A stretch of 64,000 nt of DNA from Hydractinia symbiolongicarpus. Taxonomy: Eukaryota > Cnidaria > Hydrozoa > Anthoathecata > Hydractiniidae. A program made the translations under genes and the position numbers. A model generated the notes under the pieces. It did not search any database. It was not told the origin of the DNA and saw only the letters and a program-made list of their open reading frames with translations. The DNA lies in the NCBI RefSeq assembly GCF_029227915.1, contig NC_079884.1, positions 19,466,001 through 19,530,000 of the forward strand, written 5' to 3'. Within the stretch, counting starts at the first letter, position 1. Every line of letters begins with the position of its first letter. This document shows positions 1 to 64,000 of this stretch, in pieces.

Positions 1-606
1 CACATATCTATAAAAAACATTATTGGCAAACACAAAATGTTTTGTGATTTAAATTTTTTTAATTTGGTTTTTTAAGTTTTGCCTTACTTTCCTCAACTTA
101 TGCATAACAAAACCTGTTTGCTTACCTTCTTACCGGAACAGTCTCAACCAAATAATATTTTTTATAAAGGTGTGGCTATAAAAATAGCCTTTTTATTGTT
201 TTTACTCCATATATGCCATTTATTGTGAGAACGTGTGTTTCAGATAATGCACATAGAAGGAAGACAATTTTTTTTTAAGATTGTTCCAAAACTCAGGATC
301 AAACTGAACTTTCTCTACCAAAAAACCATACTGAGTCCAAACGAAAAAGTTGCAAAAGTTTAAACCCTAGCTACTTATTCGCATTTTCTCCCGCTAACCT
401 TCAGACTTCTCAATCTCAAATACTTCGTTAACTCGTCTACCTTCATCTTCTCTATCATTTCAAACTCCATACTTATCTAACAACACTAACTACTCAAAAC
501 AACTTTCTTTCCTTCTTCCTTCTTGTGCAACTAAGACTAATTTCGGTTAGTTTTGTTTACCCCAAACTCGTCTCAGTCTTTTTATTAACGCGGTCTCACG
601 CTGTTG
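1..606. other. Non-coding flank
   Basis: I see no gene here. The stretch from about 360 to 560 is strongly depleted in G on the plus strand (C/T/A-rich), a strand asymmetry without an obvious cause. A single TTAACGCGGT motif near 583 is shared with the repeat cluster at 5.9-6.6 kb. Confidence 0.5.
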
Positions 607-690
607 AATACACCTTTCCCGAATTTAAATTATCGATTACATCATCGGCATGAAAACGAGGCACTTCTTAGTAAACTTTGTAAACACTAA
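607..690 (+). repeat. Left TIR of outer element
   Basis: This pairs with the reverse complement of about 5255-5340, with mismatches and small gaps. Shared blocks are AATACACCTTTCCCGAATTT, GCATRAAAACGAGGCA and TCTTAGTAAAC. Confidence 0.7.
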
Positions 691-828
691 AAATACAGCT
701 GGTGAGTGTGATACTTGCGTTGTGAATGATCTTTTATTGTGTATTTTTCTAAAGGATTGCAGGTTTTTCTTAACGAAACCACTTATAATGTATATAAAAA
801 CATACTTGCCTTGTAAAAGAAGAATATT

Positions 829-1105
829 ACTCTAGAAGCCTGGGGGGTTGGGGGTGCACTAGGTCTGACTTCAAATCCTGAAAGTACATGATGGAAAGGT
901 CAGAAAAAACTTACTTTCCCATTTTGGTTCATGGTCGTTTGACGGGAAAGATGGCGGAAGGGCGCAAAAAATGCATAAGGGCGTAATTTCCCAAATATGG
1001 TCATGTTATATATCAATCGATCACAAATTTAATACTGATCAATAATCACATTAGAACTTGGGTCTGAAAATGTACCGTTCCAAAGTTAGAAGCATTTAAG
1101 TGAAG
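829..1105 (+). repeat. Left long TIR
   Basis: Near-perfect inverted match to 3693-3977. It contains the shared blocks ATGGCGGAAGGGCGCAAAAA and GACCATATTTGGGAAATTAC (in one or other orientation). Confidence 0.85.
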
Positions 1106-1403
1106 TTCGGTATCTTATCTTTTCAAAAAATATATTGTCTTTTCAAAAAAATGTTGTGTATATTTTCTTGTTTACTACATGTTGCATTTTAATTGAAGAT
1201 CATTGCTAATTTTGCAGGTTTGTATTGTTTTATATTGAGTATAGAAATCATACCTAAAGTGTGGACAAAAAGTAAATAAATTACATGTGAATACCATCAT
1301 GCGAATGAATTGTAAGTTTTGTCTCGTGATATTTTATAGCTCTTGTTCATCGTGCATGATATAAAAATTTCTCTTTTTATGTATTTAGAACTAAAAATAT
1401 GCA

Positions 1404-3510
1404 ATGACTAGTGTTGAATCGCCTACAAAGCTACATGCACCGTCTTGTACAAAAGAAGATAGTAAAAAGAGTACAAAAGACCTTACCAAGTGTATTATTT
1501 GTCAGAAAAAACAAGATAATAAGGGAAACAAGAAACTTACAAGTACAGAGAATGGAAGAAATGCTATATTTAACTGTTCAAAAAGTTTGAATGATGATTT
1601 ATTGAAGGGGATACCATTGAGTCAATACGATGATATCAACTACCATGTCAATACTTGCTATCCCCGGTATGTACGTTCTAAAGAGAGATTTGAAAGTAGG
1701 AATGAAGCAGCAACAAGCACAGAAGATCTTGAAGTTAAACCAAAACGAAAAAAATCAAATGTTTCCAGTCCTCCACCTCTAGCTGAGAAGCCATGTGTTA
1801 TTTGTAACCATATCAAATTCAAAGGTGATTTGAAGTGTTTTCGAATTTGCGAAATAAGACGAGCTAATTCATTTTTATCTGCAATAAAATTCAACAAAGA
1901 TGCTGTTTATGACAGATGTGTGTTACTCAAGTGTTCTGGTGATATTTTTGCAGCTGACATTGTGTATCACAGAAAGTGCTTGAATGGCTATATTGTGAAA
2001 TTTGAACGTGATATAGAAGCTATAATGTATGCCAGAAACGAACATCATGAAGGGGCAGTATTTGCAAATACATTTAAAAACTTCCTTTCACCCAGCAAAT
2101 GTTCCAAATAATGTGGAAATGAAATCAATGATTGCTATCGATTTTATGGGTTATGCTCGTAAATTACCTACCAAAAAACTGAAATTGAAGACATACGAAG
2201 ATTTTGCAATGGCATTATGGAAGATATTTGTCAACCTATCGAAAAACTGTGAAAGGATAGACATAATATTTGATCTGTACCTTCAACAAAGTATCAAACA
2301 AGATGAACGTAATAGGAGAATGAAAGCTGATCCAATCGAAGTCAAAATTACACACTTCAAGCAGCAATTACCTGTTGAAATGGATAGGTTTTGGTCATCC
2401 TCAGAAAACAAAATGGGTCTCCAGCAAATGTTCATCAATTGGATGATTGAGTGTTGTCGATCAGAAATTCCTGTTTTCCTTGGTGGTGCAAACACCGATG
2501 ATATAACATCTTGTTTGAAGCTTTGCAATGGGTAGAGATCTGTTGTTCCATCACTCAGCAATGATCACGAAGAAGCTGATGATCGCATCATGTACCATGT
2601 TAGCCAGTCAATCTTAGAAGAAAGATTTGAGAAAGTTATAGTTGCTTTTTCAGATACTGATGTTTTTGTATGTTCTGTTTACCATTTCAAGCGTTGGATT
2701 TTCAATGGTTTGAATGAGTTGTGGGCAGTCAGCGGTAGGAGCGGTACAACAGTTGCATTTCCTGTTCATGACCTGGCAGAGAGGATTGCTCCTGAAGTTA
2801 TAGATATCTTACCAGCTGTGCATGCATTAACAGGTTGAACCATAATTTGAGAATATTGAGTACATTTGTTAATGTAGTAACTGTAGACCTGCAATGTAAA
2901 CATGTATTCAAAATTTAACTGTTCATTCACTTTAAACATGCAATTCATGAAATCTTTTTTTATAGGATGCGACACAACAAGCAAAATTGGAACAAAAACA
3001 GCAGCATTAAAAGTTGCGTCTGGAAGTTGTTTTGGTGCACTATCTTTCTTTGGTGTATCTACTTTGAATGAAGAATTAGTCGACTTAGCACAACATTTTA
3101 TGGTACATTGTATTTCAAAAGATAAGGAAGTTACAACATTTGATCAGTTACGAAACAAGATCTATTATAAAAAATCGCAACTGTTAGATTTAGAGAAGCC
3201 TCCTCCCACATCGTCGAGTGCAATATTACATATTAAACGTGCCTATCTTCAAACGTATGTATGGTTACATGCCCCATTTGTGAGAAGTATTGACATAGAT
3301 CCAACACATTACGGCTACGTATTGGATGAAGAAGGTTATTGCCTGAAGCCAAAAATAACTGAAGATGACGTTTTGCCTGATGATTTACCACAGCCTTGCA
3401 ACTGTCTGAAATGTGCTCGAGCTAATGTCTGTATATGTCGAATAAATAACATTAACTGTTGTCAATATTGTAACTGCAAACGCGAAGAGTGTCAAAACCC
3501 ATTCGAATGA
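1404..3510 (+). pseudogene. FEN1/XPG (PIN-like) nuclease-type ORF of the transposon, broken
   Basis: The reading frame runs 1404 to about 2085, shifts frame, continues to 2833 with an in-frame TAG at 2533-2535, then after a GT-AG intron (2834-2965) goes on to the stop at 3510. The N-terminal part has CxxC/HxxxC pairs (CIICQ, CVICN, HRKC) suggesting zinc binding. The central part carries IIFDLY, HEEADDR, FSDTDVFV and, across the intron, HALTG-CDTTS. I read these as the acidic metal-binding motifs and GCDY-like helix-hairpin of the FEN1/XPG fold, by analogy with VFDG, EAEA, D-x-D and GSDY of FEN1. The C-terminus is Cys-rich (CNCLKCARANVCICR). Similar uncharacterised ORFs are common in invertebrate genomes. 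The fold is inference; the frameshift and stop are seen directly. It lies entirely between the long TIRs. Confidence 0.65.
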
Positions 3511-3692
3511 AATTAGTAAATCTCTATATCATCAACGAACAAAGGCGCATGATATTTTTGTTATAATAGTTTTTTATATATATAGTGTCGTTTTACTCTT
3601 ATCGTTTGATCAAGATTTTTTATCAAGAGCTGAATAAAATAATTTACAATGCTCCAAATTATGATCAGTATTGAAATTTTTAGTTTAGTATG

Positions 3693-3977
3693 CTTCACTT
3701 AAATGCTTCTAACTTTTGAACGGAACGGTACCCAAGTTCTAATGTGATTATTGATCAGTATTAAATTTGTAATCGATTGATATATAACATGACCATATTT
3801 GGGAAATTACGCCCTTATGCATTTTTTGCGCCCTTCCGCCATCTTTCCCGCCAAACGACCATGAACCAAAATGGGAAAGTAAGTTTTTTCTGACCTTTCC
3901 ATCATGTACTTTCAGGATTTGAAGTCAGACCTAGTGTACATTGAAGTGCATACTCAACCCCCCCAGGCTCCTAGAGT
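3693..3977 (-). repeat. Right long TIR
   Basis: Inverted partner of 829-1105. It is slightly longer because of a ~10-base insertion near the terminus. Confidence 0.85.
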
Positions 3978-4071
3978 ATATGTATTTGTGATGCCGAGTA
4001 GCAATCAGAAAGGTCAGCAAGAAATTTATCATAATTTAATCTATCCAGGTATATCAACCTCTCGACCTGGT

Positions 4072-4551
4072 AACTCTTGTTGCGTACTGTTATGCAAAAG
4101 TTCTACTCTTAATAAATCCAGAGTTAAACAGGCATTGGAATGTTTTCATTTCCATCGGATCCAAGTTTGAGAAAACAATGGGTAAGCATCATTTCAAAAT
4201 GTCGTAGAAGGGGAGGTGTGATGTATTCACAGTAAACAAGAACACAAAAGTATGCGAAGTCCACTTTGAAGTACACTGTGTAAAATTAGGTTTTGGTTGT
4301 GAACGGAAAAAATTAATCAATGGCTCTGTGCCATATATATTTACGTTCAAACAAAATAATACAACTCAAAAAAGGAAAAGTCCGAAAAAAGAGCACTTCC
4401 TGTAGTAGTCGAAACAGATTCTGAAAGCACATATGAAAGTTCTTCATCTGATTCTGCTGAGATCACTGAAGAACAACCTGGTTTTTTCACTCCTGATGAA
4501 TTAGAAACTATGAAAACTGAGGAATTCAATGTTAAAAGAAAAACTAATTGA
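4072..4551 (+). pseudogene. THAP-type zinc-finger protein remnant
   Basis: Read through two frame slips, this stretch gives a THAP C2CH domain: a Cys pair in NSCCVLLCKSS, the FSFPSDPSLRKQW block with the invariant Trp, the second pair in KVCEVHF (CxxH), and a VPYIFTF tail matching the usual AVPTIF ending. An acidic/Ser-rich linker follows (ESTYESSSSDSAEITEE, about 4420-4480). THAP domains bind element ends in P-element and Kolobok transposases. The catalytic region is not recognisable downstream. It sits to the right of the nested insertion, inside the outer TIR element. Confidence 0.65.
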
Positions 4552-4579
4552 TGATACTATAAACGACTTTACTGAACAG

Positions 4580-5248
4580 CTAGCTGTGTGTGTAATGTTG
4601 ATTTAATTTACCCCAATCTTTTGGGATTAATACAGGATTTACATCAATAAACTCATAGGGTTGTGTTTCGTTATGTTTTGATTTTTTTGAAGTATTTGAT
4701 ATATTAATATAAGTAACAATCTTGATGGCATGTTCTAACGGTAGTAGTTGGTGTGACAATGTAGATCGAACAAGAAAGTTCGCATATTTAATGTTGTTTT
4801 TTCTTTTTCGAATACTGTCAATACAATGAGCAAAACCAACCCGTTTGTTAACCATAAGCATATCTTTTTGCAGTTTTAATATTCTTGGATTTATGTTACA
4901 CAAACTATCATTAATTCTAGGATCATATAACGTTAGATGGATACCTTTTTGTCAGCATTACTTTTTACAGGGCTGACCATAACAATTCTGTTTTTACTTG
5001 GAGCAAATGCAGTTGTTGATGTGAAAATGCTATCAGCAGATATGTATAGTTCATCCCTAAACGCTCCAAAGTCTTTACAAAGTGTTTACCACTATTTTGT
5101 CGATGCATTTCAATTTCTTTTATCGTGTACGGTGGAATTCCCTCCATGTTTTCCCTCACGCTTTTTCTTCAGTTTCATCGAAGACTAAATCTATATTTTC
5201 CTCAATTATTTTAAGCAAAATATCTCTCATAGTATTGTCTTCCTCCAT
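4580..5248 (-). pseudogene. Unrecognised decayed ORF of the outer element
   Basis: On the minus strand, starting at ATG 5246-5248 (MEEDNTMRDILLK), coding-like sequence continues through at least two frame changes to a stop at 4580. The part with IPPYTIKEIEMHRQNSGK resembles the N-terminus of a family of cnidarian SWIM-zinc-finger proteins, but the zinc finger itself is not visible. The last part (107 codons from 4903) is basic and of unknown fold. It converges on the THAP remnant and lies inside the right half of the outer element. Confidence 0.35.
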
Positions 5249-5254
5249 GTTTAT

Positions 5255-5340
5255 ATGAAACGCGAATAATGTTTACTAAGATTTGCCTCGTTTTTATGCC
5301 CGCAATATTTTACAAAATATAAATTCGGGAAAGGTGTATT
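5255..5340 (-). repeat. Right TIR of outer element
   Basis: Inverted partner of the left terminus at 607-690. Confidence 0.7.
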
Positions 5341-5549
5341 GGTGTATATAGATAATAGAAATGGCGCGTTATAGTTTAAGATCACAAAATGGTAGATTTG
5401 GTTTTATAAACACGTGTTGACATAAACATAGGGTAATTCAGTTCCTACTTTCAGTACACCTCTTGATGTCAATATGTCTACAAATGAATCATCCTCCTCT
5501 GAAGATAAGGGTGGGTATATTTTATCCAAGTTGAGAATATGAAAGCCTC

Positions 5550-6785
5550 TATTTTGATTACTCCAAAAACTCGCGAAATTTTTTCGATAAATTTTGGCGA
5601 ATCTACAAATTGAAAAGAAAGTTTTGGCGACATAAACTTTGGCGATTCATGACTTTGAACTTATTTTTTATGTTCTTATAAAAAAGTGGCCTATATTTCT
5701 TATAATAGAAAACAATGTAATTTTCTTTCTTATGGTATGTAAAAACTATTGACAAATTTGGTTCATCGTCAAAACCACAAAACAGATCAAACACATTTTT
5801 TAGGCTCGTCTTCTTCCGGCTCCCACGCATCGTCATCATCGTCTTCTTCGTCACTAACTTGGTTATAAGCATTTTGCTCCTCTTCATCAATTCTGCAAAC
5901 GGCGTCCAGATCCTTGGTTACCTTATTACACGAAATTAACGCTATGTGGATATTAACGCGGTTAAAAATAACAGGTCATTAATTAACGCGGTTGCTTGAG
6001 AAGACCTAGTTTAAGTGTGTGGAAATTAACGCGGCTAGAGACAAGTTTTTACAATTTTCAAGTGACTAAACATTTTTTATTCAACAACAATTCAACGTAA
6101 AAGTTAGTAGAAATGTCTACTCCATGGCATCGAATGGGTTCAAATGAATATAATTTGTACCCATTTCCCGAGTATTTTCGACAGTGGCGGTAATGCCAGC
6201 ACTTTGCCAACCATTCTTTATAATACTAACTCCTTTCTTTGGTTGGAGGAGCTCGTACGCCTCGACCATCACTTTGGCATGCTACGGTTTCAACGTAGAC
6301 AACTTTAAATCTACTTTGATTGAACATCTAGTTTCCGTCTTGTTCTTTTCAGGTTAACATACCTCTGCGAGAAATAGCCTTGAAATTTAATCGGTGCGCG
6401 AAAATAAATTTTAATTGAGGACAAAAATTGTATGTATATGATGTATATGATAATGTATGTATACACTAAACAGTTTTTAATCTTTTTTCGTTGTTTTTTT
6501 AGATCACAAATAAAGGTCGGTTTAATTAACACGGACTAGAAATTACTGGCGGTTTTTATTAACGCGGTTGGAAGTCAATCGCGTTAATAATAATAATTTT
6601 TTGGAGGGCGAGCCAAGTGAAGGCGAGTCAGGAAATAACTTTTAAAATCAGCAAATTTTTTTAAAATTTTAGTGGATAAACTTTCGCGAATCGACAATTT
6701 TGAAAGTTTCGCGAGACAAAGTTTCGTGAAAAAGGCCAAAATTCGCGAAATTTTCTCTCGCGAAAGTTTCTCCGAATAAAGTATA
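5550..6785. mobile_element. Nonautonomous element in the integrase intron, TTTCGCGA-motif type
   Basis: The ends are degenerate inverted repeats: ACTCCAAAAACTCGCGAA on the left, and on the right the reverse complement of a TTCGGAGAAACTTTCGCGA-type sequence. Several GCGAAA/TTTCGCGA motifs lie near each end (5570-5650 and 6660-6775). No coding capacity is visible. It fills nearly all of the 1.3-kb intron 5511-6808. Similar TTTCGCGA clusters occur near 30.6, 33.3-33.5, 35.8 and 36.65-36.98 kb. Confidence 0.5.
5918..6600. repeat. Nested cluster of TTAACGCGGTT motifs
   Basis: At least five copies of a TTAACGCGGTT-like motif occur (about 5938, 5955, 5982, 6024, 6575), with an inverted one near 6578-6590 (GCGTTAATAATAA). 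The layout, with motifs at both sides of a ~680-bp AT-rich core, resembles a short nonautonomous element inserted in the previous one. Exact ends are not resolved. Confidence 0.45.
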
Positions 6786-7558
6786 TGCTAAAATATTTTC
6801 TCATTTAGATGAAATTGAATTCGATGAAGAATCAGTCATTCGATACTATTACCGTTGTGGCTTTCAATACAAAGAAATTCATTTACATCTTGAGAAGCGC
6901 CATGCGTATTTCGTCAGTAGAAGTGCGTTGCTTCGTAAGCACGAATCATATGGATTACAAAGACATCATTCTTCACAAAATGACAATTACTCACACCTAG
7001 CTAATCGAGTTAAGGAAATTGTGAGTGGTGCCGGGTCATGTGGAGGCTATGTGTGGCATACTCTGCAATTAGAAGGTTGGCAAGTTCCCAGAAACATTGT
7101 TTCCAGTATTTTCAAAGATGTAGATCCTGAACTTATTTCAGGAAAGCTAGGCGGTTAAAAAGAAAAAAATATAGGAATCCTGGTCCAAACTATGCCTGGC
7201 ATATTGACGGGTATGACAAAGCAAAGCCCTGGGGATTTTCAATACATGGAGCCATTGACGGATTCAGTAGAAAGATGTTGTGGCTTAGAGTGAGCTGATC
7301 TAACAAATCACCAACTGCTGTTGCAAGCATGTACTTAAATTGTGTGAAAAATGTTGGAGGTTGCCCTATTGAATTGGTAACAGATTTAGGCTCCGAAAAT
7401 GCAATTGTTGCTGCAATGCAGTTTTTTCGAGACAACCCTGATGCCCATAGGTATGTTCCATCACCAAGAAATCATAGAATAGAATGCTGGTGGTCTTACT
7501 TGAGCAAAACTAGACTTATATGGTATATACCAGATTTTGCTGATAACATAAAATTCTA

Positions 7559-8508
7559 ACAAAAGATATAAACCAACTAAAAAGAAAAAATATCAACAGA
7601 AGTATAAATATAAATAACTTTAGAAATCTTTACTTTTGTATGTCTCTTTATAGTGTTAAAAAAATGTTAACAAAAATAAGGTATATATCTAAATATCATG
7701 TTCTTTCAAATGACTATCCTTTACAGAAACAGAGTTCTACGAAAACTTTCAGGACTTTTCATGTGAGCGACTGGAAAAGTTATTGACCAACTGCATGAGT
7801 GGACAACAGGAAAACTAATTGTATGACCAACATATTTCAAGAAACAGTCATGGTCAAAATATACTACGATTTTCAATTTTGTATGGTGAATAGGTTTAAG
7901 TTTTTGTCCAGTTAGCCAAAACAACATATTAGGAGAGGTTAAATCTGATTCTTCAAACTCTTCTTCTCCAGCTTCTTTTTTTGCATCCTCAATTCTGCTA
8001 TCATTTAAAGCAACTGCAGCGGATACTGTCTCTTCTCTTCATTCCATTAACCAATCATGATGTTAACCTTTCTTTCAGAATGCTCTTTGTTTTTTTTATC
8101 CCAAGTTACTTCTTTTTTAGTGTAACCAGTCCACTGTTTGGCTTTTTCCTTCGATAGTTAGAGAATGATTGTAGATGGCCTATGTAGAACAGAGAAATAT
8201 ATGTCAACATAATGATATGTATAGCTAGCACACTCCATCATAGCTAGCACAATATTGTCTTTTCTTATTTTTTTTTTTTATCAGACTGGGCAGACAAACA
8301 CTATATATATATTAGCAATAGGTAGCTATATATATCCTTCCATAAAGAAGTTTATTATTACTCACTTTGTTTGGAATTAACTGTGGTGGTAGAGTCCCTC
8401 TTGTGATTTCATTGCAAGAAATATCTTTTAAATCTAAAAATAATCATCAGAAGGACTATTACTGTTTTCTCTCGAAACAGTTTCATTGTCCACTAAATCA
8501 TTAGCCAG
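7559..8508. other. Non-coding interval, possible minus-strand coding remnants
   Basis: No intact gene. The minus strand around 8170-7721 has short coding-like runs (for example KEKAKQWTGYTKKEVTWDKK and MLFWLTGQKLKPIHH) in different frames. I do not recognise them. Confidence 0.3.
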
Positions 8509-8580
8509 GAGACCCAGCGTAATTTTTCTTGCCACCGGGAAATCGGAGTAGTTAAGGTGGGAAAAATTACGCTGGGTCTC
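8509..8580. repeat. 72-bp foldback with perfect 20-bp arms
   Basis: The arm GAGACCCAGCGTAATTTTTC at 8509-8528 is perfectly inverted at 8561-8580, leaving a 32-base loop. It could be a miniature inverted-repeat element or a structured RNA element; no target duplication was identified. Confidence 0.75.
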
Positions 8581-9420
<840 letters not shown>

Positions 9421-10559
9421 TATATACATTTTCTCTGGAAAAAATTGTTTTTGCAGAAAATGCTTTCGTTGTGAGAACCCACTCTGCTTTTCCAACTTCC
9501 ACGCAAGATCTGGTATGTTTTATTGGTGTATATGGAACGCTTTTCACTTTTTTGTAAGTTGGAATGTATATTGGGCTTTTGTGTAAAATTTGACTTAAAC
9601 TACCACGGATATATATCTCCGAAATGTAGGAGAACTGGGCCGTATATCTTGAACATATTTTCATAGCTCTTAAGTTACATGGTTGTGCATATGTTAAAAC
9701 AATTTTCCAGTAATTACTCAAAATTACCTTGCCTTGGGATTAAAAAGTCTTGAATATATATATATATATATGTATGGAAAGCAGAATTTTTTTTTGCATG
9801 TTACCAAATTGCTAATTACGGTAATCCAATAATGGCTCATATTGTTTTTATGGCCACGAAGTTCTCCCAGAACGACATTAATTGGTAGGCAATCTGGGAT
9901 CCACTATAAGTCCATTTTTTACAGAAATGTATATGTCCATTTTTAGTCACTTTTTTCCACGAAAATATTTTTATATCATAATTAAGAAAAATTATGACGC
10001 AGGCTTAATTACGTTAGTAAAGCACGCGGTTTCGAATCTCGTTTTAGATTTTAACTGAATATATTAACCTTATATTCAGGTTGGGTCTAAAGGACCCGGT
10101 GAAAGGTTTATTTTTTTGGGGACCAAAATGCCCTACCCGTGTAATTTTTTGAACTATTGCCTTGTTTTAAACGTTACCTGGTAGATATAACACTCGTCAC
10201 GAACTAACAAAAATGGCAGCCTCAATTTCATGTTTGGTCACGTGGTTAATTGCTGACGTTAGCGAAAAATTGTGATATACTGATTGTGGCAATGCGCCCA
10301 TTTTAGAAAGGCAATGAATGTCGGAATTGTGTCAAATTAATTTTATAGACAGTGAATAATCAGATTTTAACACTTTTAAGTTCTTTCCAGGCTTCTTCTA
10401 GCTATAATGGGGCGCCAAAATAAACACATTTCCATTTAAGTTTATTACAGTTGTTTTACATCTAAATGGAATTAAAATATCAATCTTTGTCAAAATATGT
10501 ATGCGTACACGCTCGCAAACGTCAAAATATTACCCTTAGAGCTGCAATAACATCGAAAA
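9421..10559. other. Non-coding interval
   Basis: AT-rich with short TA runs near 9757. I see no gene. Confidence 0.4.
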
Positions 10560-10875
10560 ACGCGAAGATAGGGCAAAATTCAACTACGAAGCACCAATAG
10601 AAGTCATGAAGCTCGTCGATTTGGAACTCAATAAATGCTTTAACCGCAACAAGGATGAAAAGAAACGCCAGTACAATGAACGTGTGCTTGTTGTTGATAA
10701 CAGGTCGTTCACCCCATTGGTTTTCTCAACAAATGGTGGGATGGGGCGAGAGTGTAAGATGTTTTACAAACGTTTATCGGAAATGATCGCAGAGAGAAGA
10801 GACATACCTGTATCACAAGCAGTCAATTTTTTAGAACAAAAACTTCCTGTTACGGCCAATAATGTTATGCCTTAG
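10560..10875 (+). pseudogene. C-terminal fragment of a retrotransposon-type polyprotein
   Basis: An open frame ending at 10875 carries EKKRQYNERVLVVDNRSF followed by TPLVFSTNGGMGRECKMFY and an ERRDIPVSQ tail. This NERVxxVExxxFTPLVFSxxGGMG pattern is, from memory, the C-terminal tail found after reverse transcriptases of some non-LTR elements in cnidarians. No reverse transcriptase core is present upstream, as expected for a 5'-truncated LINE copy. The assignment is inference, with moderate confidence. Confidence 0.5.
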
Positions 10876-13560
10876 AGGTTTTCGTATTCCCTGAAGAAAG
10901 AACGTTACAACCATGGAGATGGAACTATCAAATCTCATGTCGACGATATAACGAATGATTTAATTTTTTTATACAAAAAGAAATGTTTTATACAAAATAA
11001 ATGTACACCGGCGGCCTATCGGTACAAAAACCGAGCCAAAAAGCGTTGTATATTATAAGAGCAAAAATGAAAAAAACTCTCTTGACGTATTTTACGCCCT
11101 CAAGACGTAACATTGTGTGCTTGGGCGTAAAAATGGCATGAAAAAGGGGTAAATTTAAAGGAATAATATATAAGGATCATTTAGTGGTGAAATAATCAGA
11201 ATTGTGTCCATTGAAATCAAGAAAAAGGAAATTGTAGGTTTTTCACTTCTACCGCCTTACGATTAAGGGTGTAGTTGGTCACATGTCCTCCACAACTCCG
11301 GAACGGCAAGTTTAAAGTGAATTCGGTTAGGCAATTAGAAGTTACCGAACAAAAACCCCAGGGTATGGCATTATTGACCCCCATCCTAAATAGAGTAAAC
11401 AACACCTGGAGTGACGATGGAATTGAAAGTCAACGTGGTATTCTTCCAACTGTATTACTCCCATCCTTTGTATTACTCCCCTCATATTCCTTCATTACAT
11501 GCTAATGCGATTTTCAATAAAGCAGAAAACTCGCAGATGTGCCCTAATGTGGTTTTTCAATTGTCGATTGGTTTGACCAAGACAAATTCGCGGAAAAAAC
11601 CGCGAGGCATGGAAGGCAAGCAAATAGGTTTTAACAAACATTTATTTATTTGGATGATATTTGCTAAGTAAGAACAAAGTGAACAGGTCGTGCAGTTGTA
11701 TGTTTAACACAAGGTAAACAAAGTGAGAAAAGTTGTGCAAGTTCCAATGGTACTACAGTTTATTTTTATGTAGGTACAGCTAAAGCAAATAGTATCAGCT
11801 TAGTAACATTGCACATTTTAATTAATTTTCACTCCCAACTATACATAAGTAACATGGAATGATACATATCAGATAATGAACAACAGACTGTGGCCTGTTT
11901 ATCATTTTATTTCCTTGAAGTTACATGGGTGTTGTTTTTTGAAAATAGCATTTTCCATTGGATGCGTAACACCCGTCCTGTATCATTATGGTCAATGTGG
12001 TTTATTGTATTGACCGCTTGACCCGTCATTGCTTAACATTTTTTAGTAACCTTTATAGGGAAACATATGTTGTATGACTTGAGTTTCATTGGATGTGCAA
12101 CAGCACATCCGTGCTAAGCACTCCACACTGGTTGTACGACATGGTTAAACTGCACTAAGTGGTCAACTTGCCTGAAATGCTAACCTTTGTTGCTTCAATG
12201 AATACTTTTATACTTTATTGACATAAACTGGCTGTTGTATAGGGAGTTTGTTGGATTAAAACATGGTTTTGCTGGCGCAACTTTTATTTACTAAATAAAT
12301 GATGTATATAGCTCATTATATTTCAGTCTTGCGTTTGTGAAAAGTAATAAAAAACGATTTTTAGTAATTAGTCTTGCCTGGTGCAAATGCAAGCGAGACT
12401 TGAGTTTTTTATTGGCTTGCGATACGTTCATGATTAGAAATTGCCTTTATGTACATATGGGAACCACAGAGTATGAGAAATTGGTTGCTAGTCTTCGTCT
12501 CTTAATAAAAGCGATAACTTAGTGGCAGATCGACAAGCAATAAACCCAGCTTCGTTATAACATTGATTCCATAGCTTCATATCTGTACAGCTATCAGCTA
12601 CATCTTGTTTTATTTACATTTCGCATACATTTTGCGAGAATAAGCTTGCGCATGTAGTCATGAACAGCAAGTTCAATAATAATATGCGTATTTTGCTCAA
12701 GCTGATAGCCGAATTGCCATTATGTGCTGAGGACGCCGAAAATGGGATGGCAAGGAGATTTATATCATGGACGAAAATCTGGAAATATCTGCGATGGACA
12801 GCCCTTGTTTTTTTCATAGGCTGAAGACTAGTTTTGAAATAATTGCCCCAGGCGCTTAATTAGACATACTGCTTAACATCCAATAGAATGCCCTTTTTGA
12901 CATGGTCTGTAGAAAAGTTCTACAAATCTGAGCAATTTTTCTGAAGACTAGTTTCATTGTGATGTGGTGTTGTATATATATATATTTCCCAGATCTTCAA
13001 CGCAAATCAAGAGGAAAAATAACGCATGTGAATACAGTAAACGCATACATCAAAGTTAGCCGCTTATTATAGGGCTAATTATACGTTCGCACTTTCCTTC
13101 GATATCGATCAACTATGTACCTTGTTCCATAGCGTGTTCTGCTTTAATCAAAACCAAAAAAAGAACAAGAAGCGACTGCGCATGCAAGATATTCATTTTC
13201 AAACCGATACAACCGGCTAAACAGCCACATTAAAACCGGCTAAACAGCCACATTAGCGGAGTATCGTAGCTAAAATTTGCAAGATTATTATTACAAAAAC
13301 TATGCCCCCTTACTACTTTCTTATTGTGGCTAGCTTCAGGTTGGTAAAGAAAACACAAGAAGAATTAACAATAATGGCTACCTGGCTGTCTATGGCTATC
13401 GTAAGCTGGCCCGCTATATACGTCAGTTAGAGCCAAAAGTAATAAAAACGATTTTTCTAAGATTTACATGGCTAAAAAATGTGATGGTATATCTATTAGC
13501 ATATAGCTAGAAATATAGAAAAAATACAAAGTATTTACAACCAAAAAGATCAAAAAGAGA
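10876..13560. other. Non-coding interval
   Basis: I find no gene, RNA or organised repeat that I can defend. Open frames such as those at 11275-11505 and 12337-12522 show no domains. Confidence 0.4.
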
Positions 13561-13569
13561 TTTTTCCAC

Positions 13570-16500
13570 GCTTGAGCTAAAATGGAATGGCTTTAAAATG
13601 GCAGATTAACTATCAATTTTTCTAACCGCGTCAGAAACATGTATATCTTCAATTAAATCACAGAATGATATTTTATTGAAAAAAATGGTGACTTATAATG
13701 GAATCATACATACTTAAAGTAAATTCTACTGGCCCTTAGATTACACACAATGCAAAATATTGGCAAATTATAATGATAAAAATAGTAACTTAAAGTGGAA
13801 TTATATATACTTAAAGTGGACTCTACTTCGCCTGTAGAAAACTTGATAATTCAGAATATTGACAAATCATAATAATTAAAAAAAAATTGACTTATAGTGG
13901 AATTATACATACTTAAAGTAAATTCTACTGGCCATTAGATTACACACAATGCAAAATATTGGCAAATCATAATGATATAAATAGTAACTTAAAGTGGAAT
14001 TATATATACTTAAAGTGGACTCTACTTCGCCTTTAGAACAAGTATTATTCTAAAATATTGACAACCCGTAATAATTAAAAATTGTTTTGGCTTATAATGG
14101 AATTATACATGGTTAAAATGGATTCTACTGCGCTCTTATATTACACACAATGCAAAATAATGGCAAATCATAATGATAAAAATAGTAACTTAAAGTGGAA
14201 TTAGATATACTTATAGTGGACTCTACTTTGCCTGTAGAAAACTTGATAATTCAAAATATTGACAATTCATAATAATTAAAAAAATATTGACTTATAGTGG
14301 AATTATACATACTTAAAGTGAACTGTAATTCGCCTTTAGAACAAATATTATTCTAAAATAATAACAACTCATAATAATTAAAAATTGTTTTGGCTTATAA
14401 TGGAATTATACATGGTTAAAATGGATTCTACTGCGCTCTTATATTACACACAATGCAAAATAATGGCAAATCATAATGATAAAAATAGTAACTTAAAGTG
14501 GAATTAGATATACTTATAGTGGACTCTACTTTGCCTGTAGAAAACTTGATAATTCAAAATATTGACAATTCATAATAATTAAAAAAATATTGACTTATAG
14601 TGGAATTATACATACTTAAAGTGAACTGTAATTCGCCTTTAGAACAAATATTATTCTAAAATAATAACAACTCATAATAATTAAAAATTGTTTTGGCTTA
14701 TAATGGAATTATACATGGTTAAAATGGATTCTACTGCGCTCTTATATTACACAAAATGAAAAATAATGGCAAATCATAATGATGAAAATAGTAACTTAAA
14801 GTGGAATTATATTTACTTAAAGTGAACTCTACTTCGCCTTTAGAACAAATATTATTCTAAAATATTGACAACCCGTAATAATTAAAAATTGTTTTGGCTT
14901 ATAATGGAATTATACATGGTTAAAATGGATTCTACTGCGCTCTTATATTACACACAATGCAAAATAATGGCAAATCATAATGATAAAAATAGTAACTTAA
15001 AGTGGAATTAGATATACTTAAAGTGGACTCTACTTCGCCTGTAGAAAACTTGATAATTCAAAATATTGACAATTCATAATAATTAAAAAAATATTGACTT
15101 ATAGCGGAATTATACATACTTAAAGTGAACTCTAATTCGCCTTTAGAACAAATATTATTCTAAAATAATAACAACTCATAATAATTAAAAATTGTTTTGG
15201 CTTATAATGGAATTATACATGGTTAAAATGGATTCTACTGCGCTCTTATATTACACAAAATGAAAAATAATGGCAAATCATAATGATGAAAATAGTAACT
15301 TAAAGTGGAATTATATTTACTTAAAGTGAACTCTACTTCGCCTGTAGAAAACTTGTTAATTCAAAATATTGACAATTCATAATAATTAAAAAAAAATTGA
15401 CTTATAGTGGAATTATACATACTTAAAGTGGACTAGACTTCGCCTTTAGAACAAATATTATTCTAAAATAATAACAACTCATAATAATTAAAAATTGTTT
15501 TGGCTTATAATGGAATTATACATGGTTAAAATGGATTCTACTGCGCTCTTATATTACACACAATGCAAAATAATGGCAAATCATAATGATAACAATAGTA
15601 ACTTAAAGTGGAATTATATATACTTAAAGTGGACTCTACTTCGCCTGTAGAAAACTTGATAATTCAAAATATTGACAATTCATAATAATTAAAAAAATAT
15701 TGACTTATAGTGGAATTATACATACTTAAAGTGGACTCTAATTCGCCTTTAGAACAAATATTATTCTAAAATAATAACAACTCATAATAATTAAAAATTG
15801 TTTTGGCTTATAATGGAATTATACATGGTTAAAATGGATTCTACTGCGCTCTTATATTACACACAATGAAAAATAATGGCAAATCATAATGATAAAAATA
15901 GTAACTTAAAGTGGAATTATATATACTTAAAGTGAACTCTACTTCGCCTGTAGAAAACTTGTTTATTCAAAATATTGACAATTCATAATAATTAAAAAAA
16001 TTGACTTATAGTGGAATTATACATACTTAAAGTAAATTCTACTGGCCATTAGATTACACACAATGCAAAATATTGGCAAATTATAATGATAAAAGTAGTA
16101 ACTTAAAGTGGAATTATACATACTTAAAGTGGACTCTACTTCGCCTTTAGAACAAATATTATTCTATAATATTGACAACTCATAATAATTAAAAATTGTT
16201 CTGGCTTATAGTGGAATTATACATGGTTAAAATGGATTCTACTGCGCTCTTCCATTACACACAATGAAAAGTAGTGTCAAATCATGATGATAAAAAATAG
16301 TAGCTTAAAGTGGAATTATATATACTTAAAGTGGACTATACTTTGCATTTAGAACGCATAATAATTCAAAATACTAACAACTCATAATAGTTAAAAATAT
16401 ATTGTCTTATAGTGTAATTATACATGGTTAAAATGGATTCTACTGCGCCCTTAGATTACACACAATGGAAAATAGTGGCAAATCATAATAATAAAAAATA

Positions 16501-16650
16501 GCAACTTAAGGTGGAATTATACATGCTTAAAAAGGACTCCACTTAGCCTTTAGAAAACTTGATAATTCAAAATATTGACAAATCATAATAATTAAAAAAA
16601 AATTGACTTATAGTGGAATTATACATACTTAAAATGGACTCTTCTTTGCC
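13570..16650. repeat. Higher-order tandem array (101-bp monomer, 303-bp unit)
   Basis: The landmark CTTATAATGGAATTATACAT recurs at 14091, 14394, 14697, 14898, 15201, 15504 and 15807. Spacing is 303 bases except one of 201. Each 303-bp unit holds three related ~101-bp monomers, and each monomer has a pair of CTTA(A/T)A(G/A)TGGA motifs (for example ACTTAAAGTGGAATTATA then ACTTAAAGTGGACTCTACT). Copies at the edges are more diverged. The 201-bp gap is a unit that lost one monomer. No open frame runs through it. The motif is the one found at element ends near 9.33 and 37.2-37.5 kb, so the array may derive from amplified subterminal repeats of a transposon (inference). Confidence 0.9.
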
Positions 16651-19600
16651 CTTAAAACACAGTGTATATAAATTTTAAGTTTGGTTTTGCTTTTACTAGC
16701 CCATATGATGTTAGTATAAAGTTGAAAAAAATTATAATCTATAGCTTCTTAATCTAGGAAGAAGGTAGTAGAAACTATGACAATACTTCTGATATGACAA
16801 CTTACTTTCTATGTGATTAGAGTTTGTGTTATACTAACTTCGTTGATTATGTGGCCAGTTCACACACACTTTAGACTTTAGAGAAGAAGTTTATAATAAT
16901 TATTTATGGTTACTAAGTTTTCCTTTTTTAAAGAGTTATATTGTATCAATAGGCCTAAAGTAACACGGGCTACGTGATGTCACAGAGTTATGAAATAATG
17001 TTTAAAAAAATGCACACACTCGCTAACATATTGTGAAATTTTCTAAGACACAATGAAATTATCACTTTTAAGTATGTTTTTATGTTCAACAAAGGTGAAT
17101 GTATCAGCCTCACCGTAACGTTAATGAGGGAATCAGTTCAAGAAGAACGGCTTTTATTACTTTGTTTCAATAAACAAACATTTTACCGATCCACATATCA
17201 CTACGAACAAGCGATTGCAAATGCAGACTACCACAAAAACTTACCAAAAAGAACATTAAAAGAAAAATTTTTTTTAAAGGTTTTCAATCCTCCGTACAGT
17301 ATGAATTTTAAATCATTTTTCCAGGAATTATAATCAACATAAAGCTGCAGGCCGTGTACAGAAGGAGAAATCGATTTTTTAGCACCCAATTTCACATAGT
17401 CAAAAAACACCCTGGCTGCCATGCAAGAAGAAAGCATGCGATCGAACAAATTAATTTTGATTATGTGAATGGTCCAAGGCCTGCGTACTATAATGTAATG
17501 TAATCTGACATAGATCTCTATCATGATTATTATTAACATAATAACAGCCATCATGAATTGTCCACGCAAGTGGATAAATTGCCCGAGAGCCAGCGCATGC
17601 GCACACTTTATTTCCTCCGTGGAATCCCGTGTGTACTCATCAATATCATCAATAGACATGAAAAAGAAAATTATCGAAGCTAAAATATAGTACAAAAAAA
17701 ATTGAAGAGAAGTCTAAAAAACGATAAATTCGATACGAAAGCGAATTATATAACGAAATTAATGAAATGAAATTTAATAATCGACGTGTAAAACACAAGA
17801 GGGTGTTACAAAAATGATAAAAAATCATTAAAGGAAATGAACAAAATAATTTGTGTTCTTTCTACACCTTCTCTCTACCTTCTACTTGATAATTTTTCGT
17901 GATCGAATTATGAAGTGAAGTAGGATGCTGGGTATTTCTCAGCTTTGGAAATACAGTCATCTAGTTCTTCAAATTATTAAATAAGTCATAAATTCGATAT
18001 ATCATTACACTACCGGGCGCAGAAAATCATGCCTGTGTCAGTTGTCTTCGATTGTTGAAACAAAAATTTCATGAAAGTGAAACACAATATAAGTTCTTTT
18101 TTCTGTTTTCTGTTCGTTAAGCCATCTAAAAGCATGTTAAAACTCTTCCAACTGCCGTATTTTATCTCAGAATATAGTTAGACAGCAAGTATTAAGCATC
18201 AGCCACTAAAAACAAAATAAATACTTAATCATTGCCTCTATGCACAAAAACAATGTGAAGGATTTTTCATGTTAAACTAAGAAATCGGTCTCTAAATAAT
18301 GCATGTCTTACCACTTACTACCTGCAATTGAAACAAAAAAAAGATGTTTAACAGCCTATGTTACTTTGTTTTATTCCTATAAATAATACGATAGATTAAG
18401 ATTTCTTGATTAAATCGCGCTTTTTTCCTCCTAGGCATGATTTAAAGTTAAAGGCCGCCATAAATTAATGGTTTGGGTTCAGGTCTGCAATTTTAATCCA
18501 GCTTCCTAAGCGGCGCATGTAAACAAAAATGGTAAGCTGAGTAAATCTTTCGCGCCAACCGTTAGCACAAACGCTAAAACAACATGTTAATAATATATAA
18601 TAAAGATAATAAATTAGCAACCAAATTAAGCACACTCAAACACAAAAATGTGGTGAGATTTGTCTGTCCAAGAACAAATGGCTTTTTGTTTGAACTTTGT
18701 CATACTTGAGATCTATGGCGATATTGTACACAACTTAGCTATATAGGAGATCTGCTATGCTAACAAGCATTATATATGTGTTAAAAAAACAATTGAACTA
18801 TATTCGCCAAGGCGCAATTGGATTACAATATTTGCATTCGATAAACATTGTATAGCTAGCTAGCTCATCAAGATTTTTAACCGTCAAATTTATTAGTCAC
18901 ATGGAAGAAATGATGGTAAAAGCTGCTGATTTTGATCTAACAAACCATTATCACAACATCAACAGGAAATAATCTAAAAGGAATGACATTGGCATACAGC
19001 ACCAGAATTGTGTATAAGGTGAAGTGAGAAAAGCCTTCAGTAAAAACTCTTGTGGTATCTCAACATATAAAGTGCTGTCACACCTACAATCTGCTTTGCT
19101 TGGTGTCAGATGTCCCGCCCAGTTCTCAGTGATGTGATGGTTTGTTGTACCTAGCTAGCTGCTACCTATTGAAAAAAATGGCCTGATATAGCTGCATTTA
19201 ATAGTGCCCTTATGCTGACTTTGATCAGTCTTCTTGTTTTGATATGGTTACAAAACCATGGAGTGTTTGTCAAGATGAGAGACAGTTATGGTTGTCAGAG
19301 GTAAATATAGCTAAATTTTTGTTTTAGTCTGGATTACCTAATATATAAATGAAGCTAGGTATATTTTGATTTTTATGTCCTAACACAGCCTTTCTAATTC
19401 TCGTCGGCACTCTGCAATAGCTGAAGCGAATGCTGACATGTTAACAAAAAGTGTTGATTCGCGTTGGCAAATTTTTGCGGACATGGTTTATCTTAAAGTT
19501 GGATATAACTTGAACTTACAAAAGTTTTGCTCTCATTTTCTCTTAATATAAATGCCGTTCATGTATATATTACCAATGTGTAGCACAAGTTTGCCGACGT

Positions 19601-20432
19601 GAAGCAGGAAAATGGCATTTCATGTCAGCTGTTTTTTACCGACGTAATAAATTGAATTAGAAAGGCTGTAACAAACTAACAAACTTTGATGTGTAGCTAC
19701 CAATTTAAAGATATGCCAAACCCTTTTACCCATGTTGAGGATAATGTTTATATTTCCTAAATTATTCAGTTTAAATCTATAAAAGTATATGTTCTGAAAG
19801 CTCATTAAATTTCCTGTCTAGCCACGCTATTCTTATTCATTAAAAAAATGGAAAGGCTTAAATAATTATCAAATACGTTTGCAAAGTCTCTGATACTTGA
19901 GGGTAGAAGGTATACAAGCATGTTACTTTTATATTGTAAAAAAAAAATAATCAACTCTACATGGGCATGAAAAAGGTGTCTGCGTTTTTCCTACTCCCTC
20001 GTTTATAAAAATAACGTTTATCACACGGTAACATCAGAATCATACATTTTTGTCAAAAAAACAAACACCATTGGAAAGGTAAATATCTTGAGAATAATAA
20101 TGTGCTCATTTTGCACCTTAAAATGTACGGTAACATTAAGAAAAATATGTTTTAAACATTCTCATGCTTTAATTTGAAACAAATAAAATAAAATCTCTTT
20201 GTGTTTACATGCTCTGCATGATACAGAATAATGCTAAAGGTGTCACAATTCTATAACACATGGCTATTGAAAAAACATTTGCATCAAGATTTAAAATCTT
20301 TTTTAATTTTTTAACAAAGAAAATTAGGAAAAAATGTTTGTTGTTTTATATTTTCCTAATTACCTTATTTTGCGTTATAATCTAAGATTTCTTATTTTCA
20401 ATAAATATACTATGGATCGTTGGTATTGGTTT

Positions 20433-20546
20433 CAACCTGCTAACTGACTGTCTAACTATGTCCAAAATAAGTGATTGCAACGGCACAGTCAACCTGCTAA
20501 CTGACTATCTAACTATGTCCCAAATAAGTGATTGCAACGGAGTTTT
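20433..20546 (+). repeat. Tandem duplication, 57-bp unit
   Basis: CAACCTGCTAACTGACT and the following ~50 bases recur 57 bases later with only a few changes. Confidence 0.85.
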
Positions 20547-22699
20547 AAACTTTATTCCTAAACTATCTTTAAACACTTGAAACTAATTTGTCATTTGTCA
20601 TTCAAAGATTTTTTTCCCACAGGCGGGTTCAAACCCTGAAGTTCTTCCTTGGTGTTACGGGTGGCATAATATATATATACAACAACGAACTGTTTTACTT
20701 ATAAATCTCTTTAAGTTTGCTTAATTATTTTTATTTATAAGAACACTTTCACTAAGGCTTTCCCGAAACTCTGTTTCGAACATCGTGTAAATGGTGTAAT
20801 TTCACTGAAATAAGTGCACTAATTTATTTACACAGTCTTTTGCGAGACCAACGATATAAGTAAATGTGAAAAAGTGTCTCTAATTCCACATATCACAAAA
20901 CTTAACAGTCTTCAATGCAATTTCAATGCAATTTAATTTCATCTGGTAGCTTTCATTAAATCACAAGTATGCTGGAAATTATTGTGAATAAAGCTTTTGT
21001 CCTAGCCGTTCACAGCCACTACACTGTAGCCATAATTTTAACTTAAAGGGAAACAACACAAAAAATGAAAATTTGATATCACCTTCCTTTTGACCTTAAA
21101 TTTAAAATAATACAAATGAATACAAATATTTATTTTTAAACAACTGTTTTTGGTCTTCATGAGTTGCTGTACTTGAGCGTTTCCACATGGTGGCTGAAAA
21201 TGAAGGAGTCTGGGTTTGACTAAATTTGTGATATTTTTACGGGCAAAACAAACTTGTTGAAGCACGGAGTGTTGCAGAGTGTCTTCAAACGAACCATCTT
21301 TATCCAATATAATAGACGATTAAAACTTGCCATATTTACACAAACTCAAGTCATATATTAGGCACAAATACAAAATATCATATGTGAATTAAATTAGACA
21401 TGTTAGAGGATGCTAGCAGGCCAGCTCAAGAATATAAAATTTTGTTAAAAAAACATTGCACATCCCTTTGTCAGTTATAGTTTTCTTTTAAACGAAATCT
21501 TTGTTGTAGAAGCTCGTAAAATCTCTGCTTTTGTTTTCCATTGAATAAGACCTGTTATTATATACCATTTATAAAAGGCGGAGGAGAGCAGAACTTGTTA
21601 AATTTTTTTTTTGAAACTTTGGCATATTTATAAAAAAAAGTTATAACAAAAACGAAAGAAATATTTACAAATGGGCTGTTCATTTCCATTTTGGGTACAT
21701 AAGGAAACAAAAGCAATGTACATGATTGGACCATATTAAAAGTGTCAATCAAACATAAAAAACATTTTCAGAGAAAAAATAAATTGTTGTACATACACTA
21801 AATATGATCTAGTCTACCCAAAATTTAAACTGTCTGTTTAATAAAATTGTTTTGAAAACAAAAATAATATAAAAATAAATAATTATAACTGCTAGTTGTT
21901 GTGATTAATCAACTGTTGTACTTGGGAAGTTATTTTTCTTGTCGAACATTGTGGAGCCATTGCTTGCAAAGAGTTGGATATTTTTTTATTGGATGTGTTT
22001 TAGTAACCAATAGCTCGACGACTAACTATGTCGAAGTTATTTAGAAGAAAGACAAGAAAGACAACAAGAAAGTTAAACATTTTGAATGCTATGATGGAAC
22101 TACGATAAGAAATGTTTTGCCCGCTAGTGACATAATATCTTCCTGGGTTTCATTTTTTTATTTTTAAAGAGATCCGTCTAACGACTGAAAAAACAGTACT
22201 TTAATGGCTAAAAAAGACTTATTAGAAAAAGATTTGAGTTGTATGATTTATTTATTTTAATCGGTGGGTAAATAACTGTTGTTTAAGAGGTTTTTATTTT
22301 TTTGCGTTGTTTCCCTTTAAGATATTTGCAAAATTTATTTGTAATATTGTGTAAGAAATCATAAGCTTCAAAGTAACAGATTATACATCTTTCGAAAAAT
22401 ATTTAAAATGTTGAAGGTAAAAAAACATTTGTGAATATATGTTAGAACGTCTTCTCTTTGCTTATTTATTATGAGTGATAGGTGCTGGTTCTTTTGTTAC
22501 ACCTTGCGTCTCTGTGTAAATTATCTCAAACACTTTTTTAATAAAAAAGTACTTTTGCCTGAGCCTCAATTTTTGTAAATTAACTCACAAATGAGACTAA
22601 GATTATCTTGGTATTTTCTTAGCTTCTGTTTGAATATACTGGCTAAAACATGCATAGAGGAGTGTTCTTTTTTTAATGTGATTTTCAGTTGTGGCTGCA

Positions 22700-23030
22700 T
22701 GTAGCAAAATTCAAGAGAGTTAAAAACATTCCTATTCAAGAAAAAATCAAGGAAAATTCACTCATATTCAAGAAAAAATCGTATATTCAAGGAAAAATCA
22801 CTCATATTCAAGGAAAATTGTAGACATAGAACCTTTACGTATAATTTCAAGGTTACGAAAATCATTCAAGGTTGTGGAAGTCATTTAAGGTTGCAAAAAT
22901 TATTCTAGCGTGCGTAAATCATCCTTAAAGGTTGCAAAAATCATTAAGGCTGCGAAAATCATTCAAGGTTACAAGAATTATTTAAGGGTGCGTAAATCAT
23001 TCATGGGATCGAAAGTTCACTCAAGGTGAT
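22700..23030 (+). repeat. Degenerate short tandem repeat
   Basis: A run of variants of (T)ATTCAAGGAAAAATCA followed by variants of AAGGTTGCAAAAATCATT, with a period of roughly 20-27 bases. Confidence 0.7.
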
Positions 23031-23246
23031 CTATGGGCTATACAGGCTTTATGTCTTCAGCTAATTGTCTAGAAATTAGTCTGGGCTGTGTTTTTATGCA
23101 CGTAAAGCACACTGCAATCAACATGGTGGAAAATCAAAACATGACTAATGGAAAACCTGACTTAGGTCTTAATTCATCACATTTATGATTATGACGTGAC
23201 TTTCATCGCAATAAATTATTTCTGCCTTACTTTTTGCATTAATTAC

Positions 23247-23591
23247 TTAGGATCCAGACTCATTAAACGATAGGGTCAGCAAATTTAAATTTTCTATCGC
23301 GAGATATATTCTATCCTGGATAAGTTCAATCTCTTCACTATGAACAGACTGGCTTTGTATATCATTTGTAAGTGGATAGCTCGTTAAAGTATTCTTCCAG
23401 TCCATACACTCCACGCATTCATCTATTTTTCTTGTATCATGTTTGCTATTTTTGAATGTTATGAATATTCGGTAGACCAGACCCACCACCATACCTCTAG
23501 CCTCATGCTCCAGTGCTTCTGGGTCACATGTTGATTCGTCTGTTTTCACTTTCTTATTTTTTTTTGAATGGAATTTGATATTACTTATCAA
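23247..23591 (-). CDS. Hypothetical 114-codon ORF
   Basis: This minus-strand frame has a more protein-like composition than its surroundings (a KKNKKVK basic stretch, an acidic CDPEALEHEARG segment, C-terminal helices such as EEIELIQDRIYLAIENL). I do not recognise a domain, and no splice partners or promoter were identified. It may be a pseudogene fragment or chance. Confidence 0.25.
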   Translation of the reverse strand: MISNIKFHSKKNKKVKTDESTCDPEALEHEARGMVVGLVYRIFITFKNSKHDTRKIDECVECMDWKNTLTSYPLTNDIQSQSVHSEEIELIQDRIYLAIENLNLLTLSFNESGS

Positions 23592-24140
23592 ATGCCAAAA
23601 TTTGCTTCAATATGAATGTTTTTTCTTTTTTTTTATGTTTTTCCTGCTTTGAATATGAATGATTTTTAAGTTCTTGAATTTTGCTACAAATAATCAACCA
23701 TAGATATGTTTATTTGTTACACTTTTTCAGCCTCAATAGGAAAAAAAAAACGATGCATTTGATATTAGTGTGGATGGATGCTTTTTAAAAGTATTAGTTC
23801 TACATATGGATATAGTTATACTTATTTGCGTGTTATTATTTTTATATACTCTTTTGAGAAGATCTTGAATAATTGAATTTTGGAATAGTGAAATATCAAC
23901 AATTGTCATCACGTAAAGGTTTAAGTGCAAAATACCTTGAATTGAAAAAAGAATTAAAAAAAACCATTCAAGAACACTCAGCAATAAATTAAGAGATTGG
24001 TTTGCAAAATAATGTATTTAATTTTACTTATCTGGATGGCATTTACGAACTTTCCTGTTGAGCAGAACATGCTTTCAATTCAATCTTTTTTACAGTAACT
24101 TCTACATGTCCCACAAGTACAGATCGATCACTTGTTAATA

Positions 24141-24581
24141 GTGTGACTTTCCACAGTGCATGATAGGCTTTTTTTCTGTTAGCAGAAATTGTTTCCCCAG
24201 AAAGTTATTTTTAAAAAAAAATCAGTCGTGGGCCCCATTTAGCTGCTTTAAATTGTTTTAACTAGTATTTTCCTCCAAAAAAATATTCTGATGTCCAATA
24301 AAAGCAGAATCCAAAAACACAAATCAACGTATACATTTCTATATAAAATGACTTTCCACTGTAAATGGTAGGTTGCATTTCCTGTTAACAGGAATTGTTT
24401 CCTCAGAAAATTTTTTTTAAAAAAAATTAGTCTTGGGCCCCATTTGCTGGTTTGAATTATTTTAATTAATATTTTCCTCAAAAAATCTCCGTAATACAAA
24501 AAAAATAAATAAACTAATCTTTTTCTTAGCATGATTTTCCACTGTGAATGTAAAAGTTGTATTTTCTGTTAGTAGAAATTG
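24141..24581. repeat. Three tandem diverged copies, ~195-bp unit
   Basis: The landmark GACTTTCCAC(A/T)GT...TCTGTTAGCAGAAATTG occurs at about 24146, 24350 and 24533. Copies one and two also share a GGGCCCCATTT block. Confidence 0.7.
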
Positions 24582-24715
24582 TGAATTGGGTGCCAACCAT
24601 TGTCGATTTTTCATAGTGGTGCATTTTTAACAGCGAGATAGTTTATGCAGCGTCTGCATCTTGTTTATGTTGGTATGGGTGTAATTCTTTTCTTTTTTAA
24701 TTTTTTAATTTTTAG

Positions 24716-27700
24716 GTAATCAAATTATTGGAACAGGAAGAGCTTGGGGTCATTTCTACCACAAAGGTATTGCCAACATTTTTCTAAGATATACCAGCTC
24801 TAGATAAATGTTGCTGTTTAAAAAACACTACATCTCTTGGCGAAATTGGTGTTATTAAATGTAATGGTTGTTCCTATTTTGCTGTTATATTCAATGGTTA
24901 AACTTGCTTTAAGTTTTTCACAAAGGGTTTATTTTGTATTTGAGTTGTCAGTCCATCTGGTGCGATGATGAGAGAAGTGTCTCTCGAAACGTCGCCAAAC
25001 GTCCATGACATGATAAACTCTATCATATCAAGCTTTCCCAAATGCTGTCCCAAAAATAGGTATGTCAGTAAAATAAATATTCCAATTCAATGTTTTTTTT
25101 CTGTTCAAATACTTTGTGTCCAATTTCATTTTGTTGGTATTCTTTGATAAACCTTGTTTCCCACTATAATGTTTGCACCAGAAATGGTCTAAGAATAATA
25201 TGATAAAAATAAAACGTTGATTGAAATATATCACCTCGTTTGTCAAAAATGCAATCTTAGTTTAAGAATAGTCACGTTATTCTCAAAAATCTTAATGGGT
25301 TATTTTAAACTTTATTTGTATGTAATAATTTTTTATATAGCATATTTCTTTTATAATTTTCTGAAACTGGTGCTTTTCCCACTGAGAATGTATTATCTAA
25401 TTTGCGATTTATTCCAAGTTTTGTCTTTGCTAATTAGTGATGAAACAAGGGAATGTAGAATGCAATGGGCACCTATTCATCCAGTCTCTAACAATTCTAC
25501 TTATATTTTAACTGCGGTAAACTACAGATTTTTTTCTCGCTGTTTCATCTGCACTTTCGTCTCATGCATACTGTGTCCTATAGTTTTGCTCTGTCTTAAG
25601 CTTGAAGAAATAATTGGATTTTTTTTATCTTTAGAAATCTAGCAAGAACCACCCAACACAATTAAAAATGAGGCTATTCATTGGATTAACTTGTTGTTTT
25701 GTAGTATTAAAATATACTTTTAACATTCAAAGATCTTTTATATATCTTTTTTTATATATACATTTCCTTCATAATCTTGTATTTTATTTTTCTGTCTTAC
25801 ACATATGCTATTTTGTTCCGGAAAATATAGAAAAATCGTCCATAGAAAGTTTTGGAATTGCACGTTTTTTTGTGTGTTTTTTTAACACACTGTTTTTGCA
25901 AGGCAGTCTCAATATGTCTTAAAAAACATCCAATTAAGCCTAAAATGTTTCTTTTTCTAAGTAATTAAGTTAAGAAACAGGTAAGAAAGAGTTATTTTCC
26001 TATTATTTTATAAGGAGAGATATTCTCCTATTATTTTATTAATATAACAGTTTTTAAAATGAAATCTTTCTTGTTTTGTTCTGTTTCCTACCATCGTGCT
26101 GGCATTGTTTCTTAAATCTTTCTTAAGTTTTTGACATTTTGAGCCTCATGTTTCTTAAACTCGTGTTTCTAAAAGAAAAATGTATAATCTATGCATGAAA
26201 GGCTTTCAGTTGAAGGTTTTGATTTTGCTGATTACATACTAATTTTCGTAGTGTTTATATCATTGTAATAAAAGACTACCACTACCTGGTTAGCTATTGG
26301 AAAATCGTTCTTGTTGCATAAAATTACATTAAAACTCTAAATTACTAGATAAAGATATATTTATGGTACACTAATATAAGACCATGGGTTGATAATTTCA
26401 AGATGTTAGTGCTTGCCAATATATAAAAATATTGTTTCATTGTTGATATGCATATTGACTTGTAGCAAGATTTGCAAGATTTGTTTCATTCTTATGAACT
26501 ATATGAAGCTTTATTATGAAGGAATAATGTACTATTAGCTTTTCACAAATAGTTAGATATTTTTTTTATTCTGTTGAATTTTGGATAGGAAATAAGGGTC
26601 TATTGGCTCTGTTTTATGTATGAGCTATAAAGAGCAATTCCATGTTATGTGCATTACGGTTTAGATAAAATTTTGGGTCATAAGTAAACTTGTAGGTTAA
26701 TATTTCCTGATTTCAAATGGTGTGGAAAGAATTTTATTGAGTCACATATGTAGGATTTTATAAACAGAAAGAGAAGAAAAATTTTTACAAAGTGCCACAA
26801 ACACAAAATACTCAACTTATTAGGTGTTGAATAATTTTACAAAGGACTAGGATCACCACCATCAACTCGAAGACAACATTTAAACCAAAAATTATTCAGG
26901 CATTTTAGTGATGTGGTAGAAAGTGGTTTTTGAAAGGTTTTTATAAACATATTTGACAAATCTTTGATTTTTACTTTATAAACAGATCCATTTGTAATCA
27001 GAATTTACTACCTTTCATGGTCTTTATAAAAAAAATTGTGGCTAACTAATTTTTATGTATTGTATATTTTTTTATTTAGAATAAAATTATAAATTACATG
27101 CCTATGGAGCAAAGACGTTCTGCACGTTCTGCATCGAACAGACCTGAAAGCCTGTTAAAAGATGCTTGTTATTGGAGTAACCTAAACAAGGACAAACCAT
27201 CCTTATTAAAGTTGTATATGTCAGATATTATTGGTACGTCATTTTGCTGAAAATTTGACTTTGCAACAGGATTTTTCATTTAATTATTTTTTACTTATTA
27301 TTAGTTCTCATTTAAATTATAGGATATGGTGTGTTCACCAAGGAAGACATTTGTAAAGGTGATTTTGTAGTGGAATACAAAGGTATGATGGACAAAATTA
27401 TGCTTTGAGATTTGAGAATTTATCTGTTAATTACCTTATGCCATTCATATAGGTGAGTTGATTACAGAAGTGGAAGGCTACAAAAGGGAAAAAGAATACG
27501 ACATTCAGAACAGTGGGAGTTACCTTTACTTTTTCAAAAATGGAAGTAAAGCTTTATGGTAAAGCATATTTTGTGCTACTGAGTGTTATAAAAAGCCTTA
27601 TATCTCGAAGTTCAAACCATTCCTAGTAATTTCAGCAAATTGTGGTATTTTTTTCAGTCATTGATGCTTGCTAAGGCATATGCTCAAGTTTTAACTATCT

Positions 27701-30700
27701 TCAATTTCTAGCATTGATGCTACACACAGCAGTTTTCTTGGAAAGTTTGTAAATGATTCATCAGTAGCTGCAAACTGTGCAATGAAAGTTGTAGAAATAG
27801 ATGGAACGCCTCACCTTTGTTTACATGCTAAAAGAAATATTTCAAAAGGGACAGAAATTCGTTATAACTATGGAGTTTCAAAATTATGGTGGAGAGGAAA
27901 GGTATGTCCATATAAAACAAAAAACTTTTCAAGTCCAATCTTCTAAAAAGTTTAATCCTACTGTACAGATAATAAGTAAGGACCAGCCCTCAGTTTGAAT
28001 GTAAGCATTACAAGAGTGAAATACAGGGAAGGGGGGATTGGTGTTATTAAATGTAATGGTTGTTCCTATTTTTCTGTTATATTCAATGTTTAAACTTGCT
28101 TTAAGTTTTTTACAATTCGTATTCGAGTCAGTCAATTGGGCCCAATAACGAGAAAAGTATCTCTCGAAACAACGCCAAACGTAAGCATTTCGGTCCATGA
28201 CACAATAAACTCTATCATATCAAGCTTTATTTTATGCACATAAGATTAAAAAAAGCACAATTTTAAACACAGGAAAGTGTGATGATTGACTCATTGAGAA
28301 GAATATTTCTATTTCAATTTTTTATTTCTGCTTCTCATTGACAAATTCGTTTTTTATATTAGCAGTGGCTATATCTACAATTTACATTGTTCTTAAGACT
28401 GAGGTGTAAAGATCAGCCAGTTCCTAAATATAAAGACTTCTAGTTCATGTTTTAGAAAGAATTAAAAACTCCTTGGAACATGAGCATGCTGTCCCAAAAA
28501 CAGGTATGTCAGTAAAATAAATATTCCAATTCAATGTTTTTTTTCTGTTCAAATACTTTGTGTCCAATTTCATTTTGTTGGTATTCTTTGATAAACCTTG
28601 TTTCCCACTATATTGCTTGCGCCAGAAATGGTCTAAGAATAATATAAAAATAAAACGTTGTTTAAATAATAATCACGTTATTCTCAAAAATCTTGATGGG
28701 TCATTTTAATCTTTTAGTGATCTTGATATGCCTTGGAAAACAATAATGTACATGCTGTCTGCACCATGTCCCGTGACATTGTGTCTTCTGGCGGAACCTT
28801 TTTGCAGAAATAGTTACACTTTCTTCAAAATACAGACAACACTGGTTTCCCCTGCTAGTTTATTTTATTAGTAGAAATATCTATGCAATTCAATAAATAG
28901 TGACCAATTTGTGACAAAACATTGATAAAAGAAATGTAAAGTTCAAAAAGCAAAATTTTATCTCATAAAATTATATAATCTGAAATATCTCGAACACAAT
29001 TTATTTTAAATGATAGCCAAATCATCATCTTTTTCAAATATCATTTTTTAACCAATGAAATGAGAGTGTCAGCATTGTTTTGTAATTTGCTTTGTTCTTT
29101 TCCAGGTATGTAAAATAGAAAATCAAGTTGAAGAGGTGTTGCAGAATCTCGTGAATGTCGTGGTTGAGCAAGACAATTTTGACAAGGTGAATATCTTGGT
29201 ATACAAAATAAAAAGTATTATGTTGTAATTGTGTAAAAATGCCTTCTTGTCTTCTTAATTGTTAGGATGTGTACTTACGGTAAGTTTTTACGTTTGCAGT
29301 GCAATAAAATAGCAGTGATGCTAGTAAAAATAAAATATGTGTTGCTTAATAGGATTCTTAACCGTTTCTTCATTATAAACAGAAATATCATGATGAGTTA
29401 AGGCGTGTTTATGATATAATATATATATATATATATTTATATATAGCTTAGCCATACAGCTATAAGTTGCATATCTTTTTTAAATGTCATTTTAACCAAA
29501 GAACTGAGAGTGTCAGCATTGTTTTGTAATTTGCTTTGTTCTTTTCCAGATATGTGAAATAGAAAATCAAGTTTTGGAGGTTGTGCAGAATCTCGTGAAT
29601 GTCGTGGTTGAGCAAAACAATAATGACAAAATGAATATCTTGGTATACAAAATATTTATATATATATTTATACAGCTAAAAAGTCAGCCAATTCTTTCAG
29701 TTTAAATATGTTTCCACATGCGAGAGGAATGGTGTAATACTTTGAATACACTTGAAAATTGGCTGCTCATTCATAAATAATTTAGATTAGGTAATATTTT
29801 GACTCATTTCGTCTAGAAACAAACAAAAAATCGACTGTATTGAAGCTGTAAACTAACAGATTTAATTACCTTTTATTTTTCTCTCATTCTGTTAAAATTA
29901 AAATTGTATGATAATCAGAATTGTCTAGATCACCTAATTAATTTACAATTGTAGTTGTATTTTTTTAGACTAATAATAACTTTTGTGCACTAGGGAATGG
30001 TGAAACACTTTGGGGAAGATAATGAAATCAATTTCGAAATTGAGGCTAGTGATAATCAAATATCTGTAAGGGATTTGAACTTTTCAGACAGTGATATTGA
30101 ATCAATTCACGAGGTATGAGAAAATTGGAAATTACGCGTTTTTTCAGATAAGGAAATTTTTTTATAAATAAATGAACGTAAAATCCTCATAATCTTAATA
30201 AAATTTTAAAATCTAGCCTTAAATTTCTCTGATCCAATTTTTTTAGACGTTGATTTTAGAAAGAAAACTCGCCCATAACAGAAAAAAAATATAATAAAAA
30301 AGTGTTTTTGTTCAGATAAACACAGCAAAGCTCTTTCGTTTATTAAAGTAAAACACAATATATTACATCCTAAATAAGAAATTAAAATGAAGGTTCAATA
30401 TAATTAAGAAATATCGACAAGTTTAGCAAATATCGACAAGTTTAGTAGAGTCAAATTGACTCGAAAGCACGATGCCTATTTCGACACAGTGTCATTTTGA
30501 CTCTAGAGACGAGTATTTCAGAATGACTCTTTCTCGAGAGATTATTTTTTTAAATAAATAAATGACACTGAAAAAAGTCGGTACAGGCACAGTAAAAAAT
30601 GACTCCAGATTTTCGCGAAAGTTTCTTCCTTAAAACACGCAAACCTGGACAACCGCGAAAGTTTATTCCCGCGAAAGTTTCTACCCTTAAAGTAAGTTAG

Positions 30701-33700
30701 AGTCATTCTTATTTTGCTTTTGATGTTCGCACAATGATTTTGATGTGCCCATTCGCGAAATATGTAACTTTTTTAAAAACGAAAGTTGAATTCCGCGAAA
30801 AAAAACACTATATTTGTCTCTCTCTGAACTTTATTTCAGAAATCAATTACGGATGATTCGGGTTTACTGCTGGAGAGTGACCAGAGCGTTTACAATTCAG
30901 ATATCTCTGAGGTGTTTGAAGCCATTGCATTACCGGATAGCATACCAAATCAAAGCACGCCACGCAATGATAGATCAAAACAAAAATCCATAAAAAATCA
31001 GAAAAAGGTATTTTTAAATCGTTGTATTTTTTAGCCACGCAAAGTTATTAGCAAAGTCAGCCTAGATCAATCTAATTTGTAGTTTAAATCAATGCTAAAA
31101 AATAAAAACCCGAAAACGTTGGAAATATACTAGCTGATTCACGAAAAAAGTTCATTTGAAAAATTTAGAGTAATTTCAACTTACTTTTGAAATAGAAAGG
31201 TGAAAATATCTTTTTGTTTATTCAGAATGTTTTCCGAATTTCGTAATAAAGAAGATAATCGTGGAACCAACGCTTTAACTTTATTTGAAATGTCTCTCTC
31301 GAATAATTTCCATAAAACTGTTCCAATTCCTTTTAGAAAGCCAATCATCATCCCAATAGAACCTGTTTTATTTGTGGCAAAGTGTTTAGCCGGCTTACGA
31401 GGCATATCACGAAATCTCATAAAGATGATGATGTTGTCAAGAATGCTTTGCTAATGCCGAAAAAAGAAAAGGTTAAATGTTTTCGTAACTTTAAGAAGAT
31501 GGGTATCCATCAGGAAAATATGAAAGAGATAAACGCTAGGTCTCCAAAGTTTCAAAGGGAGAAAAAAGTACGAAAATGTAAGGATCTTGTTATGTGTTCC
31601 CTCTGCAACGGTTTCTATGCTAAATCTTTCATAACAAGACATATGAAAGACTGTGGTAACGATTCTTGTTCCTCCAAAGTTGGTGTTCCATTGCCTTTAC
31701 TTGGACAGGAATTTGAAAAATTAAAAGCACAATTCAAAGAAGATATCCTGAGTCGTATGAGAAACGATCCAATCGGGATAACAGCTAAATCCGATGAAAT
31801 CATTTTAATGATTGGGTCAAGATTATATGAAAAAGTTAAAAGGCGACAAGACAAAAAGCATGAAATTCAGAATACGGTCCGAACTGATATGCGACGGTTG
31901 TCTCATCTGTACACGCATTTCCAATCAAAAAATGTAAATGCTTTTCATGGCAATGCATCAGATATGTTCATCAGAACAAATTTCGATGCGTTAAAAGACG
32001 CAATAGAGCTGTACACGGATTCTAATGCTGAACAGCAAAAGGCAGGATTGAAAGCGGCGTTGTACTATCTTATATCTGGTAGTGCTAAGAAATGTGTGGG
32101 ACACTTCTTAGCACAGGATAAAGATGACGTTGCCAAACAGTTTTCTGATTTCTTGGTTTTGCTTGCTTTGCGGAAAGATGAAGTTTTTGCAGACGCGACG
32201 TACGACTTGAATCTTCGGCGTAATGTAAAAAGCAAAAAACCAGCACAACTCCCAATCGAACAAGACATAAAGATCATCAGAGAGCATATTGTCAGCACGG
32301 TTAAGCGGTTTGAAGAGGATCCCTTTATAATCTGGGATAGCCACACATTTATAAAACTTCGAGATTGTACTTGCACGCGACTCACGTTATTTAACGGGAG
32401 ACGTGGAGGTGAACCTGCCCGTCTTTTATTGCGTGAATGGCAAGAAGCAGAGGAGGGGACGTGGCTTGATAGGCAAAGATTTGATGTCGTTGATAATGAT
32501 GGAGATTTAAAAATAACCTATCAAACTGGCAAGGGAGTGAATCATCTTGTGCCAGTGCTCATCCCAAAGGACATTTTCTTCGCCATGAGAACGCTAGCTG
32601 ACAAAGAGATTAGACGAAATGTTGGTATTTCTGAAACCAATCCTTACTTATTTCCAAGTACCCAAAATTCGGAAAGACACTTTTCAGGTTGGCACAGCCT
32701 TACAAACGTTTGCGAATATCTCCCTATCAAAGACAAATCGAGAATAACAGGTACAACTAATAGGCATAGACTCAGCACTCTCATGGCCGCTATCGATTTG
32801 ACAGATGCAGAAAGGGAATTAGTGTATAAACATTTTGGACATAGTCGTGATATGAACGAAAACGTATACCAAGCACCCGCTGCACATCAACAGTTAAGTT
32901 CAACGGGGAAGCATTTACTAAATATTGACACAGGTATGTGATACTTTTGGCCTTTATTACGTTACCCTAACGTTTGTTCCTGCTCTGCTAACGCCAATAC
33001 CTACTGACTATTTATGTATCTGGAGGCAAGAACAAGTTTTTTTTGATTTTTAGGTTTGTTTAAATAAGATTTTGCATAATTTGTATAAGGTTCCGATTAA
33101 GAAAAACTGCTGGAGATAAAAATGTGATTTTTATCTGATTGTAGCTTGCACTGTATAAAAGATCTGTGCTATTGAATATAGCATATATTAGAAACAGTGA
33201 AATATTTGTACTTTATTGCATGCAAAGTTCGCGGCATTTAAATTTCGTGGTTCAAGCAAATATGTGTATTTCGCAGCATTTTAATTTTGCAGTAAGTAAG
33301 AAAAAGAAACGTTTTTCCGCTTCCAAGGTCCAAGTTTCGTAAATGTGCTGCTATTGAAGGAAAATTAACGACAAGGCTCGGACCTCGTGATTGCGAAGCA
33401 AACTTCAGGCAACAGGCCATATTTTTGTAAAAAAAATTAATTTTTTATGCATTTAAGTTTCGCGATTGTTCTGAAGATCTATTTTTCGCGAAATTTTCAC
33501 GCCACAAATTTTTTAGGTAACAAAGTAGTATGCGTTTTGTTAACGTTTTTCTGTTATACTGTTTCATTCATATATTTGTAGCAAACTAAAACACACACAC
33601 CCTTAAAGAATCCTCTTCCTAATATTAACAGGGTCCCTTGATGTTAGAGAGAAAACAAAAGATAAAAAGACGGATCTACCAGTTGCCAGTTTGTCGGTTA

Positions 33701-36203
33701 CGGAAAAGGCAGCAATGGTCCACTCAGGTGAGAGCAAATTTCCATTAAAACTTGTCCTCTTAGCGGAAAAAATGTGAAACTGTTTAAACCATCATTGTCC
33801 GCTGTGGACAATTGTGAACCAATCAGAACACAGGCTTTGCGTTCATAGCTAGACTATTGGCGAGTTGATTTAATGAAAATTCGACGTGAACAAAGCTATT
33901 CCTTTTTGGGAAAGCGTCTGTTTAGCGCATCAAACATTACATTTTATTTCTTTCAAAAAAAGATCTCAGGAAATTCGCATCAGTTCACGCGTATTAACCT
34001 TTTTTTTATTATCTTAATTATCATTAGTAAATCGTTATGATTGTGATGGTTTACAGTAAATGGAATGAAAAACGTTTGTTTGAAACTTCATGTTAATGGG
34101 AACAGTGTCTTGATTTGTTTGCCTAGGACCTACAATTGTCAGCATGAATATCCCTCGCCTACGTAGAGGAAGAAAAGCACAAAGTTGTGAGAGTCGATCT
34201 GGAAGTGAAGTAGCTAAAGATGTCATCTTCACAGGTGTGGTGCTGTCAAACGCGTTCTTTGGTTATATTGTGTGTTTTACTGGAACTTGTTCCGATATTA
34301 CCCATTGACCCTTTTTTATACACTTTTTTTATAAGAACCAGGAAATTTGGCTTCAGCCTGAAGTGTTCTTATTTTTTTACTCGTTCACCCTAAAATTGTT
34401 CTTATTCTGTTCTTTTGACCACTTTCATTCTTTAGAAGTTCAGTTTTTAACCTAAAATCTAATTTTCGTAAAATCGCAACAATTGGTTCTGTGAAAATTT
34501 ATAACTTGTTTCTCCATGTTTGTTGTGTTTTTCAGAGAAAAGAGAAAACTAGAAAAATTTGAGCCTTGCCATTGTTCTTATTTTGTTCTTATTTTTCAAC
34601 AATTTTCTTATAAAATTGTTCTTATAAAAAAGTGTAGAGTTTTAACCATTCTTCTATTAAAGATAATTCCAAGAACGTCAAAATAACCTCATCCGTTGAA
34701 ACGACGGTTACTGATGGTAATTATGCACACAAAAATGACAATGAATCGTGTAAAGGTACCGCCGCTATTCCAGGTGAGAAACATAATTCTTCGAGTAGAA
34801 AAATGTGAATTAAAAGAATCAGCCAAGTACGCTTTACTTAATAACATGACGATTTATTTGCTCAGGGCGAGGCAATACTAAATTCAGACTACGTAAGAGG
34901 AAAAAAAAACAAAGTTATGCGGGTCTTTGTGACTATTCGAGCGGAGAAGATGTGATGAAAGGTGCTATCTTGCTATGTTTGTTCACAAAAGTTTTTCATT
35001 ATAATCTGTATCTCGCCACGCCCGTGGCAATGATACAATAACTAATAAATTCGGATTATTCCAATTAATTTATTCAAGGTACTTCCAAAAACATCAAACT
35101 AACGGCCTACTATACAAACGATGAGAGTTCTTCAGATGAGAGTTCTTCAGGTGGATGTGATGACGAATCATGCGGAAATGCGGAGATTTCAGGTTAGAAG
35201 CGGATCATCATTTGCTAAGTGTGTGTTTGCTGTAAAGTAATTGAAAATACGTTAAGGCAGTCCTCCCTCACACGAATGTTTTCTTTTGTTTCTGAGAGAT
35301 GTGTAGTGTTACCAAAATCGAAGATATCTTTTCTCTTAAAACGATCGTCCTTCAGGCAGTTGTAAATAAGTATCTCCCTCCTACTAATCGCGCGGACGGA
35401 AATAATTATGTTGCAAATTTATTTTTGATTTTTCTGGCTTGGTGGAACGTTCTTATGTAGTCCGTCACTGGCAAAATGTAGTTGCCAGCGATGAACTTTC
35501 AATACACTTAAAGTCAGTCAGGCCGCTGGGAATTGTTTAACATGCAGATAGAAATGGTTCTTGAACAAATGTTAATTATATTTATATTCTTATAACAGGT
35601 AAAAAATACCATCAATGGACAAATGAAGATATAAAATTTCTTCTGGATGAAATGGGGACTTACATTCGAGATAAGAACAAAGGATGGCCCTGTTAGTAAA
35701 TTTTATTTTCTTCTTTTTATTCCATTTCATAATAAGAATTTATATTAGAATTTTCGGCAAATTCGCCATATGCTTCGTTTTCCTAGGCAACTATTCGCGA
35801 AATTTAATTCTAGCTATCTCCATTTTTGTCATTCGTAAAATTGAGTTCTCGCGAAAGCAATATTTTTGAGCTTTTCTTAATCAAAATTGTCACTTTGACC
35901 TGTTTTCACTGTTAATCCCATAGCGGTCTTTTTTCAAACAACCGATACCGCAATTGATAAACGTGAATAAAGGATCCCTGATCCCTGATATTGACGATAC
36001 TCTTACTCTTAATTTATTTATTTTATTTAGCTGCCTCTGATATGAAAGCAACCGCGACAAGGTTGGGGATTTCCGTTTACACCTTGAGGACGAAAATCAA
36101 CAATGAAAGAGTCAAGTTGGATCGCGAGGTTAAAAAAAGGATGAAGGATATGAAGATGTCCTCTTTCAAAACAAGGCATTCCCCGCGAAAGAAGGCGATA
36201 TAA
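24716..36203 (+). CDS. Gene A: SET methyltransferase-zinc finger-tyrosine recombinase fusion
   Basis: I model 17 exons: 24716-24766, 27080-27233, 27323-27382, 27453-27558, 27712-27901, 29106-29186, 29550-29642, 29994-30113, 30840-31007, 31337-32933, 33632-33727, 34127-34234, 34663-34773, 34866-34961, 35079-35192, 35599-35691, 36031-36203. All introns are GT-AG, phases match at each junction, and the exon sum is 3411 bases with no internal stop, ending at TAA 36201-36203. The first in-frame ATG is 27098; the exon at 24716 may be upstream coding or wrongly joined. Domain order is SET (KMT5A/SET8-like), helical/acidic linker, C2H2 fingers, tyrosine-recombinase catalytic domain, basic/acidic repeats, C-terminal W/HTH domain. 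An intact frame across this many exons argues for a functional gene. Whether it is a host gene that captured a Crypton-type recombinase or a cellular part of a mobile element cannot be told here. A paralogue (gene B) lies convergently at 40.8-51.0 kb. Confidence 0.8.
24846..25215 (+). repeat. Duplicated intronic segment, copy 1
   Basis: About 370 bases here recur at 28037-28230 and 28487-28665. Shared blocks include GGTGTTATTAAATGTAATGG, ATCTCTCGAAAC-type sequence, and CAGTAAAATAAATATTCCAA. Copy 1 is continuous. Confidence 0.85.
27080..27901 (+). other. SET-domain exons of gene A
   Basis: Four exons encode, in order, GYGVFTKEDICKGDFVVEY (the GxG/AdoMet-binding start), GELITEVEGYKREKEYD, SYLYFFKNGSKAL, CIDATHSSFLGKFVN, and EIDGTPHLCLHAKRNISKG ending in IRYNYG. 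This closely follows the SET domain of KMT5A/SET8 (H4K20 monomethyltransferase), including the CVDAT-like and DGxPHL motifs, so lysine methylation of a histone or other protein is the likely activity. The usual NHS of the NHSC pseudoknot motif is NDS here (FVNDSSVAANC), losing a histidine at the AdoMet site; activity is therefore uncertain. No post-SET Cys cluster is seen, as in SET8. Exon boundaries coincide with those of gene B. Confidence 0.85.
28037..28710 (+). repeat. Duplicated intronic segment, copy 2 (interrupted)
   Basis: Second copy of the 24.85-25.3 kb segment, split by about 260 bases (28230-28486). Similarity resumes at TGCTGTCCCAAAAACAGG and continues to a CACGTTATTCTCAAAAATCT block that matches 25271-25293. 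Confidence 0.8.
29106..29642 (+). other. Tandemly duplicated exon pair in gene A
   Basis: Exons 29106-29186 and 29550-29642 encode near-identical helices (CKIENQVEEVLQNLVNVVVE and CEIENQVLEVVQNLVNVVVE). The upstream intron sequence (GAGTGTCAGCATTGTTTTGT) is duplicated too. The heptad-like spacing of Ile/Val/Leu suggests a short coiled coil. The two could be used together or alternatively; both keep the reading frame. Confidence 0.8.
30600..30810. repeat. TTTCGCGA-motif cluster in an intron of gene A
   Basis: TTTTCGCGAAAGTTTC, CCGCGAAAGTTTATTCCCG, CGCGAAAGTTTCTACC and TTCCGCGAAAA occur within ~200 bases. The same motif family is seen in the element at 5.55-6.78 kb. Confidence 0.6.
31337..32933 (+). 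other. Zinc-finger and tyrosine-recombinase exon of gene A
   Basis: One 1597-base exon (acceptor CCTTTTAG) encodes about 532 residues. It opens with a C2H2 finger, CFICGKVFSRLTRHITKSH, and a second C2HC-type finger CSLCNGFYAKSFITRHMKDC (near 31593-31650). A helical region leads to the catalytic domain: LTLFNGRRGGEPARLL (first Arg, box I), ITYQTGKG (Lys of the beta turn), TTNRHRLSTL (Arg of box II; the usual first His is Thr), KHFGHS (His) and NENVYQAP (Tyr nucleophile). This is the R-K-xxxR-H-Y layout of phage-integrase/Crypton recombinases, which cut and rejoin DNA through a 3'-phosphotyrosine. All key residues except the first box-II His are present. The single large exon embedded in a many-exon gene suggests capture of an intronless mobile recombinase (inference). 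Confidence 0.8.
33190..33540. repeat. Diverged TTTCGCGA-type repeat in an intron
   Basis: Several degenerate AGTTTCGCG/ATTTCGC motifs lie around 33227-33510 in the intron after the recombinase exon. There is no coding. Confidence 0.4.
34127..35192 (+). other. Tandem duplication of a two-exon module in gene A
   Basis: Exon 34127-34234 (PRLRRGRKAQSCESRSGSE) and exon 34866-34961 (KFRLRKRKKKQSYAGLCDYS) are related. So are exon 34663-34773 (DNSKNVKITSSVE...NDNESC) and exon 35079-35192 (TSKNIKLTAYYTND...CDDESC). The module pairs a basic, nuclear-localisation-like patch with a Ser/Asp/Glu-rich patch and has been copied once. All four are flanked by GT-AG and keep phase 1. Confidence 0.75.
35599..36203 (+). 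other. C-terminal W/HTH-like domain of gene A
   Basis: Two exons (35599-35691 and 36031-36203) encode KKYHQWTNEDIKFLLDEMG, then WPSASDMKATATRLGIS and VYTLRTKINNERVK. The Trp-plus-acidic helix start resembles a Myb/SANT-like helix, and the second exon looks like a helix-turn-helix. Gene B has the same pair (YVLWAEESKAAFETEFAKYL; AREVMERFAERFELSHSNVR). I infer a DNA-binding module; the family is not recognised. Confidence 0.6.
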
Positions 36204-37090
36204 AATCGACAGTTGATTTTCTTAGGCAACGTTTACATGAAACCGTGGTGAGAAAAAAATACCCTGGCTTGTGGTTGCTTATTCGAATTTTTAACCAATA
36301 CGCATGCGTAGTGTTATTCCAATTTTTCTTACTACGGTTGAGCATGCAAACAGACACTAATTCCACCTTGATCTAGAATTTCGTACGTGTCTCATGTAAA
36401 CGCCGCCTTATGTTTGGACAATTTCTGGTGTCTTATTGACTGATTACATTTTTCGTTTTGTAATGTTTAAGTACATTTTTTGTTGGATACCAACACGGTA
36501 TATTTTTCGCTCTTTATAAATTCGTCTTATAAATAGTGCACAAGGAACGAAAGTATGACAGATATATTTTGTATTGTGCAAATTGAAGAATATAATTTTC
36601 TTCACAAAGGTATTCTTAGGTTTTCGTTGAGATTATCGTCCTTATCATAAAGGAAGAAACTTTCGCGATCCGAAAAAGTCGCGAAACCTAGGAAAAAAAC
36701 TGAAGGAAGGAAAAAAATGACCCCTTTTTAAATTTGTCGCGGGAAATAACTTTCGCGATTTGTCATTTTAATTACTTTTATGCGAGCATCAACTTTCGCA
36801 AGTGATCGTGGCGTTAACAACATTTGTCCTATTTTGGTTTTTGTCTTTCACTAAACTATGTCAAAAGAAATTAAAGAGAAAAAAATTCGCAGTTAACATA
36901 TTTCGCGGAATTAAACTTTCGCGATTAAGCCTTTTCAAAATTTTCCGCTTGGCCTAACTTTCGCGATTTGGGCCAAAAATTGCAAGTACTGTTTATGCCC
37001 TGAGACCTACAATTTACTCCAAGATAATGTAATACCTTGATTAAAATAATAATGACGTGTAGAACGAACAAAATACTTGTTTTTTATTAA
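36204..37090. repeat. Non-coding with TTTCGCGA-motif cluster
   Basis: AACTTTCGCGAT-type motifs occur at about 36656, 36746, 36790, 36915 and 36955, probably a degraded nonautonomous element beyond the end of gene A. Nothing else is recognised. Confidence 0.5.
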
Positions 37091-37097
37091 TTAGAAA

Positions 37098-37200
37098 CTA
37101 GTCGTTAGCCCGTGGAAAATCCACGGGTTTGCCCGTCGCAGCTAAGCTACCATTTTGCGTGACAGACAGAGACAGACGTATACGGGCATTATAATATAGA
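37098..37200. repeat. Interspersed repeat with CCCGTGG hairpin
   Basis: The sequence GCCCGTGGAAAATCCACGGG (about 37109-37128) is a tight inverted repeat, followed by a CGTCGCAGCTAAGC and GACAGACAGAGACAGACG stretch and a short ATATAGATTATA tail. It resembles the 3' part of a dispersed retroposon, but I cannot name the family. Confidence 0.45.
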
Positions 37201-37254
37201 TTATAATATAGATACAACATACTGCATGAGTGATAAAAATAAAAAAAATCGTAA

Positions 37255-40814
<3,560 letters not shown>

Positions 40815-42713
40815 CTAAGAATATAAATCTGTCATTAAATCTGCTGCTTTAATTCCTAGCTCTTTCATCAATTTCTTCTGTTTTAGACTCCTCACTCGAC
40901 GGGTATTCACAATCCTTGTTCTGACATTGCTATGCGATAGTTCAAATCGTTCCGCAAACCTTTCCATCACCTCCCGGGCTATAAAACGGATGGATATCGT
41001 TAGCATAAAGATATTTCAAAGTTTATGGTAAAACTGATTAATTTTGTTACCTGGATAGCCTCGATCTTGCTTTAAATACTTTGCAAATTCTGTTTCGAAA
41101 GCCGCTTTACTTTCTTCGGCCCACAGAACGTAAGTCCGACCTGAAACTAAATTTTACCCTTATTTTACACGGCCGGAGAAAACAAAAAACGCCGGATTTC
41201 TATTTTAATGCCTTTCCCTGCAACTCGAATAGTTTAAACTACGCTTAAAGTTTAATCAGATGGGAAAAGGAACAATAGAATACGGCCGCCTTTCGCATTG
41301 TGTAACTCGACATTTATACGATCTGAAATGTCAATTTTTTGAATGAAAAAAGATAGAAATTTAATTTTTAATGCAGTAAAAAATATAATTTCAGAAAGGA
41401 CTTACCTTTCTGTGACTTAATAGGCGGTTGATTTGATGTTGTTTGTGCCTTAATAGTCAGTTGATTTGATGTGTCCTCATCTGATTCTGAAGTTGGTTTA
41501 TCTATACAGAATATAATTCAACACTTTATACTTTTATAGATTCCACATGCATGCCCGTCAACCTCGATTCTTCCTTATCGGCAAATAAACGGCGGTTAGA
41601 GTAAGCTGGGAAGATCTTAATTGAAACAAACATCTGAAATAGTATTTATCTTTAAACCAAAATATGTTAGTCCGCATTGCCGTATATTTCCACTGGACGA
41701 TTTTTACGACGATCGTCATAAATACTAGAATTTAATTGGTCGCGCTTTTCGTCATGACGAAAAGTTGAATTGGTTTCTACTTTTCGTCACAAAAACTTAT
41801 CGTCCAGTGGAGATTTGGCTTAACAAGTGTGATATCCGATGGAACCTATCAAAATGCTAAAACTATGGTAATGGACTTAGGTGGGACGGTCATCTTTCCA
41901 AACATTTTTCACCGTAAAAATCGTCTGAATAAAAATCGTCTGAATAAAAATCTGACCTTTTTTATCAGGCTTGTATGTTTCATCGTTGTCATCACTCAAG
42001 TTTTCCTCATACTTCTGAAACTCTGAAAAGGTAGATAAAAACACTATATATCAACATACTCCAAATTGTATATAAAACTGAAGTAATCATGTATTAGGTA
42101 GAGTGGTCAAAAAGAATATCACGGTTCAAATCGAGCTTTCGGGAAGACTGCATTAGTTGATTTCTTTATCTTCACCTTGAACTGAAAATGTATCTCAAAT
42201 TTTGTTAGGGAAGGGGGCACCTGCAAGATCAGTATAGTTTTTGTTTCTTAAGGCTATTTTGAAATATTAGAACATACCAGTCAAGGTTTCATCCCTGAAT
42301 TCAGGATCACCGTATCTCACTAAAAAAATGAATAGCATTTGCGATTTTTTCACACCTCAACAATTTTTAAATTATTGTGCAAAATAATCTTGTGTTGTTT
42401 CACAAAATGAAATTAGAATTACAATGCTGAAAATTAAAAATTGCATGAACGATTTTCATGCTTATAACACACAACACAGCGAAAAAATATGGCAAGCATC
42501 ACTGTATCACATACATTTTATAACATAGCACATTAAAGGATAAATTATTTCCAAACTTTACTTTACTGCACTACGTTGCTGCAGTTGTTTTCTCTTTACT
42601 TATTCGTAAATGACTTAAATTTTCACTATATGTTATGATGTTTGGTTTAACTTAAATGAAATATGTTTTAAGCATGGTGTGATATCAATGAAGGAGATAC
42701 ATTTGAGAAATAC

Positions 42714-43618
42714 CTTTGCCTCTTTTCCTTTTTGGATACTTTCTAGCAGCCAAAACACTTTTCTCAGTAACAGCAACCTTCCCAACTTTTAGCAAACTAG
42801 GTTCAGCATCCAATGATTGAGGTTTCATGGTTAAAGGACTTAATTACGGTTTCATGGTCGAAGGAACACCACGTGACTCATCAGGAAAATTCAATTTTGG
42901 ATGGTTTTTCATCAATCCAGATGTTATCTCTTGCAGACGTGGTGCAGTTGTTTTAAGCTGTTGAGACCCAGGGGGAGCTTGGTATACCTCTTCATTCATA
43001 TGTTTTGAATGACCAAAATGTTTAAATATCAAGTCCTTTTCCTTTTCTGATAACTGCAACTTTGCAAGAAGCGACGCAACACGATGCCTGTTCTTTGTAG
43101 CATTTATAGCTCCTTTTAAAGATAACCGCTTCAGAATCTCGTTGATACAGTGCCAACCACTTGCATGACTACGACTATTCTGTGTACTCGCAAATATATA
43201 CGGGCTATCCTTATGCACACCAGCATCTTGTCGTATCTTATCGTCTGTTAAGTACTTCATTGCTGGGATGGTTTCTGAAGGAAAAATTACAGGCACAAGA
43301 TGGTCAGCTCCTTTTCCTGTTTGATATGTAATCAACATAGACTCCATATCTTTGGGTAAATTTATGGGCTTGCGTAGATTCCTGTTCCTCCTATATGTGA
43401 TGTCATAGTAAGCATCGCCGAAAATGTCATTTTCAAATAGTTTGAGCACTTTTAAAAATTCAATTACTTTTTTTGAACCTTCGTCATTGCATTCCACCAA
43501 GAAATGACCTATTAATATCTGGCCAGCCGATTTCAATAGATTCAGTATTCCTATCTTTAGGCCACTTTTTTGACCAGTAATATATAAAATAAATCTGATA
43601 GCCTTGTTCTATCCACAC
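42714..43618 (-). pseudogene. Recombinase exon of gene B, internal deletion
   Basis: The frame matches gene A from SGLKIGILNLLKSAGQ and GHFLVECNDEGSKKVIEFL through RRNRNLRKPINLP, then jumps straight to LITYQTGKGADHLVP. About 85 residues present in gene A, including the first catalytic Arg (GRRGGE), are missing in frame. TKNRHRVASL, KHFGHS and NEEVYQAP remain. After a TAA at 42844 the frame resumes (LTMKPQSLDAEPSLLKVGKV) to a donor at 42713; the bases around the stop look like a short tandem duplication (STMKP, then LTMKP). Without the first Arg it should not be an active recombinase. Confidence 0.75.
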
Positions 43619-43931
43619 AACCAGAAAATAATAAAACATTTCATTAAAGAATATTTATTGTACAAGTCAGTAAACAAGTGCCCACACATCACATTGCATT
43701 GCATATACTAGACATGCCTTTGGTAGAAAAAAATAAGGAAACTAATCGTCTTTTCCAGAGGGTAGTTAAATCAACTACTACATGATATACACAAAAAGTC
43801 AGTAAAAATTGATAAAATGTATTTTTTAATTATTATCTAACACTAAAGTTCTGTCTGTCTTCGACAAGTACAGGGGATGATAGTGCTATTGTACACCTAT
43901 CATGTTTCATTGTAAACATTTCTTGCATTAA

Positions 43932-45637
43932 GGGGGGACTCCATACGTACTCATAAAAACATAAGAAATCACACAAAATTTACTTCACTTCTTTTCCTTA
44001 TTTAAAATTGCTGCACTAGCCTTCGCATATTCGATTTTTTTCTCATAAAAAAACAGACAGGCGCAATTTCATTTAGGACTGGACCCGATCATAAATAATG
44101 ACATCACATCATGCAGAAAGTTGAAGCGAACTCAGAAAATGTTCATGTTAAGACCTATAGGTTACACTTAATTGGCTTTTTGTATGTAATTTACGTTTAA
44201 ATCTTTAAAAATGTTTATAGTTTTGTCCGCGTTTAGATGTACCAATAGATCAGAGACGTGTAAAGAAGTCAGTTTTTACAAAATCCTGTCTGTTGAAAAG
44301 AAAGAACTCAAAAATGGCTAAATAAATGTTGTGCAGGTGATATCCCAAGCGATCAAAGTTTTTATATTTGTTCGTCGCACTTCACATATAGTTTTTTTAA
44401 AAGAAATCTCCAGGAAATAAACTTCATATTAAAAAATAAAAAAAAATGCAATTTTAGCAACACGGTCAAAGTTTCTTATTTCTTCTCAATTCATTATTTG
44501 TACTAATATCCACAACACAACCAAATAATGTATTGTACTTTTTATATCAAATAAAATAACATTACCAATTTCCAATACAAACACTGACAAAAAAAGGTTT
44601 CTAGCTAGACATGTATCTTTCATAGTGCTCATAAGTTTCTATATTTTGTTTTCAAAAAAAATCTTTTTTGATGGAAGGACCCCCTGAATATTTTCAGCAG
44701 GTAAATGTGCCCATTTTCTTAACATCATTTTATTGGCACTTCTCTCAATAGGCTGCATATAATGCTGATAATGCAGTTTTTAAAACAGCTTTGTCAAAAC
44801 AACCACTTATAAATCAGTAGTTTCTACGCACTTATGACCTACCATAATCATAAGAATGATTTTTATTTATACAATGTTAATACCGCAGTTTTGCCAACTT
44901 ATTACAACACAAACATTATTCCATCTTTTCGATCACGCATTTCAATGGTCCTCCATCACAGAGAAAATTTCAAAGTTACATAAAATTTGTTTGCATTTGT
45001 GTGCACAAAAGCGTGTGTGGAGGAAAGATATTCATAAAATGGGGAAATAAAAGTAATTTAGCTTGTAGAGTAAGAGATGCTTTTTACTGAAGCAAATGAT
45101 AAAAATTTTTTACGAATAGAACGCAAAAAAGCGATTAAATATATTTTTTATTTCCTTAAAAAGAAAAATGGCTGGAACATGGCTTTGATTCAGTAAAAGA
45201 CACCTCATCACTTTCTACATCATTATAAATTTCTCCCTTGTGAGACACAAGAGGATCGAAAGTCGTATGGCAGTAGCTTTGTTAAGTCTTTTACATGAAT
45301 TATCCAATTCTACGTTTTCTAAGCTATAATCTTCGTCATTATTACAAGACATCTTATCAACGAACAATGTAAACAGTAAGTCAACAAACTTTTAAAAGGC
45401 GTGCTTCTGAGCTCACAGACTTTCTGCACGATGTGATGCATGCTCATTTATTCGGACCTAATCATTTCGACTTTACGCAATCTAGCAAATTTATTTGAAA
45501 ACGAAGATGTTTACAGATGTGATTAAGGTATAAATAAAGATTTTTACGATTGTAAAAGGTTTATTTTGACATATTTTGGTATTGTCTTATCTAAATAGCA
45601 TTTTTTTCAAGTATTTTTTTTCACTGGAGTGCCCCCT
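43932..45637. mobile_element. TTAA-flanked THAP/Kolobok-like element
   Basis: TTAA at 43928-43931 and at 45638-45641 flank short TIRs (GGGGGGACTCCA on the left; AGGGGGCACTCCA as reverse complement on the right). It sits in an intron of gene B. The interior has a plus-strand THAP remnant and a short minus-strand ORF (from ATG near 45352: MSCNNDEDYSLENVELDNSC). TTAA targets plus a THAP domain fit the Kolobok superfamily; piggyBac also targets TTAA but lacks THAP. No catalytic region is recognised, so the copy is defective. Confidence 0.6.
44220..44415 (+). pseudogene. THAP domain remnant
   Basis: VLSAFRCTNRSETCKEVSFY and, after a one-base shift near 44320, QKWLNKCCAGDIPSDQSF then CSSHFTYSFFKRNLQ reproduce the THAP order: Cys, aromatic, conserved Trp, CxxH with HF. 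It lies inside the TTAA-flanked element. Confidence 0.55.
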
Positions 45638-46249
45638 TTAAATCACATCATACAATCCCATAAATTGAAAGCATGTTAAATGTTAAAATAGTACATTCTT
45701 TAGTTAAATCACTCACCAAAAGGATTTGCCATAAATATCCTTGACACCATGATAAATAAAGCTGCCCAATCCTTGTCGTGTATACAGCTTCATCTTCTTT
45801 TCTGCTTCAAATTTTGATATCCTATCACCTAAGTTATTATGAATAAAATTAAATTGATGTTCTGTATGTTAAATTCACAGTTTTAAAGAGATGAAAAAAT
45901 TAACTACCTCTATAATCAACAATAAAGTCTCCTTTACAGAAATCTACTTTGGCAAAGACACCATAACCTGAAATTGAAGAGATTTGTTTATTAACGTGAA
46001 ATAAAACTCAAGTTATGTGTGTATGTGAAAAAGTGAAATAGTCTTATAGACAACGGTACATGGTATCACTGCTTTATAGAGAATAATCACAATAACAGTC
46101 GAAATCGATACTTGTGTTTGTAAGAATATGTACAATTCCAGATGACCTGTGAGATCGTACGTTTACGCATCCACACATTCCCATTCATTACATGCCAAAC
46201 AAGCTTTTTGCTTGTGTAAAAACCAAAAATGTATTTGAAAATGTATAAA

Positions 46250-47050
46250 AATGGATTCCGCCCCCCCCTGACGTTTTTTTTTAATAACTCCTGATTGCTT
46301 TCTTATATGGCTTTGATACTTACTGAGTTTCAACATTTATCTATTAGACACCTGCATGCTAAATTGTTAGGTCCCATACCTTTCAGAGGCTTTGGTAATG
46401 GCCATTACTCGAAACTACCCCTAAAATCTCTATGAAATCCTTATAATGGGGAAAATATAATAACTCCTGTTAGGATTATCCTTAGAACTTGAAACTTGCA
46501 ACACAACTTTGTTTCATCAAGAAGAATCATTTTGAATAATTTTGACACGTGACTAATCCGATTTCCCGATTTTGTCGGATTTTACCCGAAAATCGGAAAA
46601 AAACGGATTTTCGGGCAGTTTTTGGCACTTTTTTACTCGGTCCATGTAAAAACCGGAAGATATGTTAAAAATTTTTATTTAGCTTTCAGAAACTTCAAAC
46701 AGAATGTAAAAATTCGCTCTGGAACAAAAGTAACTATAATTTAAGCAGATTGTGGCATTTTAACAATTTTCAAGCTTCTGATGACGTCACAGAAAATGTG
46801 CTGACGCAAGCAAAAATTTATTGCCGCCATTTTGTTCCTTTTATGACGTACTATAAGTGTGGCAAGTTTGATTCAACTTGATCAATCCTATGAAAAGTTA
46901 TTGAGGGGGCGGAATCCAAGGGGTCATAGTATGTTCGAAAAACCCCTGACCGAATAGGGTTAAATTTTTAAGAAATCGCAAGGAAATGGCATCCGATAAC
47001 TCCTGATATGGTCAATGTGTATATGGTGCCTTAAGCTTGGTTCCCACTGC
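46250..47050. other. Non-coding intronic sequence
   Basis: No gene. It contains several CGGATTTT/CCCGAAAATCGG motifs (46558-46615, locally palindromic) and CTGATGACGTCAC near 46779. Confidence 0.35.
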
Positions 47051-47303
47051 AGAGATGATCATTATCGTCCATACTTTATCGTCGACGATAAACGCAAAAA
47101 TAATGGGCGAAGAATATCAAAAAGTTTTGATATTCATCACCTTGGTCCCTTGCCCTATTTGTATATCTTTTCATTATGTCGGAAAAGATAAATGACTTAA
47201 CAAAGGCCACACATCATGAATTGAAAATTTAAAGTGATTTGTTTCTTGAACAAGTGATTTGATCTACATAACAAGAGGAAGGCCTACTTGTAATACAGCA
47301 AAG

Positions 47304-47690
47304 TTAAGGAAGTGGTATAGAATTGGTATCAAACCTTTCATTGATTTTGCTTTTTGACAGGACCCAGTCATTATTACTACCATACTGACCAACATGTATT
47401 ACCGTGAAACAATACCCGGCATCACATATTGCTAAAAGTACCAATCTAAAAAACCTTTGTAATTGTGGTAGAATGCCTGTACTTTTGGCGATTTTATGTG
47501 CTTTCCATCGATAGCTCCATTCTTCACTTGATGAGAGATGAATCACATAAATAGGATACAAAATTTGCCTGAAGGCGTCACAAGTTTCAGAAATTATATT
47601 CAATATTGCTCTCATACCAAAAAACATCTTCTTTTGTTTTTGTTTACTGTTTTTTTTTGTTGGGCAATAAACCATAGGGCAATATAACAT
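47304..47690 (-). pseudogene. PIF/Harbinger-type DDE transposase fragment
   Basis: The minus strand reads ILNIISETCDAFRQILYP then SSSEEW, a frame change to NGAIDGKHIKSPK and YHNYKGF, and another to LVLLAICDAGYCFTVIHVGQ and YGSNND. These are the hallmark stretches of the DDE_Tnp_4 (Harbinger) core, including the first two Asp residues (AIDGKH, AICDA). The third acidic residue and Myb-like partner gene are absent. It lies in the large intron of gene B. Confidence 0.7.
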
Positions 47691-48595
47691 CACAATGAGA
47701 TATCATCGCTGCAATGGGAACTAGGATTTAAGGTTATTAAATAGCCACAATTGCTATTCAAATATCTATTTCACTTAGTTGGATTATCTGTCACCCTACT
47801 GCCAGAGAGTATGTGAAGCCTTAACCACATGTTGTTTAGACTTGCAATTCAGTTGGTTGGGTGTTAATTGAATATTCAGTACTTTTATTGAAGAAAATGA
47901 CAAATAGTAATTGTAATGCTTATTCTTATTATTTATGCAAAATAAAATAAATAATTTATTTTGTTTTATTGTAAAGGGAGAATCTGAAGATTCTGTCATT
48001 TTATGGTATCGTTTTCTGATGTATTGGTTAAGATTTTTTTCTTGTATAAGAAGATTTTTTACTAATAGAAATTTTTAATTATGCAAATTCATATAATTGT
48101 AGTTCATAGACAAAGTAGCCAAAATTATAGTTTAAAAAAATCAAGTATTATTCATACTGATTAGATATAACCACATTTAGTATACAGGTTATTCAGTAAA
48201 TCTCATATTTTTCGACTTTATGTACTTAGTAAGTAAAATTGCTAAATATTCGCAACTTCACTGCTTACATCAAGGACAAATTGTATCAAATCTATAAAAA
48301 AATAGATATATTACATTCACCGAAGTTCATAGTATTTTACTGTGCAATCAAACTTTTTCTAATGCAACAAAATTATGAAATAATGAAACTTAAATAGGAA
48401 TGTTGTTCAATATGAGTGTACACTTTGTCAGTTATTCACACATCAAGGGAAACTTAAAAAATATTTTTTTGAGAAAAGAAGACAAACTTATAGTCTTGGA
48501 CATATCAAGAATTAATAACAACTTTTGGATCAACAATTTCAAATCCATTTTCTCTTTTAAATTCTGATTTACACTTATTAAAAAACAACTCAAAT

Positions 48596-48703
48596 AGTTA
48601 GATTCCTGAAGCCAGATGAGCAGATTTTAGTATTCCTTGATATACAGTTGTTAGATTCCTGAAGCCAGATGAGCTGATTTTAGTATTCCTTGATATACTG
48701 TGA
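48596..48703 (+). repeat. Tandem duplication, ~54-bp unit
   Basis: GTTAGATTCCTGAAGCCAGA through TTCCTTGATATAC occurs twice in a row with one clear mismatch. Confidence 0.9.
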
Positions 48704-48997
48704 ATGATAATTGAAAAAAGCACTTACTCTCTGAGGAAACAAGGCAAAGAATAAATATTTTTTGCCAAAAAAGTCAAACTTAACATCAAACAATCAAGCC
48801 TCGCCCCAGATTACAATAATTTAGAATGAGCAAGCAACCTGAACAAATGGAAGTGTTTACAAAATGTTTTTTATCTATTGCATCTCATCTGTTTTATATA
48901 GTTTGGTTAATTTTTACTTCAAATAATAAGAAAGATAACATTGATCTCCATGTGAGATGAATAGATATTTCTCGGCTAGACAAACATTTTGTGGAAC

Positions 48998-49428
48998 TGG
49001 GGGAGCAATTAATGGCTCAGCTAGTTTCTTATAATCTTAGTTATTGGTATGTCTTTGTGTGTGGAAGAGCCACTGCTCTCCCCTTTTTCATAGGGCCTCA
49101 ACAATTAAAAAATAATTTTCTGAGGAGAAAAGCCAAAATGTTCTGAGAAAAGGTAAATGAAAAAAATTAATGTTCTAATAAAACAATGCAAACTTAATAG
49201 AAAATGTTTGATGAAGTAAGGCGAAATTAAAAAATAATTTTTGAGGAAGTAAGTCAAACTAAAAAAGTCTCTGATAAAAGACAAAATAATTTTGTGAGAA
49301 AAAAAAGTTGGATCATGTCACCCGAAGGTCATAATGTATATGCAGGCCTATCAATAAGGGGAGAGCAAAGGCTTGCTCAACTCTGAGAAATGAGAAACTA
49401 GCTGAGCCATTAATTGCTCCCCCAATAC
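48998..49428. mobile_element. MITE with ~33-bp TIRs
   Basis: The left end TGGGGGAGCAATTAATGGCT and the next 12 bases (CAGCTAGTTTCT) are perfectly inverted at the right end (about 49396-49427). A second inner inverted pair (GAGAGCA/TGCTCTC) follows. There is no coding. It lies in an intron of gene B. Confidence 0.8.
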
Positions 49429-49599
49429 CAAAAAAAATTTTCTGTTGAGTTTTTATTATTTACAGTAAAAAAGAACCAAAATATATGAAAAAGATTAAAT
49501 AACAAATAAAAATGTCTTTGTGATAAAATATGCGTTTATAATCTTATTCTATTTTTTCAGATTGATCGTCCAGTATAAAATATTGTAACCTTGTACCCT

Positions 49600-50240
49600 A
49601 TAGCTCTGGTGCTATTTTCTTATTGATAAGCCTGTATATGACGCCATAAGTTCATACATACAACCACAAATGATATTCAACATTCTGTTTTATATGGTTG
49701 AATCCCCCTGTCACCCTAAGGTCAGAGTCTTAAGGTTATACATATAACCGCAAATGATATTTAACATTCTGTCATATGGTTGAATCACCTGTCACCCTTT
49801 ATTTATGCCAGAAATACTATTTAAATTTCTATTTCATGCAGTTTGATTATCTGTCACCATAAGGTCAATGTGTATATGACACTTTAATACATGTAGCCAA
49901 AAATTCTTCAAATTTCTGTTGCATTTGGTTGGATCATCTGTCACCATAAGGTCAGATTGTATATGATGCCTTGTTAAATTTGTGCCTACATAATCACCAA
50001 TGCTATTCAAAGTTTTGTTTCACATGATTGGATTAACTGTCACCTTAAGGCCAGAGTGTATATGACACCTTAAGACTATACATATAACGACAAATGCTAT
50101 TCAAAATTCTCCTTTATTTGGTTGAATCATCTGTCACCCTAAGGTCAGAGTGTATATGATGCCTTATTAAGTTTATACATATATAACAAATGCTATTCAA
50201 ATTTCTGTTTCATTTGATTGGATCATTATCACAATACCAT
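49600..50240 (+). repeat. Diverged tandem repeat, ~90-110-bp unit
   Basis: About six copies of a unit containing CTGTCACC(C/A)TAAGGTCAGAGT, GTATATGA(C/T)(G/A)CCTTA, then CAAATG(C/A)TATTCAAAATTCT and a TTTGGTTGAATCAT block. Isolated related copies occur near 47010-47030 and 47745-47825. Confidence 0.8.
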
Positions 50241-51021
50241 TAACATTTACAGTATTTTAATAAAGAGTAATTTTGGTTTAAAAACTACAACTCTAGAAAA
50301 AGAAATTTTCTCAATGAACTCACACATTACTGTAAATATTCTTTTTGACATGAGTTCATGGTTATACTAAGAATCAATTGTTTTAAATGATCGTTTAGTC
50401 AATTTATGAGGAGAGAACATGGTTAAAAGCAACTTTATTATATTGTTATAAAGCCAAATTTGTATAAAGATAATCCACAAGATCATCAATTATACAGCAT
50501 CAACACTTGTGTTCAAATGGTGATACAAAAATTAACATGTGTTTTGTGACACTATATGTGTGTTAAGTATTGCTTCATATGCACTTTTAAAGCTGCATTG
50601 TCGAGGTATACCATAACCAACAATTTTTGGGCTTAATTACTTTGAAGCTGAAATAGCATGTGGCTCACACCAAACTTTATGCCACTCTCTGTTTCAGCAT
50701 TTTTTTAAAATACTCTGAAGAACTAAATTCATGATTGAGTACTTTTTGGAAGTATAATCAACCACAAAGGAAAAACTCTCCTAAGTTGATGTTTTTTAAT
50801 CTTTAAACAAAAACAATCAAGAATTTCCATGCAAAATTTTATATCTGCAGAATGTTGGCAACTACTTTTTATTAGAATCATGTGCTAATTTCTGAATTTT
50901 GTAAATGACTTACCAATGGCATCATTAATCTTTTGTGCAGTGACAGTTTCAGGATCTTTAGATAATGTGCAGAATCTTCCTGCAATATCTGTAGGTTTTT
51001 CAACTTTTTGTAATGATCGTT

Positions 51022-53790
51022 CTATGACAGAAAATAGTAAAATTTTGAAAAGCTGTCAGTTATTGAAAAAATTAAAAATATGATAAAAAGCCATTTAGAA
51101 AAGAAATACTCCTTAGCTATGAAAAAATCAATTAATTTTCGCATTCAATATGTTATTATTAATTTAAACTTACAAGATAGAAATCATCCTTTAAAGTTAT
51201 AAAAATTGTCTTTATGAAGAGCTTTGAGCATGATACCGTATTGCTTCAGCATGTGTCTGGTTTATGAAGACCCCGGGTATATATTTGCAGCACAATAAAG
51301 CAACACTTGAATTTATAAAGAAATATATGGTTATTTAACCCATCACTACATGGCGCTAAACACAGTTTAGCTCATGTTAATTGCAGTTCCCAATACTTGA
51401 CAGTTGCTATGCAGATGCATCATTAAGGGTAGACAAGGTTGTCTTGCTCCTCACCCAAGGCATCTTTATCCCAATTAAGCAAATCAAAGCTATGTGTCAT
51501 AACTTGAAGCAACTTTCTTGTTGTTGATACTTTAGAGTTGGGGACTAAAGGATTGGGTATAGTATGTCCATATTAGGAGGTTCTAAGATAGCCAATCAAC
51601 AATCCAGGGGCCCTATAAATAGGAGGGAGTCACTCTGATTTAGCTTCTCACCAGTAGTAGCAATAACTTCCTTAACTGAAATAATTTTAAGCTAGCTCCA
51701 CGTTTTCAAGAAGCATCTATCACTGCAACCTACTAATATCATCAACTCCATCTTTTGGCTTCAATTACTATAGCTAATGGCAGCGCATCCAATGACAACC
51801 AATGACTCTAGCAAATTTTGGATCATGTACCTCTGGTATCAGGAGAAACCTTCAGATATTTCTTCAGGACAGATATTGCATGTAGTCAGGTCGGTTTGTT
51901 TCATTTTATATATTATATCATGTTGGGAGCCCAGAAACTGTCACTTTTTAACCACCCTAGAGCCATTATGGCTTTGTAGCCAGGTTGCCATTATGATAAC
52001 TCGTTATGTTATGTATAGTGTTGTTTATGTTCATTCACCGCGATAGACGATCATGATACGATCCTGCTTCAACCTGTATATAGTAAATTGTATCTGCGTG
52101 AAAATTTGGCCTCGTGTTTTCCCTTTTTAATCTTATAATAGACTATACTTAGCTAGCCAGAAAAACTTCTTTTTTCCACATCCAGAAAAATATTTGCAGG
52201 CTTGTTTTCGCAAGTTATTGGTGAATATAATTGTTTTTGGGGCAATATTCAGGCTATAAATTTGGAGAAACTATATTCTGTAAAAGACATGCAAAACCGT
52301 ATCTATTACTAATAAAACTTTTGATATTTATTCTATTTGAAACATTTAATCACATCAAAAAGGAGAAAGATAGAGAAATAAGCAACAACAACAACACAAA
52401 CTGCATTGTAAATAGGCTTTATTTGTATTATTAGATCATAGTACACCATAAACAACAACAGATAAATAAAATAAAAATAGCAAAATTATATCATGATTTT
52501 GCACAAGTAAAGTGGTTTTTACGCAGCAATAGCTAATTAAAAACAACACAACCTACCACAACAATTGAATGACCACTGATTTAGCACAGCATTCAGTCAA
52601 AAATATGTAGCCCTTATTGGCTAAGACTCTAAAATGTTGAATCAAACTTGGAAATACCTAGCTGTTATGCGGTAAACACTAACTACTTGAAATTTTTAAC
52701 AAAACAAATCATTTAAAAACAGATATCGTTAACTACATTTACACATTTTGTGTCAATCAGGATAGCGCTGTATATGTATATATGCTAAGTCATTTCGTTA
52801 TGTTGGTAGAACCACAAACATTTTCCATGCCTGTCAGCATAACTTCTTTAGTGAAATGTGAAAGACTTTCGTCATTTCACCCATTAATTAAAACCATGCC
52901 TTTTTCCTAATTTTTATAATTAACATCGTTCCCAGGAATTATCTCGATATAAGATTAGAGCTTTTAAACCAATCATCATCAAGTCTTGTCGAAGTCATTC
53001 TCCCAAAGCTAGTCACGACTAGTGTTCTCGTCTGTGGCCTTGTGGCATTTTAAGAAATCGTTTAAAAAGTGTTTATTGCCAGAAGCTTTGAATCTACGAA
53101 GCAAACATACAAGTTGTTAATGCAGCTATTCGATTTATTGTATTGCTATCAAATGTCTTGTTACTTGTGGGTATATACCCCAAGACAACACAAGAACTTT
53201 GAGTTTGAGACAGGCCTTTTTAGAGTTGTTGAAAGTGAAACTATAAACAGTTTCATGCTCAAACTTGCTAGCACAGCAATAGAAAGCTCAAGAATCAATG
53301 GAATTAAAAGTAAACAGATGTACCTGAAAACGTTGTCATTATAAAGTTAATGCTATAATTTTGTTAACTCAAAAGTCTGTTTATTTTGCCAAACTGCTTT
53401 CTTCTGCAATCCCAGGCGTCACAGAGAATGTTTTGCAGTCATGTTTCTTTTTAGCAACATTGCTCAATTTCATTCCGGCCTTCCATTTACTTGCTGCAAG
53501 TCAATACAAAACTTTCTTAGCCTTTAGACATGTTGAATCCCACCCTATCCAACCGACCGGCTGCCGGGAGGCAATAACAATAGGTAGAGTAAATTAATTT
53601 CAATCTTTCTTTACTGTAAATTTCCACGACTTCCGCGGGATTCTTCTTGACGCCACATATTCTTTGTTTTAACAAGAGTCCAAAAGTCACACTTTGGCGC
53701 GATTCTTCTTGGCGTCAAAATTATTTGTTTGTTTAAGAGGGTCAAAGGTCCACACTTCGGCTGCCGCCGGGGTCGATTATTTTACGGCAG
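51022..53790. other. Upstream flank of gene B; possible TATA promoter
   Basis: No gene with recognisable domains. A TATA box in GCCCTATAAATAGG (TATAAA 51614-51619) is followed about 30 bases later by a pyrimidine-rich start-like site on the plus strand, and an AT-rich downstream region. It could belong to a solo LTR or a non-coding transcript; no repeated terminal copy was found. Confidence 0.3.
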
Positions 53791-54168
53791 ATAGATAGAT
53801 AGATAGATGTGCATATTTTACATGGCTAGCCTCACAAATATCGAGGGATATACCCTGTCTATTATTTCCAGGAGGGGCCATGGCTTAGATGGAGAGTCCT
53901 AGAGTATTTAATGCTCATTTTGAGCTACGCAGACCCAATTAGTAGGGCCCACGCTCTACTAGACAACTCCCGGCAACATCCAACGGCCCACACAGTGTGC
54001 CATCTCCCCAATTTCCCTCACATGGCTTGGGTTAACCCGGGGCTATGGTAACATTCACTCGCCCATGTTGAATCGCCGTCAAGAGGAATCGAACCCCGGT
54101 CTCTCGCACAGAGTACGAAAGCTATAACCACTAATCTACGGCGCCACTAATCTACGGCGCCACGGCGC
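53791..54168 (-). repeat. tRNA-derived SINE
   Basis: Reading the minus strand from about 54168, the head GGCGCCGTAGATTAGTGGTT contains a polymerase III A box (TAGATTAGTGG, 54138-54128), and GGTTCGATTCC (54095-54085) is a consensus B box about 33 bases on, as in tRNA genes. A ~270-base body follows, and the 3' end is a (TCTA)n tail (53793-53810). The CTAATCTACGGCGCCAC block is duplicated at the 5' edge (54131-54164). The family is not identified. Confidence 0.75.
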
Positions 54169-54831
54169 AGAAAACAAGGAATCGCGCAACAATCGGCAAA
54201 AAGCGGCAAAATGTAGTTAAACTACCGTGAAACCAGAGAGTTGAGCCTCGTGAAACACTCCTGAGTCCTGGGCGCAGGGAGCCTTTTTAAACGCCAATAG
54301 TGGAGTTGTGTGTTGCTTTCAACCGATTACTAGTTTAGATCCACATGATCTTCTCATTGGCAATTTCTACTTAGGCGATCCTACCTCACTTTAAGTTGGT
54401 TTTCTAATTTTTTTTTTTTTTGCAATATGTGTCCAGTCTTTAGGATCAATTTATAAACATTTCACATAGCCGTATTTTGAATGATACCCAAAATTGTTCG
54501 ATCAGGCTATATCTTTTGTGCAATTTGGAAATCTGGAAATGCTTTTATTGTCAGTGCCCTTAATTTAGAATGGTTGGGCGTATAAATACGGTTAGGCTTC
54601 CGATTTTATGTATTTCCTTTATATTAGGCATTTAAATACGTGTCATTGTAGAGTGATTCAGTACAGTACAGTCTGAATGTAATCTACCGCGTACACCCTA
54701 ATATCACACCTTTGCGTGGAGGACGGCAGTCGTATGTCTTTTGTTATAATTAAATCCCTTGAGCGTTTTGCGAGATTATATTTGCGTGTTAAAAAACAAT
54801 GTGCTCGCGAAGAAATATCGGAGCAATTATA

Positions 54832-55038
54832 CAGTGGAATCCCCCTAAAGCGGACACCCTATAAAGCGGACAGCCCTCTAAAGCGGACAAAAATTTTTGC
54901 ACCGGCAGAATTTAGGTCAAACTCTCATAAAAAAATCTCTATAAAGCGGACGATTATAAAGCGGACACTCTATAAAGCGGACAAAAATCTTTGCACCAAA
55001 TGACAGTTTCCCTTATAAACACTCCCTATAAAGCGGAC
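54832..55038 (+). repeat. HIRAN-side end: seven TAAAGCGGAC motifs
   Basis: Seven copies of (C/A)TAAAGCGGAC lie here, all in the same orientation, the first being part of the TIR. Two are extended to AAAGCGGACAAAAAT(T/C)TTTGCACC-type composites (about 54880 and 54974). They are probable transposase-binding sites (inference). Confidence 0.85.
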
Positions 55039-55090
55039 AATGGAAAAATAACGAGATGAAATGTCACTTTTTCTTAAAATTTAAAACATT

Positions 55091-55669
55091 TTACTTAGTA
55101 CATCTTTGAGTTTTGTTATTTACCGAGTCCAACACTTTCCTTATATTTTTCTCGGCCCACTCAACTGCCTTTTCAACACCAATTAATTGGTACTGGGCAG
55201 GAATTTCTAGTCCGTAGCCAGCACCACGAATCACTCGCTTCCCAGTCACTTTACATCCGATGGTACAGTTAGGAAGCGACATGAATTTGTTGAATAGTTT
55301 GCTAAGGTTTTTAGGGACGTGCCCAACTATTTTATCGTCATCTGTAACAGCTACAGCAAACTTGTCATGTTCGTTATCTTCTTCCGCTTTTAAACAAAAA
55401 TTCTCTTCTCCGACTTTTGGGCTCCATATGTCCATGTAAGCATGGTATCCACGGATAAACGAGTCGAAGCGATATTCTTTCTGTTTTATAAGGATAATCT
55501 CAATCTGTTGGTCAATGTTTTTGAGAAGCATCTCATTTAGTTGAACGTTCGACATATCTGTGTTCTCTTCAGCTTCTTTAACTTTAAAATAGCATTCGAA
55601 TCGTGAAGACATTGCAGCGTAAAATTTTAAACTGGAAAGAATTTCGAATTTTGAATTTCTAATGCACAT
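55091..55669 (-). CDS. HIRAN-domain protein of transposon 1
   Basis: The 192-codon frame starts at 55669; a second Met (MSSRFECYF, 55612) is an equally plausible start and would leave 62 bases for a shared promoter. The helix DQQIEIILIKQKEYRF precedes a HIRAN domain: IRGYHAYMDIWSPKVGE, then FCLKAEEDNEHDKFAVAV, KIVGHVPKNLSKLFNKFM and CKVTGKRVIRG. The (N/D)xxDxxAVAV and VGH(V/L)PK motifs match HIRAN of HLTF/Rad5-type proteins, which bind 3'-OH single-strand ends and aid fork reversal. No helicase or nuclease is attached. It is transcribed away from the transposase, five bases between ATGs. I infer an accessory factor acting on element ends or replication forks. Confidence 0.82.
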   Translation of the reverse strand: MCIRNSKFEILSSLKFYAAMSSRFECYFKVKEAEENTDMSNVQLNEMLLKNIDQQIEIILIKQKEYRFDSFIRGYHAYMDIWSPKVGEENFCLKAEEDNEHDKFAVAVTDDDKIVGHVPKNLSKLFNKFMSLPNCTIGCKVTGKRVIRGAGYGLEIPAQYQLIGVEKAVEWAEKNIRKVLDSVNNKTQRCTK

Positions 55670-55674
55670 TCAAC

Positions 55675-57282
55675 ATGGCAATGTCGAAGCAGCAGCTTGC
55701 TGGTAAACTAGCGAAGAAAACTTTATCATTAGATGATAAGATCAAGTTTTTGGATTTCGCCAAAAAAAATCCAGAACTTGGATGTAGAAAACTAGCAGAC
55801 ATTTACAAGATTGGAAAGACAGCCGCAGCAAATATTTTAAGAGACGAAAAGAAAATTCGTGAACAACATGAAATTTTTCGTGAGAAAACAAAAAAACGTA
55901 ACCGCCATGGCAAGTATCACAAGATAAATGAGATCTTATTCGAATGGTACAAAAGATGTTGCGCTTCTAACATCTACCCTAATGGTGTAATGCTTAAAGA
56001 GGAGGCGTTGGAAATTAAGGAAAAACTTCAGAACAGCGATTTTGATAATTTCTCCGCCTCTGACGGTTGGTTGGATCGTTGGAAAACAACATATTCCGTC
56101 AAAGAACGTCGTATTGTTGGTGAAGCTGGTGACGTTTCTACAGAAACGGTTACTTCCTGGATGGAGAGGATCAAAGAATTGGTTGAAGGTTATTCACTAG
56201 AAAATATTTGGAACATGGACGAGTCTGGCTGTTTTTTTAAAGCTCTACGGGCCAAAGGGTTAGTGGAAAAAGGAAAACAAGCAAAAGGTGGGAAAAAGTC
56301 AAAGCTTAGATTAACTGTCGCTTTTTTTGTAAATGCAGCTGGGGAAAAGATCGACCAGCCTGTTGTTATCTGGAAGAGTAAAGTCCCGCGTTGTTTTAAA
56401 AAATTGAAAGATCCATCGCGTCCAGCTAACGTTCACTACTTTTCAAATCCTAAATCTTGGATGACATCTCAAGTAATGGAAACTGTACTGGCACGTTTTA
56501 ACAGAAAACTTTTATTTGAGGACAGAAAAGTTATTCTTTTTCTGGACAACGCCACCTGTCATCCGGAGTCAATGATAGGCCAGTTTTCACAAATCAAAAT
56601 CATTTTCTTACCGAAGAATACAACTTCAAGGCTTCAACCACTCGATGCGGGGATCATCCAAAACTTCAAGGTGAAGTACAGAAAAAGACTGGTCAAATAC
56701 GTGCTTGCAAGGATCCAGGAGAATAAATCTGCAACTGAAATTATCAAGAGCGTAGACATACTTATGGCTATTCAATGGGTTCAAGATGCGTGGAAAGAAG
56801 TAACCAACTTGACCATCAAAAATTGTTTCGAGAAATGTGGCGTAGTTCAAGGAGAAAGTGAATTGATGGAAGATCAAGAAGATGACTTGGAATTTGAAGC
56901 TCTGGTGAAGGAATTAACTGAAGATATGTCTGCTGCAGAATACATCGATTTTGACGCCGATGTTCCAGCTTCGGAGCCAAGAATTAACGAATTAGAAATA
57001 AATTGGCGACATAAAATCCGAGAAGCTAGCATTAACGCAATTGAAAATCCAGAGATGGCATGTCAGGTCGAAGAGATTTCCGAGGATGATGATGAGAGTG
57101 AAGACGTGGTTGAAGAAGAAATGCTTGGTTTCACCGAGCTAATCACTATGCTTGATAAAATTAAGCGATCTACTATTTTTGATGATACATGCCAAGAAAT
57201 GTTGTCAACCATTACGAAAAAGATTGAGGAACTTCAGCTTCAAAATAGAAAACAATCCTCAATCAAAGATTATTTCAAATAG
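55675..57282 (+). CDS. Tigger/pogo-like transposase 1 (DD32D)
   Basis: 535 residues, close to the usual pogo/Tigger length. Residues ~13-60 form a Psq-type HTH (SLDDKIKFLDFAKKNPELGC...), ~75-140 a CENP-B-type HTH (HKINEILFEWYKRCC... ending GWLDRWK). The DDE catalytic core has D182 (WNMDESG), D291 (FLDNATCHPE) and D324 (QPLDAGIIQ), with 32 residues between the last two. An acidic tail (EISEDDDESEDVVEEE) follows. The last nine residues, QSSIKDYFK, fit the PCNA-interacting PIP box (QxxIxxYF), a feature known from the Drosophila pogo transposase. All catalytic residues are present. It should cut at the TIRs and reinsert at TA. I chose the first ATG, though MSK two codons later is possible. Confidence 0.93.
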   Translation: MAMSKQQLAGKLAKKTLSLDDKIKFLDFAKKNPELGCRKLADIYKIGKTAAANILRDEKKIREQHEIFREKTKKRNRHGKYHKINEILFEWYKRCCASNIYPNGVMLKEEALEIKEKLQNSDFDNFSASDGWLDRWKTTYSVKERRIVGEAGDVSTETVTSWMERIKELVEGYSLENIWNMDESGCFFKALRAKGLVEKGKQAKGGKKSKLRLTVAFFVNAAGEKIDQPVVIWKSKVPRCFKKLKDPSRPANVHYFSNPKSWMTSQVMETVLARFNRKLLFEDRKVILFLDNATCHPESMIGQFSQIKIIFLPKNTTSRLQPLDAGIIQNFKVKYRKRLVKYVLARIQENKSATEIIKSVDILMAIQWVQDAWKEVTNLTIKNCFEKCGVVQGESELMEDQEDDLEFEALVKELTEDMSAAEYIDFDADVPASEPRINELEINWRHKIREASINAIENPEMACQVEEISEDDDESEDVVEEEMLGFTELITMLDKIKRSTIFDDTCQEMLSTITKKIEELQLQNRKQSSIKDYFK

Positions 57283-57578
57283 GGAGAAAAACGTGTATTG
57301 AAAGACCTATAAGATAAATGAAATATATCTTCGTAATATAACTTGGTTTCTTAGTTTATAACCTTAGCAACACTTAAAGGTTGGTTGCAACACCGACAAA
57401 TTTGAGCTGCTAAACTTACTTTACACAGCCAACTTGGGTTCTTTGCTCGATAAGCTAAATCTATTGATGTTGCCGTCTACCCTACTGTTGCAAGTCACCC
57501 CATGATACCCGCCAGTACTACAAAAAAAGCTTTTTTGGTCAAAATTAGGTCTAAAACTAATTTTTTGGTCAACTTCCT

Positions 57579-57651
57579 ATAAAGCGGACATCCCTCTAAA
57601 GCGGACACTTTTTTTTGCACCAATGGTGTCCGCTTTAGAGGGATTCCACTG
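57579..57651. repeat. Transposase-side end: three TAAAGCGGAC motifs
   Basis: Two direct copies (about 57579 and 57596, the second extended to a TTTTGCACC composite) and one terminal inverted copy (57629-57641) that is part of the TIR. Confidence 0.85.
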
Positions 57652-57882
57652 TATTTTTTTTTTTAATAGCGAGATGCATTGTGTAAATGTATTGATAAGC
57701 TATTCCCTTAAGTAGTAGTGTGACGTGATTATATGGTGGGGATCTTTCGCGAAGTTTTATAAAACATTGCGCGAGAATGTATTGTTGATTCAATTACTTA
57801 AAAAAAAAAATTCCAGCGCGTTTAATCTAAGAAACATTTGAGAAGCATGGTTCACAACTATTAAATGCCGCTTTTCGTTTAT

Positions 57883-57988
57883 AAACTTTTAAAATGCGAT
57901 CTAAAAAAACATTTCTATCGCCTCTTTTCGATTTTAAACTTTTAAAATACGATCTAAAAAAGCATTTCTATCGCCGCTATTCGTTTTA
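57883..57988 (+). repeat. Tandem duplication, 53-bp unit
   Basis: AAACTTTTAAAATGCGATCT and the next ~33 bases recur 53 bases later. Confidence 0.85.
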
Positions 57989-58951
57989 TTGCCGCTTTTC
58001 GTTTTTATGTGTTTTAATTTTACTACAAAAGCTCTTGCATAGATTATGTATCAACATTAGGATAAGGATGAAAAAGTTACTGTGGGACATGGGTTTTAAA
58101 CCTTAAAAATTTCCAGGGAGAAATTTGAAAACTAATGAATGACAAAATCCAAAAAGTTTATCTTCAAATTTTTAATTTTGTTAATGTAAAAGTAATCCAC
58201 ATGAAAAAAGTTTCTGATATTTTTTATGAAGAAATCTTCCATATTAGCCATTATACATTTGCCCTAGAGTGATTAATAAATAAGGTCAGGCTTCTATTTT
58301 CAGAACTGCTATTTACATTTAACATCAAGGCATCCAAAACAGCTTCATTTAGGAAAGGTGTCACAATTCGTTTTGCTATGATTGAACACAAATTTTGCTC
58401 AGTAAAAGCTTTAAGAAATTACCTGTTATTTCGGGGGGCTAAGGCTGGCCCATTGTTCGTTTTATCAATGGGGTTTTATTACCCGAATTGTAAAAGGCTA
58501 ATTTATAGGCACTTGCATGTAGTTTTCTTTTTCATGTCTATTTGTTAAGCCTGTTATGGCGTGTTGAATTATCTCGTCGTAGTTCTTGTTAAAAATATTG
58601 CCTCATGGATAATGAATTTTCATTTGGGGAATTTGGGGGTGCTGGGCTGCCCTGGGCAGCCACAAAGTGTAGAGATGTGCGTGTACCCCTGGAAGAGTAT
58701 GGTGAATTCAGTACAGGTGCGAGGAGATGAACGACGGTGCACCACGCGAGCAGGACAGATGACTGGGGAAATAACAGCAGGGGCATGCGGCGCTGACAGT
58801 CAGAGGTGGTGCACCAAGAGGTTAATAGCAGGTGTGAAATGCAAAAGAAGCTAGAGCTCATAAAGAGTAGGTTCTTGTGAGGTATGATAGAGGAAATGGA
58901 ATCACAGGAGAGGAGCTCCGGATGTGATTGAGAGATTAGTTAAGCCAGAAA

Positions 58952-59038
58952 ACACTACTAGGAGAAGAGCTCCGGATGTAGTGGAGAAGAGCGAACACTA
59001 CTAGGAGAAGAGCTCCGGATGTAGTGGAGAAGAGCGAA
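58952..59038 (+). repeat. Tandem duplication, 43-bp unit
   Basis: ACACTACTAGGAGAAGAGCT and the following bases occur twice, 43 bases apart. A partial third copy (GAGGAGCTCCGGATGTGATTG) is just upstream near 58911. Confidence 0.85.
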
Positions 59039-60709
59039 TTTATTGGGAACACGCACGTGAGCTTGAGACAATATCTTCTCTTCAGCCTAGCATCCTCACC
59101 CGATTCCGCCAAATTATCCTCAGTATATTCTTACAAAATTGAAATAAATTTTCTACTCCAAGGTTGTGTTTTTATTGGGAACTACAGCAATTAAATAGAG
59201 ATTTTTAGCATAATTCTAAGCTTTTGTTATAAAATTTTTTACTTTTTTCCTGTATAAAAATAGACATCTGCTTTTTTGATTAATATGCAGTTCTGTAATA
59301 ACGGTTCAGGGGCCAAAAGACCCTGGGGACACGAGGATGACTGCTATGTATCAACCAGATTTTCAAGAGATACAAGTTGAATAATATGTGAAAAAGGTTT
59401 TCTCACTTTATTCATCAACCTCGCTCCCACCATTGACCTGTCTTTTAAACTGTCACCAAAATCAAAACTGGTGTGAAATAATTTTCAGACACCAAGCATG
59501 CTTACAGAAGACTGTTTGGTTTATCAACTTGATCCATGCTGTCCGTTGCTTTTTTTTCCTTAGTAAGTTGAAAAAATAAAATCCCCTTTTTTAGTGATCA
59601 AGACAGTGCAATATTGCATAAGATGCCATTTGTATAACTAATAATAATAATGATAGACAGCACAGTGAAACATAAAAATGTAATAAATCTTAAGTCTCCA
59701 CAAAAAACAGTCTAGTACCGAAGCTTAGTATGCCTATGCTAGGAGGTGCTTTAAATTTATTACGTCAGAGCTTCACTTTTTATGCAAAAAAGGAATGTTC
59801 AAAAATAATAGACAATAAGGGTTTAAAAATTTTGCTGACGTCAGCAATGGCCCATCAAAACCCCAAATTTCTTTTTTAGGAATTTGGTATTCATGTTGCC
59901 TTCATCGTATAAATCTTGAAACACTGATCAAGAAAATGTATAGGATCATGTACTTTTGAGAAACGGTTGCAGAGATATTAGGGTTTAAAGGTTTTTTGAT
60001 GACGTCATCAATCCGTCCATTCTGAAACAGATTTGGGGACCCAAGTTTTGTAAAATGACCCAAATTGGTCCTAGGTGTCCCTAGGTACCCACGCGGTGAA
60101 AAATCATTGACATCACCACCTTGTTTCCAAGTTATTTGGCCTCAAAGTTTTAGGTGCACAATCAAGTGGAGCACTTACAATAATATACAGCTTTGGCTAA
60201 AAGAAAAAAAATTTCCCATGAAATTTAAAAATTACGCTGAAAATCTGTGTTGAGCTTCCATTAAGCTACAAAAGCCATGCAAGATTGACTTTACTGCTAA
60301 TAAAAAGGCTCTCACATTAAAACATATCAAACTTCACACCAAGTTAATTACAAAACCTTTAACTTTTGTTTTAGAACACTAGCTTGGCCATAAGAAAAAA
60401 TACAATAATTTGCAGACCAGGCACCTTGTCACACTTCCAGTTCTTAGCCACTGTGCAAAGTTATCATTTTGTACAAAGATGGACAATATTACACGGTGTG
60501 AGTTCTATAGGATGGTTCCCAATATTCATAAAACCAACATTTTACAACTACAAATGTTTGACTGTAGATAGCATTTAATATTTATATACACTAAAATTCT
60601 AATAACAACTATGCCTCATTTCTATGCTATTCTGGTCTGTAGAATAAAATTACCACCCCTAAACTAACCTTAATTGAGAACACCCTAGCTATATTTTCTA
60701 TATAGCTAG

Positions 60710-61160
<451 letters not shown>

Positions 61161-61356
61161 TCGTTTTCCCGCCAGATTTTCAACTTAACCTTAATGGGAT
61201 GGACTTTTCTTAAGTAATTGAGGCATTGTGGTTCAGTTGAGCGTGTAAACACAAAGAATTTTTACTTTTTGAAGAAAGAATAAATTTGAACAAATTGTTA
61301 ACAGGTTTTAAAATATGAAAGTTATAAAGAAAATGTATTTAGTAAATACAAGGAGT

Positions 61357-62931
61357 TCAACTCTTAAAAAAATCTTTAATGCTACATTGTTTTTTACTAT
61401 CGATGTAGTGTTTTTGACATGTACGTGTTATCATGTTTAACTGCTTTCTGATTTCAAGACCATTCTCGTCAAACAAAGACCATCTTTCCAACAATTCTAA
61501 GGCCTCTTCCAACTCTGACTGCTTTGGCTTCTTCGGGGGGATGTCATGTGCCTCAATTTCATCATCATCGTCATCTTCAAGATTCGGCGCGTTTTGATCT
61601 TTGTCCTCATTAAGTACGATTTCCACGATTTCCTCATCAGTCAATTCAATTGATTTACTCGTGCATACCTCAAAATCAATATCCACAAAATCATCTGCGT
61701 TAAAGATGTCGCCGTCAACTTCTCTTTTTTTCAACTCGCTTATGCTGTCAGAAAGAGATTTAAATGGGTCATCAGCATCATTGAGACTCGTGATCTGTGC
61801 TTCTTTTGAGATGCCTGCCTTCTTAAAGCAGTTTTTAATGGTGTCTTTTGAAACAGCGTCCCATGATTTGACCAAGATTTGCATCCCTTCAAGAATGTTA
61901 ATTTTAGGGACCTCTTTACCGCCGTCAATGAACTTTATTTGACGTTTCACAAGATTTGACCGGTAATATGCCTTTAATGCTCGGATTACACCTTGATCCA
62001 TGGGCTGGGTCTTAGACGTTGTATTTGGTGGTAGAAAAACTAATTCTACTGCTTTAAGACCAGTGACTTCTGGATGAGCTGGGCAATTGTCAATTATCAA
62101 GACAATCTTTCGACCCGCAGTTTCAAATTTAACATCGAGTTTTTTCACATAATCGGTAAAGATTTCAGAATCCATCCAGGCCTTCTTTTGAGCTTTGTAC
62201 TGACAGGGAAGACTTCTGACTCCTTTGAAACAGCGCGGTGTAACCGATTTTCCGATAACGAACATGGGCAAATTTTCACCTAGGGCATTTCCTGCTGCAA
62301 GTCCTGTTAAACGAACTTTGCTGAACTTTCCACCAGCACATCTTTCACCTTTGGCATGATAGGTATTTGTTGGAAGCATCTGGTAGAACAAGCCGAATTC
62401 ATCAGCATTGAAAATGTCTTGTAAATCATAGCGTGACAAAATGGTTGGCAGGTGTGTTTCTTCCCAGCTTGCTGTCATCCCTGGTGTACAAGACTTTTCC
62501 TCTCCAGAAATAATTCTGTAAATGATGTTTTGTCTGTACTTCCATCTGTCTAGCCAGCCTTCTGAAGCTTTAAAATCAGGTTCGTTGAATTGCTTTGCAA
62601 AATCCAATGCTTTTTCTCGAATGATTTGACTACTAATCGGCACAGTTCTTTCACGAGCGTTAACGAACCACTTGTAAACTGCTTTATCAATGTTATCGTA
62701 TTTTCCGGAAGAAAGCTTTTGTCTTTCAACTCCATACTGGCCTGATTCATACTTGGTAAAAATGTCACTTTTATTCTTAACCCAGTATGAAAGTGTGTTA
62801 GGTGGGACATCATACTTTTTAGCAATAGACTTTTTAGTTGTTCTTTCTTTTTCAAGCTTTTTCAAAGCAAGATATTTTTCTTTGATCGTCAGAACAGTTT
62901 TCTTCCTTGACGTTGTCTGAGCGGTTGCCAT
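61357..62931 (-). CDS. Tigger/pogo-like transposase 2 (DD30D)
   Basis: 524 residues. There is a Psq-like HTH at ~13-55 (TIKEKYLALKKLEKERTTKK, SIAKKYDVPPNTLSYW), a CENP-B-type HTH at ~75-135 (DKAVYKWFVNARE... GWLDRWKYR), and a DDE core with D177 (FNADEFG), D281 (LIIDNCPAHPE) and D312 (TQPMDQGVIRAL), with 30 residues between the last two. An acidic tail (NLEDDDDDEIEAHD) follows. The C-terminus QCSIKDFFKS again fits a PIP box (QxxIxxFF). The frame is intact and all catalytic acids are present, so it may be active. It resembles transposase 1 in plan and C-terminus rather than in detailed sequence. Confidence 0.93.
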   Translation of the reverse strand: MATAQTTSRKKTVLTIKEKYLALKKLEKERTTKKSIAKKYDVPPNTLSYWVKNKSDIFTKYESGQYGVERQKLSSGKYDNIDKAVYKWFVNARERTVPISSQIIREKALDFAKQFNEPDFKASEGWLDRWKYRQNIIYRIISGEEKSCTPGMTASWEETHLPTILSRYDLQDIFNADEFGLFYQMLPTNTYHAKGERCAGGKFSKVRLTGLAAGNALGENLPMFVIGKSVTPRCFKGVRSLPCQYKAQKKAWMDSEIFTDYVKKLDVKFETAGRKIVLIIDNCPAHPEVTGLKAVELVFLPPNTTSKTQPMDQGVIRALKAYYRSNLVKRQIKFIDGGKEVPKINILEGMQILVKSWDAVSKDTIKNCFKKAGISKEAQITSLNDADDPFKSLSDSISELKKREVDGDIFNADDFVDIDFEVCTSKSIELTDEEIVEIVLNEDKDQNAPNLEDDDDDEIEAHDIPPKKPKQSELEEALELLERWSLFDENGLEIRKQLNMITRTCQKHYIDSKKQCSIKDFFKS

Positions 62932-62997
62932 CTTTAATGTGGATTTGAAGAGCCTTTAAAAAGTTTGTTTACATCCACCCACTTGTTTTTTAATCGA

Positions 62998-63090
62998 GCT
63001 TTCGAAACGTTCGAAAATTAGATGAAACGTTTGAAAATCAAAGGAAACGTTCAAATTTTGAATGATCCTTTTAAAACGTTCGAATGTTAT
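62998..63090. promoter_or_regulatory. Four GAAACGTTCGAAA-type repeats in the divergent promoter region
   Basis: Near-copies at about 63004 (GAAACGTTCGAAAATTA), 63023 (GAAACGTTTGAAAATCA), 63043 (GAAACGTTCAAATTTTG) and 63073 (AAAACGTTCGAATG), spaced ~20 bases (about two helical turns). They lie between the two divergent start codons and share the TTCGAA core with the terminal motifs. They are possible regulator or transposase-binding sites (inference). Confidence 0.55.
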
Positions 63091-63147
63091 AAAACGAAAC
63101 GAAACAACACAACAACAAAGCAGTCACACCACAATTAGGACGAAGAA

Positions 63148-63601
63148 GTGAAAATTACAATGGATCTTGTTTCAATGATAATCAACGAAACACAGCCGAT
63201 AGAAATCATTCTTATCAAGTATTATGAGAGTAACTCAACCGTTATGGGATATCATGAGTATCAAAAGAAATGGAACGCTGTTATTGGTGAAGTCCTAGAA
63301 GCTAAAATGGAACCAACAAACGACATAGACAAATATGCAGTGGCGGTCTGCAAAAAAGGAGATATTGTTGGTCATTTGCCTAAAGGAAAAACAGGAAAAT
63401 TTGCCAAAACGATATTTTACTTTCTGAAGTAGAGAGATGTTGATGATTTGCAAGATGTTGTGTACTTGCAAAGTAAAAGTGACAGGGAAAAGAACTAACT
63501 TTGGAGATGAGAAGGGATTGAGGATCCCCTGTTTGCTTCAATTCTCTGGACCGAAGGAGAATATTGAACTTTTGAAGAAATTGCTTGAAGAGTGTAAATA
63601 G
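63148..63601 (+). pseudogene. HIRAN-domain protein of transposon 2, broken
   Basis: The frame starts at an ATG in ACAATGGATC, usable for initiation. QPIEIILIKYYESNSTVMGY, HEYQKKWNAVIGE, DIDKYAVAV and DIVGHLPKGKTGKFAKTIF match the HIRAN protein of transposon 1 (QQIEIILIKQKEY, GYHAYMDIW, KFAVAV, VGHVPK). The frame meets a TAG at 63430-63432. The remaining domain continues one frame over from about 63467 (CKVKVTGKRTNFGDEKGLRI to the stop at 63599-63601), matching CKVTGKR of transposon 1. So there is a stop plus a one-base shift, unless an unusual splice removes them. The transposase next to it is intact. Confidence 0.78.
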
Positions 63602-63691
63602 CCATAAATATTGAAACCTGATTTTTTGAAGAAAAAAAGTGTTTTAATCGCAGAAAATCAATGTTCTCACTCGACGATCTCCCAATAAGAA

Positions 63692-63904
63692 AAATTCGAA
63701 TAACTGAGGGTTACTTAGCCTATAATTGGCCCCAAGGGGAATAAAAATCACTTCGAATAACCGAATTATTCGAATAACTGAAGTTCGAATAACCGAGAGT
63801 GTTTTTGCCTGAGTTGGGTAAGCAGATCCAAGGGGAACGCCATCTCACTTCGAATAACCGAATTATTCGAATAAGTGCAGGTTCGAATAACCGGGAGTCT
63901 ACTG
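63692..63904 (+). repeat. HIRAN-side end: seven TTCGAATAACYG motifs
   Basis: Seven same-orientation copies (about 63695, 63752, 63769, 63784, 63849, 63866, 63882), the last forming the TIR. Two are preceded by a CCAAGGGGAA...CACTTCG composite (about 63731 and 63829). Confidence 0.85.
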
Positions 63905-63906
63905 TA

Positions 63907-64000
63907 TATATATATACAACGCTACAGCCTCTGCTGCCATCTATTTCCTCAGTCTGTTATCTTTTGCCAACTTTTCTCTACACTGGTATTCATTACAGTT
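63907..64000. other. Non-coding right flank
   Basis: A short TA run, then unique-looking sequence. No gene. Confidence 0.5.

Follow-up and report, generated by a model that had tools for sequence, protein, structure and literature searches.

We found that two transposons of Hydractinia symbiolongicarpus, E1 and E2, very probably belong to a pogo-type set in which a DDE transposase gene is paired with a second, divergently oriented gene that encodes a small HIRAN protein, as a conserved two-gene lineage. Its presence suggests that the elements supply a DNA-end handling factor of their own, because HIRAN proteins in other settings are known to grip 3' ends of DNA. Both elements lie in the window, i.e., the whole 64-kb stretch analyzed from the 481-Mb genome, at the following window positions.

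54832-57651: E1, pogo/Tigger-type transposon with two genes, 2820 bp, TIR-bounded, TA at either end
54832-54858, + strand: E1 left TIR, with subterminal repeats of the TATAAAGCGGACA type after it
55091-55669, - strand: E1 HIRAN gene, 192 aa, with a Pfam HIRAN match and an AF2 match to HLTF HIRAN
55175-55474, - strand: E1 HIRAN domain core, about residues 66-165, including N99 and D102
55675-57282, + strand: E1 transposase, 535 aa, DDE_1 and HTH_Tnp_Tc5, DD32D
57253-57276, + strand: PIP-box-like motif QSSIKDYF at the E1 transposase C-terminus
57625-57651, - strand: E1 right TIR
61080-63904: E2, second pogo/Tigger-type two-gene transposon, 2825 bp, inside a TA-repeat tract
61080-61102, + strand: E2 left TIR, 23 nt, CAGTAGACTCCCGGTTATTCGAA
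61357-62931, - strand: E2 transposase, 524 aa, CENP-B_N, HTH_Tnp_Tc5, and DDE_1, DD30D
61366-61389, - strand: PIP-box-like motif QCSIKDFF at the E2 transposase C-terminus
63148-63432, + strand: first part of E2 HIRAN, in frame until the stop at 63430-63432, first ATG at 63160
63435-63471, + strand: short tandem duplication where the HIRAN frame breaks
63461-63601, + strand: conserved C-terminal block CKV..TGKR..IPC of E2 HIRAN, in a frame different from that of the first part
63882-63904, - strand: E2 right TIR, a perfect 23-nt match to the left TIR

A sequence-only reading of this DNA had described two TA-flanked elements of these lengths. Both are indeed TIR-bounded, and E1 has TA on both sides, but the target-site duplication of E2 is uninformative because this element has about 370 bp of (TA)n on its left side and a sequence that starts TA-rich on its right. 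The E1 TIRs are identical at 26 of 27 nt (CAGTGGAATCCC[C/T]CTAAAGCGGACACC) and, in line with the earlier description of unrelated TIRs, resemble those of E2 merely in the CAGT start; subterminal repeats are present in both elements. The transposases, 30% identical over 470 aa, are intact with the DD(30-32)D spacing already claimed for them, and DDE_1 was matched in both (Pfam; 132.5 bits in E1 and 131.2 bits in E2). HTH_Tnp_Tc5 occurs in E1 without CENP-B_N, and the sole PDB match of the E1 transposase at an E value of ≤1 is the CENP-B DNA-binding domain.

The same reading had assigned to each element a head-to-head ORF with matching HIRAN motifs. This holds, with one correction for E2. In E1, 5 bp separate the two start codons, and the small ORF scores 31.0 bits against Pfam HIRAN (PF08797; curated cut-off, 24.7 bits). 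The E2 sequence is related to it (43% identity over 81 aa; E = 8e-16 in a single comparison), but its frame is broken at about 63430, and the HIRAN gene of this copy looks broken because the CKV..TGKR..IPC block lies in another frame, past the stop and the tandem duplication. L043 (32.4 bits), L045 (30.4 bits), and L044 (26.4 bits) also exceeded the cut-off, E2 (23.6 bits) narrowly missed it, and L040 (21.7 bits) fell below it. HIRAN was the sole domain above the Pfam cut-off in the scanned small ORFs, with no SNF2 and no RING. Besides, a profile built from 12 transposon HIRANs matched HLTF HIRAN in the PDB with an E value of about 8e-6, the next match being at 0.29. The predicted structure of the small ORF also has the HIRAN fold: HLTF HIRAN was the best solved-structure match of the AF2 models of E1 (E = 2.1e-6) and L043 (E = 5.7e-7), the mean pLDDT of the two models being merely 69.6 and 69.8, with about 75-93 in the domain core.

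Copies of the E1 HIRAN sequence are found in many places of the genome, at least 25 of them nearly full-length (24 of the 25 stop-free), and at least 91 matches genome-wide exceeded the Pfam HIRAN cut-off; all counts come from this one genome. Transposase sequence adjoined HIRAN at all 20 E1 loci fetched, the window's own copy counted. The left TIR was exact and preceded by TA in 19 of the 20 loci L001-L020, and the remaining one (L009) aligned from the same base. E1, at least, has recently spread within this genome. A chance or assembly artefact, i.e., spurious HIRAN-like ORFs or element boundaries, could be read from E2, whose HIRAN alone is frame-broken and below the cut-off; the copy number, the exact TIRs, the fold, and the profile refute this reading, which we give virtually no probability.

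For more distant relatives, we fetched the flanks of 20 divergent HIRAN matches selected from 150 listed. Direct transposase similarity was detected beside or around HIRAN in 14 of them, and three more (L030, L033, and L036) adjoin a linked remnant, a 72-aa ORF; in L032, this ORF is located downstream of, and in the same orientation as, transposase sequence. No transposase remnant was found at two sampled loci (L031 and L037), nor at L046 and L047. Strong TA-flanked TIR pairs surround HIRAN at 11 of the 20 loci, and weak pairs do so at two (L029 and L030). In addition, L043, L044, and L045 carry HIRAN head-to-head with an unlike transposase, in a lineage with CCTTAAGG TIRs: L043 is 3477 bp long with 41-nt perfect TIRs and a TA flank, L044 is 2105 bp long with a TA flank and a largely deleted transposase, and no TIR was found in the short stretch of L045. 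DDE_1 was above the cut-off in L043 (40.2 bits) and L045 (23.1 bits), and HTH_Tnp_Tc5 of L043 (14.5 bits) was below its cut-off of 22.2 bits. The transposases of these three loci and of L024b may resemble Passer/POGK. There are thus several lineages of HIRAN-carrying elements, not merely two Tigger elements, and the earlier proposal of a conserved two-gene lineage is supported by further copies with both genes within the same TIRs and by co-divergence of the genes. Of the results named beforehand as refuting it, none turned up in the tests made on this genome.

The HIRAN gene is under purifying selection between families (pN 0.19 and pS 0.86 for E1 versus L021; pN/pS 0.41 for L043 versus L044). 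It also diverges in step with the transposase: across nine elements, the identities of the two proteins gave a Spearman coefficient of 0.82, which 3 of 20,000 permutations reached. In transposase-deleted or decayed copies, HIRAN drifts, with dN/dS values of 1.0-4.5 resting on few changes (L021 versus L022, L021 versus L025, and L030 versus L032). This drift and the broken HIRAN beside an intact transposase in E2 indicate that HIRAN is dispensable in cis and perhaps not strictly required at all; any need for it in transposition is putative. That HIRAN is a mere passenger, taken up in the distant past as a host-type gene and carried beside a TIR without function for the element, would accord with the state of E2 and with the retention of HIRAN in deleted copies, whose deletions are internal. 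We regard this as very unlikely in view of the selection and co-divergence described above, the presence of HIRAN in transposase lineages only about 20% identical, and the divergent orientation, which is retained even at three loci where the HIRAN gene lies inside the transposase gene. The pairing is probably old, both proteins having diverged in step to about 20% identity. The host HLTF-like HIRAN shares only 12-26% identity with the transposon HIRANs in the comparison, and a recent separate capture from a host HIRAN gene is unsupported; there may have been several old captures, the HIRAN tree being weak.

The residues aligned to HLTF N91 and D94 (N99 and D102 in E1) are invariant across 10 aligned HIRANs, the host one among them, and are present in all compared HIRANs except a degenerate one, that of L024b, which lacks the N91 equivalent in the alignment. 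In contrast, the HLTF stacking tyrosines Y72 and Y93 are changed in most transposon HIRANs and absent in E1 (which has A and H) and E2, and N90 is retained in 2 of 9 transposon rows. Hence, 3'-OH end binding by the transposon HIRANs may be weakened or altered. The most constant residues nevertheless align to the 3'-end pocket (N91, D94, and G of VGH), and no HIRAN is known to act as a sequence reader; both points make it quite improbable that HIRAN serves as a helper that binds the DNA of TIRs or subterminal repeats, sequence-specifically or in general, for assembly, nuclear import, or autorepression like PIF/Harbinger ORF1. Such a role would suit the subterminal repeats of E1 and E2, the two-protein precedent described for PIF/Harbinger (PMC2836001), and the HLTF HIRAN structure with duplex DNA named in the title of 6kcs. 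Among the HLTF pocket mutants made in PMC4666394, full functional impairment was confined to the N90/N91 double mutant.

As a whole, we tentatively favor a two-gene pogo lineage with HIRAN acting on cut 3'-OH ends as the best explanation, at a likelihood a little short of even. Enzymes of the Tc1/mariner type cut the two strands at staggered positions, so that short single-stranded tails with a 3'-OH remain. The transposase would excise the element in this way, and the HIRAN protein might then bind the 3'-OH ends through an HLTF-type pocket, hold or shield them, and stop host HLTF/Rad5 from stripping the post-cleavage complex; a PIP-box-like motif on either protein could bring the pair to PCNA on replicating or repairing DNA. 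This mechanism of end holding or shielding, HLTF competition, and PCNA recruitment is plausible yet doubtful. The help in excision, end protection, or fork-coupled transposition that the sequence-only reading ascribed to HIRAN is hypothetical. As described in PMC11237066, isolated HLTF HIRAN interfered with HLTF in a dominant-negative manner at ends cut by Cas9 in vitro.

Of the sequences tested, 5 of the 8 transposases and 2 of the 12 HIRANs have a PIP-box-like motif, against shuffle rates of 0.0015-0.0061 each. They lie at the transposase C-terminus in E1, E1b, E2, L039, and L040, at the transposase N-terminus in L024b, and at the HIRAN C-terminus in L043 and L044; none was found in L038 (degenerate), L045, or the L043 transposase. 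Because the bare motif is frequent in six-frame translations of the loci examined, only its position at a protein end counts. The transposase C-terminal motifs are one inherited feature, not independent matches. Tails of the L043 type additionally end in [IV]-rich ..ID, which we take to be SIM-like. These motifs and tails, together with the proposal in PMC11237066 and PMC4666394 that HLTF HIRAN locates the 3' ends of nascent strands at forks, speak for HIRAN as a targeting subunit that, with the PIP boxes, steers insertion or excision to forks (nascent 3'-OH plus PCNA) and not to the element's own ends, so that the element would jump from replicated to unreplicated DNA and gain copies. We consider this unlikely: L045 has no PIP-like motif, and in PMC5371812, pogo-type transposases are described with PIP boxes but without mention of HIRAN, so that the boxes need not concern HIRAN. 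The retention of HIRAN as a stand-alone protein over deep divergence could reflect a decoy or shield against HLTF/Rad5 where the transposase has left 3'-OH ends, in a transposon-host conflict over DNA ends at the replication fork; PIP boxes, moved from one of the two proteins to the other, would hold the pair on PCNA. This extension is rather unlikely, though conceivable.

If pogo/Tigger elements have a conserved second gene whose product is of a DNA-end-binding type, the understanding of their transposition would change, and HIRAN would supply a partner for the PCNA-binding motif of pogo transposases, which is unexplained. Such a HIRAN, made by a transposon, would also be a natural, possible HLTF inhibitor, which raises the question of whether transposons of the cut-and-paste kind protect the ends they cut from fork remodellers. 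We found no published description of HIRAN-carrying two-gene pogo elements in the literature searched.

PIF/Harbinger elements differ from E1 and E2 in their unrelated transposase superfamily and in their ORF1, which is Myb-like and not HIRAN. They, too, encode two proteins, both of which they need according to PMC2836001. Tec elements of ciliates are of the Tc1/mariner type with further ORFs, and the second ORF named in PMC7325037 is a site-specific recombinase. Tigger and pogoR elements, as far as described in PMC7386202, PMC9219625, and PMC5371812, are much like E1 and E2, with a TA target, CAGT-start TIRs no longer than 40 bp, DDE_1 and HTH_Tnp_Tc5, DD29-36D (DD29-36D for Tigger and DD29-59D/E for pogoR in PMC7386202), a PIP box conserved in Tigger (POGO transposase binds PCNA; PMC5371812), and a length of about 2.8 kb; CENP-B_N, another feature of this type, is present in E2. 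The pogo superfamily also has CENP-B, JRK, POGZ, and TIGD genes as descendants (PMC9219625 and PMC7386202). Complete Tigger elements have a single ORF according to PMC9219625, as the sequence-only reading had assumed, whereas E1 and its relatives add a divergent HIRAN gene. The putative pogo-like lineage of L043, L044, and L045, compared together with L024b, shares DDE_1 (L043 and L045) and the TA flank (L043 and L044) with pogo-like elements; unlike Tigger/pogoR, it has CCTTAAGGGAA.. TIRs, a sub-cut-off HTH_Tnp_Tc5 (L043), and the HIRAN gene. Finally, the transposon HIRANs have in common with HLTF/Rad5 the predicted fold and the pocket residues, but they are stand-alone small proteins without SNF2 or RING, and Y72/Y93 are mostly changed.

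Both pogo/Tigger-type elements that the sequence-only reading had placed in the window were present at the following positions, and the target-site duplication of E2 is unreadable because its flank is a (TA)n tract.

54832-57651, element E1, 2820 bp, with 27-nt TIRs matching at 26 positions and TA on either side
61080-63904, element E2, 2825 bp, with perfect 23-nt TIRs
60711-61079 (about 185 units, left) and 63905-63918 (right), TA-repeat tract around E2

The transposases were intact as claimed (E1, 535 aa; E2, 524 aa), with the Pfam domains DDE_1 and HTH_Tnp_Tc5 in both and CENP-B_N additionally in E2, and the DD(30-32)D signature assigned to them was counted on the sequence as DD32D in E1 and DD30D in E2. 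They were 30% identical over 470 aligned aa. The HIRAN genes scored 31.0 bits (E1) and 23.6 bits (E2) against Pfam HIRAN (cut-off, 24.7) and shared 43% identity over 81 aligned residues. The head-to-head pairing of HIRAN gene and transposase described for each element was found in both, but the CKV..TGKR block of E2 was out of frame: the HIRAN frame stops at 63432, and the CKV..TGKR..IPC block (63461-63598) lies in another frame, past a short tandem duplication. Judging from these frames, the E2 copy of the gene looks broken.

Elsewhere in the window, a tandem array (13679-16654; 102- and 303-bp periods) contains TTATAGTGGAATTATA / TTAAAGTGGACTC repeats like the E1 subterminal TATAAAGCGGACA repeats and is perhaps a satellite derived from the end of a pogo element. 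Besides, two ORFs (31382-32941, plus strand, and 42844-43536, minus strand) are similar by eye and have the look of tyrosine recombinases, with a YQTGKG..HLVPV block and HFGHS..Y near the end; against Pfam Phage_integrase, the latter ORF scored 15.0 bits, below the cut-off, and the former gave no match.

We searched the genome of the window (480.9 Mb, 76 contigs) with the E1 HIRAN sequence; 150 matches were scored among 757 candidates, and the counts are lower bounds. At least 25 copies began at residue 1 or 2, ran to residue 192, and were 97 to 100% identical, 24 of 25 being free of stops. Further copies with both genes, on which the two-gene proposal depended, were plentiful: transposase sequence lay beside HIRAN in every one of the 20 fetched E1 loci (that of the window and 19 others) and was gapped or ended early in four of them (L006, L008, L009, and L018). 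The exact left TIR was preceded by TA in 19 of the 20, and these had 18 different flanks, one being common to L002 and L004; at the 20th locus (L009), the alignment begins at the same base, the exact TIR letters are missing there, and the right TIR was read. Since the 19 other copies were 99.3 to 99.8% identical in the alignment and nearly all lay in different flanks, E1 has been mobile recently. At residue 147 of HIRAN (55229-55231), the window copy has I, against N in each of the other 18 compared.

A genome search with Pfam HIRAN gave at least 91 matches, all above the cut-off (150 scored, 251 candidates), and the top one among those listed was a host gene like HLTF, a fork remodeller with a HIRAN domain. 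From the E1-HIRAN match list, 20 further loci (L021 to L040) were hand-picked to cover 34 to 73% identity; L042 and L021 are one locus and were counted once. Direct transposase similarity was found beside or around HIRAN in 14 of these 20 loci. Three more (L030, L033, and L036) have a 72-aa ORF, which L032 carries downstream of same-strand transposase sequence and which we take to resemble the Tigger C-terminus; L026 has just a short N-terminal transposase remnant (by eye), and among the 20 no remnant was seen in L031 and L037. Strong TA-flanked TIR pairs surrounded HIRAN in 11 of 20 loci (L021, L022, L023, L025 to L028, L035, L038, L039, and L040) and weak ones in two (L029 and L030, of the score 10-12 class but beginning CAGTGG); the scan, which had no shuffled control, gave no accepted pair in L024, L031, L032, L033, L034, L036, and L037. 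The candidates of L031, L032, and L037 were dropped as AT-rich or non-CAGT, and their scores of 10 to 12 indicate that TIR matches so weak occur by chance.

These loci included a sister family to E1, represented by deletion copies of 1.0 to 2.0 kb with the TIR CAGTGGAATC[C/T]CGTTAAAGCGGACACC (L021, L022, L023, and L025 to L028), and three relatives of E2 with the TIRs CAGTCGACGCTCGTTATCTCGAAC and CAGTA[G/C]AGTCTCCATAACTCGAAC (L038, L039, and L040). In the latter, the HIRAN gene is nested antisense in that of the transposase, following residue 133 by E2 numbering; this position has intron-like GT..AG borders in L038 and L040, and the L039 transposase is without residues ~134-258. L034 carries an open 214-aa HIRAN frame (4645-5286; 42% identity to E1) adjoining a short transposase fragment, with no TIRs found, and is possibly a gene retained by the host.

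The pairing extends to a further lineage, to which L043 (3477 bp; perfect 41-nt TIRs, CCTTAAGGGAACTTATTTTGGCGGG..) belongs. Its 540-aa transposase (DDE_1, 40.2 bits; HTH_Tnp_Tc5, 14.5 bits, below the cut-off) is 17 to 23% identical to the E1 and E2 types and stands head-to-head with a 222-aa HIRAN frame (32.4 bits). Frame length and score are identical in at least 22 Pfam HIRAN matches, counting that of L043 itself. The related L044 (2105 bp) has an intact HIRAN gene and most of its transposase deleted, and L045 is 44% (HIRAN) and 43% (transposase) identical to L043, with no TIR pair found within the short stretch fetched. L024 is of another type, with a degenerate transposase and a head-to-head HIRAN relative. 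L047, a truncated L043 copy, is without a transposase, and L046 (273-824; 184-aa HIRAN ORF) has none within the 4 kb fetched and is perhaps a HIRAN family outside transposons. Thus, transposon-borne status is not established for every HIRAN in the genome.

The E1 HIRAN sequence alone gave no PDB match by phmmer at E ≤ 10, and a profile was therefore needed. Built from 12 transposon HIRANs with the host gene left out, it matched HLTF HIRAN (five distinct sequences, E of 7.6e-6 to 1.1e-5), the second-best match having an E of 0.29. Structure prediction, proposed as a check of the fold, agreed: HLTF HIRAN was the best PDB match of the AF2 models of both E1 (mean pLDDT, 69.6; core, 75 to 93; E = 2.1e-6; TM, 0.76 by target) and L043 (mean pLDDT, 69.8; E = 5.7e-7; TM, 0.70). 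In a 10-sequence alignment including the host HIRAN, only N99, D102, and G116 (E1 numbering) were invariant, and the N is missing in the degenerate, distant L024b, which is outside this alignment. By profile alignment, N99 and D102 correspond to N91 and D94 of HLTF, in a numbering taken from the statements on N90/N91 and Y93 in the available part of PMC4666394, which gives Y72 and Y93 as the stacking tyrosines. Neither tyrosine is retained in E1 or E2. Some of the pocket is thus conserved and some altered.

One rival explanation is that HIRAN is a passenger of these elements. Between families, pN was well under pS by NG86 (E1 versus L021 HIRAN, 0.193 and a saturated 0.864; E1 versus L024 transposase, 0.121 and 0.666), and pN/pS was 0.41 to 0.54 for HIRAN pairs among L043, L044, and L045 and 0.43 to 0.44 for transposase pieces of L043 versus L045. 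Both genes have therefore been maintained as proteins between families. In decayed or deletion copies (L021 versus L022, L021 versus L025, and L030 versus L032), the ratio was 1.0 to 4.5 with few changes, as in dead copies. Selection on deletion copies to keep HIRAN in cis is set aside for now; in the E1-related deletion copies (E1b), pN was about equal to pS or higher, with few changes.

The identities of transposase and HIRAN were correlated across nine elements, a set with degenerate members and joined pieces (Spearman, 0.82, owing much to grouping in a few clades; reached by 3 of 20000 label permutations). The suggested co-evolution was upheld by trees in part: {E1, E1b} and {E2, L038, L040, L021b} appeared in both and carried stars in that of the transposases (8 rows), but the HIRAN tree (12 rows) was weak, with none of nine branches starred, so a single HIRAN origin is unproved. 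Recent capture from host HLTF was rejected, identity to the host being 12 to 26%, against 20 to 63% among transposon HIRANs. Relatives were not found in the prokaryote genome contigs or viral contigs scanned, so these scans point to neither a prokaryotic nor a viral source; a BFVD fold search gave distant matches to proteins of phages and giant viruses, among them some that bear the name HIRAN.

POGO transposase binds PCNA, and the PIP-box motif is retained in Tigger, according to the part of PMC5371812 available. Since bare PIP-like motifs are common in six-frame translations, only their position at protein ends is informative, and we scored Qxx[ILM]xx[FY][FY] no further than 50 aa from an end (rate in shuffled versions, 0.0015 to 0.0061). 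It occurred in five of eight transposases (C-terminus of E1, E1b, E2, and L040; N-terminus of L024b) and in the C-terminal tail of two of 12 HIRAN sequences (L043 and L044). It was not found in L038 (degenerate), L021b (C-terminus not recovered), the L043 transposase, or the L045 frames; a PIP box universal to the pair was ruled out by L045, L038 being degenerate. A new observation is a putative PIP box carried by HIRAN itself in the L043 lineage, the transposases sampled there (L043 and L045) having none. The HIRAN C-termini of L043, L044, and L045 share a tail ending EIINID, KIITIDSD, or ETIVID, presumably SIM-like, which the PIP-box-like motif precedes in two of the three. A PIP-box-like motif followed by a SIM-like one is the arrangement of SUMO-PCNA receptors.

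Tc1/mariner transposases leave 3'-OH tails; if the transposases here do likewise, a stand-alone transposon HIRAN would be expected to sit on such tails and could hold HLTF off. In the available part of PMC11237066, HLTF action at Cas9-cut ends depends on its HIRAN domain as well as on a released 3' end, and HLTF removal of Cas9 from cut ends is inhibited by isolated HLTF HIRAN. Alternatively, HIRAN might target the element to forks or might serve as a DNA-binding helper. We infer that the transposon HIRAN may shield ends against HLTF.

A search of titles and abstract beginnings, outside which most subscription papers fell, found no HIRAN-bearing transposon among the papers listed, and the word HIRAN is absent from the texts, as available, of PMC9219625, PMC7386202, and PMC7325037. 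Complete Tigger elements are described with a single ORF in the available part of PMC9219625, and that of PMC7386202 mentions transposase-encoding ORFs, one or two in number. Within the scope of this search, pogo-type elements in which a second gene is conserved appear to be new.
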